Part shown: piece by piece, positions 1-64,000 of the stretch
Layout of the letters: each line of letters opens with the position of its first letter
Numbering within the stretch: position 1 is the first letter of the stretch
DNA from: Trebouxia sp. TZW2008
Taxonomy: Eukaryota > Chlorophyta > Trebouxiophyceae > Trebouxiales > Trebouxiaceae
Reading direction: 5' to 3'
Length of the DNA: 64,000 bases
Assembly (NCBI GenBank): GCA_002118135.1
Contig: BDIU01000337.1
Span: 2,195 to 66,194, forward strand
The notes under the pieces: generated by a model
Database searches by the model: none
What the model was told of the DNA's origin: nothing
What the model saw: only the letters and a program-made list of their open reading frames with translations
Translations under genes and position numbers: made by a program

Positions 1-254
1 CTTTCGGCAGCTGTGACTCCGCATCAAGCAAGCTGTGTTGTTGAACTTTCTATGCTGAGTCATGCCGCTGCGCAATTACATCGTTGCGCTGTCAGCATTG
101 ACTGCAAGCAGCATGGGTAGGGCAGTTGAACGGGACTTTCTGACCCGATTGTACACTCCAGCAAGCAGCACCCCACTGACAAATCTGTCACAGCACGTGT
201 GTCAAGGTGCAAACCGTCATGGGTGAGCCCATGACCAATGTAAGGAACAGATGC

Positions 255-380
255 ATGTTTGTGGTCAACAGCCAAGTGTGCCAAAAATCTGCCATTCTGC
301 TACACAAGAAACTGGATGCATCAGCTTGGCAAGGATATGAGCAGAGTGCTTTGGAGCTGTGCCAGCTGTGTCAAGCTTGA
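255..380 (+). CDS. possible terminal exon of an upstream gene
   Basis: A short open stretch, reading from the ATG at 255 to a TGA at 378-380, encodes an amphipathic peptide (K-S-A-I-L-L-H-K-K-L-D-A-S-A-W, then Y-E-Q-S-A-L-E-L). It looks more like a helical C-terminal end than random translation. An AG at 249-250 could be a splice acceptor, in which case the rest of the gene lies left of the window. I do not recognise a family. The alternative is that this is chance coding-like sequence in an intergenic region. Confidence 0.25.
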   Translation: MFVVNSQVCQKSAILLHKKLDASAWQGYEQSALELCQLCQA

Positions 381-1223
381 ATTGAGAAAACGGGGAATGA
401 CTGTCGTAGGTAGGCCTGAAGCAAGTCAGGACTCCGCTACCAATGCTGGTGAGAGCTCAGAGACAAGTGAGAGAAGCAAAGATGCGAGAATGCTGAGTCA
501 GGATTCAGCAGCTTGCTTAATTGGCTGTAGTGAGGAGACAGCTGAGCTTTTGCTAGGACCTCACAACTAGAAACCAGGCTGGCTTGATGCAGGCAAGACC
601 AGCTTACCTCAGGAGAAGGTTGTTGCTCTCAAACAGCTGCCATGTGTGGTGGTGGAAGAAGCACAGAAATCCTACACGATAGTTGCTGCAATGTGTAGCA
701 GTAGTGTGAGGTCCTTTTCAAAGAGTGGTCAAGGAAAGAGCACACTGTGACCTGAATGCTGTCTGTCAAAGCACCAATTCGTTTCTGTAGTGCACCGCCT
801 GTGAGTCACAGATGATTGGGCAATGCATGAAGAGCAGACAATTGTATGAAAGCTGTCATCATCACGCGTGCATGCAAGTCAGATTCTACATTGATAACGC
901 ATCCTCACTCTCAGCACATGCCGATGCACAACCGCCTGTCAGTTTCCAATGAATTCACAAGTCATTTCATGTCGGGTTCTCCAAGATTCCATACGCGTTC
1001 GATGCCTCGTGGCGACAGAGGATTGCCTGAACAGGCTGTCCCACGAAGCAACCATGCAGCTCTTGTGCCTTGTCGTGCGTGGCTGCATTGTCAAGGTCGC
1101 ATACGCAGACGATCGCCGTCCGATGTGCATTCCTTGACGGCCACACCTGGCAATTGCAAATAGTTGATTGTGATCTTATGCGCCTGGCTTGCGAAGTTCT
1201 GCAGCGAAGGTGTCCTGCCTACA
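381..1223. other. intergenic region upstream of the secreted orphan gene
   Basis: No exon with convincing coding character is seen on either strand. The left two thirds are CpG-poor, AT-moderate sequence. The right third (about 950-1223) becomes CpG-rich and is described separately as a probable promoter region. Confidence 0.5.
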
Positions 1224-1340
1224 ATGCCGTGTCCGCTTGCGCAAACAGCCTTGTTGCTTTGGACAAGCGTGATCGTTTCAGCGCAGCTGCAGTGTCCCAC
1301 AGGTATGGCAGTCCGCCGTTTGACTCGTTTACACGTTTGC
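950..1340 (+). promoter_or_regulatory. CpG-rich 5' region of the secreted orphan gene
   Basis: CG dinucleotides are frequent here and rare in the flanks. The patch covers the first exon of the gene starting at 1224. The same coincidence of CpG-rich patch and gene start recurs at most gene starts in the window, so I read it as a promoter and transcription-start region. No TATA element stands out. Confidence 0.45.
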
Positions 1341-2631
1341 AGCCCTCGTGCTGCTGACTCGACAATGTGCGTACGCAGGCCTACCTGGCGGATCCAAGTA
1401 TCTGCTGTGTTTGGCTGGCAGCAGCACGCCCTCTGCACAACCTGATCCATATCCAATTCGACTAGGTCAGCCAGGTGTTGACTACTTGCAGCAGTATGCT
1501 GGCATCTATGGAGCAGCTGCTGTCAGGCTTTTCAGGTGAATTTGTCACAGCCTCAGTTGATGTTGAGGGGGTGTGCATCTGTATTTGAAGCGTTGATGTC
1601 AGAAGCAGACAAATATCTGTGACTATCGCCAGTGCCTGGCCTGATGAGTTGTCTTTAAACAAGCATCTGCAATATGCCTTTTGTGGTCATGTTTGCATTG
1701 CTGCAACAAGCAAACACCGTATGGACCATGGTAGCAGCTCAGTCCAATGTGAAAGCGAACAGCCCTTGACTACAATGTTTGCTGTGCAGGCGCCAAGCCC
1801 TAGACTTCATGTTCACCTACTTTCACTTGAATTATGAGCAGTCTCTCATTCCTTCGGGAGTGACTATACAAGAGCTGGCTGCACCTGCCCCAGGACCCAA
1901 CAATGCAAAAAATCAGAGCATCTGGACACTTCAGTTATATGCAATTGATCCAGCTGGTGATCTACCCAGTCTGCAAAGAGTTTGCAGCCCCTTTGGCTGC
2001 GCTGACTTGACACCTGGCCAAATCCCTGTGTACATTGGTGGCTATCAGCTGCAAGTCCAACAGCCATTCACAACGGTGAGATCAACAGCCTTTGCTATGC
2101 GTTTAGCTTGCATTTGCTTTCGCTTGTCAGGGCTACCTGGTCAGTTGTCTTCACTCTTGTAGCAGACATTGCGAGCGCAAGTGATTTTGTGATCGTGCTT
2201 AGCCAAATCGTGTTGTGCAGAGAGATGGCAGTAAGTATAACATTGGCGACTTGCTGACATACAGCTTGGCTTCAATCAACACCACTCTGCTAGAAAGCAT
2301 CGACACGCAGCGCAGCAATGGCGGCAAATATGCCAAAAGTGGGGGGCTGATCACCACAATCAATGATTTGTCGGCCAATGGTGGTCACACACTGATATAC
2401 ATGCAGTCTAAGCCGGGTAGCTCCATATCTGTGTCAAGACAATACCAGAACAGTCAACTGATAATTGATGAAAATGCTCAGATGCAAGCGCAAAGTCAAG
2501 TGTTTGGGACAGCTGGCCAGACCCAACTTTCTTACCATGTGCAGAACCCTTTGTCAAGTAGTGGTGGAGGGGCAATCAAAGCACCAAACTTTGAGACTGT
2601 TATCTTACAGGAAGTCTTGCAATTTTATTGA
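1224..2631 (+). CDS. putative secreted protein, unknown family
   Basis: Four exons fit in phase: 1224-1302, 1379-1535, 1790-2075 and 2221-2631 (stop TGA 2629-2631), giving about 310 residues. The first exon encodes a good signal peptide: M-P-C-P-L-A-Q, a hydrophobic core (T-A-L-L-L-W-T-S-V-I-V) and a plausible cleavage site after S-A. The mature part is rich in S, G, Q, N and T and has an N-T-T glycosylation sequon. A short Cys-containing segment (V-C-S-P-F-G-C-A) follows an A-P-A-P-G-P linker. No second membrane segment is visible, so secretion or cell-wall location is inferred. I do not recognise the family; it may be a lineage-specific extracellular protein. Exons 2-4 are more secure than exon 1, which I chose because its phase and the CpG-rich patch agree. 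Confidence 0.6.
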
Positions 2632-2999
2632 GAACAGCCATATTGGCTCAGTCACTTTAGGAAGTGCAGTGTGTTTCCAGACCTCTGTGCCAGCTGAAAT
2701 GGCGAAAATTGAATCTGCAGTTTATGCAAGCTAGGACTAGGACCATGCTTGCTTTTGCTGAGTGATCTGATGGCTCACATTGCTGCTATAGCCTTGAGGA
2801 TCTCGGCTGCTGTGTTGAAAATGTCATTGATGTCTTGCAAAATTTCCTGCAACAAATTTTGCACAAACAGCTGCAAGGACATATGAGCATCACAACAGAC
2901 TGCAACCTTGTTTCAACATGTCCTCTCAACATCAGAGCATCATGGAACAGTTCTGTTTCATGCTAGTTGTAGACCATCAGCAAAACCCATTGTCAGGCG
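2632..2999. other. convergent intergenic spacer
   Basis: This spacer lies between the stop of the plus-strand secreted-protein gene and the stop of the minus-strand RUS gene. It should hold both 3' UTRs. I see no conserved polyadenylation motif I would defend (the chlorophyte TGTAA hexamer-like signal is not clear) and no other gene. Confidence 0.5.
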
Positions 3000-5900
3000 T
3001 CAGTCAATGTGAGTGCTGAGCTGGTTTCCCCACTCCGCTGTGTGGTCTGACTGCGCCAGGGGCGCTTGCTGTGTTTGCCAGCCAGCACCCTGCATCTGTT
3101 GCAACAGGTCATGCCAATGCTGTTGCATCCAGTCTTGAGCTTGACGTCTGGACGTGACAACCTGCAACCAGGCACCCACATCTGACAATACACACAAAGT
3201 AATCAGCACTATGGCTGGACTATAATAGATCAGGATTGGGAGTTGTGGAGGTGACAATTGCAAGCTGCAATGATGAACAGGAAGACAGCAATCATACCAA
3301 GTTGCAGGCATGAACAGGAAGACAGCATTCATCACACGATGTTACTGCAGCTACATGTATATACGCGCTGCAAGCAGGAACTATACACAACATCAGTGTC
3401 ATGCCCAGTGTGGATTACCTGGCTTGGTTTGGATACTTGCAGCTGGTGCTCCATGGCGATGAGCACGTGTGCATGTACAAAGGCCTTCAGAAGATTTTGA
3501 GCTTTGCTGCTTCTGCTCAAAATCACTTGAATGGCATTTTCAGTCTGTGCTATCATATAAGCCTCACCAGTTGCCTCTGAACACAGTTCTGCTAAGTTGC
3601 ATTGGCTGCTCAACATCTGCAACCAAACAGAAACCTCTGCAACATGCCTGCAAATCAACTGGTAGACCAAGCACATTTTGCACTTATATAGCACATGATA
3701 TGTTGATGTTGTGACAATTTTGTGACATTGCCTATGAGCGACACATTGTGGAAGTGAAGTACATGTACGTAGTGTTCACTGGACTAAGTAATCAAGCTGC
3801 ACATTCCAGCCCAGCACAGCAGATACCACAGCTTGGAGGTGTGCCATTTGCCAGTCGTGCATTAGATCTATACGCAACATCTGTGTTCTTTTGCTGGTGC
3901 CTATCAAACCCTGTCCCGTTACAACAGGTTCACTGCAAGAACAGGCCTAGGTCTCACCAGCTGACTCAAGGATGCACCCATGATGACTGCTGGACATTGC
4001 TGACCACCCAGCTCAAGCAAGCGTTGAATGGGTGGAGGTGCCAGGGCTTCCATTTTTGCAGCTTGCACAGGACTCAGCACCACTCCCTGTGCAGCAGCTG
4101 CACAGAGTCAGGCAGCACGAGATGAAAGCAAGACAAGCATTGCATCTATAAGGTGGATTGATACCAACACTTGTTGAGTAGACTCTTGGGCTATGACAGA
4201 AGACACATCAAAGAAACAATTATGCATACTGACGTCTCAAAGGAAACGGGCAGTGAGTTGTGCAATGCAGCTAAAACATAGCTTGATCCCACTGCTTGCT
4301 CAACAACGTGTTATGCTTTGGCAGAAGACTGACATCAGAAAGATATTTACGCGTTTATACCTGTTCAAGGAAACGGTTGGTGATGAGCTTTAGCCTAGAT
4401 GGATTGAGGGAGGAGAGGGTCAAGGCCCTCACAGCTTTTGTGTTGGCATACACATGAAGAGCTGTCAAAGACAGGAAGCAAATCCAGATGAGCCATGGGT
4501 GACCTGCAGCAGATCCACTTGTTTGCTCTGTTTCGACTGCTTCCGGCTTTGCTGCAGCTTTGTTGACAAGTATGACAGTCAACAGACAGCTTGGCAGGCG
4601 ATTACTGTCCAGGCAACCTGCACTTTGCTGCAGAACTCTGCAGAAGCCTACCATTAGCTATATGAGTAAAGGCCATGCCAAGCAGCATTCCAACAAGTGT
4701 TGTTGCTGTCTCCTGCAGATGCCATTGCCCAAATCAGCAAGAGCAGAATACATACTTCGATGCTTCTTTGCTAACCACGCGCAAGTCTTCACCTGAGTGC
4801 CTTCCTTGGCTGAGATGTCAGCAGCATTGTTCTGTTTGGCAAAGTGCAGGGTCAAAGCAGCCCTTGTAGACCCTGCTGCCACCCCTGCATTGGCACATGA
4901 CAGCATTAGGGTCTTGTTTGCACACGAAGCCTTTCTAGGCCAGCCCGCTATCACCACATGCCTTTGTACATAAACAGGTGGTGCCTGCTTCTGCTATTGG
5001 CGTTTGCATGCATTCAGAGGCATATGTAACACAAGAAGCTCTGTGCACAAGAAGACGGTGTGCTTCTGCAAATGTCATCAGGGTCAGATATAGAAGGCAG
5101 AAACAGGCAACAGCATAGCTGAAGAGCAATACCTGTGATGGCACGAGCGATGCTGCCTAAGCAAGCCAGCAGCAAGAATAGAGAAGGGACCAGGGGTGAT
5201 GCAAGTTCCATCAGCAGACCTGTGCACAGCAACACATGTTTGGATGGTACAAGCTGAGTGATTGTACATCTTTTGGTACAAGATGAGTGATTTTACATCT
5301 TTCAATGAGGGTGAGAAATTGCAAACAAGCATACACCTGTGGAGTAGCAGAGTCTTACCTACATTGTTCAGGCAGTCAGCAAACAATCGCCATTGTTTAG
5401 CATAGATGTCCAGCCTGGAACCCTGCAAGCAAATGCTTGAATTGGCACATGCTGTTGCTGTATGAGACGCATGAGCGATGACACATGAAATGTTGCGCTG
5501 TACCTGCCTGAAGAAATGCAAAAGTGACTCCTCCCAGCATACCAGACAGGTCTCGCAAGAAAAACTGCAGCACGGCGCTCAAAGGACTTGCTGCCTGCAG
5601 AGGAAGGCAGACGTCAACACTGTATGCAGATCCCTGGCAGCTCATGTGACAATATGCACATGCATGGATTGCCTTGCTGCAAAATGCACAATGCGCAATA
5701 AAGACCAGGCTTGACCAATTCCATGTGTGCCTGTTGATAGACTTTCAGAGCTTGCTTGCATCAGATTTACCTCTTGGCCAACACCTACACCGGTCAGCAT
5801 AGCTTGGCTTGTCAGTATACCACGTATGTATGAGCAAATGGCTTGGATTGAGTCCCAGAGTTGGAAATCTGCAAAGGTGTGATCAGCTTGCTGAGACAAA

Positions 5901-6120
5901 CTTCTGCAACACGGGGCAGGACATATTGTGCATGAAATGTTGTGCTCCGCTACGCACCTGCATAGTCCGCTGTTACGCTATCAGGATACCCTTCGGGCAG
6001 GAAAGCTTGCAAAAGACTTCCTCCCCAGGGGCGCAACTGCTGCCCTCTTGTCTTGGTGACACCGCGGTCAGAGTGCCATATGCAAGATAAGCGCCCAGCC
6101 TTGTATTCGGCAATTTGCAT
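3000..6120 (-). CDS. RUS (root UV-B sensitive) / DUF647 family protein
   Basis: Eleven exons read 5'-3' on the minus strand: 6120-5958, 5868-5771, 5594-5508, 5422-5359, about 5219-5132, 4884-4793, 4712-4652, 4503-4361, 4086-3958, 3616-3437 and 3161-3000, for about 420 residues. Family hallmarks occur in order: L-P-E-G-Y-P-D-S-V-T, Q-L-W-D-S-I-Q-A-I-C-S-Y, F-L-R-D-L-S-G-M-L-G-G, K-Q-W-R-L-F-A-D, T-R-A-A-L-T-L-H-F-A, N-N-A-A-D-I-S-A-K-E-G and H-V-Y-A-N-T-K-A-V. RUS proteins of plants are membrane-associated and linked to vitamin B6 and UV-B responses; the biochemical activity is not settled. The start is uncertain. The frame stays open upstream of the ATG at 6120 to about 6345 but has no further ATG, so a targeting sequence on an extra exon is possible. 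The third intron appears to have a GC donor (5507-5506). Confidence 0.9.
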
Positions 6121-6340
6121 TCCGAAATCGCTCTTGACAGCCGTTTCTGGGCTGAGCGCGCCGGGTTCTCGAGAGTGATCTTCATAGCATGTCGTGTTGA
6201 CAGGGCGAAGTCCACGACAGTTGCGTGCTGCCGCAAGCCTGTTGTTGTGGAAGTCTACTCGAGCTCTGGCATCGCTTGTCGCTTCCAGACTGTGGAGCAA
6301 TCTGCTCGCGGGAACGCTACAGTTGCTACCACGGCTACGG
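5960..6340 (-). promoter_or_regulatory. CpG-rich 5' region of the RUS gene
   Basis: CG dinucleotides are dense (runs such as GAGCGCGCCGGG and GACGGTGT-like stretches) compared with the CpG-poor gene body. The patch covers exon 1 and the sequence upstream of it, matching the pattern at other gene starts here. Confidence 0.4.
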
Positions 6341-6944
6341 TGTCATGCATTGACTCACTGCAGTAGTCAGATCAGTAATACAAGAGTCATCAAGATCGCC
6401 AATAAATAGATAGCAATGTTTGGCTGTCAGATTCACATGAAAAATATAGGTAATTGCTGAGGACACACATCCTGCTCACATAGGAAGCATTGTCGTAAGC
6501 TTTGATACACTCTGCAATGGCTGACAATAATTTGTCAGCACCATGACATGAACTCAAAAGCCTGCCATCCTGAAAATGCGTGCGCATGTGGGCGCTGCAA
6601 CAGCACGAGCACTGGTGTGCAATGATCTAGGCCTTTGAATGGTCCTGGGCAAGGAAGGTACTCTAGGTCTGGATGGGACATGGCGAACTGTGGTGCGAGG
6701 CATGGCTGTGCTGAAGGATCTGCCAGTCTCACACCTAACTTTCAGTGATGCTCGACCGCTCACAGCTTTGCTTGATGCAGAGGCTGTTGCTCCGACTGGG
6801 ACCTGTGCACGAGAAGACAGGCTTGATACAAGTTGGTGTTGCATATGCCTTTTGCTGTGTGTTGTGCATAGGCATGTCACATGTGAAGCAACAATCATTG
6901 GTATCAAAGGCATTGCCAAACGTACCATTACAGAATGTACTTGA
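6341..6944. other. spacer between the RUS gene start and the reductase gene end
   Basis: The spacer holds the upstream region of the minus-strand RUS gene and the 3' UTR of the minus-strand reductase gene. A plus-strand frame of 101 codons (6639-6944) is open but I could not link it to a family or to splice partners, so I do not call it a gene. Confidence 0.4.
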
Positions 6945-11692
<4,748 letters not shown>

Positions 11693-11720
<28 letters not shown>

Positions 11721-14700
11721 CAGAGGTATTCTATGCTTGCAGCGCACCTATGCTGTATGAGCTTGCCCTCCCAGTTGACCTTGAAGCTATTGTGCATGCT
11801 ACAATTGCAAAAAGATTCTGAGTTGCGCAGCGCTGAGTAGCACTGCTGAAGTGCGTCTTCAGATGCTGTGGTACTTACAGGAAGATGACATGCTCAGGCG
11901 CCTTGTTGCACAGCACGGTACAAAGAAATGGGCTCATTTGGCTACCATCATCAAGTCCAAAAAAAGCAAGCAGGCAAGCACCTAACAGCCAAGTTTTGCA
12001 GACCCAGATGACATCAAATCTCTTCAGTTTTACTGTGTATGTGCACCACGTGGCTCATATTGTTTGAAGGGCAACTTTGACACTGGGCGTCTTCCTGCAG
12101 TGTCGCAGGAGATGGAAGAATTTCCAAGATGCAGAGCTGAAGAAGACTGGGGTCTGGACACCAGCTGTGAGTTGCTTAGGCTTATCACCTGCACAGCATA
12201 GCATCACTGCTCAGCAGCAATGATGACGCTCGTCGCCCATGCTGTTTCGACTGACCACCTTCTGACTGCAGGAAGATGCTCTGCTCATGGAAGGTCATAG
12301 CAAATATGGCAACAAGTGGACAGAGATTGCTAAGATGGTTGGCGGGAGGTATACACTGCTGCCATGCAAGTCTCGTGCTTGCACCATTCACTGTGCTGAG
12401 GCAATGCAATAAGCACAGAACAAAGCATACATCCCTGCAAAGTTGATGCTACCTACCACTGACAACAGATTTTGCCATGCCTTATGCTGCCATGCCAAAT
12501 GCTTCAGCAGTTGGCACGCATACTGTGTTGCAAGCCTGCTGCTACTCTGATGCAGGACTGACAATGCTGTCAAGAACAGATGGGCATCTCTGACAAAGAA
12601 GAACCCCAGGCTGGCAGATGGAAGCCCTAGTTCCGCCCCCAGTGCCTCTGCTGACTCCTCCTTCAGCGGCTCAATGCCCAGCCAGTCCAGATCAGCCCAG
12701 TCCAACTCCATCCCTGCACTGCCCACCAGGATGCCAGGTGCTGCCTCTCTGCATGACACCCTCATAATCAATGACCTCCTGCTCTCTTGGGAACAGCATT
12801 GCACGCATGTCCTTGCTGTATAGCAATGTTTGCAAAGCCAGCAGGTGAACATGCTCCTGGACACATGCATTATTTGCATCTGCGTCTGCATCTGTTCTGC
12901 ATGGTGTCCTGCTGGAACTGCGTGTAGCTGCTCAAGATGTGGTGATTGCAGGCTGTATATAGCCTCATGCTGCTGCTGAACACATATAGAAGCTGCAAGC
13001 GAAAGCTTGTGTCATGACAGGGACAAGGCCAAGTCGATTGCGCAGCCTGACTCAGGCAGGTGATGCAGAGCCCAACCGCATGTCCACCTCCAACAGCGAC
13101 ACCCGCATGCGCTTCCAGGGCTCTCCTGAGAGCGCCCCCTCTGTCATGGCCCACCCCAACCTGAGGGCCCTCACAGTGCGTACTAGAGTCAAGTCTGAGC
13201 CCAGCTCAGATGGCTCAGGATCTGCTAGGACACCTGGCTCTGTCAACATACGCGTTTGGAAGGTAGGCAGTGGCTGACTGAAGAGGCACCAAGCTTGCAT
13301 GTGCTGCAGTGCATAAGCAACAGTATGCAGTGGAATCATGATAGGTTCCACTTCTCTGATCACTTGCTCAGATGGCTTGGGCTCTGCCAGGATGCTTGGG
13401 TCTGTTGACATACATGTCTGGAAGGTAGCCATTGGTTGCTCAATCAGGCAGCACTTTTCATGTGCTTTAATGCACATCATACAAAACTGCAAGGTGACCA
13501 ATTATTGGCTGACAAGACAGCAACCCTTCATAACACGCTGCAGTGTGCAGGCAATAGCTTACAGCAGGATCATGACAGGCATATTTCCTCAGGTCAACTT
13601 GCACCACCATTGATTTGGCAGTCTCATTATCCGACTCAACATACCTTTACAATTAGCTTGCCAGTCAAGACACTGCATGTGCGGACTTGTTGGCTCATTG
13701 AGCAGGCCTGCCACTGCAGGACTCGCTGACTCCTAAGGAGAGGAGTGCAGCGCAAGAAGTCAATGCTCTGGGGCTGCCTGTACATATTCAGCTAGAGGAC
13801 CAGCTCATTCCATTGCCACAGACATACATGGCAGCTGGTGCAGAAGCTGGTGATGTCAAGCCTGAACCAGCAGAGGCCAGTCTGTGGCGTACAGACACTG
13901 ATGGGGACCTTGCAAGGTGGTTGACCAGCGGTTTCACACCAAGGGCGGCAGGTCAGTCAGCAACTTTGCAAGAGTCTTGTGCATGAGAGCTTTTCTTGCA
14001 GCGCTGGTACTGTGTAAAACTCGTTGACTTGCTTTCATATACATGCCAGATGCACGCATAAATCAACTTGCAATGACAGACTCTCAGGCAACACAGAATG
14101 CCATCATTTGTTGATATATGCCTGCCCTTGTGCAGGAATCTGTGTTGCAAAGAGTTAAATGTCTGTGCTTGCTTCTGCAGCAACGTTTGGAGAGGAGCAG
14201 CCACAGGCATTTCCTTCCAACACGCCACGCACACAGTCCCTCATTAACAACCAGCAACGCCAGCTGCTGCACAAGCTCTTCTCCAAGGGCAACCTTGCTT
14301 CACAGCATCAAGTCCCATCAGACATGAGCCAGCAGCAGCAGCAGCAGCAGCAGGGCATATACTTTCAGCAGCAGCCTCAAGAAGACTTCAGCGACCCGTT
14401 GCAACAGTCACAGCAGTTTGTGCCTGTACAGCAGTCACTGCAGCAGCAGCAGCAGTACACTAGCACTAGTGGGCAGGACATGCAAGGGCTGAAGCCTGGC
14501 AGGGCTGACCAGCAGACAGCTTACCACATCAATGCACAAGCTTATGACAGCTTCAACTATGGTCAGCCGCAGTTTGGAGGCAGTCAGGGGCAGCAGCAAC
14601 AGCCTCATCAGTATGGGATGCTGACAAGGGGACAAAGCTCTGCTGGGATGCAGCAAGCGGCATTGACAAGGGGGAACACCTTTGACAGCAGGGAGTTTGC

Positions 14701-15218
14701 TGATCAAGCCATGGGGGACGTGACTGAGAGTCCACGCCTGGAAGTGCTGGTCACGCCTGCTTTCACCAGCCAGGAGCTCAATATGCTGCTTGAGGTAGTT
14801 TTGATGCTCTATTGCAATGGAGCTACGTCATGTAACACGATTGGCCCTAAAGTTCTGAGCAGCAATGTAGAGCCTGACCATGTTTGACTTCCGCTGCATC
14901 ATATGCTTTGTCAGCATTGCTTTGCCTGGTTGGCATAGCCACACTGCTCAACTTAATGCGCACAAAGGGCATTAAAGTCTTGTCAGGTGATACTGCCTGG
15001 TTTGAGGTCACAAGCACATTTTTGGATGACTGCAGGGCTGTGTTGTTGCATGCAACAACTAAGCTGTCTGACTATATGTGTCATCACAACAATGCTGTGT
15101 AAGAAGCTGCTGTGTGGTTGCTGAGCAGGCACTTGGTGATGAGGAAATGGTGGACATGGGAGAAGACCCTTCAAAGTCTCAGTTGCAGCATTCATCCTCT
15201 TTTGGAGTCTTGTTATGA
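11693..15218 (+). CDS. two-repeat MYB transcription factor, FOUR LIPS / MYB88-like
   Basis: Nine in-phase exons: 11693-11725, 11881-11973, 12101-12166, 12272-12348, 12556-12737, 13021-13262, 13720-13951, 14181-14794 and 15129-15218, giving about 542 residues. The first MYB repeat (residues ~8-53) contains W-T-A-E-E-D-D-M-L-R-R, K-K-W-A-H-L and C-R-R-R-W. The second (~59-102) contains W-T-P-A-E-D-A-L-L, G-N-K-W-T-E-I-A-K-M-V and G-R-T-D-N-A-V-K-N-R-W. The odd repeat spacing, the C-R-R-R-W motif and the T-E-I-A-K-M-V block are typical of the FLP/MYB88 clade, which controls cell-cycle genes in plants. The rest is low-complexity: Ser/Pro-rich, then a Gln-rich segment (residues ~380-460) likely to be an activation domain. 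An in-frame TGA at 11663 and the first ATG after it fix the start. The second intron has a GC donor (CAG then GCAAGC at 11974). Confidence 0.93.
13190..13460 (+). repeat. duplicated exon end plus donor in the MYB gene
   Basis: The last 60-70 bp of exon 6 and about 50 bp of the following intron (13195-13320) recur in diverged form at 13355-13470. The copy still encodes G-S-A-R-M-L-G-S-V-D-I-H-V-W-K in the matching frame but has no usable in-phase acceptor. Two adjacent CpG sites of the parent (ACGCGT) are ACATGT in the copy, as expected from deamination. Confidence 0.75.
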
Positions 15219-15945
15219 TTGCAGCAAGAGTGCAGGCATTGCAGTGATGCTGTCCTTGTATATCAAAGTTTGAGCCGATTTGAAAGGTCTGAGGCTTTTC
15301 CTGCAGTGTGTGCAATACAAGTTTGGCTGTGTGTGTAATGCCTATCGCTAGCAGTGCTGCAGTGAATGTTCCCAAATTGTAGGTGCATCAGATGTCAGAC
15401 AGAGGACAGCAATCTTTATGCTTAAACATTTCATGACACTCCTGTCTTCACAAAACTCCTTCCAGTGTCAAGCTTTGTCAGCAATGCATTGAGCATGCAA
15501 TTTGTTGATTGTGCCTGTCGCCTCAAAAAAGTGGGCATGCCGCATGCAGTGGACTCAGCAGCAGCTTCGGTGGTCTGTGCGCATTTACAGCCACTGATAA
15601 TTTAATTGCTAGCATTATGACAGCAGAAGAACAAAATTAAAGCATGCAAAAGGCAATCCTGCAACCCCTCAGCCATTTGCATGCATTACACACATTTACA
15701 GCAGTCTGATGACATGTTTGTACACATGTGACTGTGAATTCTGATGCTCCATGGCCCATACAACATGGCTGACGACAGAGTTGAAGAATGGGCATCGCCG
15801 TGATCTCCGCTGCGGGCTTGGCGCGTTGGGTAACACAAGCATCGCGAGGGGTCTTCGTTAGTGGTGCCCGCGCTGACCATTTGCAGTGGTCTGAGTTGAG
15901 TATCGGCATGTGCGCAGACTAGCTTCAGATTGTATCTAAGCCGGC
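15219..15945. other. intergenic region between the MYB and EF-hand/TPR genes
   Basis: The left part should hold the MYB 3' UTR. The right part, from about 15,780, becomes CpG-rich and is the likely promoter of the next gene, continuing into its first exon to about 16,210. No ORF with coding character is seen on either strand. Confidence 0.5.
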
Positions 15946-18900
15946 ATGCTAGCCAAGCGTCAAGACCGTTTACGCAAGGTTGCAGCGATCTTTCAGGCTT
16001 TCGACACCGATCGAGATGCCAAGCTGAACCGGGCTGAGCTTACGACCTTGATCCAGCAGTGCAATCCCGGTGTTCTGTTCTCGGAAGTGCAGCTAGACGC
16101 CATCACACGCGAGGTCGGCGACTTGAACCGCTGTCCGGAATCTAAGCAAGTGTCGCAAGCCCGCAAAGAGGCTCTGCATCAGCCGAGACTGACGCAAAGC
16201 CGGTGATCATTGCTGATCACTCAGCACAGAATTATCCCTCAAACAAGAGATTTTATTTCAGGTGTTGGAGCAGTATGAAGGCAGTCCTGAGGCAGATAGC
16301 TTGACACGGCACAGCCTGGTACAACTATATGATGATGGAGTCGGGGATTGTGAACTAGACTTTGACACTCTGGACTTGGCAGACAGCAAGTCTCAACAGG
16401 TCCACTGCAATTTGCAGCCAGCCTGCTTGCCTGCTTACTTGAAAGCCTTCTTGCGGCTCACCAAATGATATTGTTGTCAGTGCAGGAGGGCCTGCAAACA
16501 CCTGTGGGCAAGTCTCCTGGCCAACAGAAGGATGGGTTTGCTAGCTTGTTTGACTCGCCCCTCTGGAGTAGGCCTATCCAGTCACTCTCCAGCCAAGACA
16601 GCTTTAGCTTCTGTCCACAAGGTGGTAGCTATGATGAGAATGCTGTGCCCAATGTGAGCCGTGTCGAGGCCTGTCAGCAGGCACTCAAGGCTGCCTCAAC
16701 AACTGCTTCTCCAACCACACACACCCTCAGCTCCTCTTCTCCAGGTGGCCAGACACATTTGACAGATGGCACAGCCGCATCTCAGGGTCCTTTGCAGCCA
16801 AGCCTGCAAGGTCAATCAACTCAACATGGCAGCAGAAGCTCCAGGCAAAGAGCATCCTGGAAATCAGATGTGCTATTCCAGCCTTTTCCGCAACCCCTGC
16901 AATGCCTTCTTGCTGACGGTCTTCAAATGGCCTCTTCTGAGCAGGTAAAACACATTATTTCGCCGGACTGGCTGACATGCTGTTGCATGACAGCACAAGC
17001 ATAGGCAATCTGCTTTGCAAGCTGATTGACACATTATTTATGTGAAGTCTGCACATGTACAGGCAAAGGCTGGCGTCTGATGTGCAATCAAACATGTGCA
17101 TCAGTGTGCCTTTCTGACACAGGCTTGTGAAGCGCTGGCAGATCAACTCAAGCAGGCGTTGCAGCGGGACCGTGGCACATGGCAATCAGTGGCAGAGGAC
17201 TTGAGGCAGCAAGCAGACCACCTCAGCAGTGCTGACTGCTATGATGCTCACATGGAGATGGGAACACTGCTCATGACAAGGTGTGAGTGGCCTGCCGACC
17301 TGACCCTTCACATGATCTTGGCTTGCATCTTGCAAGAAGTGATGAGCCTGCATCATCTCATGATGGAACTGGCTTAAATGCCAGACAAGCAGGTCTTGCA
17401 CATGTTTGCGATGTCAAAGCTGTCTTGCACAAGCTCAAGGTATGTCTCTTATGGGATGATCACACAGGTCTTGTTAAGGGCAGCGTTCACTTATTGCAAA
17501 CACTCAAAACTCAAGCCCCAGCTGTCATTGCGTCTAATTACACAGATGCATATGACTGCGTGCACGCAATGCAAGCCCCACCTCTTGCGCCTTCAATTAC
17601 ATGCATTCAATATAAGCCGTAACTGTTTTTGCATCTGATCATACAAACACAAAAGACCGCATGCAGTCAGTGCAGCCCTAGCCGTCATTGCACCTGGTCA
17701 CACAGACAGAAGGCTGCGCGCAACTGTGTATTTCAGCTTAGCCATGAAGACCAGCTTGACTTTGCAGTAAGCACCATCAGGAAGCAGCAACAAGCTTCCA
17801 GCATGCTGTCACAGCAGCTCCTGGTGATGCCAGACCCCTCTTCCGCCTGGGCAACGCCCTCTTTGCGGCTGGACAACTACCTGAATCACAGACTGCCTTC
17901 AGACAGGCCCTGGATGCAGTCATTCGTCCAGATGATGATGCATTGCTGCCTAAGATTCATGTCAACCTGGGCATCAGCATTGAAGCAAGTGGAGAGCTGC
18001 AAGCAGCATGTCAGCACTACAGGTGATACTGGCCTGCCGACAGTAATCATCCCTGCTGTTCACACTTGAAACACAGCAGCTTAACCAGAAACTTCATGTC
18101 AAAAACTTGACCAGCATTGCAGCAGTCACGGACAGCAATTTCCTGTCATGCTGAGTGCGTGTGTTGTCCGTACATTCAGGCGTCCTTCTGCAGAAGTGCT
18201 GCTGCGGTTTGAATGTATTACTGATGCCCAATTCTGGTTTTTTATACTTGAATCTCTGATATCAAGTGTGCTTGCATCAAGAGATCCATAGTACAAGCAA
18301 GGGGTTGTCATGAGCATTGTTGCATGCAGGTACGCTTTGCAGCTGAGTCCGCAGCACTTCAGAGCATGCAAGCTGCTAGGCAGCGCTTTGTATGCATCAG
18401 GAGACCTGCAGGCGGCTCATGCAGCCCTTGAGTCAGCCTTGCAGCTCAAACCTGACTACGCAGATGCTCACTGTGACCTGGGCTGCGTGCTGTGCGCTCT
18501 TGGGGAGGTGGACAGAGCCAAGGAGGCTTTTGCAGATGCTGCTAAGTACGATCCCAAGCATGTTGAGGTAAAATATGGTTCTGGGGTCGGTGCATGTCTG
18601 CTTGACAATTAACGCTTGCAAATTTGATGCAGCAATGATTGCCATACATTCACAGCATCACTGCTGAACAACCCACATTGAGCCATACCCAGCAGCAACA
18701 CCATATACACATGAACGTCATGTTTTGTCATCAGATGTGCTTTTGCTGAATGCAGCATCACCTGATAACTTATTTTACTGACAGAGTTATGCTTTGCTCA
18801 TATGTGCTCAACAACACTACATCTGATACATCTCAGTGCTGCAGGCCCTGTTCAACTTGGGGAACCTGCACCGCCAAAGCAGCCATTTTCCAGCTGCTGT

Positions 18901-19377
18901 GCAATGCTACGATTCTGTACTGTCATTGAACAGCCAGCATTGGCGTAGCCTACTGAACAAGGCAGTGGTATTGACAGGGATGCACAAAGACAGAGATGCA
19001 CAGCTGGCAATTCAGCAAGCATATCAAATTTCAGGTATTCAAAGTGCTGCATGCATTTGTACATGCACTTGTAAACGACACTTGATACGTGAAGTCTCTG
19101 GTCAGCTTGAGGCATACCCTGCATGGGGCAACATGGCAACTGTGCAAGATCCAATGCCTGACAGGCAACCACAAAGCACCATGGCCTAGTGTATTGTCCA
19201 CAGCAATAAGACATCGTAAAGAAAAGGTGGTCATGCATCGTGTATCATGTAGGCACTAAACAAGTCTTTCTGCAAGAGGTGGCGTCTCTTAGCCGAGTGA
19301 CACAGCTAGCCGCTTCTCAAGACTGTTTGATGCAACTTTTGACTTCACAGACCGCTCCAAAAACAATGACAGAGTAG
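15946..19377 (+). CDS. EF-hand and tetratricopeptide-repeat protein
   Basis: Exons: 15946-16113, 16262-16399, 16486-16944, 17123-17280, 17337-17439, 17781-18022, 18330-18567, 18845-19034 and 19253-19377, about 606 residues. The N-terminus is an EF-hand region: F-D-T-D-R-D-A-K-L-N-R-A-E-L followed by a second acidic segment (Y-D-D-G-V-G-D). Middle exons are Ser/Gln-rich. The C-terminal half holds TPR helices: A-R-P-L-F-R-L-G-N-A-L-F-A-A-G, K-L-L-G-S-A-L-Y-A-S-G-D, D-Y-A-D-A-H-C-D-L-G and N-L-G-N-L-H-R-Q. The same order of an EF-hand pair and TPRs is found in plant calcium-binding TPR proteins (Arabidopsis At1g05150/At2g32450 type). A calcium-responsive scaffold role is inferred. The first ATG after a CpG-rich promoter sets the start. 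The join 17439 to 17781 is the least certain splice. Confidence 0.88.
17440..17740 (+). repeat. degenerate tandem repeats in an intron of the EF-hand/TPR gene
   Basis: Segments near 17,515-17,580 and 17,630-17,720 share blocks such as GCTGTCATTGC/GCCGTCATTGC, AATTACACAGATGCAT and a GC-rich tail ending in CAAGCCCC or CAGCCCTA. They look like diverged copies of a roughly 110-bp unit. No coding frame is shared with flanking exons. Confidence 0.4.
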
Positions 19378-19841
19378 GGCAACTGATTTTCTGTTTTCAC
19401 CAGGCTTTCTACCCTTGATTGAGCTGCTAAATGACACTTTAAGGCTCATAAGGTTAACCTTTGTCGTTGCCTGGCCCATGACACCAGCGTGAGATGCGCT
19501 CTTCAACTGGAGAGCATCAGCTGAGCTGCAGAGACCTTTACTCATGCAGAGCAGGAAGCATGCACAATTTGCTGATAAAAATGGCTGCGCACATGGTCAT
19601 AGTACAAGTGCTATACTTCTGTTGCAAATTTACTCCACATGTATGAGCTGTCGGCAATGGAACGGTGTGTTGTTTGGCATTCATCCACTTGACGACGGCA
19701 TTCAGAATCGCCATCATTGTGCTCAATTAGAACACTCTATTGATCACTGCACACATGCCAGATGTGCAAGACAGCTGGACAACTCAAGGACAGTTTTGTC
19801 AAATTATATAGCCCAGTAAAACCTGTTTGAATAGCAAATTT

Positions 19842-19913
19842 GTCGACCTAGCTCAGTGGTAGAGCAGCCGACTGCAGATCGGCAGGTCAGCGGTTCAAAC
19901 CCGCTGGTCGACT
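19842..19913 (+). tRNA. tRNA-Cys(GCA): tRNA-Cys (GCA)
   Basis: A full cloverleaf is present in 72 nt with no intron. The 7-bp acceptor stem GTCGACC/GGTCGAC pairs perfectly. The D-arm contains the A box (TAGCTCAGTGG), the anticodon loop CTGCAGA gives anticodon GCA, and the T-arm contains the B box (GGTTCAAACCC). The discriminator base is T (U73), as usual for tRNA-Cys. It lies in the gap between the EF-hand/TPR gene and the GYF-domain gene. Confidence 0.97.
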
Positions 19914-19945
19914 TCGGCTGGGCCACTTGACGTCTGCACTGTTGC

Positions 19946-19950
19946 TTTTT
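19946..19950 (+). terminator. RNA polymerase III terminator of tRNA-Cys
   Basis: A run of five T follows the mature tRNA end by about 32 nt. It is the first such run downstream and is the likely Pol III stop. Confidence 0.6.
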
Positions 19951-20175
19951 GGTCTAGGGTTGTTATATGACCACGTGCGATGCAAGCAGGCTCCGGAAAG
20001 ACGGTATTGATTGAAGAAAGATATCGCGTCACCCAGACCTTTTCTCTTCCAACTCACGTCTGTACATGTCAGTAATACATAAAGATTTGATGAAGAGATT
20101 GTTGTATGTTCACGAGGTCAGACATTCGTTTCGCCTTGTCTAGCTTGTTGCTCATGACAGTAAAGTACCCAAGTG

Positions 20176-23100
20176 TTACTGGTCCTCAAGGCTGACTTTC
20201 TGCATTCCCTCTTGAACATTTGCCACAGCCGGAGCCAGACCCTCACCGTGAGCTGTGCCCTCTGTTGTTGAAACACTATCATTAGTCTCTTCTTGAATGT
20301 CAAGGTTGCCTTGGTCAGCATAATGTGAGTCTACTGTTGTCTCAGATTCGGTTGTGTCAGGCTCTTCCACTGTTGGCTCTGATGTCTCTGCTCTGGAGGT
20401 GCCGGCCTGCTCATCAGCTGTTGCTTCCTGCAGTCAAGCACATGCAGGGTCGCACCAAAAAGCATTGTGGACAGCCCTCAAGCATGTACTGCTCACCGAG
20501 TCTGTGGAGACGTGACACACAGCTGACCACACATGCAGAACGGTGGATGCTTGTCCAGCAACCCAAACATTTGCAGAGGTCAACAAAGCTTGCAGCCAAA
20601 GAAATGACTTGGCAATACAAGTTACAGCTTCTGTGTGCACAACACGGGGTCCTGGGTCCCTCACAGTCAGTATATTGACAGCAATTCAAGTCAAAAAGAG
20701 AAATTTGCGTCTACACGCAGTGAAAGCGTAGGTGCATCAGCAAAGTTTTGGAAAGAGAACAGATAGATACCTTAGTGTCCTTGCCACCAAACAGAGACCT
20801 GACAGCCCCTGACACTGTATTCATAACGCCTGCGCTCTCTGTTGCTTGTGTGCCGCTACCTGGTACAGCTGCTTGCTTGGCCTGCTGCGCTGAGACGTCC
20901 TCTATTTGCATGCTCTGATGGTCATCAATGCTGTCTGCCCGCAGTGAAGCACTCACAGATGACTGCTCTTCTTCAGGCTCTGCACACAGCAGACTGCCGC
21001 TCAGGTCAGAACATGAACTAACACATGATCATTGCACAGGTGCTTTCATAAGCTCAATGAGGTCCACAGTGCATGCTGTGACATACAGCTGATGTACGCA
21101 ATGCTCGAATATGCAGCTGTGACTGTCAGCTCTTTCAAAAGAAAGTGAGAGGCTGAATTTCTGAACATGCCTTTGGATCAACACAATGATGACAAACTAG
21201 CCTAAGACGCACATCAACAGCTGAGGCCATTTTGCTTGAGCAGTTGAAAGCATGCAGCAAGAGAGCTTACCCTCCACAATCATGTCAGTGGTGCTCTGTG
21301 CAGCATCAGCCTCTGCAGCTTGCGGGCCTGCTGGTCCAGCTTCCCCAGATGGTCCTGCAGTCCCAGCTGTTCCAGTAGTACCGCTAGTGTGGGGACCTCC
21401 TGTTTTGCTAGGACTGGCAGATGCTGAAGTAGAAACTGCACTGTCAGCAGGCTGCTTTGAGAGCGCTGTGGTGTGCTGGGCCTTGGCAGCATGTGTCTCT
21501 GGCTTCTGAGGGCTGACAGGGGCCTCAGGGCTAGCAGGAGCCTGAACAGGTGCAGCTTGTGGTGAACCTGGTGCTTGAGGGGAGGCAGCAGCCTCTTGCA
21601 CTGGCTCAGGGGAGGCTGGCTGCCTGAGGGTTGAGTGACCCTCTGCCTTCTGGGGGCTAGCAGGCCGCTCAGGAGAGGCTGGGTTGCTGGCTGGCTGCTG
21701 AGCAGGGGCAGGCTGTCCGGCAGGGGCAGCTTGCTGAGGCTGAGCACGTGGAGGGGTGGCATTGGCCCTAGCGACTGGCTCATCAGGCTCGTAGTCACTG
21801 TCTTCCTCATCAGTGGCTGCTGTGCGGCCTGCAACCATCACAAGGCAGCATCAGCTTTCTTCACATATGAGAACCCAAATACAGAAGCTGGTATGGAATC
21901 AGGCAGACATTGAGCATGACAGCACCAGCATATGACGTGCTGCATGACCAATTCATGCTTGATTGATGGGCTGTGCAAAGCATAACTCTAGCATCACAGA
22001 GCGAAGCGTGGTTTCTCAGCAACTGACAAATGCGAAAGTTAGCCTGTATTGCAATGAGGCTGACCAGCATCAAAAGTTAGGACTGAGAAAGATCAGACAT
22101 ACCAGCTATCTCTCCTTCCTCCTCAGAGTCATCATCACTGGCAGGGGAACCATTACTTGCTTTGGCCTCCACACTCTCAGCATCCTCGTTCCTGGCAGCT
22201 TGTTCAGCAGCTGCCTCAGCTCTTGTGGTGGCATTGCCCAGCTTGGCTTCTACACTGTCAGCACCACTGCTTGGTCTGTTCTGTCCTTGTGCCTGCACGT
22301 TTTGCAGCTTGACACATTCAAACCTGAGCACACCTTTACAGCATAAGTGTGGTGTGACCAGGCATCCTGGGCATTGTGAAAATGGCAGAAGCAACTATAC
22401 GCTTATTCTGGTCTTGCTTGATGCTGAAGGGTCTAAAGTATCAGTCACAGACATCATGCCACTGTGACTGTGCTGGTAACAGCTTTAGCTGGTTGCGCAA
22501 TTTTAGGCAATGATATGTGTGCAAAATTGGCCATAGTTGCCATCATGTCTATCTTGAGCCTATATGATAAACATACAACAGATGCAATATGTATTATTGA
22601 AGTCTCCAGAGTAGCATTGATACCTTGGAGGCGTCTTGAGCAGATGCCACATCCCGTACAGTGACAGGGATGAATCTCCTGCCCTGCTCAACCTGCTTCA
22701 TCAGCTCACCCAGGGTCTTGTACATACTCTTGGGAGGCAGATCAGGGGGTGACACCTTGCGCTCCTACACAAATATTTTGACATCACAGATCAAGACTGC
22801 TATAATTTGATAACGTAGAATAAGACTGCTATGTTTTGATGGCACAGATCAACACTGCTGTAGTGCAAGCACTGGTACCACAACTGCAAGATAGCAACGT
22901 CAGAATGGCAGCTCCAGAGACCCCAACGCCTTGACCTTGTGCCTTGTTCTATGTGTGCTTTGGCAACCATGACAGATTCTATGCAAGATGACGAACTCCA
23001 ACCGAACACTCATGATGCCAAGGTGTATTTGAGAGCCAAAGCTGCAACACGCCACATGGGTGCCAACATTGAGTCTGATAATACATTGCCATGCATGCAC

Positions 23101-26069
23101 AATGCTCTGAATTAGTCAGCAGTTTGGAAATCACACCATGCCACACACAGGCAGCTCCATCTGCAAGTAGTTGCTCTCCAGCCATGTATGCATTTCCTTG
23201 GCATTGAAGGGACCTTGCACTTGGCCATCAGGATCAATGTACCGCCAAGTGGGCTCCTCAGCACCCTGCACACAGAATATGCAAAAAGATCTCAAATAGT
23301 AGGTCAATCTGAGCTTTTGCTGCTTGTTGTAACACAAAATAGCCACGTAGGCATTCTCCTTCGATTCAAATGGCCTTGTACTTGGCCATCAAAACTATTG
23401 TACTGTAAAATGGCCTCCTCAAGACCCTGCACATGCAATGCACAAACATGAAGGCACCAGACAACATATTTGAAGAGTATGTCGCTGTCAATCTCTGCTG
23501 CTTGTTGGAACACAAACGAGGACACACAGCATGACCTGACGTAATTACATTATGCAGTAACACAACACAGCGTTTTCCTGCATGAAGAACGCAAGCAAAG
23601 TGTAAGTGCATTCCCATCAACAAGTAATGGCCTGTGCTGCCAATGGGTGACAATTGTTGATGCAGCTCTGTCAATGCTGTTGAGAGCAAGTGACTGCCTC
23701 TAGCAAAGTCTTTAAACCTCTTGAACATGCTTGACAGCAACATATAGATGGACAAACAAAGAACACAGGCAACATGTGAGCATGGACGTCAGACCTTGCG
23801 CTCAGCTGTGAAGAGCTTCCAAGCAGTTTTGCCAGGGTCTACACTTCTTGCCACTCTTGGAGCTTCCAAGACCCTGCCAGGCTGCTTTGCTGCCCTCTGG
23901 GGCTGCTCCCCATCTCTACTGTCTGGATCATTTCTGGCACCCCGGCCCCCTCTGCCCCTGCCTCTGCCCCTACCACCCCTTGCAGCAGGTTCTCTTGCAA
24001 CAGGCTCTCTTGCCAGAGGCTCTCTTGCAGCGGGTTGACTGACAGGGGGTTCCCTTGCAGCGGGCTCTGGACCAGGAGTGACATGATCTGAGCCTCGGCG
24101 ACCATAGCGTCGCTGATCAGCTTCTTCTCCATCCCTGGGGCTGAGTAGCCCCTCTGCAGGGTGGCGCCTGCCCTGCACATCGGACATCAAGTCTGGTAAG
24201 ATATGGTTGACATCAGATCATTTGCAGTCACCACCATCATTAAGACTGATGCAGAACGTGTCGCTGCTGAGAATCATAGCTGTGCTTGCAATGTACAGGT
24301 GCCTGCGGAGCAAGCATGCATGTGCTTGCGATCAAAGCTGAAGCATATATCTCAAGAAGCTTTTTCAGCTTGCTTTGCACAGGTGTGCATTGATTGACTT
24401 CATGATCTTGTTTGTGTGGAAGGCTTTCTGCACATAGCAACTATGCTGATGCTGCACAGCATCAATGTGCTACACAAGCACATGCTTGCCATAACAGATG
24501 ATCCTGAGGGCCTGAAAACTGACATCACTTGCAGGCGCAAAAATGTTCAGCCGTGTTCGCCAAGACTAGGCTTTCACTCCACCCTGGCAATGGGCTTGGT
24601 CGTGCGCTCAAGTGGGAATGGCAGTTATGATGCGATACAGCACTTCTGTTGGCTCACCTCCGGTAGGACTGGTGGCTGCAGTTCCTCATCATTTCTGCGA
24701 CCCCTGCCAGCCCTACCACCTCCCCTCTGGCCCCTGCCTCGACCCCTGCCTCTGTCTGGCTGATCATCATTGAGTACTTGTGCAGCTCTCACAGGCTCCT
24801 GTTGTCGGTCATGACTGCTGGAGAAGTCGCCTGCTGCTTCTTTTCTGATTTGAGGTAGAGCATCAGATAGACTGCCCCAGACATCTTTGCCAGCTTTTCT
24901 GACCTGAGCACATCAGAAGGGAATCACATATCAGGTGTGCTGAGTCAGCTGCTCATATTGTTTGTATGCTGGTAGGTTCTTTTGTTCTTCTACAAATTTC
25001 TGCACGAAGATCACTGCTTACTGCCGGTGCTTGACTTGTCTTTGTTCATCGTAGTCGGTGTTGGTGAGCAGACACATTATGGCTGAGCAACGCGTCAGTT
25101 TTCCATACTGTAGCATGTGCTGGGGAGAGCTGTATCAAGCTAGTCACAAGCCAGCAATGGGTGAACTGTTGCACAAACAACAGGAAACATTCAACTTTGG
25201 CATGTGTGGCAATGAGACCAAATTCTGCACCTGCAGGTCTGATTGTCCAAAGTATCCCAAGTCAACCCAGTTTATGAGTTTCTTTGCCTCAAAGGGCCCC
25301 TGCTCTTTCCCTTCAGGATCAATGTAATGCCATTGAGATGTCTGTGGCAGCAGAGGCAATGTTCTGCCAGGTGCTGAACTCCTTCCGCCACCTGAATGGT
25401 CATCAGCAATATGCAAATTAGATGATCATGCAGAGCAGTGGAGCAGGAGCAGTTGTTCCCTCTGTAGTTTTTGCGGTATCTTACCTCGTCCTCCACGACC
25501 ACCACCACGTCTAGAGCCACTGCAAAGCACCAACATTTGAGTGGCTTGTTGGAACTGTTTTGAGCAATCATGGCACTTGCACAAGCCAGCTTTTGATTTG
25601 TTGGCTCTGAGTATAACCAGCTCACCCGTCTTGTTCAGTCTCAGCATCCCAGCCATCCTTTACGCTATCACGCTGGCTGCCCCGACCAAACCCACCCTAC
25701 AGCAGACAAAGCAGCAGTTGGCGCCTTTCAGCATAATTCTGATGCCAAGGGGAAGAAGCATGTGTCACCTGCCGAGGTGGTTCTGTGTCCATGTCACGAT
25801 CATCGTGCAAGAACCTGTAGGCAAGAAGAGGCAGTCAGGGACACAGCTGGCAGATTGCTTGTCTTTACATGAGCTGCAAAGTGGAGAAAGTCGCTCACCA
25901 ATCTGGCTTGCGTCTCTGATTTGGAGAGTCGGTTTCGTCTTCCTCGACATCAGCTGGATCGTTCGAAGACGGCTTTGAATCACGCTTTGGCAGCCTGAAG
26001 GCTTGCCACGGTTTGCGATCAGCAAGACCGTAGAGACTCCGCGGGAAAAGGTCAGCAGAACGGATACAG
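20176..26069 (-). CDS. GYF-domain protein with RG repeats (EXA1/GIGYF-like)
   Basis: Thirteen exons read on the minus strand: ~26069-25899, 25814-25769, 25696-25626, 25519-25485, 25391-25231, 24903-24658, 24172-23795, 23265-23137, 22764-22624, 22292-22103, 21828-21271, 20979-20771 and 20427-20176. Order of parts: D-R-K-P-W-Q-A-F and D-W-F-L-H-D-D-R-D motifs, a short R-G-G-G-R-G-G-R-G run, a first GYF domain (W-H-Y-I-D-P-E-G-K-E-Q-G-P-F ... W-V-D-L-G-Y-F), two R-G-R-G-R-G tracts, a second GYF domain (W-R-Y-I-D-P-D-G-Q-V-Q-G-P-F), then Pro/Ala/Ser-rich and acidic disordered regions. GYF domains bind proline-rich peptides. Plant and animal relatives recruit translational repressors, so an mRNA-regulation role is inferred. 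The 5' end is not solved: the first exon's frame has a stop just upstream of ~26069 and no ATG, so an upstream exon must carry the start. Confidence 0.85.
23137..23480 (-). repeat. decayed copy of the second GYF exon
   Basis: The second GYF exon (23265-23137) and about 90 bp of intron ahead of its acceptor are duplicated at about 23,310-23,490. The copy keeps the acceptor and the sequence for D-G-Q-V-Q-G but has lost the tryptophan-tyrosine core (T-W-R-Y-I-D-P became A-I-L-Q-Y-N-S) and the G-P-F. It is probably skipped. Confidence 0.8.
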
Positions 26070-27250
26070 CGTACCTAACGCCGTGATCTGCCGCAAAATA
26101 TCTTGCACTCCTCATCCTGCCTGTACGCAAGCGGCTCCCCCAAAGAAGCCGGGATGTCTGAAGCCCTTAGGTCAAACGATGCGTTTCGCTCTGCTGACTT
26201 TGTTCCGACAAAGGCCAGGAACAAACAACACCCAGTACAGGAACGGTTTTAGATCAGCCTGGCGCAACACATATATGTCGGTGCATGGCCAAGTGCAACG
26301 GGCCAGCACAGCATGCACAGAATCACTGTCCACGACCTAATGCATAGGGTTTTTTTGAATTTTGGAGTTGCTCTAAGGTCGAGAACTGAATCTCACACCC
26401 GGACCATTGCCTTCACAGGATGCACATCAGCAAGACAGACAAGCAGCGTTGCCATAGGCTGACACCTGATGTAATCGCACACAAGCTGTACGACTCAAAG
26501 CACAAAATGTCCTCAAATTCAATCTAGAATTATTGTGCAGGCCTGTAATCTCTATGTCTTGCAAGATCATGCCATTAGCTGACAACCCCTGCTGTGCCTT
26601 TTTGTGCTGACACGATGGATGTTTACTGCTTGTAGATGTCAGTGTGGAAAATGCATGTGCAAGCGTCAAGGCCACCTTTGCCATATGCATCTGACGGCAA
26701 TACTACAAGCCTTTCCTGACAATGTGCCTTCATGTTGGCCAGCGTATCGATCATCGCTAGCTAGCTCGGCACCACAATTGCAGCATGGCATGCTGCAAGC
26801 AGGAAGAAGAATTGCAACAGCATGCATCAGTCTCGGTCAAAGCCAACATTCACGGTCATCATCTTCGGCACGTTGACCTGCGACAAGCGCCTGGGCTAAG
26901 GGTGTGATGCTGCAGCGACAGCTCATGTGCAGACGCATCGCTTGATCTATGAACACAGATTTGCAACCGGTCAAGCAACAAGTTTGGGCCGCTGCAGTAA
27001 GTTGACCGGACCTTCTCTGCACTGACTCTGTATGTATGCGCGGTTCCCGACATCTGTTGTGTGCACAGGTGCCAGTACGGTTGATTCTGAGTGAAAGCGA
27101 CATCACAACAATCGAGGCTCCACCAGCTCCGCTGCATGTACGCGCTGCTGCAATGATCTGACATATTTGACGCTTCGACTCTCTCTTGAAGCTGCTGTTG
27201 CCTTCAGGTTTTGTTACCCAGGTGCACGTATTTGCCTAGCCTCACAGCGC
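25900..27250. promoter_or_regulatory. CpG-rich divergent promoter region (GYF gene / ATG5)
   Basis: Two CpG-rich patches, about 25,900-26,340 and 26,720-27,250, cover the 5' ends of the minus-strand GYF gene and the plus-strand ATG5 gene. The 300-400 bp between them are ordinary CpG-poor sequence. Any missing first exon of the GYF gene should lie here; no clear ATG exon was identified. Confidence 0.45.
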
Positions 27251-28720
27251 GTGCTCTTGACCATTTTCGGGTAAGATAGCCTTGCAGTGCAAGTTTCAGA
27301 GCAACACACTGAGTCTGACCTGTGTGATTACAGCATGTGCTGCCACCTGAAGTCAATGATGCTGTCAACACACCATGGTTCGAGCATGATGGGCTGCCAC
27401 TTCGTTGGTAAGCTTAGCAGCCTTCATGCTTCCTGGGCTATCCACCTCCAAAGCTTCACAAGGCCTTTCCAGCAACACATATATAGGCTCTCATGTAGTA
27501 TTGCACATTCACTGCAGGCAGTACCCTGCTGGAGTTCTGTTTGATCTGCTGCACAGAGGCAAAGCTGGTGTTGTCTGGCAGATCACGGTATGTGACAGCT
27601 CCCATGTCTCCTTGGCCTGCTGCATGTAAACGTTGAGCGTCAGTTGCACTGGTTTGTGTCATTGAGCTCACTAGCGGGATACCAGGAGTGCTGCACACTA
27701 TGAGCAACCTTGCTTATGCTGCAGATACACTTTCGCGACTTCCCATCAGACACATTGCTTTCCTGGGAAGGATCTCAACCCCTGCTGCAAGCCTACCTCA
27801 ACAGCCTAAAAGAGGCAGCAGTAGTCTGCTCTGGCAATGCTGCATCCATCTTGCAAATGTCTCAGCAATCTCAGCAGAACCTATGGCAAAGCGTGGAGAC
27901 AGCAGACTTGGCCAGTTTTCAGCGTGTAGCCAGCTCCCTTCAACTGACTCCAAAAGCAAGGGGCAGCAGATCTGCCTCAATACCTGTCAGGCTACTTTTC
28001 CAGAGAAGCGCAAGTGGTAAGCTTCAAAAGTTGATCATGGCTATGCTGGCCTCAAAATGTGCATGAGTTGTTTGCTTATGTGCAGACACAGCAATCGCAC
28101 TAGCAGATTTATTGTGGAACCTGGTACAACAGCTTCTCTTTGTGACAACCGCTTCAGTCTTCAAGATAAATGTCCTTTTATTGACTTGTTTTCACTCACA
28201 GATACCACTGCAGCCAAACTGCAGTGATTTGCCAGTTGCCTCGTCTTTACATAGAGAATGTTCCTATATTGAGTGGCCTGATTAAAAGAAACTGTACTGT
28301 AGCTTGTGACGTGAGAAACTGAGACAGCTGATGCTGTTTGCAGATTACATGTCTAGCTATGAGAGCATTGACTTCACATCGCGACCAATAGCACAAGCAG
28401 TTAAGGATGCTGAGCAGACGCTATTGCAAACACTGCAAGGTATTCTGCCAGACTGCTTTGCATCTTCTTCACAAGGCAAGCAGGATCAGCCAGATGAGTC
28501 AGCTCAGTCATCAGCAAGAGACATCAGCCCCACTGACTCAGACACAACAGAAATGTCCATCACACCTGATGCTCAGGCACAAGAGCACATGTTCCTTGAA
28601 AAGTATGTTGTGCTTGTATGTGGAATAAAACCTTCATTACAAACGCCTTTGGCTGGCCTACATGCTGTGATGCATGCGCCAGATCTTTTCTTGTACATCA
28701 GTGTCATTGCGCTGCACTAA
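26949..28720 (+). CDS. ATG5: autophagy protein ATG5
   Basis: Seven in-phase exons: 26949-26996, 27069-27137, 27208-27270, 27334-27407, 27518-27587, 27725-28016 and 28344-28720, giving 330 residues, close to the usual plant length. ATG5 is joined covalently to ATG12; the conjugate with ATG16 promotes ATG8 lipidation on the growing autophagosome. Diagnostic blocks occur in order: Q-V-W-A-A-A-V-P-V-R-L-I-L, C-T-Y-L-P-S-L, W-F-E-H-D-G-L-P-L-R-W, P-A-G-V-L-F-D-L-L, L-N-S-L-K-E-A-A and the C-terminal L-V-C-G-I-K-P-S-L-Q-T-P-L-A. The Lys in L-K-E-A-A (residue ~137) matches the ATG12 attachment site. Residues ~250-290 are an acidic, Ser-rich insertion before the C-terminal ubiquitin-like fold. The ATG at 26949 is the first in frame. 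Confidence 0.96.
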
Positions 28721-28943
28721 TGCATTGGTCAGTGTTGAATTTATAGTACATGCAAATCAGGCATAATTGTGCCCTTGCATGATGATTCAAGGCGGGTTCA
28801 CCTGAGAACAAACAAAGGCAGCATGCACAACACCTGAACCAAGTGACATATGTCAGTGAAACTGAAGCTATTCTAGCAACATACTTGTACGCAAGCATGT
28901 CAGACAACGCAAACACGTACACACCCACACAAGCATGATGCGC
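28721..28943. other. convergent spacer between ATG5 and the adenylate-kinase-like gene
   Basis: Only 223 bp separate the two facing stop codons, so the 3' UTRs probably overlap or abut. No other feature is seen. Confidence 0.5.
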
Positions 28944-31900
28944 TCACTTCTTGCTGTCATCAGACACATGAGTCAAGTCAGGAGGTTGCTGCTGGGTTTC
29001 AGCAGCATGAGCCTTTTCAGCATCAGGAACGTAATGAGAGTCCCATGCACTCTGCACTCGAGCCTTGTCTGGATTCGAGGCAGGCAAGACGCCTTCTGCT
29101 GCTATGTCCTGAGCAACTTGCTGAACCTCATCCTGCAGAGCCTGCTCTTCTTCAGGGCTAGTACCAGTCTTGTGTGCCGCACTAGCAACCTCTTTGTGCA
29201 CTAATGCCTCTGCAGCTGAAATTGCATCTTGCTGAGAGTGCACAGCACCGCTTGGATCTGTCTCATCCCCATTGGGTGAGACCACATTGGGCTGAGGTCG
29301 GCTGGACACAAAACCAGTCATGGGGTTGTGATGCCGCACTGTGTGCGCCTCCCTGTCCAGGTGGGATGGAATGTATGTTTGCCCAATGGCAATTTGGCTG
29401 CCGGAAGCAGCCCCAGAGCCATGTGAGGGCGAGGCAACTTGTCCAGCCCCTTGCCGTACCCCCTCCTTTTCAAATGTTATCCTGCAGCCAAGTGCTAAAA
29501 GTCAAATCATGCAAGCTGCTGCCAATCTGCAAGGTCATAAGCTGCTGGCGTCACAGCATACATCAAGCCCACATTAGATTACTTGCAGACTGTACAAGAA
29601 TGCTGTAGGTCTGACCAACTCCATCAGGCCTAATCCAGCATGCTCTGATGCGCTGTGATGACCAAGTGTACAAGTTTCACCAAACTTGCATTGCATAAGC
29701 AAGTGCTCAGCCGTGGGTAGAAGGCCAACAGGTTTGGCAACATGTTGATGCATGTTATGGCTCAGCACTCTTAGCAGAACAACAAACGCAAGGCCAAGCT
29801 GCTGTTAAGCGTTATGGTCGGTCCTTGCTGCATAATGGCATGTTGGTGTTGTGATTCCCACAATGATGCCTAATGGAGCATTCTATCATCTTTTTTGGAT
29901 TCAGATTGGGGTGTGGAAATGGGCTGACCTGAAGAAGTGCAGCTCATGCACACTGTTGTGCACTTCTCCTGTCTCCAAATCAATCTTGGCAGGCGTGTGC
30001 ACCTCATTCACTGTGTGTGCTACACAGAATCCTGCAGTGTGAATCACAGCTACGTTGCTCCAAGGTGATGCCACACAGACTGTCCCAGGCATTCATGTTC
30101 ATGAAGAAGCAGTGCCTTGCAACATGGCTCACATGATAAGCAATCTTGAGGACAGCATGAACTGCCTGCAAAGGTAAGCTCAGCGCATGCAGAGGCAATA
30201 TAACACCAATGCAGGAAGCCAGCACCAACAGCAACCCTGCAGCTTCAGCTGTGCAATGCTCAGCACCATGTAAGACTAGTAGCCGATGATCTAGCCTTCC
30301 ATGACTGAGTTGGCGTCTGGCAACTGAGCTGAATGTAGGCTGTTCTGTTGATCTGACAGCAAGCATGTAAAGCAATTGCTTGCTGTACAGACACAATGCC
30401 ATCTGGGGACAATCTCATGGTGAAAGTAGCGCATTTGGCAACGATGCAATGCACTGCAACTGCAGTGGCGCTTGAGAGAGACGCCTTCAATGCCAGGACT
30501 TTTCCTTGGTCGCCGTTGCGTTTACTTTCGATGATGTTGCTGTATACAGCTGATCATGTGAGGGCAAAGACCAGCAGCAACCAGTCACAACAGAAAATGC
30601 CTGCAGGGGTACCTCTGTCAGAGAGTATGTCAATGCACATGTCTGCCGCCAAGGGGTGGTCTGTGAAGACTCTGGCAGGGGACTTCAAGGTGGCATGCCC
30701 AGCCAGGCTGCACCGCTTCAGTAATGGAACAGCTTCATTGTCAATGATACGCACCACCTGCAGTTGTCACTGCACTGTTTGCAGGTTGTGCTTCATGCAC
30801 AGTGTATGCCATTGTTGCTTCAGTAGACCACAATTAAACGCTGCAGCAGTAGAGCAAATGAGCCTTTCAGAAATCAACTTGCAAGCCTTACATGTACTGG
30901 GAGGGCTTGCTATATCACAATGTTGAACGTGCTAACCCTAGGCGTGATTGGTGCAAGTCAGCAGAATAGTGCAGTGATAGTGCATGATCTGCGCTGTCTA
31001 TGCTTGTGGCTGGTCAGGCTTGGTGACCTATGTCCTCATGGGCTTCATGATGAAGAGGGGATGCATCAGCCACAGAAGCTAAAGCTTGGTGTCTGAAGCC
31101 AAGGTCGTCAGTGCAGAAATGACGAGATGGAGCAGGGCAGCAGACCTCCATGAAGATCTTGTGGTGACGCTTGCTGTAGGTGTCGAGGCGGTGGACGAGC
31201 TGCTGGCGGGAGGCGCGCACCAGGTCCTGTGCCAGCGGCAGGTGCCGGATAGCGGCGTACGTCGCCTCGTCCAGGTCAAGACTGCTCTGATACCGCAGCT
31301 CGCGCGAGATCTGCGCGCGCGTGTCTTCCAGCCCGCCCATGGCGTCAATCAAGCTGAAAGGGAAGTACTGCTTCAGCCGCAGGATGGTGGCATAGTGTGC
31401 CTGCATCAAGTTGCATGGCGTCATGATACCTGATTGCACATGATAGCAGAGAATTTGAAGTGATATTAACACTGCTGGAGAGGTATTGGCTCATCTACAA
31501 TGGAAGTCATGGCGTGCTGTGCCTTACAGTTCGGGGATGTTGAAGGCAGCCAATCTACTTTACCACAGCTATTGATGGCTGGCCACAGCTCATGTTCTGA
31601 AACAACCAACAGTTCCAGGCATGCCGCCACACACCATTCTGTGTCTTGAATTAGTTGATGTCTTAAAAGGATTTGGTTGTCTTCCATGAACAGCTTGTTG
31701 TGACCATTCGTTGTGATCTGCAATCCTGGCATGCAATGACTGCTCAGAGTTGTGCTCTCTGCATTCCAATCAGTGACAAGATCCACATGCAGAGGACAGC
31801 TTTCCTGGATACCCTGTTGTAACTGCAGTTGCAAATTTCAGAACAACACCAGGGGCAGAGATGGCCAGGGACCCTGACTATCATGTTTGCTTGCCTGAAA

Positions 31901-34900
31901 TCAGCATATTTGACAGTCCTTGATCAAAGTAACAAAAATGTCAGCTTCAAGCTTTGTTGAGTTGCCTTTCAGGAAAGCAAATTGGCAGTGAGGCTCACCC
32001 TGAAGACTTCATACCGCCGTCTGCATTTGGCAGCGTCCACATCAGTGGTGCGCACATTCCACATGTCCTCGCTGCCAGCGTCTGCAGCACGCTTGTTGTG
32101 CTGGGCAGCCATGGTGGCGCGCAGCATCTGCCGCTTCACACTCTCCTCCATCTCCACATACAACACCACCACCTGCATACCATTTTCCACCTGTTTTTGA
32201 GTTTGACAGCCACAAGATTCAGAGGCAATTTGACCAGACAAGGCTTTCAACCACAATAGGACCATGATGGTGATTGTCACCCAGTTTGCACAAAGGCATA
32301 GCATGTAAAGCCAACAAGTGCTGGGCAGCATCTGCCGCTACACACTCTCCATTTCCACATACAGCACCACCACCTAAAGAACACCTTGCAACTTTTGCTA
32401 AATTTGATGTTCCTGAGATTCAGCAGAGATCATAACCATCAGGCAAGCTTCTCATGTGATATGGGATGGTCAGTTTGTCATCTGATCCAGAATGAAAGCA
32501 TGCAAAGGCACCATATACTGAGCATTGCGTTCCAGTGTATGCCAGACAGCTTATGCCAGCTGTCCCACTTTTAGAGAAGCACTTGCATGCACCATCTTCT
32601 TGGGATCCAGAAGAGCTTGAATCATGCAGCAGGAGCGACCAAGGAGGGCTTGCAAGGTATAAGCATCTACAAGGTAGGCGGCAACTGCCTGGCATTAGTC
32701 ATATCGGGCAGACCATCTTTCCTGTTGCAGTCTTGTGTCGGCTTTGTTGCCTCTTCAAACCATTCTCATGCATGCAGACTGGATACAGGAGCATTCTGAC
32801 CACTGGAGACCTGCAACATCTTGCACTTACACTGGCATCTGCTGTCACTTGATGGCGATTGTACCTTGCCCCAGCTGGTGATTTGATCCTCGCTACTGTG
32901 CAAGCAATGAATGCATGAATAATGCACTTGTCACAGCATGAAAGCAGGCGGTGTTGAGGAAGGGGTTGAGGAAGGGGTTGAAGGTGCACCTTGAAGGAGG
33001 GGCGGGGGTACTGCCACTCCTCAGGGCCATCAGCATGCTTGTTGTGCAGCTCCAGCATCTTGTCATACAACAGCTTCAGGAAGTCCACCTGCAGCGCTGT
33101 CCTTGGAAACCCATCTGCAATGCATACACACCCCTCTGCCAAATGCCATAAGCCATCACAAAAAGCATTTAGACGCTCACAACTGTTGCAGCTGGCGTCT
33201 GCAGGGCTGACGGCACAGCCTGGTGCCACCTGCCATTTGAGCAGGTGAAATTGCAACTGTGATGAGACTTCTTGCTTCTTTGCAGCATTCAAGACTTTGA
33301 AATGCATGCAAGCATCGTCGACAGAAAACATAGGGGTTGAATTGTATGCATGCATCACTGCTTGAGCAGATGCTTGTGACCGCTCGCTGTAGAAAGACCA
33401 TGTGCGAGACAGGCCGCATTGACACTTGACATGCTTGGTCAAAGGAAGAGGTGTCTTGCAGCCCATGAGATAGGATAGAGGGAAATACCTATGAGCATGC
33501 CCACGCCATCATTCTCCTCAGGCGAGAAAATGATGTCAAGCAGAGCATCTCCCACCATTGTCTGCACCATGTCATTCATCAGCATGTCAAGTGGAGTTTT
33601 GCTGGTTTGTGGGTATGCACTGTATGCGCAGGTTGAGGCCAAACATGCATTTTGATGAGTGTACAGACAAAGCCCCCATTAGATGCCGCAACGTCCTTTT
33701 GATATATGATTGAGTGATGGTACAGAATAAAGCGGCCAGCTGAGCAGTAGCTGCGGGCATTACGTCAGGCACAAGCTCTCCAGCTTCCATCAGGTGCTTG
33801 ATGTGTGGATTCCTCTCCAGCATGTCACTCATGGGCACAGATCTGGACAGGCCACGAGACTTCATGATGAAAGGAGTGTTGGCTCCCTGCACAAAAGATG
33901 GGGTTTACTCAAGTGACACAAGCTGCTGCAAGTTGCTGAGTATGCATTTTGGGGAAGAAGGTAGGACAGGTTGTCCTATGCCTGGCTGGCAGCAGATCTA
34001 TCCATAACTCAATTGTTCAACAGGCATCTGTTGATCTTGCAGGTGGATTTGATATTTTGCTGTAGCTATCACCACTTGCATGGTGACTTGAACATCACCA
34101 TTGGGCACCGCTGGCTTGCTATGCACAGCAAAGTGCCTGTAAATTTTGCAGCCTGTGACGCTGATGTCCAGGTGCTGCTTTGCTGATCTGTGATGCAGAA
34201 TATTTACCTTGCCTGCGCCTGGGGCTCCGTTCAGCCATACTATCTCATGGGGACACTGAATGACCTGTAATCAGCATCAAAAAGTCCTTCAGCATGCAAG
34301 CAAGCAAGCAAGCAAGCTGCCAAGCAAGCCTGCTGTACAAAAGCAGGAGAGGCAGGACAATCCAATTTACCCCAGACCACTTGCCCTCAAGCTTGCGCCA
34401 ACATGTATCAAAGACCAGTTGAGCTTTGATGTTTATTTTGTCCTCATTTGTGAAGCGCTTATGGGCGTCCCCAGCTGCTGGCGCTGCTTGTGGTCGTTTT
34501 GCAGCAGCCTGCACATGCCAACAAACCTGACTTTTGGTCTGCATGTGTGCAATGCAATGGAGCCATAGTATATGCTGTCTGTTTATGCAGTTGCGTATGC
34601 AAACCCCAGACACTTTCGATCACTCACCTGACTGCTGAAGTCATGCACGACCGGGCTGCAACTCGATGTTTGCGGCCCATGGTTGTGGAGCTGACAGCTT
34701 ACGGCAACATTGGGTCGCAGACTGGAGCGACACGGTTCATTGAGGTTGACTGGTCCAAAAGTGCTTGAGTGACGCCTTAGATGCCCCTCGTCATTGGATC
34801 CGGTGGTGTTTGCATTGTAGATGCAGCCGGATAGCTGGCGTAATGTGCGATCGGCGTGAGTGCTGGCGTTGCAGGCGCTCAAGCTCCTGAGTCGATGCCG

Positions 34901-34924
34901 AAGAAGCAAAACGGAGGAGCGCAT
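28944..34924 (-). CDS. adenylate-kinase-like P-loop protein, probably mitochondrial
   Basis: Eleven in-phase exons: 34924-34628, 34508-34371, 34264-34208, 33886-33764, 33561-33489, 33114-32990, 32172-31999, 31400-31146, 30757-30613, 30031-29929 and 29481-28944, about 675 residues. The N-terminus (M-R-S-S-V-L-L-L-R-H-R-L-R-S-L-S) is basic, hydroxylated and lacks acidic residues, typical of mitochondrial presequences. The kinase core has the P-loop G-A-P-G-A-G-K-G, a nucleotide-binding stretch (M-S-D-M-L), V-P-D, and the hallmark I-D-G-F-P-R-T. A long C-terminal region follows, with R-H-H-K-I-F-M-E-V-V-R-I-I-D-N-E-A and K-I-D-L-E-T-G-E-V, then a hydrophilic tail of ~140 residues ending in K-K. 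The extra C-terminal module resembles plant adenylate-kinase-family proteins of unclear function. Phosphotransfer between nucleotides is inferred from the core. A GTG lies in frame upstream, but 34924 is the first ATG. Confidence 0.88.
31146..31400 (-). other. GC- and CpG-rich exon inside a CpG-poor gene
   Basis: Exon 8 of the adenylate-kinase-like gene is far richer in CG dinucleotides and GC than the other internal exons of the gene (for example GAGGCGGTGGACGAGC and GGGAGGCGCGCACC stretches). It is intact and in phase on both sides. Possible causes are gene conversion from a GC-rich relative, local hypomethylation or an internal promoter. Confidence 0.4.
32096..32380 (-). repeat. decayed copy of the start of exon 7 in the adenylate-kinase-like gene
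   Basis: The acceptor and first ~70 bp of exon 7 (about 32,100-32,175) recur at 32,316-32,378, upstream in gene sense. The copy keeps the order GCATCTGCCGCT.CACACTCTCC..ATTTCCACATACA.CACCACCACCT on the plus strand. It has lost a 15-bp segment between two GCAG repeats and has no full exon body. Confidence 0.75.
34292..34332. repeat. (CAAG)n microsatellite
   Basis: A short run of CAAG/GCAA tetranucleotides, with one interruption, lies in the intron between the second and third exons of the adenylate-kinase-like gene. Confidence 0.8.
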
Positions 34925-35310
34925 CTGCCGCCAAGCAGCTACTACAGTCACATCAGAGCAGATGCAAAATCGTTCGCGCAGCCGACAATGCTGCCTGTGT
35001 CAACCAATCTGCACTTTTCGGACTTGACGTGCTCGCTCGCTAATTGCTTTGCAGTCTCAGCTGAGTGCGTTGTCGAGGAGCGAGGAGATGAATCGATGTT
35101 CTGCATGTGGCATGTTCAGTTGACCGAACTCAACAGCTCTGCGATGCATGCGACAGGCATTTGCGGACCCTGCTAGCATACCAATTCGGCCATCGTCGCA
35201 GAAAGTACTTCATTGCACGCGTGAGCCAGCAGCATCTTGATGCATCAGCACATTGGTGTCGCACGTTGTCGCCTTCCGTCACTGAGTTGCATCCTTCAAG
35301 AGAACAGCAG
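34650..35310. promoter_or_regulatory. CpG-rich 5' region between the adenylate-kinase-like gene and the helicase pseudogene
   Basis: A CpG-rich block spans exon 1 of the minus-strand adenylate-kinase-like gene (ATG 34924) and the region ahead of the plus-strand pseudogene ATG at 35316. Its right part (about 35,070-35,300) is recognisably related to the region just upstream of the intact helicase gene, so it is partly a duplicated promoter. Confidence 0.5.
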
Positions 35311-35900
35311 CGACAATGAGCAAGCGAGAGACCGCAGCGTCGAGAGCTGCGCATGCAACTTTCAAGAAGTACAGCGCAGTGAAGACGACCGCCGGTGATG
35401 AGGAGCATACACGGCAAGCCTTGCAGATGGCAGTCACCCTGCAAGCACTGACTGCCCACATCACGCTGCTGACCCCTCAATGCGATATTGCAGCAACTCG
35501 ATTGGCTTCCTGCCCCTACGCAAGCGATCGGCCCTCGCCAACGAGACAAGCTGAATCTTATCACTCAGCTCTGTAATTTTTGTGATCTGTCTGCTGGCTG
35601 ACAACTTTAGGCGGTGCAATACTTCGCCAGCATTGCAGATCATCAGCACACAGCTGCAATGCCAAGGTAGCTTTACAAGCATGCTTTGAAATAATGCTTG
35701 ACCTGCCCTGCAGGCTGTCCCTGTGGGACAGATGAGTGAAGCTGCAGTGCTGGACTGTCCGTGCTTTGACGTAGGTCCTGCACATTTACCTGGCAGGTCA
35801 GACTTTGCACAATCCTTCATCAAAGTGCACAATTTGCCTCAGGGAACACGCCACATTTCAGTGCACTACACATTACAGTGTCCTTTGACCAATTGGCAAA
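35070..35900 (+). pseudogene. truncated duplicate of the promoter and first three exons of the DHX29-type gene
   Basis: The segment is a diverged copy of about 38,680-39,420. Shared upstream text includes GTCGAGGAG.GA...GAATCGATGTTCTGCATG. The ATG at 35316 opens M-S-K-R-E-T-A-A-S-R-A-A-H-A, matching [14 protein letters not shown] of the intact gene. The donor after exon 1 has become AT (35427-35428), the exon 2 copy is frameshifted and contains stops (around 35,480-35,600), and the exon 3 copy (35,713-35,802) keeps P-V-G-Q-M-S-E-A-A-V-L-D. No later helicase exons follow. Whether the copied promoter is still transcribed cannot be judged here. Confidence 0.85.
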
Positions 35901-38400
35901 CACGAATACACCAGTAGCATCAACATACGTTCGACCAGTGCTGACATTTCTCCACAAACCTCACAATACAGCGTTGGATGTGCAGATGTGCAGTGTAAAA
36001 AACATTGTTTTGAGCTGATTTTCTATGCCTGCTGCCGCCTTATCAACAGCTGTAGATGATATGCAGGCATTGACAGTGTCAGCAGCTTGCTTCTTGCTCA
36101 GATCGTAGGCCTCAGAAGGAACCTTCAGTTCAAAGCAAGAAGCACATCATACAAAGTCAACTTTTTTAGTCCAATCCTACAGCCTGGCAGATGCCTGTCC
36201 AGATCTTTGGCAAAGCGCGGTAGGCAGTCATGTATGCATATGCCATCAATGCATGCTCTTGTGCAAGCACATGCTTACTGGTGAAGGTCTGCATGGTGGC
36301 AAACAAGAGTCAGTCAGCAGGCAAGCAGCAAAGACCAATTTGAGGGGCAGAAGGAAGTTGGTCATCGCAGGACTGACCAGCTTCCTGCAAAGGTCATTAT
36401 AGCTTGAACTGCAGGCTGCAATGACTCAGCCTGTTGCCAGGTCACTTCTGCTGCTCACAACCTGATTTTGAATTCTTGGAGGATTCAGTTCATGGCAGCA
36501 GCATATTTGGTATGTTCTTGCCATTTCGCAGAGACACAGTTGCTCGCCCTTGTGAGAGCTCATGCCTTCAAACTGAGCTTCTTGTAGAGTGGCAATGCCC
36601 ACAGGAATTTGAAGTACAACTGTGTTTTATGCTAAGCTGCATGTCTCAATCACGATGGCTTCTGAGTGCCTTGCTGCCTTTTGTAGTCCCAACACATCAG
36701 GTAAATGCTGGCCACCAGGCCATCTGTGCTTACACGCAGTCTCTTTGGGATGCAGACATTTGCAGCAAAGCTCGTGCACTTCTTTGCGCTCATAATCATC
36801 ATGCTGTGTGCACAGAAACCAGTTGCAAGAGTGGAGGCCTTTGGTCATCAAGTCACAAACCTTTTGGCGGAGCAGTTGGCATCGTCCATTGTGAGATTCA
36901 GCATTCCCTGCCGTCACCAAAGAAGACAACTTTGGGCCGTCAACAGTGAGTTAGTATATTCTTTCAATAACTGTTTTTGCATGTTACGCATTGGCGCCAT
37001 GTGCTGCATACTTCACAGTATGCGCTGCATCTCAGAAATTGATACTCTTAGATACCACGCCTTGCCTACCAAGTATACTGTATCGAGTATGACACATGGT
37101 GATTCACTGATGGTAATGACATCATTAGTGTAGAGCGAGTCAGCCTGCAGAAGGATATCGATGTTGTATGCACAGCAAGCATAAAGTCTTTCCTTGGAAA
37201 TGATGCAGAGATAGTCATGTGCAAGCAGCTTACAGACTACACACTGATGTTGCTGACATGATCATGATACTACCAATTGCAACCGTAGTCAAGCCGGATA
37301 ATCACGGTTTTTGATCGTGCCGGGTGTTTCGGGCCGTAGCTCTCGGACATGGACAGGCTGGCAAGGTTGCAATCGCCATCACTCACGTCTGTTGAGGCGA
37401 GTAGGCGTGGGGCTAACCATGACCCTCAACTTTGACGTGAGTGGAGTCAGGAGGTGGCTTTGACCTGCCTAGGCAAACCGCTCCTGCAAGACTATGTGCC
37501 TCCTAGAGGAGTGCAAGTCTTTTGGGATGCAATATGGCCACACGTCCTCGTCGTGCATCCTGTCAACGTTTGCAGCCTGTTGCGTTAGAGCTGCAGACGG
37601 CTGAGATGGCCATGGTGTTTTGCAACACCTTGACTGTGTCTATAGACACGATCATTCAAAGGCACATAACATGCTTCTGCTACTCTTCATTTTTTCGGAA
37701 AGGCAATTGATTGACTCGAGCCTTATCCAACGTTCCAGACTGGCAAGGATGACTGTAACGAAAAGGGTGACGGCCGATGTAACGCAGCTAATTGCAGAGC
37801 CCATATACGACTAGCGTTGCTACAATTCCCCCCCACTTAAAATCGCGCGTCCCCGAGCGACACACAATCTCACGGACCCGGCAAGGGCCACGCCCCTCAT
37901 CACAGGACGCATCATGTTAGTCGGCAACCCGAACCTCGGAATGGGAGAGAACCCCCTTGCGTTGCGCAGCGGAAAGCAGGAATCGAACTCGCGACCTCAG
38001 CATTTTCCTGAGGTCCGAATCAGGACCAGAACGACAAGTTCCAGAATCCGAAACCAATTGGAACGAAAAGGGTGATGGCCGATGTAACGCAGCTAATTGC
38101 AGAGCCCATATACGACTAGCGTTGCTACAATGACAATCTGACAGCTTCAGCGAAGCTGTGCAGACAAGGGTAGCTGAACCGCCTGCACATCAGTAACGAC
38201 ATACAGACGTTTGACAGGCACGGCAGCAAGGGCCATCTGGAACCCCTGGCCCACACCAAGCAGCAAGTCAAGGTAGTAACGGCATCTTGCCCACCTGAAG
38301 CTGCACAAAACACAACAAACACAAAGTCAGAGCATCACCAAGCACCATCCCCCTCTGCATCAACAACGGATCACCCCAAGCAAAACCTGCACACATTCAA
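35901..38400. other. region without a confident gene; unplaced coding-like fragments
   Basis: This 2.5-kb interval separates the pseudogene from the intact helicase gene. Several short frames look partly coding but I could not chain them. On the minus strand: a fragment near 36,790-36,720 reading D-D-Y-E-R-K-E-V-H-E-L (loosely like an R3H motif), 36,180-36,040 reading K-V-P-S-E-A-Y-D-L-S-K-K, and a possible start exon at 37,420-37,387. On the plus strand: 36,530-36,590 reading E-T-Q-L-L-A-L-V-R-A-H-A-F. The stretch from 37,290 is CpG-rich, which elsewhere in this window marks gene starts. An unidentified gene, or the remains of one, may be here. Confidence 0.3.
37757..38131. repeat. short element bounded by 70-bp direct repeats
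   Basis: A 70-bp sequence at 37757-37826 recurs at 38062-38131 in the same orientation with one visible mismatch (GACGG versus GATGG), enclosing 235 bp. The inner part contains a run of eight C, a CpG-rich stretch, and at about 37,975-38,035 a hairpin (CCTCAG/CTGAGG) beside a tRNA-T-arm-like GAATCGAACTCGC. The layout recalls a miniature terminal-repeat retroelement, but the repeats do not start TG and end CA and no clear primer-binding site sits at the junction. Confidence 0.5.
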
Positions 38401-38884
38401 TCAGTCTTTGCGCGTTGTGGGGGGAGAAGCGAGCTGAAGCGGTGCTGCAGAGCCAGGGCCGAGGGATTTTGAAGTCGACCAAGACTGTGCGCCAAAGTAC
38501 TAGAGCTGGCATTTAGAATTTCTTTATTCTGAAAGTTTAATAGCGTAATACGACAGCGCTCGTTACGGCGAAGCTGTACGCCGTGCAAGCTGAATTCTTC
38601 TTCTTGTCCCTCTTCTTCATCTCACGACCCCCACTTTTGGGACGGGGGACCCCGCAGCTTGTAAGAGGGGGAATACATTGTCGAGGAGACGAATCGATGT
38701 TCTGCATGCCAAAATCGACAGCTCGCGATACTTGCGATCGCCATTTGGGCACGCTGCTCGCAAAGACAGAGTTGCGGATCAATGCCCAATTGCGGTGAAT
38801 GGCAGCTTTATGGCGGACCAGCATACGCGACGTTTAAGATGGAAGGATTTATCGACTGACACCCCTCGCTGAGCAACAGCGACA
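38400..38884 (+). promoter_or_regulatory. CpG-rich promoter region of the DHX29-type gene
   Basis: CG dinucleotides are dense from about 38,400 to 39,080, across the ATG at 38885. A G/C-rich inverted repeat (GGGACGGGGGACCCC) lies at 38,638-38,655. Part of the region is shared with the duplicated promoter at 35,070-35,310. Confidence 0.45.
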
Positions 38885-41800
38885 ATGAGCAAGCGCAGTG
38901 CGGCAGCCTCTGCAGCTGCACACGCGGCTTCAAAGAAGAACAGCGCAGTCGAACTGACCGCCGGTGATGAAGAGCGTGCACGTCAAGCTTTGCAGGTTAC
39001 CATCAAACCTGTCACAGACCCCGCAAACGCTCGCTTGCGACGCCATTCAGCTAACACCTCAACGCTTCCATGCAGCAACTTGATCTGCTTACCGCGCCGA
39101 AGCAACCACAAGGCCCCAGCCAGTGGGACAAGGAGGATCTCACTAGTCAGCTTACAGATCTTTGTGACAGTCTGTTGGCTGAGGGCTTCAGATGGCAAGA
39201 TGTCCAGCATTCCTTGCAGGTCAGAATGTGATGTACTTATAAACTGTTCAGGCAGCACTGCAAGCATGCTTTTGACACGATCCCTACTTTGTCCTGCAGG
39301 CTGTCCCTATGGGACAGATGAGTGAAGCCACAGTGCTGGACTGGCTGTGCCTCAATGTAGATCCTGCACACCTACCTCGCAGGTCAGATTATTCCCAAAT
39401 CTTCCTTGAGCTGCACCATCTGTACCCATGTGCTTGCCACTCTGTTGCACACTCTGTATAGTCACCTCAACACTGCATCATATTCAAACAAGGCTCCATT
39501 GAACACACCACATCTTGATGTTCTGCTTGGTTTGAAGCAGTGTAAATTGCAATATCCCCTGATCAAGTGGACAATGCAGATATGCTGGCGGGGCTCAGTC
39601 AAGAGCAGCCGCATCTGGCGTAAAGCTAGTTGCCAAAGCAAGCACCAACAGACCGCAAGCCAAACCCAAACCAACCATTCCCAGAATCTCACCTGAAGAA
39701 GAGGCAAGGCAGCGGCGTGCAAAGCAGCTGGAGCAGCAGGCAAGGGAAAAGCAGGCGGCTCAAGCAGCTGAAGCAGCAGCTGCCAAAGAAAAGGACGCTC
39801 AGCGGCAGTGGATTCTGCAGTATGCTGAGGATGACTCTGAGTCTGACATTGATGAAGAGCAACAGGAAAAGGTGATATCTGAATAGCACCACACACTGAT
39901 TGCTGGCAACCGTCATGCCAACTTCCAGTGTTAGTTCCAGACAATGCAGCAGCACCTTTGCATGCAAACCACAAGGCAGCAACACCCACACCCATACCCA
40001 CAAACATGCTGTCATTTACGGCAAATTACTGCTTCTACACATTGAGCATGAACTGGTGCGGTGTAGCCTGTGCATGGTACTCTGATTGAGCAGCAGCCTA
40101 TACAACAAATTCTGTGCGAGGCGGTCAACTCAGTACGTTCGCAACAGCATGGCTAATCTACCATATTAGGGTCTGTTTGGGCAGTTAGTTGGCACAAACG
40201 CAAGGGTGGACCCAGACACACTTACAGGTCGACTGTGTACAAAGATCTCTTCACTCTTTTAGACTCAGTACAAATGGTTCATGTCACCAAGACCAAACCG
40301 ATTGGAGCTACTTGGTTGCTCCAGTATGTAGCTAGCCAGGCCTGCTGAGCCTGTATTGCATGTGTGCTTTCATGAACGGGTAAATGAGTGAATGAAATGA
40401 ACAGCAGGGCTACTGGTGCAGGAGGAAGAGGTGATAGAGGATTGGGAGTTGTGGGGCGACCCTAGGGAGGTGGAAAGGAGGAAGGCCGACAGGCGCAGGG
40501 CTGCCCAACCCTTGCATGTGCGCCAGGCCCAGGTCATACCACAACCCTCCGCCTAATCTGCCCCTTCCTTTCCCGACCCCTCAATGTCCAGCCAACAGCA
40601 TCAGGCTCACAATGTCTTTGTTTGCATGAGACACGCTCTTGAAGTTATGCTGCTGTCTTTCAACAAATATCAAGATGGCAAGGCAGTTGAATTATCCATG
40701 CTTGGCTTCTGAAGCCAGGGCAGTTCAGTTGCATGCAACCACCCTAGTGACTGCAGCCGTGCTGAGTCATTTCTTCTCCGTGCTCTGCTCATATTCCTCA
40801 GAAATTGCTTTAGTTGTCTGTGGCGTGCAAGGACATTGCTGCGAGTGACAAGAGTTGTTTGATAGATTGATAGTGGTGCTGAGCTGCAGGTGGCTTCTGA
40901 GTGGGGTCAAGCCAAGGCAGAAGCCTCTCAGGCAAAAGCTGCAGGGGACAAGAACAAGCAGAAGGGCATTGGTCTGGTGATCAGGAGCCTGAAGCAGGAG
41001 ATGAAGGAGATAGGTGCGTCAAAGCTTTACATCTTGACATCAGGTCTGTAGTTGTGTGGTGCTTTTGCTGTATCTACATTGCATGCTATGCAGCAGTGCC
41101 CTACTGTGCGCTTCAGCAATAATGCGAGTTTTGGGGTCTGGCTGGCTGGTTGCACAAGACAGCTGCTTTGCTATTATATGGCATGCTACACAGCAATAAT
41201 CTGGCTGTACATGCACCAGCATAGCAACAACCTAAAGCTCCTTGTCACACCTAGATGCTTGCTCATGCAGCACTTGCGCATGCTGCCAAGCTTTGCACCT
41301 GCAACACCAAATCAGCAGCCATTGCCTTAATGTGGGTGTACATATTGCAGTCAAGCGCAATATGCTGCAAAGCACAAGCACCATTCATGTTGATGAATGC
41401 CAAACCATGAGATTGCCTGATAGGGTGCATGTGGTCAGGTCTGGATGAGCAGAAGATTGAGGCCATGCTGGCGCCACAAAGCCAGCCAGCCCTCTCTGAT
41501 GATGATCAGTTTCCCTCTCTGGCTGGCCCTGCCCCTGCCCTCAGCCCTGCCCTTGATTCTGCTCCTGCCCTCGACTCTTCCTCAGATCCAGCACAACCTC
41601 TAATGGCAGAGCCTGACAGCATGCATGACCCAGTACAGCTCGACTCAGCTCAACAGGTAATGCCCTGTGACTCACCCCTGCCCCTGCCTCTGCCCCAGTT
41701 CTGCCCCAGCGTTTGCTTAAGACATTGCCTTAGACAACTCATTACCCCTGGCGGGAGAAGCTGACAGAACATATGATGTGGCACAGCAGGACTCAGCTCA

Positions 41801-42759
41801 ACACATACCGCCCTGTTACTCAGCCCTGCCCCTGCCCTTTGTTCTACCCGTGCCTCATGTGCTGTCCACCTGGCATGACTGTACCCACCAGCAGCAAATA
41901 AGCCTTGGACTGCGAATAGCTGATGCAGACCTCTGCCTGTCAGTGCGCAAGAACCGCATTTCAAGTGTGCGATACAGGCAACAGCAACATGAAAGGGTCA
42001 TGAACCCTCTGCTGTCTCTGTTGTCTCTGAACAACAGCTTGTTTGTCAGCACTGCTGCTTGACAATTAAGCTCGTGACTTGTCTGCTCTTCTTCAGGAAG
42101 CAGGACAGACAAGCCAGCCAAGCAAAGCCGGCCCAGCTAGCAATGAAGAAGAAGACCTCATGGCTGGGGGGCTGGGCATGTTTGAAGATGAAGAGGGAAA
42201 GGAAGAGAGCTGGACAGCCCCTCTGACAGGGCAGAAGCCTAAGCCTAAGAAGCTGACAGGGCCCTGGGGAGAGTACATGGGGGCAGCTGGGGGCCCTCCT
42301 TTAAAAGGCAGCAAGAAACGACCAGGTGCAGCTCACAAAACATGCTCATACTTATGATCATGCTCATGCTTATGCTCATGCTGCTGCTGGTGCTGCTGCT
42401 TGTACTGATGCTCACGCTCATGCCTATGCTCAAACCAGACTTGGGCCAAACGCATCTAATACCTGTGCCAGACCGTGTAACATGTTACCACCAACATTGC
42501 GCTGAAAAAGCTGCAAAACGAATCTGTTTTTGATGCAACACGTCTGACCAGCGCATGACAGTGACTTGGGTTTGGTACAGGCAAGCCACAGGAGGCAGCT
42601 GTGGTGAAGCTGCCAAAAGCCCTGTTGCAGCAGCATTGCCAGAAGCTGGGGTGGGCGCCCCCCCGCTTTGACAAGCTACCCCTGGGGGGCAGCCGCCTGC
42701 CCACTGCATCTCTGCGCTATTCTGTGACCCTAGAGCCTGCAACCCAAGGCAAGGTGTGC

Positions 42760-42799
<40 letters not shown>

Positions 42800-45700
42800 A
42801 CACCCCCCCCCCCCCCCCCCCGCCTTGCTCCCCCCCCTTCTCCCCCCTGCCCTTTTCCCAAACAAGCAGCCAACCCAAGCCTTGAAGTTGGATCCATAAT
42901 TAAGGCCAGCTGCTTCTTTTTGGGTGCTTTGCACGATCTTGTCACTAAACACATCGTACAGAGCTGCGAAAGACGAGCACCTGGCCTCACTTATGAGTCC
43001 AAGCTCGAGGCTTAGGGTTTGCAACCAAACTGTGCAGCTGACTTGCTGTCGTATGTACAGTTGCAGGAATCATCATGATTGAATCCTGCTGTCATTGCTT
43101 TCTTGTTCAGGCTTTTGTATGTAAATTGACACTAACAGCATGGGTGCGTTGGGTCAGCGCATGCTGTACGCACTATTGCAAGACATACCGTGGCCAATGC
43201 CTGCTGTCATTGCCAGCCATGCTTGTCAGGCATGCATGTATGGTAACAGTCGGATGCATGCATGCATGCATGTATTGTTTGCAACTGCTGTGTTGCGCAA
43301 ACACGGCAAGAAGGCAAGGCTGCTTTCAGGGCCAAAAGCTGGGCCTGACTATGCCCTGAATGTGTGATTGCAAAGGTCAAATGGTCCAAGCCTGCTACCT
43401 TTCTAAGTATGTTGCTGAACATACATGTCCAAGCACCCCAGGGTGCATTGTTGAGCTGAATCAACATTTACTGTTTGTTGCAAACAGGGCAAGAAGGCCA
43501 AGGCTGCTGCTAGGCCCAAAACCTATGCCTTGCGTGAAGATGAAGATGGGTGGGAAGGCATTCAAGAGGCTCAGAATGCAGCTGCCACCTTTGCTCTATT
43601 CCAGGTACTGCAAATTTTCACATTCCCAAGCGATGTCTTGATGTTGGCGCGCATCACTTGCTGACCGTGGCGCGAAAGCAGCCCAGCGCTCTATCAAGCA
43701 ACATGCACAGCCAACTAGCCAGCGCAAGCTAGCCATCTGTTGAGGTTTGCCATGCACTGCTGGTTCAGCAAACAAGATGGAGGCAGTGGCTGTGGCAGTG
43801 GCAGTAGCTGTAGCCGTAGATGCAGCAGCAGTAGCAAGCCATGCAAGTCATGAAAGTCAGTAACTTCTGTTGTATGCAGCTTGCAGAGGGTCAGGATGTG
43901 TACCAGCTGCTAGCCTCCCCTTACCAGGACCTCTGGCTAGGCTGGCTCAACAATGGGACTGACGCCTACAAGCAGCAAAGCGAGCACAGCAGCTAACAGA
44001 GACTGGATCTTGTGCACTCTGTCATTGACGCAGCAAGTAGGAACAATCAGTAACTCTTGTTGTGTTGCAGCTTGCAGAGGGTCAGCATGTGTATCAGCTG
44101 CTGGCCTTCCCTGACCAGGACCTCTGGCTAGGCTGGCTGGACAAAGGCAAAGATGCATGCAATGAAAGCAATTCACTTACTGAAATATCTGCTAGACGCA
44201 TGATCAAAGATAAATTCGCTAGCATGAAAATTCTGCTGGAATGCAGCTTGCAGAGGGTCAAGATGTGTATCAGCTGCTGGCCTCCCCTTACCAAGACCTC
44301 TGGCTAGGCTGGCTAGACAGCGGGACTGACGCCTACAAGCAGCAAGCCAAGGACAGCAGCCAACAGAGACTGGAGTTTGTGCGCTCTGTTGTGGACGCAG
44401 CAAGCGCTGCTGCTGAGATTGCGGCTCAGAATGGCACTCATGTGCCTGTATATGCTGAGTCACCAGATGCTGTTCAAAGCCAGCAGGTGAGTTTGCTCAA
44501 ACAGACCCTCAGCGTAGCAAGTCAAAGACAGCAGTAAATAAGGCTGGCGTTTGTGTGGTCTGGTGTAAATGCAGCCACTGCTGCTGCTGGGACTGCTGCT
44601 CAGAATGACACTCATGAGTCAGCAGATGCTGTTCGAAGTCAACAGGTTAGTTCGCTCAAATTGCCCCTTGAAGCGGCAAGTCAAAGATAGCAGTGAACAA
44701 AGGCTGGAGTTTGTGCGGTCTGTTGTGGATGCAGCCACTGCTGCTGCTGAGACTGTGGCTCAGAATGGCAGCCATGTGCCTGTAGATGCTGAGTCAACAG
44801 ATGCTGTTCACAGCCAACAGTTTGCTCAAACAGCACCTTGAAGCAGCAAGTCAAAGACAGCAGTAACTAAGGCTGGACTTTGTGCGGTCTGTTGTGGATG
44901 TTGCCACTGCTGCTGCTGAGAGCGCTACTCAGAATGGAGCTCATGAGCCTGCAGATCCTAAGCCAACAGATGCTGTTCAAAGCCAATAGGTCAGTCGTCT
45001 TGTGCATTTTTGTGTATGTCAGGCCTCGTGTCTGCTGCGTCAGAGCAGCTTTCATAACTTTATCTTGCAAATATGAATTTCTGTCCTGTTGAGTAAGTTG
45101 TATGAGGTGTGAAAGCAACTTGCTTTGTACAAGCTTTGGAGGCCCTTGTCAGCCTGACCATATGATGTTCTCTGAGAGGCGGCGGCAACAAGCACCCACC
45201 CGCAAAATCTCCTGATGACTATGATGCTCAGTATGCATGTTTGCTGTCGGCTTAACATCAGTCACATGTGCAGTCCAAAGCATGTCTTTACATATGAACA
45301 AGCAGGGTAGCGGGGCAACACTGAAGCTTGCAAGAAGCATAAAAATCGGGGCCTACTGATTGCCAAGCTTTTTGCTGGCTTGACTGTGGTTGTGCTTCAG
45401 GCTGATGCAGTGTTGAAGATGATACAGCCTGCAGCAGCAGCGCAGCTTTAGCATGGGCTGCCAACAAAACCCTACACGCTTGAGGGCTTCAATGAAAGCT
45501 CTGCTGGACATTACCGTCAAACAGGTTATCAAGTTGCAGGGTGCAGAAGAAGCTCCCCAGGGGATCAGAGGGCTGAGTCAGGGCAGATGGCAGCAGCGCT
45601 GCACACCTGGCCCTGACATCAAAATTGATTGGGTGTTGGGCGCCAGGATTGAGAAAAACCCCTAAGAACAAGTTACAATACTATTTTTGTTAGGGGAATG

Positions 45701-48700
45701 AATTGAATTGTAGGGTTTAGGGTTTTGAGCTTTTTTGCGCTTTCTGTGGTGCGAATCAAAATGATGAGTCATAATGCAGGGGCACACCTGGCGGGTCAGC
45801 CAAGAAGGGCGTTGAGGACTGCTTCATTGTACTGCTTCGAAGAAATGGAACTTTGCTTGTGCAGGCTGAGACGACGCTGCAGGTGAGAGAGCAAGGCCCT
45901 CAGCAGAAGCCAGAGTCAGGGCAGATGGCAGCAGCCCTGCATGCCTGGCAGAACAGCCTGAAGGGACCCAACAGCAAAAGGACAGGGCCATCCAGACTGC
46001 TTCACTCAAGTTTCCTAACAGGGATCATGCTGAAATTGCAGACTGAAAAAGTTTCTCAGGCAAGGGAGCAGACGCCACAGCAGCAAGCAGAGTCAAGGCA
46101 GATGGCAGCAGCCCTGCATGCCTGGCGGAACAGCCCTGAAGGGGCCCAATGGCAAAAGGACAGAGCCAGATTGCCTGTCTTAGCCATACGATCAGACTTG
46201 CTCACTCAGCTGGCACAACACGATGTGGTTGTTGTCAGCGGTGACACAGGCTGTGGCAAAACCACACAGGTACTGTCTTTTGCGTCTTTTGCAATTTGTG
46301 CATGCATGCATGCCCTGTGGTTCAGCTGGAGAGATGCACGCACTTTGTGCACCGTCGCGTCTATACACATGCTGGTTACATGCCCAGTGTAAGGACTGTG
46401 CATCAGATCAGCCATGTCATTCTGGATCCTCTTCTGCGTATGGACCCTTAGATGTGCTATTGCAAGCATTGGTACAGTGATTCCGCTTTCCGACGGTACT
46501 CAATTTAAGGGCATTCTCAATGTAAGAACAAGGCGGTTGGGAAACCATCACTGCGTGTTGACTGCAGTGGTATCTTTGAGTAAAGACATTCTCGCTATCA
46601 GGAGATGAGCAGCAATCAAGTCAATTTTTGTGGTCACAGTACAGTCTGTTCACGATGCTGGGCTGATGGATGGTGCACACAATGGTCCTGCCTTGTCTTG
46701 GGGTGCAATGCAGTCATGATACCGATGAATGATTACTGTACAGCAGATCAAGTGCTTCAATTGCTGCTCACCTTGGGATGACACTCTGCAGGTTCCTCAG
46801 TACCTGCTGGAAGCAGCAGTAGAAGGTGGCAATGGCGCACAGTGCAACATCATCTGCACTCAGCCACGCAGGATTGCAGCCATGAGCGTGGCAGAGCGTG
46901 TGGCGTCAGAGAGAGGGGATTCTCCTCCAGGCACCCCAGGTATGCACCCCCACCTTCCCACCGTACTTTTGCCCTCCAACGCTACCCTTGGACCTCCCCC
47001 CCTTTCTCCTTTCCCTCTCAATGTGCCTGGCATCTTGCATCTTGACTTTGCTAAGCTTCGTCAGCCATGATGATGCTATAACACAAGTCTGCCTTTTGGA
47101 GCCCTATTGACTCTTTTTCAGCTGTTTTCCACCCTGATGTGTCTAGTGTCATTTGCAATAGTCTGGCCCTCAATGATGCTTTGTTATGGTGGCTACCAAA
47201 GACTCTGGACAGAGTTGTTGGGAGGCATCTCATTGCTTCTGAAAGCATCAAGAAGGGTCACTGAAACTTGCTAGAAGATATGTCAATAACAATGATGGTG
47301 ATGCCGAGGCATGTGTACACCAATTGTCTCAAAGCTGCCAACAAAGCATATGCCCGGTGCAGGGTCTCGAGTGGGGTACCATGTGCGCCTGGATGCAGCC
47401 ATGACGCGCGACACCCGCCTGCTGTTCTGTACCACAGGGATCTTGCTACGCCGCCTAGCAGGGGACCTACAGCTTCCAAATATTTCACATATCATTGTTG
47501 ATGAGGTCAGTGGTCAAAGCATCATGCTTCATACTGCTTGGCAGGGCACCTTCATGCATGATGTTGTTTGTGTAGCTTTTGGTCAGATTTGGGAGCCTGC
47601 CCGTCTGTGGCGTGCGCTGAGCACAGACATTGTACGATGATCAGTAGCGCTCTGGCTGACAATGCTCTGTTTCTCAAATTTTGTGTCATGTTTGTCAGGA
47701 TATGTTTGCGTCACATTGTGCAATTACTGCAAACTGACTGTGTTGCAGATGCCATGTAGCACATGGTTTGTGACTGTGAAAGCTGCTCATTCAAGCCCTT
47801 GCCAGCAATACATGGTTCAAATATGTCCCAGCTATAGTTGTGTGCAAACTTACTACCAAATGCGCAGGTACATGAGCGCACCCTGCAAGGTGATTTCTTG
47901 ATGGCGCTGCTGAGGGATTTGGTCACCGCAAGGCGAGCTGCTGGCAACCCTCTCAAGGCAAGCTTTGACACCTTCAAGACAGAACTGCCTGCAGTCTGCC
48001 TTTCAACAGAGCCATGATATGCAGTGAATCACCATACTCTTCATGTCAGTGATTGATACTGTAAAGTCCTTGCATATTGGGTGTTACATATTGGTCACGT
48101 CGTATTTCATGTTTCACAATTTGCACTGCAACTCAGTGACTCCCACTCTCAAAATCTTTGTATTGCGTATCACATATTGCATATTGAGTATTCATTCTGG
48201 CGATTCTAGTATATGACGACTGTGATGGCAATCATCTCAACGAAGTCTTGACTTGCCTGCCCGGCTATGATTGTCTTGATCTGGAATGAAAGCTTTATAC
48301 AATAGATTATCATGTCATGGCACTGCTGCATAAGCACACAGCCTGATAAAGCATCTACTGTTTGTGACACCTGGCTTTGACTTTTGCATCACTGTCCTTT
48401 CAATGTTACAGCGTACGGAACATGCAGGGATCCAAGTGCCGTTGCAGATTGCGGTGCTTTGCTCACATGCCAATACAGCAGCATTGCAAACTGTGCAAGG
48501 GCATTGCAGATCATGGCTCAATGATGCTGATCATGCTATGCCTAGCTGCAACAGCATCAGGCAATGTGCAGTGCTGAACAATTGCAATGCCCCTTGCTGC
48601 AGGTGATCCTGATGTCAGCGACTTTAGATTCCCACCTGTTTGCAAACTACTTTGGAGGGGCCCCCGCCCTGGCAGCAGGGGGGCGCACCTTCCCTGTGGA

Positions 48701-51700
48701 GCACTTCTTCCTTGAAGATGCCCATGACCTAATAGGGTATCGTCTGGATTCTGAATCCAATGTTGCCATGAGGCCCAATAGGGATGCTAAATCAAGACGG
48801 CAGTTGGAAGCTGCTGCTGGTGGCAGGGACAGACAGGGTTTGCTTAGGGTATGTGTCCTGATGCACAGGGTTTCAGCTCTGCTACTCTTGGGCTACTTTA
48901 CAGCATCAGCTTCCTATGTTGCTTGGAGGCTATGCTCACGCTGATGACTATAAGCTTGCTCAGCCAGAACTGACACTGAGAGAAACGTCACAACAGTAAA
49001 GAGCTGCATTTTACCAGGTGGGCGGGCGGATGATACCAGGTACCCAACTGTACCATCATGCATATTGTTGCTGCTGCTGAGCACTCCTGCAAGTCAACTG
49101 CAATAGCGCATCAACATAATTTCTTGCCATGCACAGTCAAGCTGTGTCACATAAGGAGGTGTTGCCGCACAGGCCGGGCAGGGGGATACATACTGCCAGG
49201 GACCCCGTTGAAGTCCCCTTTACTCCCCATTGTAACAGGATCTAAGCAAGTACAGCAGCAGCAACATTTGATCAGAATCTTTTTCTGATATAGGGAGCAA
49301 TTTTGTGAATTGTCAATTTACACAATACTGTTGTGTATAGGCTGGGTGTGGAGATCATACTAGGGACCCTCATGCACTCGGTCTTGATGCCTGATCAATA
49401 GCTTTATTGCTCTTCATGTGCAGCCACATTGCACACTACATATGCTGTCATGACAAGATAAACCTGCGCACAGGCTGGATGGGGTGATGATGCTAGAGAC
49501 CCACTTGAGCCCCGTTGAAGCCTCACTTCAGCCAGCAAAACTTGAGTGAGTACAGCAGCAGCAACCTAGTCCTGGAAGAGGACTGCATTGACTGTCATGG
49601 CTGATCAAGTGCTTTCTGCCATTCAGTAACAACCTGCCACGTACAGGCTGGGTGGGGGGATGATGCCAGGGACCCCCTTGAAGCTCCCCTAAATCCCCAT
49701 TTCGCCCAGCAAGACTTAAACGAGTACAGCAGCAGCACCCAGCGCAATCTAGCACGTCTGGACGAGGACCGCATTGATTATGACCTGCTAGAGGAGCTAG
49801 TCACCTACATCGACCAGAACTATGGGGAGGGAGCAATCCTGGTCTTCCTGCCTGGTATGCGCCCCTACCCTTTAGCTGGGGAGGTCATGGGGCTGATTGT
49901 TGCACACATCTCAAGGGGCTCCTGTTGATGCTACCCCCCACTCCCCTGCTTTGGCCCCTTCTCCCCTGTGCCTCTCCTTCCATTGCTGCCCCCTCTGTCC
50001 CTAGCTTTGGAACTCCCCTTGGCTTTGATTGTGGGCACCCTCCGATTGGCAAGACAACAAAGGTTTCAGAATCCTAGTGAGTTTGAACAGGCACTGTAAT
50101 GAACTCATGTATTGAAGCCTGGCTGACCAATGTTATCATACAAACACCCCGACTTGCCACAGGCTCTCAGCAGCCTGTCAGCTACTGTCTGCTGACATTG
50201 CGACTCACACTGCAGGCGTTGATGAGATCTTGTCTCGTCAGGAAAGGCTGTCAAGCATGACCAAACACTGGCAGGGCAAGCACTGGGTCATCCCCCTTCA
50301 TTCCTCAGTGTCCCCAGCAGACCAAAGGCTGGCCTTCAAGCGGCCCTCAATTGATGTCACTAATGCTACATCTGATACACAGTCATTGGAGAAATCTCAT
50401 GCCTGCAAGAGAGGCTATCAAGCACCGGCAAGGGAAGCACTAAGTCATCCCATCGCATTCCTCAGTGTCCCCAGCAGACCAAAGACAGGCCTTCAAGCAG
50501 CCCTCAAGTGATGTCACTAATGCTAGATTTGATACACAGGCATTGGTGAGATCTCCTCTCTTCAGGAGAGGCTGTCAAGCACTGCTAAGCACCGGCAAGG
50601 GAAGCACTGGGTCATCCCTTTGCATTCCTCAGTGTCTCCAGCAGACCAGAGGCAGGCCTTCAAGCGGCCACCTGCTGGTGTGCGTAAAACCGTGATTGCT
50701 ACCAACATTGCTGAGACCAGTTTGACCATTGAAGATGTGGTTTATGTTGTGGACTCTGGCAAGCTCAAGGTATGTGCCTTGACAGACCGGCTTGCATTGT
50801 CTGTGTGCATCAAGAGGCAGGCCTTCAAGCGCCCGCCTACTGGGGTGTGCAAGACTGTCATTGCCACCAACATTGCTGAGACCAGCTTGACCATTGAAGA
50901 TGTGGTGTATGTTGTAGACTCTGACAAACTCAAGGTGTGTGACACAACCAGTTTGCAATCTGTGCAAGAACAGCTTGCACATAATGCAATGACACAATGC
51001 ATTAGACCCAAACCTTTTGAGACCTGCTCATTCTCTGACACTTTTCTCAGAGCCGCATGCAGTGTGCACCAGACACCAGCTGTGAACTCTTCCCAAGTCA
51101 GCCGTTTCAACCACACTGACCTGCAAATAGAGCTCATTGGCCTCACTCTCAGTCCAGTAATATTGGGATTGCACAAGCGTCAGCACAACCCACGGCAAGG
51201 CATGGTTCTTCTGATATATGGAGCTGGATTGACACATTAACACACTGCAGGTGACAGCCCAAAAAGTCTCTCACGAAGCCTGGCAGGAGTTCCTGGAGTG
51301 CCTTATGTATTTGTGCTTTGCATTTTATTACCACACCTATCTGGTCAAACTCAAAACATGATGATATTGACATTTACTTACAGGAGCGGCGGCATGACCC
51401 ACGGCGGGGCATGAGCCTGCTGGTGGAGGACTGGGTCAGCAGGGCTAGTGCCCTGCAGCGCAAGGGCAGGGCTGGTAGGGTCAGGGCAGGGCTGTGCTGG
51501 GGGCTGTACACCCGCCACCGTTTTGAAGACCGCATGCGCCGCTTCCAGGTCACCCCTCCTCTTCATTTTCAGTGCATTTCTATAAAGATTGGGAATGTCT
51601 TGAGGGTCAGTTTGTGTTGGCACAAAGTTGGTTTGAAGAGAACTACGTGGAGGCACTGCACTTCTCCTTTTTGCACCTAGCCGGATTGCGGGACCTTACT

Positions 51701-53845
51701 ATCAATCATGCACATTATGACGATAATGATGTGCCATGAGTGCCTTGGCTTCCAAACTATTTCAGACCTCAAGAGTTTTTGAATGCTGAAACTTTTGATA
51801 CTCTTGAATTCAATGAATCGTTTGTAACCCCTTGTTATACCATTTTATAAAGCTGCAAAGAAATAAGGAGAAATAAATAGAGAACCTTTTGTTGTTCTCA
51901 ATGTATGAGCTGCTGCTCAGCAAGCTGCCCTCAAAGCGGCTTTCTACTGACAGCTTCCCTTGTGCACAACAAGACGTCAAAAACATCTTGATGCATGAGG
52001 AGGCTGTGTAAATTCTCTGAGTAAACACTTACTAAGCAAGAGTCGTGGCCTCAAAGTTGGCGCAGATGTACTGCGTGAACATGCATTTACTGATTGACTA
52101 AGCACTTGGTAAGCACTCACTAAGCAGCAGTGCAGGCTTCTGAGATGGTGCGAATGACGCTGAAGGAGGTGGTGCTGCAGATCCTAATGCTGGGCCAGGT
52201 CATTGCAGAACAATTCCTTAAAAATGCTGTGCATCTGCACTGACTAAGCCTGAGCAAGCTGTGACTCAGCATTGCCTAAACCTGAGTGCAGGCTCCTGAG
52301 ATGGTGAAGGTGCCTCTGAGGACTCAGTGCGGCAGATCCTACTGCTGGGGCTGGGCCCTTTGCCTCTCTTCTCTTTCTGGACAACAATGCAATGACCATA
52401 TGATGATCAAGCACTGTCTCATCAGTGCATCTTCAATGACTAAGCACTGACTAAGCAAGGGTGCAGGCTCCTGAGATGGTGCGGGTGCCTCTGGAGGAGT
52501 TAGTGCTGCAGATCCTGCTACTAGGGTTGGGCCCTGCAGAGCAATTCCTTGAAAAGGTGCTGGAGCCACCTCCCAAGGCCAGTGTGGAGGGGGCCCTCAC
52601 CCACCTTCAGGCGCTAGGGGCCCTCACCCCTGATCAGCAGCTCACCCCTCTAGGTAAGCCCCTTCCTATCAAACCACCTCTCCCCACTTCAGCCCTCTTC
52701 TTTGGAAAGGTGATGAAGCCCCCCCCAAGGCTAGTGTGGAGGGGCCTCTCACCCTCCTACAGGCCCCGGGGGCCCCCACCCCTGACCAACAGCTCACCCC
52801 CTTAGGTAGAGACTCCTTCCCCCCTTGCATACTCTGGTGCACGTGTTGGGGGCCTGCACCCCTGACCAGCAGCTCATCCCTCCTGGGAAGCCTATGCTGG
52901 TCTGCAGCGTGATGCCTGTGCAGTCATCTTAGCACACCCACATACAGGCCAATAAAGTCTCTGCAGGTCACATTTATGCCAGTTGTTTGTGAATGTTGGG
53001 ATAAAGTGAAACAACACAAGCGATGCCTGCGGTGGAGTGACATACAGCAATGGGCCCTCGTGACTCAACGGACGTATGACGGGCAGATTAAATTCTGTTG
53101 GTCTGCAGGGCGTCACTTGTGTCAGTTGCCTGTTGATGCTGGGGTGGGTAAACTGCTGGTGCTGGATGCCGCCTTGGGTTGCCTCTCAGTCTGTCTGACT
53201 GTAGCTGCCTGCCTCAGCTACCGCAGTCCTTGTGCCTCACGTTTTTACCACGACAGTTCTGCTGCGCAAGTGCACCATACACACTGCCATACACACTGCC
53301 GTACACAGTGCTGTATACATGACCATTGCTGTTCTGCAGGTCGGCACTTGTGTCAGTTGCCTGTGGATGCTGGGGTGGGTAAGCTGCTGGTGCTGGGGGC
53401 CGCCCTGGGCTGCCTCTCAGTCTGTCTGACCGTGGCTGCGTGTCTCAGCTACCGCAGCCCCTTTGCCTCAAGTCCTGACAACCAGGATGCAGCTGCTAGA
53501 GTGCGCCAAGCCATGGCTGCCACAGGTTTTCTTCTTTTTCTGTTCACTGCTGTCTTCTTTATGTTCACTGACCATGTGTTCCTCCTTATCTGTCTTCTGG
53601 GCACAGGTGTTGCTGTTTTGTGTTTCTGCAGCAGCTTTGCGAGCCAAATTAGCAATGATAGCTGCATGCAACCTGAATACAGTTCTTCTGTGTGTAGAGG
53701 CTGTCTTGTAAGCTCAAGTGCTCATTTAAACCAAATCAAATGTGAAATCTTGCGTCGACGTTAATTCTTGCGTATGGGCTCTGGCTGTCACTGCCACGTA
53801 GCATGTCTGTAGAGCTGCAGCTATCCTTGTAGTGCTCGCTTGCTG

Positions 53846-53943
<98 letters not shown>

Positions 53944-56900
53944 ATGTATTCTCATTGTTGGTTCTCTCAGGCAGTAGAGCTTTGCCAGGTGCTGCACTTG
54001 AGTTCCCAACAAGCTTGACTGTGCAGCTTTCCAGGGGTAGTAAGAAGGCCCTCAGATTTGACATTGTCTGGGTGCTTTGACAAAGTCCCACCACTAGACT
54101 CTGCTGTTGCGGAATGCTTAGCATTCGAGACCATTCTCCAAAAGGCCCAGATTACTTCTGACCATTAATGTGTCGAGTGCAGGCAGCGGCAACATTGCAT
54201 GTGGGCAGCAGTCAGATCACCTGCTCATGGCGGCGGCCTACAATGGCTGGGCTGCTGCCAAACACAAGGTAAAACCTGCCTTCACAGTCAGTCTTAATCT
54301 GTATACTCTTCTTCAGTACATTCAGCTAAGTATTCGTCCACAATTGTCAAGTCACCTACAATGGCTGGGCTGCTGCCAAGCACAAGGTAAAAACCTGCCT
54401 TCACAGTCAGTCTTGACACATATACTCACTCTGATACATTCAGCTGAGTATTCGTCCAGAATTGTCAAGTGACCTACAATGAATGGGCGGCTGCCAAGCA
54501 CAAGGTAAGACCTGCCTTCACGGTCAGTCTAACCTGTATACTCACTTCTGTACATTCAGCTAAGTATTCGTCCACAATTGTGAATTTACCTCCAATGGCT
54601 GGGCTGCTGCCAAGCACAAGGTAAATCTGCCTTTGCAGTCAGTCAACCCTGCATATGCAGTTTAGTACCTTCAGCTCAATTGAGCATCAACAGTGTCAGT
54701 TGACCTACATTGGCTGGGCTGCTGCCAAGCACAAGATACAATGTCCCCAATTGATCATCATATCCCTCCAAACTGCGCACTCTTCAACCTGCATAGTTAG
54801 TCCAGTCCGTCCAGTTCAGTCCTTACATTGGTCAATTCTGTCAAATTGCATAAATTGACTGCTGCCAAGCATAAGCTGAAAACACCCCCAATTCAATCTG
54901 CATACTCAGCCCAACCTACACATTTGATTTAAGCTTGATAAGTTCTTCAGTCTTGATGTTGACTTCCCTACATCAGCTGCCAAACACAAGACAAAGCAGC
55001 TCGCACCAACCTGCATAGTCAGTCTGACCTGCATGCTTCTTATGTCATCCAAATGAGCCGTTCATCAACCATGTCACTGAAAAAGAGGTTCTAAAAAGTT
55101 TATAGAGGACTGGAAAAACATCACAAAAAGTCTTATTGGGATAGAGATGACTTGTGGACAAAAATAAAAGATTAGTGCAGCCCTTAAATCTATTGCTGGC
55201 TTCAAGATCTTTCCTGTCACTGTCCAGCCTAAACATAGGTGCGTGGTACCAGGCTTGTGATGCCAGGCTGGTAGAACTAAATCAACACTGACATTGCAAA
55301 CATTCAAATCTGTGCAAGGTCTTACATGTCTTTCAGTGAAGGCAAGATTGCACTGCAGTTTGCTGCAGCTCCTCGACAGCAGAGTCTCTTTCTGCAGAGT
55401 CCAGTCCAGCAGCCTTTGCCTGACAAGCCTGCTGCAATGTTTTCAGGAGGGCAAACAAGGGGCCAGGGTGTTTGCGCGTAAGCATTTTCTGAGCGAACAG
55501 ACCCTGGAGATGCTGGTGGACATGCGCTGGCAGTTTGCCTGTATGCTGGCCGACAGCAAACTGGTGGAGGGCAGTTCACGTGGCTCAAAGGGGCGAGACT
55601 GGATGGACGACCCCAAACAGCCCTTCAATGCCCATGATGCTAAGCCTGCTGTGGTGAGTCACCAGCTGCAGATAAGACCGCTGCATAAAACTTATGTAAA
55701 GTTGTGGGCATGCCTTTGCTTTTGCAAGGATACTATGTGTTTATGCATGTTTGTTGGGCCCTGTTGGTGACAGCTTGTAGTATTGACGGCAGTGATATGC
55801 CCTCATGTAGCATGCTGTAGGAGTTGCGCCCTCTTTACTGTGCTGTATGAGTGACACAGGTCAAGGCAGTGTGAGCAGCAGTACTATATCCAGGTGTGTA
55901 TGAGTGACATAGGTCAAGGCAGTGTGAGCAGCAGTACTATATCCAGGTGTGGCAATTACAGACAAAGGGGCCGCCCTTGCATGCCGCTGCAGTCACTCTG
56001 ATATGCTGTATGAATGATGCAGGTCAAAGCTGTATTGGTATCAGCACTATGCCCCCTTGTCATGTGCTGTATGATGCTGTAGTCCCTTGACTATGCTGCA
56101 TGGACTGCTCAGGTGAAGGCAGTGCGGCAGCAGCACTGTACCCCAATGCGGTAGTGACCAACTGCATGATGTTGCCCTCTGAATGGCATGCTGGATGACT
56201 CCGCAGGTCAAGGCAGTCTTGACGGCAGCCCTGTATTTTAAGATGTGGCACTGAACTGCTTTCAGGGCTGTATGGGCAGCAGCCTTGTTCCTTGTGTTGT
56301 ACTGCTCTCTGAAGAGCATGCGGTGTGACACTGCAGGTGAAGGCAGTGTTGGCAGCAGCACTGTACCCCAACGTGGCAGTCATGGACAGTGGGGCGGGTC
56401 CCAATGCCCGCCCCACCTGGCACGATGGGCAAGGGGGGGTTGTCATCCACCCCTCCTCTGTTAATCACCCCTTGGTAGCAGTGCAGTATCTGCGGCCTTA
56501 CTTGGTCTATCTAGAAAAGGTAGTACTGTTGCTGACATGACACGAAGCAGCAAAAGCATCCTGAACCTGTCCCACCAGTCTCACAGCCTTTGGTTCTGCC
56601 TGCAACTCTGAATAATGCATCAAGGTTGGAATGAGCAAATACAGTGCTATGTTTTAGAGGTCAGTGTCTCAATCATGGTGTGATGGGACCTCCAAGGCAG
56701 TGTCACTGCTCAGAGTTCAGTGCCTCAAGCATGTTGCAAAGGGATCTTGTCTGTCTGTGCAGATGAGGACTAGCCAGACCTTCCTGCGAGACACCACAGC
56801 CACCTCCCCTTTGGCTCTTCTTTTATTTGGTGGTCAGCTGGAAATTGTGCACGGTGAGGGATACGTGCTGGTTGACAGCTGGATTCGAATTCGTGCAGCA

Positions 56901-57068
56901 GCCCCAACTGCAGTACTGGTACAGAGATTGCGTGGTGGGCTTGACACTTTGCTTCAGCAGAAAATTAGGCAACCAGGATCAGATTGGGGTGCTCAAGCTG
57001 CTGAGCTGATTGACACCATCATCAAGCTGTTGCAAGATGAGGAGGCTGCGCGGCAAAGGGAGAGATAG
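38885..57068 (+). CDS. DHX29: DHX29-type DEAH-box RNA helicase
   Basis: About 25 exons give a product near 1,480 residues, normal for DHX29, a 40S-binding helicase that helps scanning on structured 5' UTRs. Clear exons: 38885-38995, 39076-39219, 39300-39382, 39580-39871, 40422-40517, 40890-41013, 41439-41656, 42097-42325, 42581-42753, 43488-43604, 44247-44486, 46042-46269, 46792-46939, 47363-47505, 47868-47957, 48603-48848, 49647-49854, 50540-50769, 51384-51548, 52467-52653, 53340-53525, 54183-54268, 55447-55653, 56337-56519, 56763-57068. Motifs: [11 protein letters not shown]; Ia [16 protein letters not shown] split by an intron; [28 protein letters not shown]; then winged-helix, ratchet and OB-fold exons. 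The N-terminal half holds a UBA-like exon and a dsRNA-binding-like segment ([11 protein letters not shown]). A small exon may be missing between 44486 and 46042. The intron at 47958 has a GC donor. Confidence 0.93.
41610..41850 (+). repeat. copy of the end of helicase exon 7 with its donor
   Basis: Exon 7's last ~50 bp and the intron start (about 41,615-41,695) recur at 41,762-41,845. Shared text: GACTCAGCTCAACA, then CCCTGT.ACTCA.CCCTGCCCCTGCC. The copy has lost the GT donor (GGTAAT became CATACC). Confidence 0.75.
42345..42432 (+). repeat. imperfect (TGCTCATGCTTA)n minisatellite
   Basis: Repeated CATGCTCATGCTTATG-type units, grading into CTGCTGGTGCTG, form a short minisatellite in the intron after helicase exon 8. 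Confidence 0.7.
42761..42821 (+). repeat. 61-bp poly-C tract
   Basis: The tract is almost pure C with two A residues near its middle and starts 7 bp after the donor of helicase exon 9. Length is likely to vary between reads or clones. A C-rich run next to a donor could fold as an i-motif, or as a G-quadruplex on the other strand. Confidence 0.95.
43290..43570 (+). repeat. decayed upstream copy of helicase exon 10
   Basis: The acceptor side and first half of exon 10 (43,475-43,560) have a diverged copy at 43,292-43,375. Shared features are GCAAACA.GGCAAGAAGGC.AAGGCTGCT and a CTATGCCT.G.GTG stretch. The copy has lost the AG acceptor (AAACACGG instead of AAACAGGG) and runs into a stop. Confidence 0.75.
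43866..44995 (+). repeat. array of six copies of helicase exon 11 or parts of it
   Basis: The intact exon (44247-44486) is preceded by copies of its 5' half at ~43,870-44,035 and ~44,062-44,165, each with an AG acceptor and L-A-E-G-Q/H-D/V-Y-Q-L-L-A. It is followed by copies of its 3' half at ~44,530-44,645, ~44,670-44,825 and ~44,850-44,990, each with the GCCACTGCTGCTGCTG...CAGAATG core. The first copy carries an in-frame TAA; the later ones lack an acceptor or the expected frame. Confidence 0.9.
45395..46150 (+). repeat. three related copies ahead of the helicase core exon
   Basis: The start of the exon at 46042 ([15 protein letters not shown]) has a close copy at about 45,885-45,985 ([15 protein letters not shown]) and a worse one at about 45,530-45,620. 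A smaller pair, GCTGATGCAGTG.TGAAGATG at 45,402 and GCTGAGACGACGCTGCAG at 45,866, may be copies of a tiny exon. Confidence 0.8.
49010..49790 (+). repeat. array of four to five copies of the start of helicase exon 17
   Basis: The functional start (49647 onward, [14 protein letters not shown]) is preceded by decayed copies beginning near 49,017, 49,172, 49,339 and 49,471. Each has an AGG.TGG.(C/T)GGG.TG.GATGAT or similar opening followed by AG.GACCC. The copies at 49,172 and 49,471 run on to GAGTACAGCAGCAGCA-like sequence. They contain indels that break the frame. Confidence 0.85.
50216..50945 (+). repeat. four partial or complete copies of helicase exon 18 (motifs IV-V)
   Basis: Copy 1 (50218-~50,370) has the most canonical start, [11 protein letters not shown], but ends before motif V. 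Copy 2 (~50,375-50,520) is frameshifted. Copy 3 (50540-50769) is complete with motif V and a donor, but its start has drifted to [11 protein letters not shown]. Copy 4 (~50,815-50,938) is a second intact motif V half ([12 protein letters not shown]) with its own donor. Confidence 0.9.
51160..51430 (+). repeat. decayed copy of the start of helicase exon 19
   Basis: The acceptor-proximal ~60 bp of exon 19 (51,378-51,435; R-R-H-D-P-R-R-G-M) recur at 51,170-51,230, reading R-Q-H-N-P-R-Q-G-M. The copy ends after about 20 codons. Confidence 0.75.
52120..52890 (+). repeat. copies of both edges of helicase exon 20
   Basis: The 5' edge ([11 protein letters not shown], 52,455-52,535) has decayed copies at ~52,130-52,205 and ~52,288-52,350, both starting GGCT(C/T)CTGAGATGGTG. 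The 3' edge (52,560-52,660; [12 protein letters not shown]) has copies at ~52,710-52,812 and ~52,843-52,890, each ending near a CTCACCCC.TAGGTA or TCATCCCTCCTGGGAAG stretch. Confidence 0.85.
53100..53525 (+). repeat. near-complete upstream copy of helicase exon 21
   Basis: The first ~140 bp of exon 21 (from 53340) are copied at 53,107-53,245 with over 90% visible identity, including the acceptor and [18 protein letters not shown]. The copy is open to C-A-S, then diverges, and no good donor follows. This is one of the youngest duplications in the gene. Confidence 0.9.
53838..53943 (+). repeat. (CTTG)n microsatellite
   Basis: About 24 tandem CTTG units, nearly perfect, lie in the intron after helicase exon 21. 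Each strand is open over the whole run because the 4-bp unit makes a repeating four-residue peptide; that is not a gene. Confidence 0.97.
54228..54880 (+). repeat. array of copies of the end of helicase exon 22 with its donor
   Basis: The exon end (54,228-54,268; [11 protein letters not shown] followed by GTAAAA) recurs at ~54,353-54,395, ~54,470-54,510, ~54,590-54,625, ~54,700-54,738 and ~54,850-54,878, with a period near 120 bp. The first three copies keep AAGGTAA donors. Flanking intron text (CTGCCTTCACAGTCAGTC...CATTCAGCTAAGTATTCGTCCA) is copied too. Confidence 0.92.
55790..56380 (+). repeat. array of copies of the start of helicase exon 24
   Basis: The acceptor and first codons (CAGGTGAAGGCAGTGTTGGCAGCAGCACTGTACCCC, from 56,333) are preceded by decayed copies near 55,857, 55,912, 56,020, 56,110 and 56,205, most with CAGGT(C/G)AAGGCAGT and a GCAGCA.(C/T)ACTGTA-like core. 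Spacing varies from 55 to 125 bp. Confidence 0.9.
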
Positions 57069-57799
57069 CAGCTTTCATGTTCACTGAACATCTGCACTGA
57101 TGATTGTTGCAACTGATAATGTCAGGCAGACTCGATGCGCTCACTTGTGTGTGAAGCATGTATCAGGGCCTGGACTGAGTCGTATTCTGACTCTGCTTCC
57201 CAATCCCTGAAGCTTTCAGAGCAATGGAAGGCGATCCAGCAGCAAAAGTAGCAAGGACGCAGCTAGCAGCCGGCGTCTCTTGCCTTACATTGCAGCTCAT
57301 AGGATGTTGTTTGCATCAACACTTCAGGCAGCAGAAATTTATCTATTTGAATGAACACGACTGAAGGTAGTCAGCTGCAGCTGCTGATTACAGCCCGGTT
57401 ATACATGCTGAAGGTTAGCAGCAGCCGAAATGGCTGATTCCTGTGTATGGTACACTAAGATCCGACGATTTGAACCAGCCTCAGCATGCACCGGTGGCTC
57501 ACAATGGGTATGCCGCTGCAGTAGCTGTGATTCATTGAATGCCCTTATAAGAGTGGCAACTCCTCACAAGCTGACGCAACTGCAACTGACGTAAGGAACA
57601 CAAAGACAGGTCTTAGCGCCAGAACACACAACACTGGTTTGTCAAGTCTCATTGGTTCAAGACAAAGGGCTCAATACCCTACAGCCAAAATTCAGTTGGC
57701 TGCTCTGCGCCAATGTGAGGTCTGCACTCATGTGTGGCAATCTAGGTTGCTGGCAGAATCAATGCTCAGAAGTACACTACGTCTACGAAGGCTTCGCCC
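57069..57799. other. convergent spacer between the helicase and plastid-protein genes
   Basis: The two stop codons face each other across about 730 bp. The sequence holds both 3' UTRs. The Gln-, Ser-rich frame at 57,160-57,250 continues past the helicase stop but in another frame and looks non-coding. No further feature is supported. Confidence 0.45.
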
Positions 57800-59600
57800 T
57801 CACACTGCTTTCTGATCAAGTATGCTTTGGTGGACGCCCTTGAATCTTGCCTCAATCTCCTTCAGATACTCAGCCTGTCAAGTCAAACCCAGCTGTGTCA
57901 GAGTATTTTGGGTCTTCAGCAAAGCTTATGAGAGTGCAAAAAGCAACAACTGCAAAGCCAGCAGTGATCTGCAGCATTCAAGCCTCATTCAACAATACTC
58001 ACAGCTTTGCAGAGCTTTGCAGCTTTTGAGTAAACAAAAGCTCCGCAAATGTCATATGTCATGCTTTGCAAATACTGACTTTTAAAACAGCTGCAGCATC
58101 TGAAGCCGAGCTGTGTGCTTAGGTGTATAATACTGCAAAACAGTCCGTTGATGCACTGACTGCCTACCTGCACTCGCTGTTTGTACGAGCCGCTGCTTTG
58201 ACCAAGCACCGTCCCTTCCATCTTCTTCTGCAATTCTAGCGAGAAATCTGACTCTGTCGTTTGGTCAGACTCTAAAAGCTGCCTGATCAGAGGCTCCCAT
58301 TGCTCTTCATCTGCCTGAATGACCTGATCCACTGGTGAGGGTGAGTCACCAAGCTGATGTAAGGCCTGGGCAGCATACAGCTGAAGCATTTTCTGTATCA
58401 AACTGATCATGCCTGCATTTCAGCACACAGCATTGTTATCCTGGTTGAACCAATCTGATGGAGGCATGTCAATAGGAGATATCATGGCTGACATGCAAAG
58501 CCAAAGCCTTGCTGCATGCAAAAGGCTCCCTTGCAAACCACATCAAGATGTGACATGCAAATCAGTTCTGTGCAGAGCTCGACAAAGCCATCTTACCATC
58601 TTGCTTGTCATCTGCTGCCTTGCGCATCCACGAGAATGCAGTGGACAGAATTGCTTCATCTGACTCGCCAAGCTGCTGATCCAGTGCCTGCATCGATTTC
58701 AGAGAAATGCAATTTTGCTTGAATGTCAAGCACAATGTAGACAAACGGCACAAAAAGTAAAAAGGACATGAGCTGCACTTGTTGCTCATTGGCTCAAACA
58801 GCAGAGAATGGGTGCTTTTCAAAAGTACAGCATGCTTAGCCATTTGCAGACCTGTCGCATAGCAGTGGACTGCTGCTGTGTCAAGGGTAAGTGCCATTCT
58901 CCTTTATCATCTGCTGCTGCAGTCAAAATTGTCTGTAGCTTTGAAGTTGATTGATTGAGCTGTCCCTCTGTCTGTTTAACTAAGGCAGCAGCCATTGTCA
59001 TGACTGTGTTTGCTAGGGAAGCAACCCTGCATCAGGACACAAATCAAATTTCGAAAATCTGTGTTTCAATTTTGGGGCCAAAATGCTTGCGCCAACATGC
59101 ATTTGGCCTCATGGTCGACAGCCACTGTCAAGCCGTACAAGCTGTATGATCGCATATTGCATACTTGTCTTTGTCTTGTTGGCTAGCGGCTGTATCGCTC
59201 CTTGTTGCTAGCCTCAGCCAAAACTTCTGATCCAGGCTCAGCACATTGTCTGTTACTAGCTTTGCCAACTGCCACAACATAATATGGCAGGGTGACAAAC
59301 CGGAGCCAAACTATATGAGCATTGATTTCGAGACAACAGCTGCCGGACCTGCTGCTGGCTTTTGGCTTCCATTAACAAGTCTATCAACTGGTCAAGAGCT
59401 GCGGTTTCCTTCAATGCTTTTGTGTCCGTTCCCGCTCCGACGGCAGCGCACCTCTGCACGCGCGCTTTGCAACCGCATCTGCGCGTGTCAGCAAATCGGG
59501 GCTGCTGCTGCGGACGCGGCGCACTGCGGCAGTTTGTGTTGGCTTGGTGCGTGCGACAATAATACCCAAGAGTAGGGCTCAATGGCAGCGCGAACTGCAT
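57800..59600 (-). CDS. conserved plastid-targeted protein of the green lineage
   Basis: Six in-phase exons: 59600-59349, 59268-59165, 59026-58852, 58687-58597, 58412-58168 and 57874-57800, giving 313 residues. The first ~55 residues are rich in R, S, A, T and Q with few acids, as in chloroplast transit peptides. The mature part has L-A-K-L-V-T-D-N-V-L-S-L-D-Q-K-F-W-L-R-L-A-T-R, then an Ala/Gln helical stretch, a G-E-W-H-L-P-L block, G-S-Y-K-Q-R-V-Q and a final E-Y-L-K-E-I-E-A-R. I recall plant plastid proteins with the same block order but cannot name the family with confidence, and its function is not known to me. It has no membrane segment. The start is the first ATG and lies in a CpG-rich patch, but it overlaps the start of a possible plus-strand gene by 19 bp. 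Confidence 0.85.
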
Positions 59601-59780
59601 TGCGTGGTTGCTGCAGCAAGCTCACGCCGCTCGTCAGCAAGTGCTGCACAGTCTTCGAACAGTCAAGCTCGCGCTTGCGCTGTTCTGCTCACACTCGAGT
59701 GGTTCCGGAGCCAGCTATTAGATACGGTGGGAGCGTTCCTCTTCTTCACTGATGCTGTACCAGATCTTCAAATCGCAGGC
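59390..59780. promoter_or_regulatory. CpG-rich start region of the plastid-protein gene
   Basis: A CpG-rich patch covers exon 1 of the minus-strand gene and the start of the possible plus-strand small gene. If both genes are real, their promoters must overlap each other's coding DNA. Confidence 0.45.
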
Positions 59781-59882
59781 AATGTCATACCAGACGGGAT
59801 CACAGCATTTGTGGACCACATCAAAACAGTACATCGACAGCAACGTTCACGACTCAATCAAGCACTTTCGAATCCATTCTAG
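59582..59882 (+). CDS. possible small organelle-targeted protein
   Basis: Exons 59582-59726 and 59779-59882 join in phase (52-bp intron) to give about 82 residues with a TAG stop. The start M-A-A-R-T-A-L-R-G-C-C-S-K-L resembles a mitochondrial or plastid presequence. The C-terminal part (V-I-P-D-G-I-T-A-F-V-D-H-I-K-T-V-H-R-Q-Q-R) is amphipathic and basic. Without splicing, the second half stays open in the upstream frame but then lacks an ATG. I do not recognise a family. The 5' end overlaps the first codons of the minus-strand plastid-protein gene, which weakens the call. Confidence 0.35.
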
Positions 59883-59933
59883 ACAGCCAGCACTGGTTGG
59901 CTGCTGAGCACTGAGGACGGGAACTGCACAGCA

Positions 59934-62900
59934 TCAGGACGCAAGCTGCTTCATCAATCCATGCTCCTGCAATGCCGCTTTGATTTCCTCCAGCGAGGTC
60001 TGATTCGCTTGCAGCTGCTTTCCAAGTTTGGTCAGCTTGACATTCAGCTCCTGTCGTCAACAGTGGCCAATTTTATGGCCTGATGTGCAAACTAAAAACA
60101 TATGTTGTACACAGCAGAAGACAGCCTCAAGCGATCCAAGCAATGAGCTCAGCATGCGCTGGCAGCCTGGCATAACATCCTGGTCAGAAGCACACCACAC
60201 AGCGCCAGCACTTTGTCAAGCACAGCATATGCCTGAGCAAGCATGGCAAACATTCAGTGTGCGGGTTTGTCAATGCAGCATGGGCACAGACAACACGCAT
60301 CTGCTGCTTGCATGCTGCAGCGTGCTGCAAAACTCACTGATTTGTCATTGAGGATGGTGTCGCCTGGGTGCACGCCATGGCGAGTCCACATTGAGTCCAT
60401 TTCCACCTCATCAGCACTGTCAGGATTCACCTGCATCCTCACATTGTGAGTTTGCTGTGCATATGTGCGATGCATTAGCATTCCATTGCAGGCATGATCA
60501 AACAGACAGTAGCTTGGCATAGATAATTCTAGCATGCAAGTCAGGCAGGATCGCACACACTAGTCCTGGCAAATGAACAGGTCAAGAGCAGCTCATGCTC
60601 TTTGTGAGCTGAACGGTTGAAGCTGAGTTCAGAGTATGACTTCAAATGCAAAGCTGCGCGCAATTTGACAGGCTGGTAAGAATGACTAGGCTCAGTTGTC
60701 ACAAAAACAACCCTGTGGTGCCAATTGTTGCATTCTTGCCACAATTGCAGTGGAGCGTGACCAGTGACAAGGCGCGTCCTGTGTAAGAGGCAAAGCTCAC
60801 CCTGAGGATGTGGATATAGGGAGGGTACCACTCCGGTTTCCTCTTCTTCAGCCAGCGGGGCATGGTAAACTCCAGCTCATCTATCACTGCTGCCTTGCTG
60901 GTCAAAAAGCGCAGGCCCTCATTCTCTTTCACCTGTCATGCCACAACATCAGCTGCTGCATATCTGGGCATGCACCCACATCTAAGTGTATCTGAGTGGA
61001 GAAGCAACCTCTGATGAGGCAAAACCCAGCCATGCATCAGTAACAGCATCATAAGCAAGCAACAAAGGCCAAATCGGCGGCATCGGCAATGTCGACCAAA
61101 TGTTGAGCCATCCCGAAAGTGCTATTTTGGATGCCACAAACTTGTTGGATTTCAGGAGTCAACAATAATGCCAGTTGGTGGGTTGAGAAGTTACTGATTT
61201 CCAGGAGTCTGCCATGATGCCAATGAGAAGATTGAGGAAGATGACTGCCACCACAAACATGTACAGCACCATCAGAATGGTTGCTGCTTCTGGGTTGGCG
61301 CAGTCGTAGAACATGTTGAAGGTGAAGCCTGTCATCATGAAACTGAAAAGGGTCAGCCAGCTATGCCAAATGGTATTGAACTCCTGCAAAGCACAAAATG
61401 CTAGTAAAACATTGACCAACTGCTTGCACTTCCACAGATGTTACAGAAGTCTTGGCTGATTGCTCGCTGATCCTTGCAGCTACACTTCTGCAGCATGCCG
61501 GAAAAGACAAACGCAGCAAAATGCTCATCTATCCTTGATGACGCACTTCCTGCATGCAATGTGTCTTGACGCTTGCCAGCTGAAAGACACATGACTTTAG
61601 GCCGGGTTGCAACAGACGTTGGTCATCGCCAGGTGCTGCAAGGTGTTGCTGTTTGTACATGACTGACAAGTCATTGTCATTTCACTGATGCTCACTTGGT
61701 AATTCTCCTGATCCTCTCTGAATAGTATGTAAAATGCTCCGGCAAAGCCCCACATGGTCAGGACCAAGAAAAGCAGGGACCACTTGACGTCATCCAAGAT
61801 GGACTGCAGTGTGTCCACGAAGGCATTCTTTGTTGGCTGGAACACCCTGCAGCAGCAAAACACAACCATGTTTCTGCAGGATTTGCGGCAGCAATGCACA
61901 GGCAGCTTCATCAGCATTCATACCTGCTTGGTAAAGCCAAATGCAAGCGTGATCCGTGGATTGTCATGCCATTCTGACAATCGGACAATATATGATCAGG
62001 CCAAGTCAGCTTGGTGTGTAACAAGAATGCAGCAATCTGAACTCCTTGTCATGGGAGAAGCAAAGACCTGGGGAAAAAAGGGGGAAAAAAGGACGCAGTA
62101 TGCATATTTGTATGCTTGCCTGGAACCAATGTGGCTGACTTTGTGTGGCATGTAGATGCAATTTGCATGCACTCACATCTGTAACTGTTCAAGCCATATT
62201 TGGCATGTCATTGTCACCTATTGCTACAGAAGTTTTATTTTGCCCCTTGTGTGACATCATTGCAGTATCACTGCTGGTGCTGCACAGGTCAAAAGCAGCC
62301 TGTGCACACCTGACAAAGAATTGAAATCTGAGCCAAAGCAGGAGGCACTGGGCAGCTATCAGGACTGACAGCGTCTCGCTGCCCACATAAAGTCTGCCAA
62401 TATGCATCACATCAATCACCACCTGTCAAACACACAGCACACTTGAGATACAACATTGTCCCATGGAACAGGCAGGTGGTGTGCAGATGTGCACTCTCAA
62501 ATTGCAGGTGCAGACAGTGTCAGCCTCCAACTGGAGTCATAAGTACAGCTTCAACTTCAGAAAAGAATGCAGATACAGATTCCCTCATTGTAACAGCTCA
62601 AGGCAATATCTGATGTAAATGCAGTGCGGTCACTGCTGGGCAAAACAATGCAAAATGATGCATGAAGCGATCAGGACGGTCTGCATTAGCCACAACAACA
62701 GGAGAGCAAGCTTGGGCAACCACAGCTCCAAGCACTGCAAGCCAAACATGTCATTGCAACAGCAAGCGCTAGACCTTGCGAGCCAAGATTATCATTGCAG
62801 CAAGCTCCAACCGCTGAAAGCCAAAGCTATCATTGTAACTGCAAGCTTTAGGCACCGAAAGCCAAAGATGTCGTTGTAACAGCAAGATCACCTGCAAGAC

Positions 62901-64000
62901 GTAGGTGGTGACATCAATCAGGTTCCAGATACCCAGCAAGCGGGAGGGGCCAAACTCAAGGACAGTGCAAGCCTCCAGATATACAAATGGCGCCATGGCA
63001 AGAAGAGCAACAGCCTCTGAGGCAAGTATGGCAAAGCCGTAGCGGTTCTGTAGGAGCTGGGGAAAACTCTTGGACAAATTTTCTTCCTACAGCTGCAGCG
63101 CAGTTGCATATGATGCAGACAGCTCTCATTTCATGCTTTTCAATGCTTCCTGTGTATGCTGCTTGGCACACATGATTGCTTGTGACATTGTGTGTGTCAG
63201 ATGAATGCGGAGCTTGCTGCAGTTGCAAACAATGTTCACGACTTGATAAGACTTATGTAAGGGCTGCCTGCTCCCATTTGTGCTTGCTCAGATTACCAAT
63301 TTCTGTCACATAGAGCAAAGCTCACAACAGACATCCAGCTGTGAATATGAGGTTAATGCAATGCACAACCTCATATCACAAGTGGGCATCACCTGAAAAA
63401 GCAGCAGGAAGCTTTGGAAGGCCAGCAGCCAGGTCACATAGCAGCCAAACTCAATCACCATCATGCCTCGTGCCCATCTGCAAAGCAGCAGCTTTCCGCC
63501 ATCACAAATTAGAATATTTGATGGCCAGTCATGAGCCTTCTTTTAAGAAAGCCGATCAACATGTCAAACGCATGGCAAAAAGCACTGTCAAAGCAAGCAA
63601 GCTGATGCTGCAACGCAAAATCAGGCCCTACAAGTTAGTAGAAAAAATCATTCCTGCAATGCTTGACAGCTGCAAGGGACAAGCAGGATCTTGCTTGTGA
63701 TAGTGAGTACAGAAAGCACCTGTTAGATACGATGCGCATGTGTTGCTTGCATGACAGAAGAAAACGAAGAAGATAACGTGCTTCAGTAAGTTGACATGGC
63801 TGATGACATGTGCCACATGACGGTAATGACCATCATCACTGAGCAAAAGTCAGCTATGATTTAGGAAAGCTGTTTTGCTGCCTCAAGGAAGAGCATGTGG
63901 TGTGTCCATTCCAATCAACCTGTCCCACTTAAAGTTGATGACAGCGCGCACTGCTGGTAGGCCAAACACAGTCTGTGAGCAAGCATCATCCTGCCATCGC
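59934..64000 (-). CDS. TRP-type cation channel, 5' end beyond the window
   Basis: Nine exons on the minus strand: 64000-63918 (entering from the right), 63477-63393, 63086-62892, 62422-62310, 61846-61696, 61383-61195, 60932-60801, 60430-60338 and 60050-59934, about 385 residues of the C-terminal part. Seen in order: a pre-S1 segment (P-A-V-R-A-V-I-N-F-K-W), an S1 helix (W-L-L-A-F-Q-S-F-L-L-L-F), S2-S3 (A-V-A-L-L-A-M-A-P-F-V-Y; L-L-G-I-W-N-L-I-D-V), S4, S5 (W-S-L-L-F-L-V-L-T-M-W), and a pore-S6 exon (F-M-M-T-G-F ... F-V-V-A-V-I-F-L-N-L-L-I-G-I-M). A cytoplasmic tail contains E-L-E-F-T-M-P-R-W-L and a final coiled coil. The S6 end N-L-L-I-G-I-M is typical of TRP channels. Ciliary or plasma-membrane Ca2+ entry is inferred. 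Ankyrin repeats may lie in the missing N-terminus. Confidence 0.88.
62700..62890 (-). repeat. degenerate tandem repeat beside a TRP-gene donor
   Basis: About four units of 40-46 bp, each with GCAAGC...(A/C)GCCAA(A/G)...T(A/G)TC(A/G)TTG on the plus strand, run up to the donor of the exon ending at 62892. No coding frame is shared, so this may have arisen from intron sequence only. Confidence 0.65.

Follow-up and report, generated by a model that had tools for sequence, protein, structure and literature searches.

A DHX29/DExH7-type RNA helicase gene lies on the forward strand of the window, a 64,000-nucleotide stretch of one Trebouxia sp. TZW2008 contig, and its exons were placed by spliced alignment to the Trebouxia proteins P0001 and P0002. 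The alignment gave a coding span of exactly 38885–57068, as an earlier reading of the sequence alone had delimited it, with 25 coding exons and 24 introns after two uncertain small exons of the automatic alignment were merged. This homology-based model contains 4,437 bp of coding sequence with one terminal stop, which agrees with the previous estimate of about 4.4 kb of coding sequence in 18 kb, and the helicase shares 83% amino acid identity with P0001 of Trebouxia sp. C0004 over the searched region. The merger concerns exon 7 (41439–41656), whose hand-set boundaries are consistent with the frame; it lies in a fast-evolving region and its boundaries are less certain. A self-trained ab initio gene prediction returned 82 exons, many of them tiny and unsupported, and the spliced alignment was used instead.

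The introns of this gene contain partial copies of the edges of their own neighboring exons. Copies had been reported at no fewer than ten exons in the sequence-only reading, and clear copies were indeed present at exons 7, 10, 11, 12, 17, 18, 20, 21, 22, and 24, all on the forward strand. A donor-edge copy lies downstream of exon 7 at 41783–41836 (85% identical to its partner, 41635–41688), and an acceptor-edge copy lies upstream of exon 10 (43488–43604) at 43305–43346. Exon 11 (44247–44486) has copies on both sides: two of its acceptor edge upstream, at 43880–44037 (88%, with one stop) and 44071–44143 (92%), and an array of three of its donor edge downstream within 44516–44985 (44516–44631, 44671–44820, and 44841–44985; period approximately 160–175 bp). 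Exon 12 (46060–46269), which we take to cover the Walker A region, is preceded by acceptor-region copies at 45898–45990 (88%) and, more distally, at 45572–45611, the latter stopping short of the edge. Intron 11 also carries a dispersed repeat of about 170 bp (45611–45784) that is not an exon copy, occurs in at least 39 other genomic places, and adjoins an exon 12 copy. Upstream of exon 17 (49647–49854) are an acceptor-edge copy at 49474–49566 (79%, frameshifted) and a distal acceptor-region copy at 49194–49263. Exon 18 (50540–50769) is likewise flanked on both sides, with acceptor-edge copies upstream at 50216–50345 (85%) and 50384–50502 (80%, with a 10-bp gap and a stop) and an uninterrupted donor-edge copy downstream at 50813–50934 (88%), in which differences at the three codon positions number 2, 1, and 12; with its mostly third-position differences, this copy is a candidate for a still-coding alternative. 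Exon 20 (52467–52653) has two acceptor-edge copies upstream within 52136–52359 (52136–52229 and 52292–52359) and two donor-edge copies downstream within 52698–52882 (52698–52800 and 52849–52882). The acceptor-edge copy upstream of exon 21 (53340–53525), at 53111–53242, is 89% identical over 132 columns and uninterrupted, with 2, 2, and 11 differences by codon position; the other pairs and copies are 72–97% identical. Downstream of exon 22 (54183–54268), four donor-edge copies that include the head of the intron form an array at 54355–54735 with a period of approximately 118 bp, each unit carrying approximately 85 bp of intron and the pairs in the array aligning over 124–355 bp of intron. Four acceptor-edge copies precede exon 24 (56337–56519) within 55860–56235 (55860–55891, 55913–55971, 56113–56155, and 56207–56235). 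Array periods were near 118, 157, and 160–175 bp.

Self-BLAST found 30 direct local pairs in the helicase gene, eight in the other 46 kb of the window, and no inverted pairs, and a single Markov shuffle of the window, done block by block, yielded no pairs. An exon piece of at least 10 bp was present in 26 of the 30 pairs, and 25 crossed an exon boundary, a count reached by none of 2,584 circular shifts (mean 13.0, sd 2.9), so that the pairs span splice sites more often than shifted positions do; pairs inside one array are not independent, and wrap-round pairs were dropped from the shifts. The pairs touched 13 distinct boundaries, which was not unusual, as 25% of the shifts reached this number, and the polarity of the pairs (24 right, 0 wrong) was equalled as a proportion in 4.9% of them. 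A sharper test compared 60-bp exon-only edges with the adjoining introns, using the 22–23 other introns of the gene as controls. Fourteen of the 48 helicase edges beat all control introns (nine acceptors upstream, five donors downstream, none in the wrong direction), including a weak exon 19 acceptor match (28 vs 22) that is not among the 13 edges with a strong copy (score at least 30). In those 13, acceptor copies always lay upstream and donor copies always downstream, which bears out the polarity originally described, and no strong copy of a helicase exon edge was found in the non-adjacent introns. These results confirm that the exon-edge copies are real. The description of the introns as built largely from such copies was overstated, as 3,360 of 13,747 intron bp (24%) fall in any of the 30 pairs.

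The phenomenon is not confined to the helicase gene. Strong copies (score at least 30) were present at 17 of 32 edges of a Tudor-SN gene and at 3 of 18 edges of a BOP1 gene, the former chosen since copies had been seen in it, which biases its copy density, and the latter since its protein was recognized, although the repeat list of its region had already been seen. Over the three genes, which lie on three contigs, polarity at this threshold was right in 33 cases and wrong in none (98 edges). Under the rule of exceeding all controls, one wrong-direction call arose in Tudor-SN (23 vs 22, below 30), where one control alignment scored 31, and one in BOP1 (18 vs 17), which also gave two weak right-direction calls (20 vs 17 and 21 vs 19), none of these BOP1 calls reaching 30. 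In 200 kb from the two other contigs, local repeats numbered 323 in direct and 4 in inverted orientation, giving 361 direct and 4 inverted pairs no more than 3 kb apart in the whole 264 kb, vs none in Markov shuffles of all three sequences (one shuffle each). Copies were mostly 60–260 bp apart. A nucleosome-length quantum was considered, as many first spacings were near 150–190 bp, and was dropped because the 249 nearest spacings were broadly spread (median 189, highest bins 140–180).

The copies are decayed, as the first reading had it. Stops or frameshifts interrupted the aligned part of 22 of 49 copies (a set that leaves out the exon 7 copy, which scores below 40), with 8 stops in all and 23 gaps, of which 20 have lengths not divisible by three. 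Differences by codon position numbered 121, 123, and 276 over 1240, 1240, and 1230 sites, a pattern near neutral. Among copies reaching the edge, by manual count, 27 of 32 on the acceptor side and 18 of 25 on the donor side retained the splice dinucleotides, which by our own estimate is roughly the expectation under neutral decay. Homology extended at least 30 bp into the intron flank in 56% of 57 copies, compared to 14% of 746 controls. In 21 pairs with at least 88% identity and spacers of 40 bp or more, flanks hardly differed from controls (on each side, 10% exceeded the 95th percentile of the controls), and in several young pairs homology stopped at a splice-like site, leaving the spacer unshared. 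Young pairs were few: 3 of 305 were at least 95% identical, 11 were 90–95%, and 50 were 85–90%. Introns with copies had a median length of 686 bp, compared to 393 bp for those without (n = 20 each, two genes; Mann–Whitney p = 5.6e-5). The proposal that copies made the introns grow is upheld as an association only, as a longer intron also has more room for copies.

The explanation we favor, at a probability of about 0.66, is that small local tandem duplications were filtered by the integrity of the mRNA and that the surplus copy then decayed. Such duplications would have struck the genome many times, and slippage, template switching, and break repair are candidate molecular causes. Where a unit spanned an acceptor, its last copy would have to act as the true exon edge, and where it spanned a donor, its first copy, or else the mRNA would be damaged. 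Each surviving duplication would therefore add an acceptor-edge copy to the upstream intron or a donor-edge copy to the downstream one, lengthening that intron, and the surplus copy would decay there. Polarity would then arise because only duplications leaving the mRNA intact survive, and for this reason it is no evidence of targeting. Conservation of the partner exon would also keep copies containing exon sequence recognizable after purely intronic ones have faded, so that the former dominate the legible record. We infer the duplication step, the splicing filter, and an old age for most events. Much of the sequence-only reading carries over into this account, namely repeated direct local duplication, decay, polarity, and a route other than transposition, and what does not is an action specifically at exon–intron boundaries.

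That last point was addressed by simulating random tandem duplications of approximately 150 bp with an mRNA-intact filter, neutral decay, and no splice-site targeting. The settings were our own (mean unit 110–160 bp, the share of indels, at least 40 bp of intron kept at acceptors and 10 bp at donors), introns started at 90–100 bp, and replicates were few, at 3–8 per setting. When the events predate approximately 0.2 substitutions per site, the untargeted simulation reproduced the edge count, the exon share, and the scarcity of intron-edge copies, so that no boundary-specific duplication need be invoked: simulated and real values were 28 vs 30 exon-edge copies, 7 vs 10 intron-edge copies, 0.74 vs 0.74 for exon share, and 88 vs 73 pairs. 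Constant-rate random duplication was rejected, as mean exon share was 0.26–0.47 over 24 parameter sets and 0.50 in their largest single run (0.54 in a separate series), compared to the real 0.74. Under constant-rate settings, boundary events made up 45–50% of the simulated duplications. Decay of 0.20 fits the exon share, and decay of 0.10–0.15 fits third positions and flanks but gives an exon share of only 0.40–0.61 if all growth is by duplication, or 0.53–0.71 if half comes from other insertions. First and second positions (0.098) were matched at decay 0.05 only, where third positions and flanks misfit, and no one setting matched every measure. The real ratio of third to first/second positions, 2.28, exceeded every simulated value (1.60–1.70), and gaps per 100 columns were 0.61 in the real data vs 1.30–1.96 in simulations whose indel rate we chose. 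Wrong-direction matches for two genes averaged 1–10 in simulations and were absent from the real data. Two deletion-heavy settings were uninformative, as introns shrank to approximately 3.6 kb with 3.5–4.5 pairs, all containing exon. Assembly collapse could be a further cause of the missing young pairs.

The strongest competitor, which we nevertheless consider unlikely, is a process that recognizes or is bounded by splice sites, for example one in which exon pieces from an RNA or transcription-linked DNA intermediate are pasted nearby with units ending at the exon edge; it would preferentially copy exon edges into their own introns, with some dead copies kept exon-like. The exon share and the ratio of 10 intron-edge to 30 exon-edge copies fall outside the constant-rate simulations as this process would have it, but an old episode of random duplication gives the exon share with no targeting. 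Simulations suppressing intron-only events matched the data roughly as closely as the old-episode model did; with these events cut to a quarter, the exon share was 0.78, also near the data. At the level of single pairs, four of five young pairs inspected have a homology end approximately 2–17 bp from a splice-like site with a spacer that by eye seems unrelated, and the near-control flanks of the 21 pairs described above point the same way, but in the full set of copies, homology reaches into the intron flank more often than in controls, and the units of the exon 22 array each carry intron. A donor-like motif stood at the right homology end in 22 of 305 pairs (12.2 internally, sd 3.0; 0 of 200 draws reached 22), while acceptor motifs were not enriched at homology ends (86 vs 92.0 and 81 vs 75.3) and the opposite-strand donor motif was weakly enriched (11 vs 7.9). 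A crude flank model had favored exon-bounded copying, with 30 of 43 copies falling short of all simulated values at twice copy divergence; the full simulation removed most of this discrepancy, and exon-bounded copying was therefore kept only as a rival.

It is improbable, though less so than the readings that follow, that selection on the protein maintains the copies as alternative exons or splice sites, or did so for a long time before they died. Consistent with it, the uninterrupted copies (n = 27) had a third to first/second ratio of 2.60, or 3.07 among the 8 that align over at least 100 columns, whereas the 22 disrupted ones had 2.02, and the uninterrupted exon 18 donor and exon 21 acceptor copies have 3 and 4 first- and second-position differences vs 12 and 11 at third positions. 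The same ratio would result if third positions evolved at a somewhat higher rate, however, and nearly half of the 49 copies are disrupted; the aligned copies are also one-sided, covering at most approximately 71% of the exon (132 of 186 bp, exon 21), and the Trebouxia homologues (1442, 982, and 752 aa) are about as long as single-copy models of the three genes. Gene conversion from the conserved exon, keeping the exonic part of old copies young, has little to commend it: exonic parts seem younger than flanks under the simple model (the same 30 of 43 copies), and the exon 21 copy seemed by eye to match more closely near its start than farther along, but conversion should homogenize the intron part too, and the full simulation, with variable unit ends, nears the flank values without it. 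Insertion of transposons or introners is very hard to credit despite the dispersed repeat beside an exon 12 copy and the known occurrence of introners in green algae (PMC9860276), given that exon edges exceed control introns in the adjoining intron only and that dispersed repeats make up 0.9% of spacers between copies vs 0.7% overall within the 264 kb compared, in keeping with the non-transposon route first suggested. An assembly artefact is just as implausible: the assembly is a draft of 527 contigs, but the copies differ by approximately 3–28%, mostly more than 10%, with distinct disruptions at many loci on three contigs.

Filtered tandem duplication, the reading we favor, extends to intron growth a model known for intron gain. 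Tandem genomic duplication, as set out in a review (PMC3443670), a Drosophila study (PMC2891723), and a potato RdRp case (PMC4974935), likewise involves a short in-gene duplication made harmless by splicing, with one splice motif used and the extra copy left intronic. In those accounts, however, the unit lies inside an exon and contains AGGT, used as donor and acceptor, so that a new intron results, whereas the Trebouxia units would span a boundary between exon and intron that is already there and would lengthen that intron, many times over and in several genes. The copies found here continue an existing exon edge within an existing intron, rather than being exonic units with AGGT, and no acceptor-side copy starts at the first base of its intron when coordinates are compared by eye. 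Tandem exon duplication with mutually exclusive exons (PMC5740500) also yields adjacent, directly repeated exon sequences that resemble each other, but the aligned Trebouxia copies take in only part of an exon, from one side, and are often broken, and homologous proteins have single-copy length. Introners resemble the present case in changing intron content en masse in one genome; they form a transposable family scattered through the genome whose members create introns, in some cases with target duplications of 3–9 bp (PMC9860276), whereas each Trebouxia copy resembles its own neighboring exon.

Many introns of this lichen-alga-type genome probably keep a partly readable record of their own growth, by small local duplications hidden by splicing. 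Intron lengthening without transposons is seldom directly visible. In these genes, a single intron can preserve exon edges at successive stages of decay, and each can be aligned position by position to its living counterpart, so that duplication rate, unit size, splicing filter, and decay could become measurable in one genome. If splice-site-bound copying were true instead, the introns of this lineage would grow mainly by accreting exon-edge copies. If filtered duplication is confirmed across Trebouxia, the idea that tandem duplication creates and lengthens introns would become testable genome-wide.

The helicase gene (DHX29/DExH7 type; window 38885..57068, forward strand) was modeled with a spliced-alignment script guided by P0001, a protein from Trebouxia sp. 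C0004, and by a second Trebouxia protein, P0002, for the C-terminus, which initially gave 26 exons; two small exons near 41.5 kb, in a fast-evolving region, were exchanged by hand for a single exon (41439-41656) with the frame kept. The final predicted model has 25 exons, 4,437 bp of coding sequence, no internal stops, and 24 introns of 80-1,573 bp each, totaling 13,747 bp, and is 83% identical to the C0004 protein over the part searched. Its introns also hold a C-rich tract (42761-42852; 61 bp near poly-C) and a microsatellite with about 28 TGCT units (53833-53943). The assembly comprises 68.5 Mb in 527 contigs, with 50% GC in the window, similar in size and GC to a published Trebouxia genome, given as 69.1 Mb and 49.68% (PMC12712428). 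Protein identities of 80-85% at three genes identify the source as a Trebouxia-like green alga. Rfam (gathering threshold) and ARAGORN searches over the window found no RNA gene besides a tRNA-Cys (gca) at 19842-19913.

Self-BLAST of the window gave 38 local direct pairs of similar segments, 30 of them within the helicase gene, and no inverted local pairs; one Markov shuffle of the window gave no local pairs. Exon sequence was included in 26 of the 30 helicase pairs. The sequence-only reading had proposed a comparison with shuffled positions; with circular shifts, 25 of the 30 pairs spanned an exon boundary, whereas 2,584 shifts averaged 13.0 (sd 2.9) and no shift gave as many as 25. Because the count of distinct boundaries touched was ordinary among the same shifts, and 4.9% of them attained full polarity, more weight falls on a sharper test, in which 60-bp exon-only edges were compared with the adjoining intron and with the 22-23 other introns of the gene. 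The adjoining intron outscored all others at 14 of 48 edges (9 acceptors upstream, 5 donors downstream), with no wrong-direction match among the 48, bearing out the polarity first noticed in the sequence, of donor copies downstream and acceptor copies upstream; ten exons were clear, the same number as the minimum claimed.

In the Tudor-SN gene on contig C13 (17-exon model, 85% identical to a Trebouxia sp. C0006 protein), picked because copies had already been seen there, 17 of 32 edges scored at least 30 in the expected direction, as did 3 of 18 in the BOP1 gene on contig C62 (10 exons, 80% identity with a Trebouxia sp. C0004 protein); neither gene had a wrong-direction edge at this score. The three genes together give 33 of 98 edges (helicase, 13 of 48). 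The first 100 kb of each of these contigs yielded 323 direct local pairs (141 and 182) versus 4 inverted (2 and 2), and one shuffle of each stretch yielded none. Direct repeats less than 700 bp apart occupy 16% and 21% of the two stretches and 8% of the window. Local density is very uneven, with between 1 and 40 pairs in 10 kb, which would suit duplication hot spots at certain genes or neighborhoods. The pattern is real and present, at uneven density, in all three genes and both sampled stretches.

Across 49 copies with alignment scores of at least 40 in the helicase and Tudor-SN genes, differences from the exon at codon positions 1, 2 and 3 numbered 121, 123 and 276 (1240, 1240 and 1230 sites). 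The match between first and second positions suits copies evolving without regard to codons, and the third-position excess is what silent substitutions in the functional exon should produce. The copies contain 8 stops and 23 gaps, 20 of which are not multiples of three, and 22 of the 49 show visible disruption where they align. Among copies whose alignment reaches the edge, 27 of 32 at acceptors and 18 of 25 at donors retain the splice dinucleotide. The largest aligned share of an exon is about 71% (exon 21, 132 of 186 bp), as expected if complete exon copies would be spliced in and then lost.

A duplication spanning an acceptor would leave the mRNA intact only when the last copy serves, and one spanning a donor only when the first does. 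Since such a splicing filter would set the direction, polarity is no evidence of exon-edge targeting; the excess of exon-containing pairs (54 of 73 in the helicase and Tudor-SN genes, a share of 0.74) is the genuine question, given that in a purely intronic pair both members are free to diverge. We simulated random tandem duplication with an mRNA-intact filter, neutral decay, and detection as for the real data. A constant duplication rate was rejected, with shares averaging 0.26-0.47 (24 settings, three runs each; largest run 0.50, elsewhere 0.54) versus 0.74. Old events followed by 0.2 substitutions per site gave a share of 0.74 (0.65-0.79), 28 exon-edge matches (real 30), 7 intron-edge matches (real 10) and 88 pairs (real 73). 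Lower decay gave 0.61 at 0.15 and 0.40 at 0.10, or 0.71 at 0.15 with half of intron growth from other insertions. The identity spectrum, in which only 14 of 305 pairs reach at least 90%, is in line with an older episode, though assembly collapse of young repeats could contribute to that low figure. Decay of 0.10-0.15 fits third positions and flanks and puts first and second positions at 0.13-0.15 (real 0.098), whereas 0.05 matches the latter but misfits third positions and flanks. The ratio of third to first/second-position differences was 2.28 in real copies versus 1.60-1.70 simulated, real gaps were fewer, and wrong-direction matches in the two genes averaged 1-10 in simulations versus none observed.

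The best reading, to which we give about two chances in three, is local tandem duplication across exon-intron boundaries, masked by splicing and visible now through what has survived; this confidence takes account of the distance between the real exon share and that simulated at codon-fitted decay. Targeting of exon edges, or copying bounded by splice sites, is unlikely, though suppressing intron-only events to one quarter also approached the data (share 0.78). In four of five young pairs aligned, homology stops at a splice-like site beside an unrelated spacer, and donor-like motifs are enriched at the right ends of homology (22 vs 12.2); however, acceptor motifs are not enriched at homology ends, and the opposite-strand donor motif is only weakly so (11 vs 7.9). 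A crude flank model likewise suggested bounded copying, but the full simulation came near the observed flanks (mean 15.2 or 11.4 vs 16.6; median 12 or 9 vs 9). On C62 (L009-L018 joined), a young exon-tail-like copy at ~72908-73166 has 93% identity and a 70-bp unrelated spacer, its homology fading within ~17 bp beyond a donor-like site. That the copies are current or former alternative exons is less probable still, even with the misfit at codon-fitted decay and a third to first/second ratio that peaks at 3.07 in 8 long uninterrupted copies, a peak by which a few copies may be, or recently were, coding. The exon 18 donor copy (50813-50934) and the exon 21 copy (53111-53242), uninterrupted and differing mostly at third positions, may be among these few, as candidate alternative segments.

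Two other repeats lie in or near the gene. A ~170-bp dispersed repeat (45611-45784) adjoining an exon-12 copy recurs in at least 39 other genomic places at 69-83% identity in both orientations, and an eight-place alignment suggests terminal inverted repeats, possibly of a MITE. Just upstream of the gene, a 73-bp direct repeat (37754-37826 and 38059-38131; 97% identity, 232-bp spacer), not obviously exon-related, is the most similar local pair of at least 40 bp in the window self-comparison.

The tandem genomic duplication model derives new introns from exonic segments that carry AGGT and are duplicated (PMC3443670; PMC2891723), and introners are dispersed transposable elements (PMC9860276). 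Exon-edge duplication, as read here, would extend the tandem-duplication route from gaining introns to lengthening them. Among the papers listed, titles and abstract openings in the open-licence literature yielded no account of introns lengthened by duplicated exon edges, generally or in Trebouxia, which does not itself establish that none is published; the main text of the Trebouxia 'A48' genome paper lacks the word 'tandem' and uses 'intron' once.

Introns with copies have a median length of 686 bp (n = 20) versus 393 bp without (n = 20; p = 5.6e-5), although long introns also offer more room. In the helicase and Tudor-SN genes combined, 3,718 bp of the 25,966 bp of intron are recognizably exon-derived, and 3,360 of the 13,747 helicase intron bases lie inside any of the 30 pairs, so the original description of introns 'built largely from' such copies was too strong. 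Older copies would have become unreadable. The copies are most useful as a legible record of intron lengthening.
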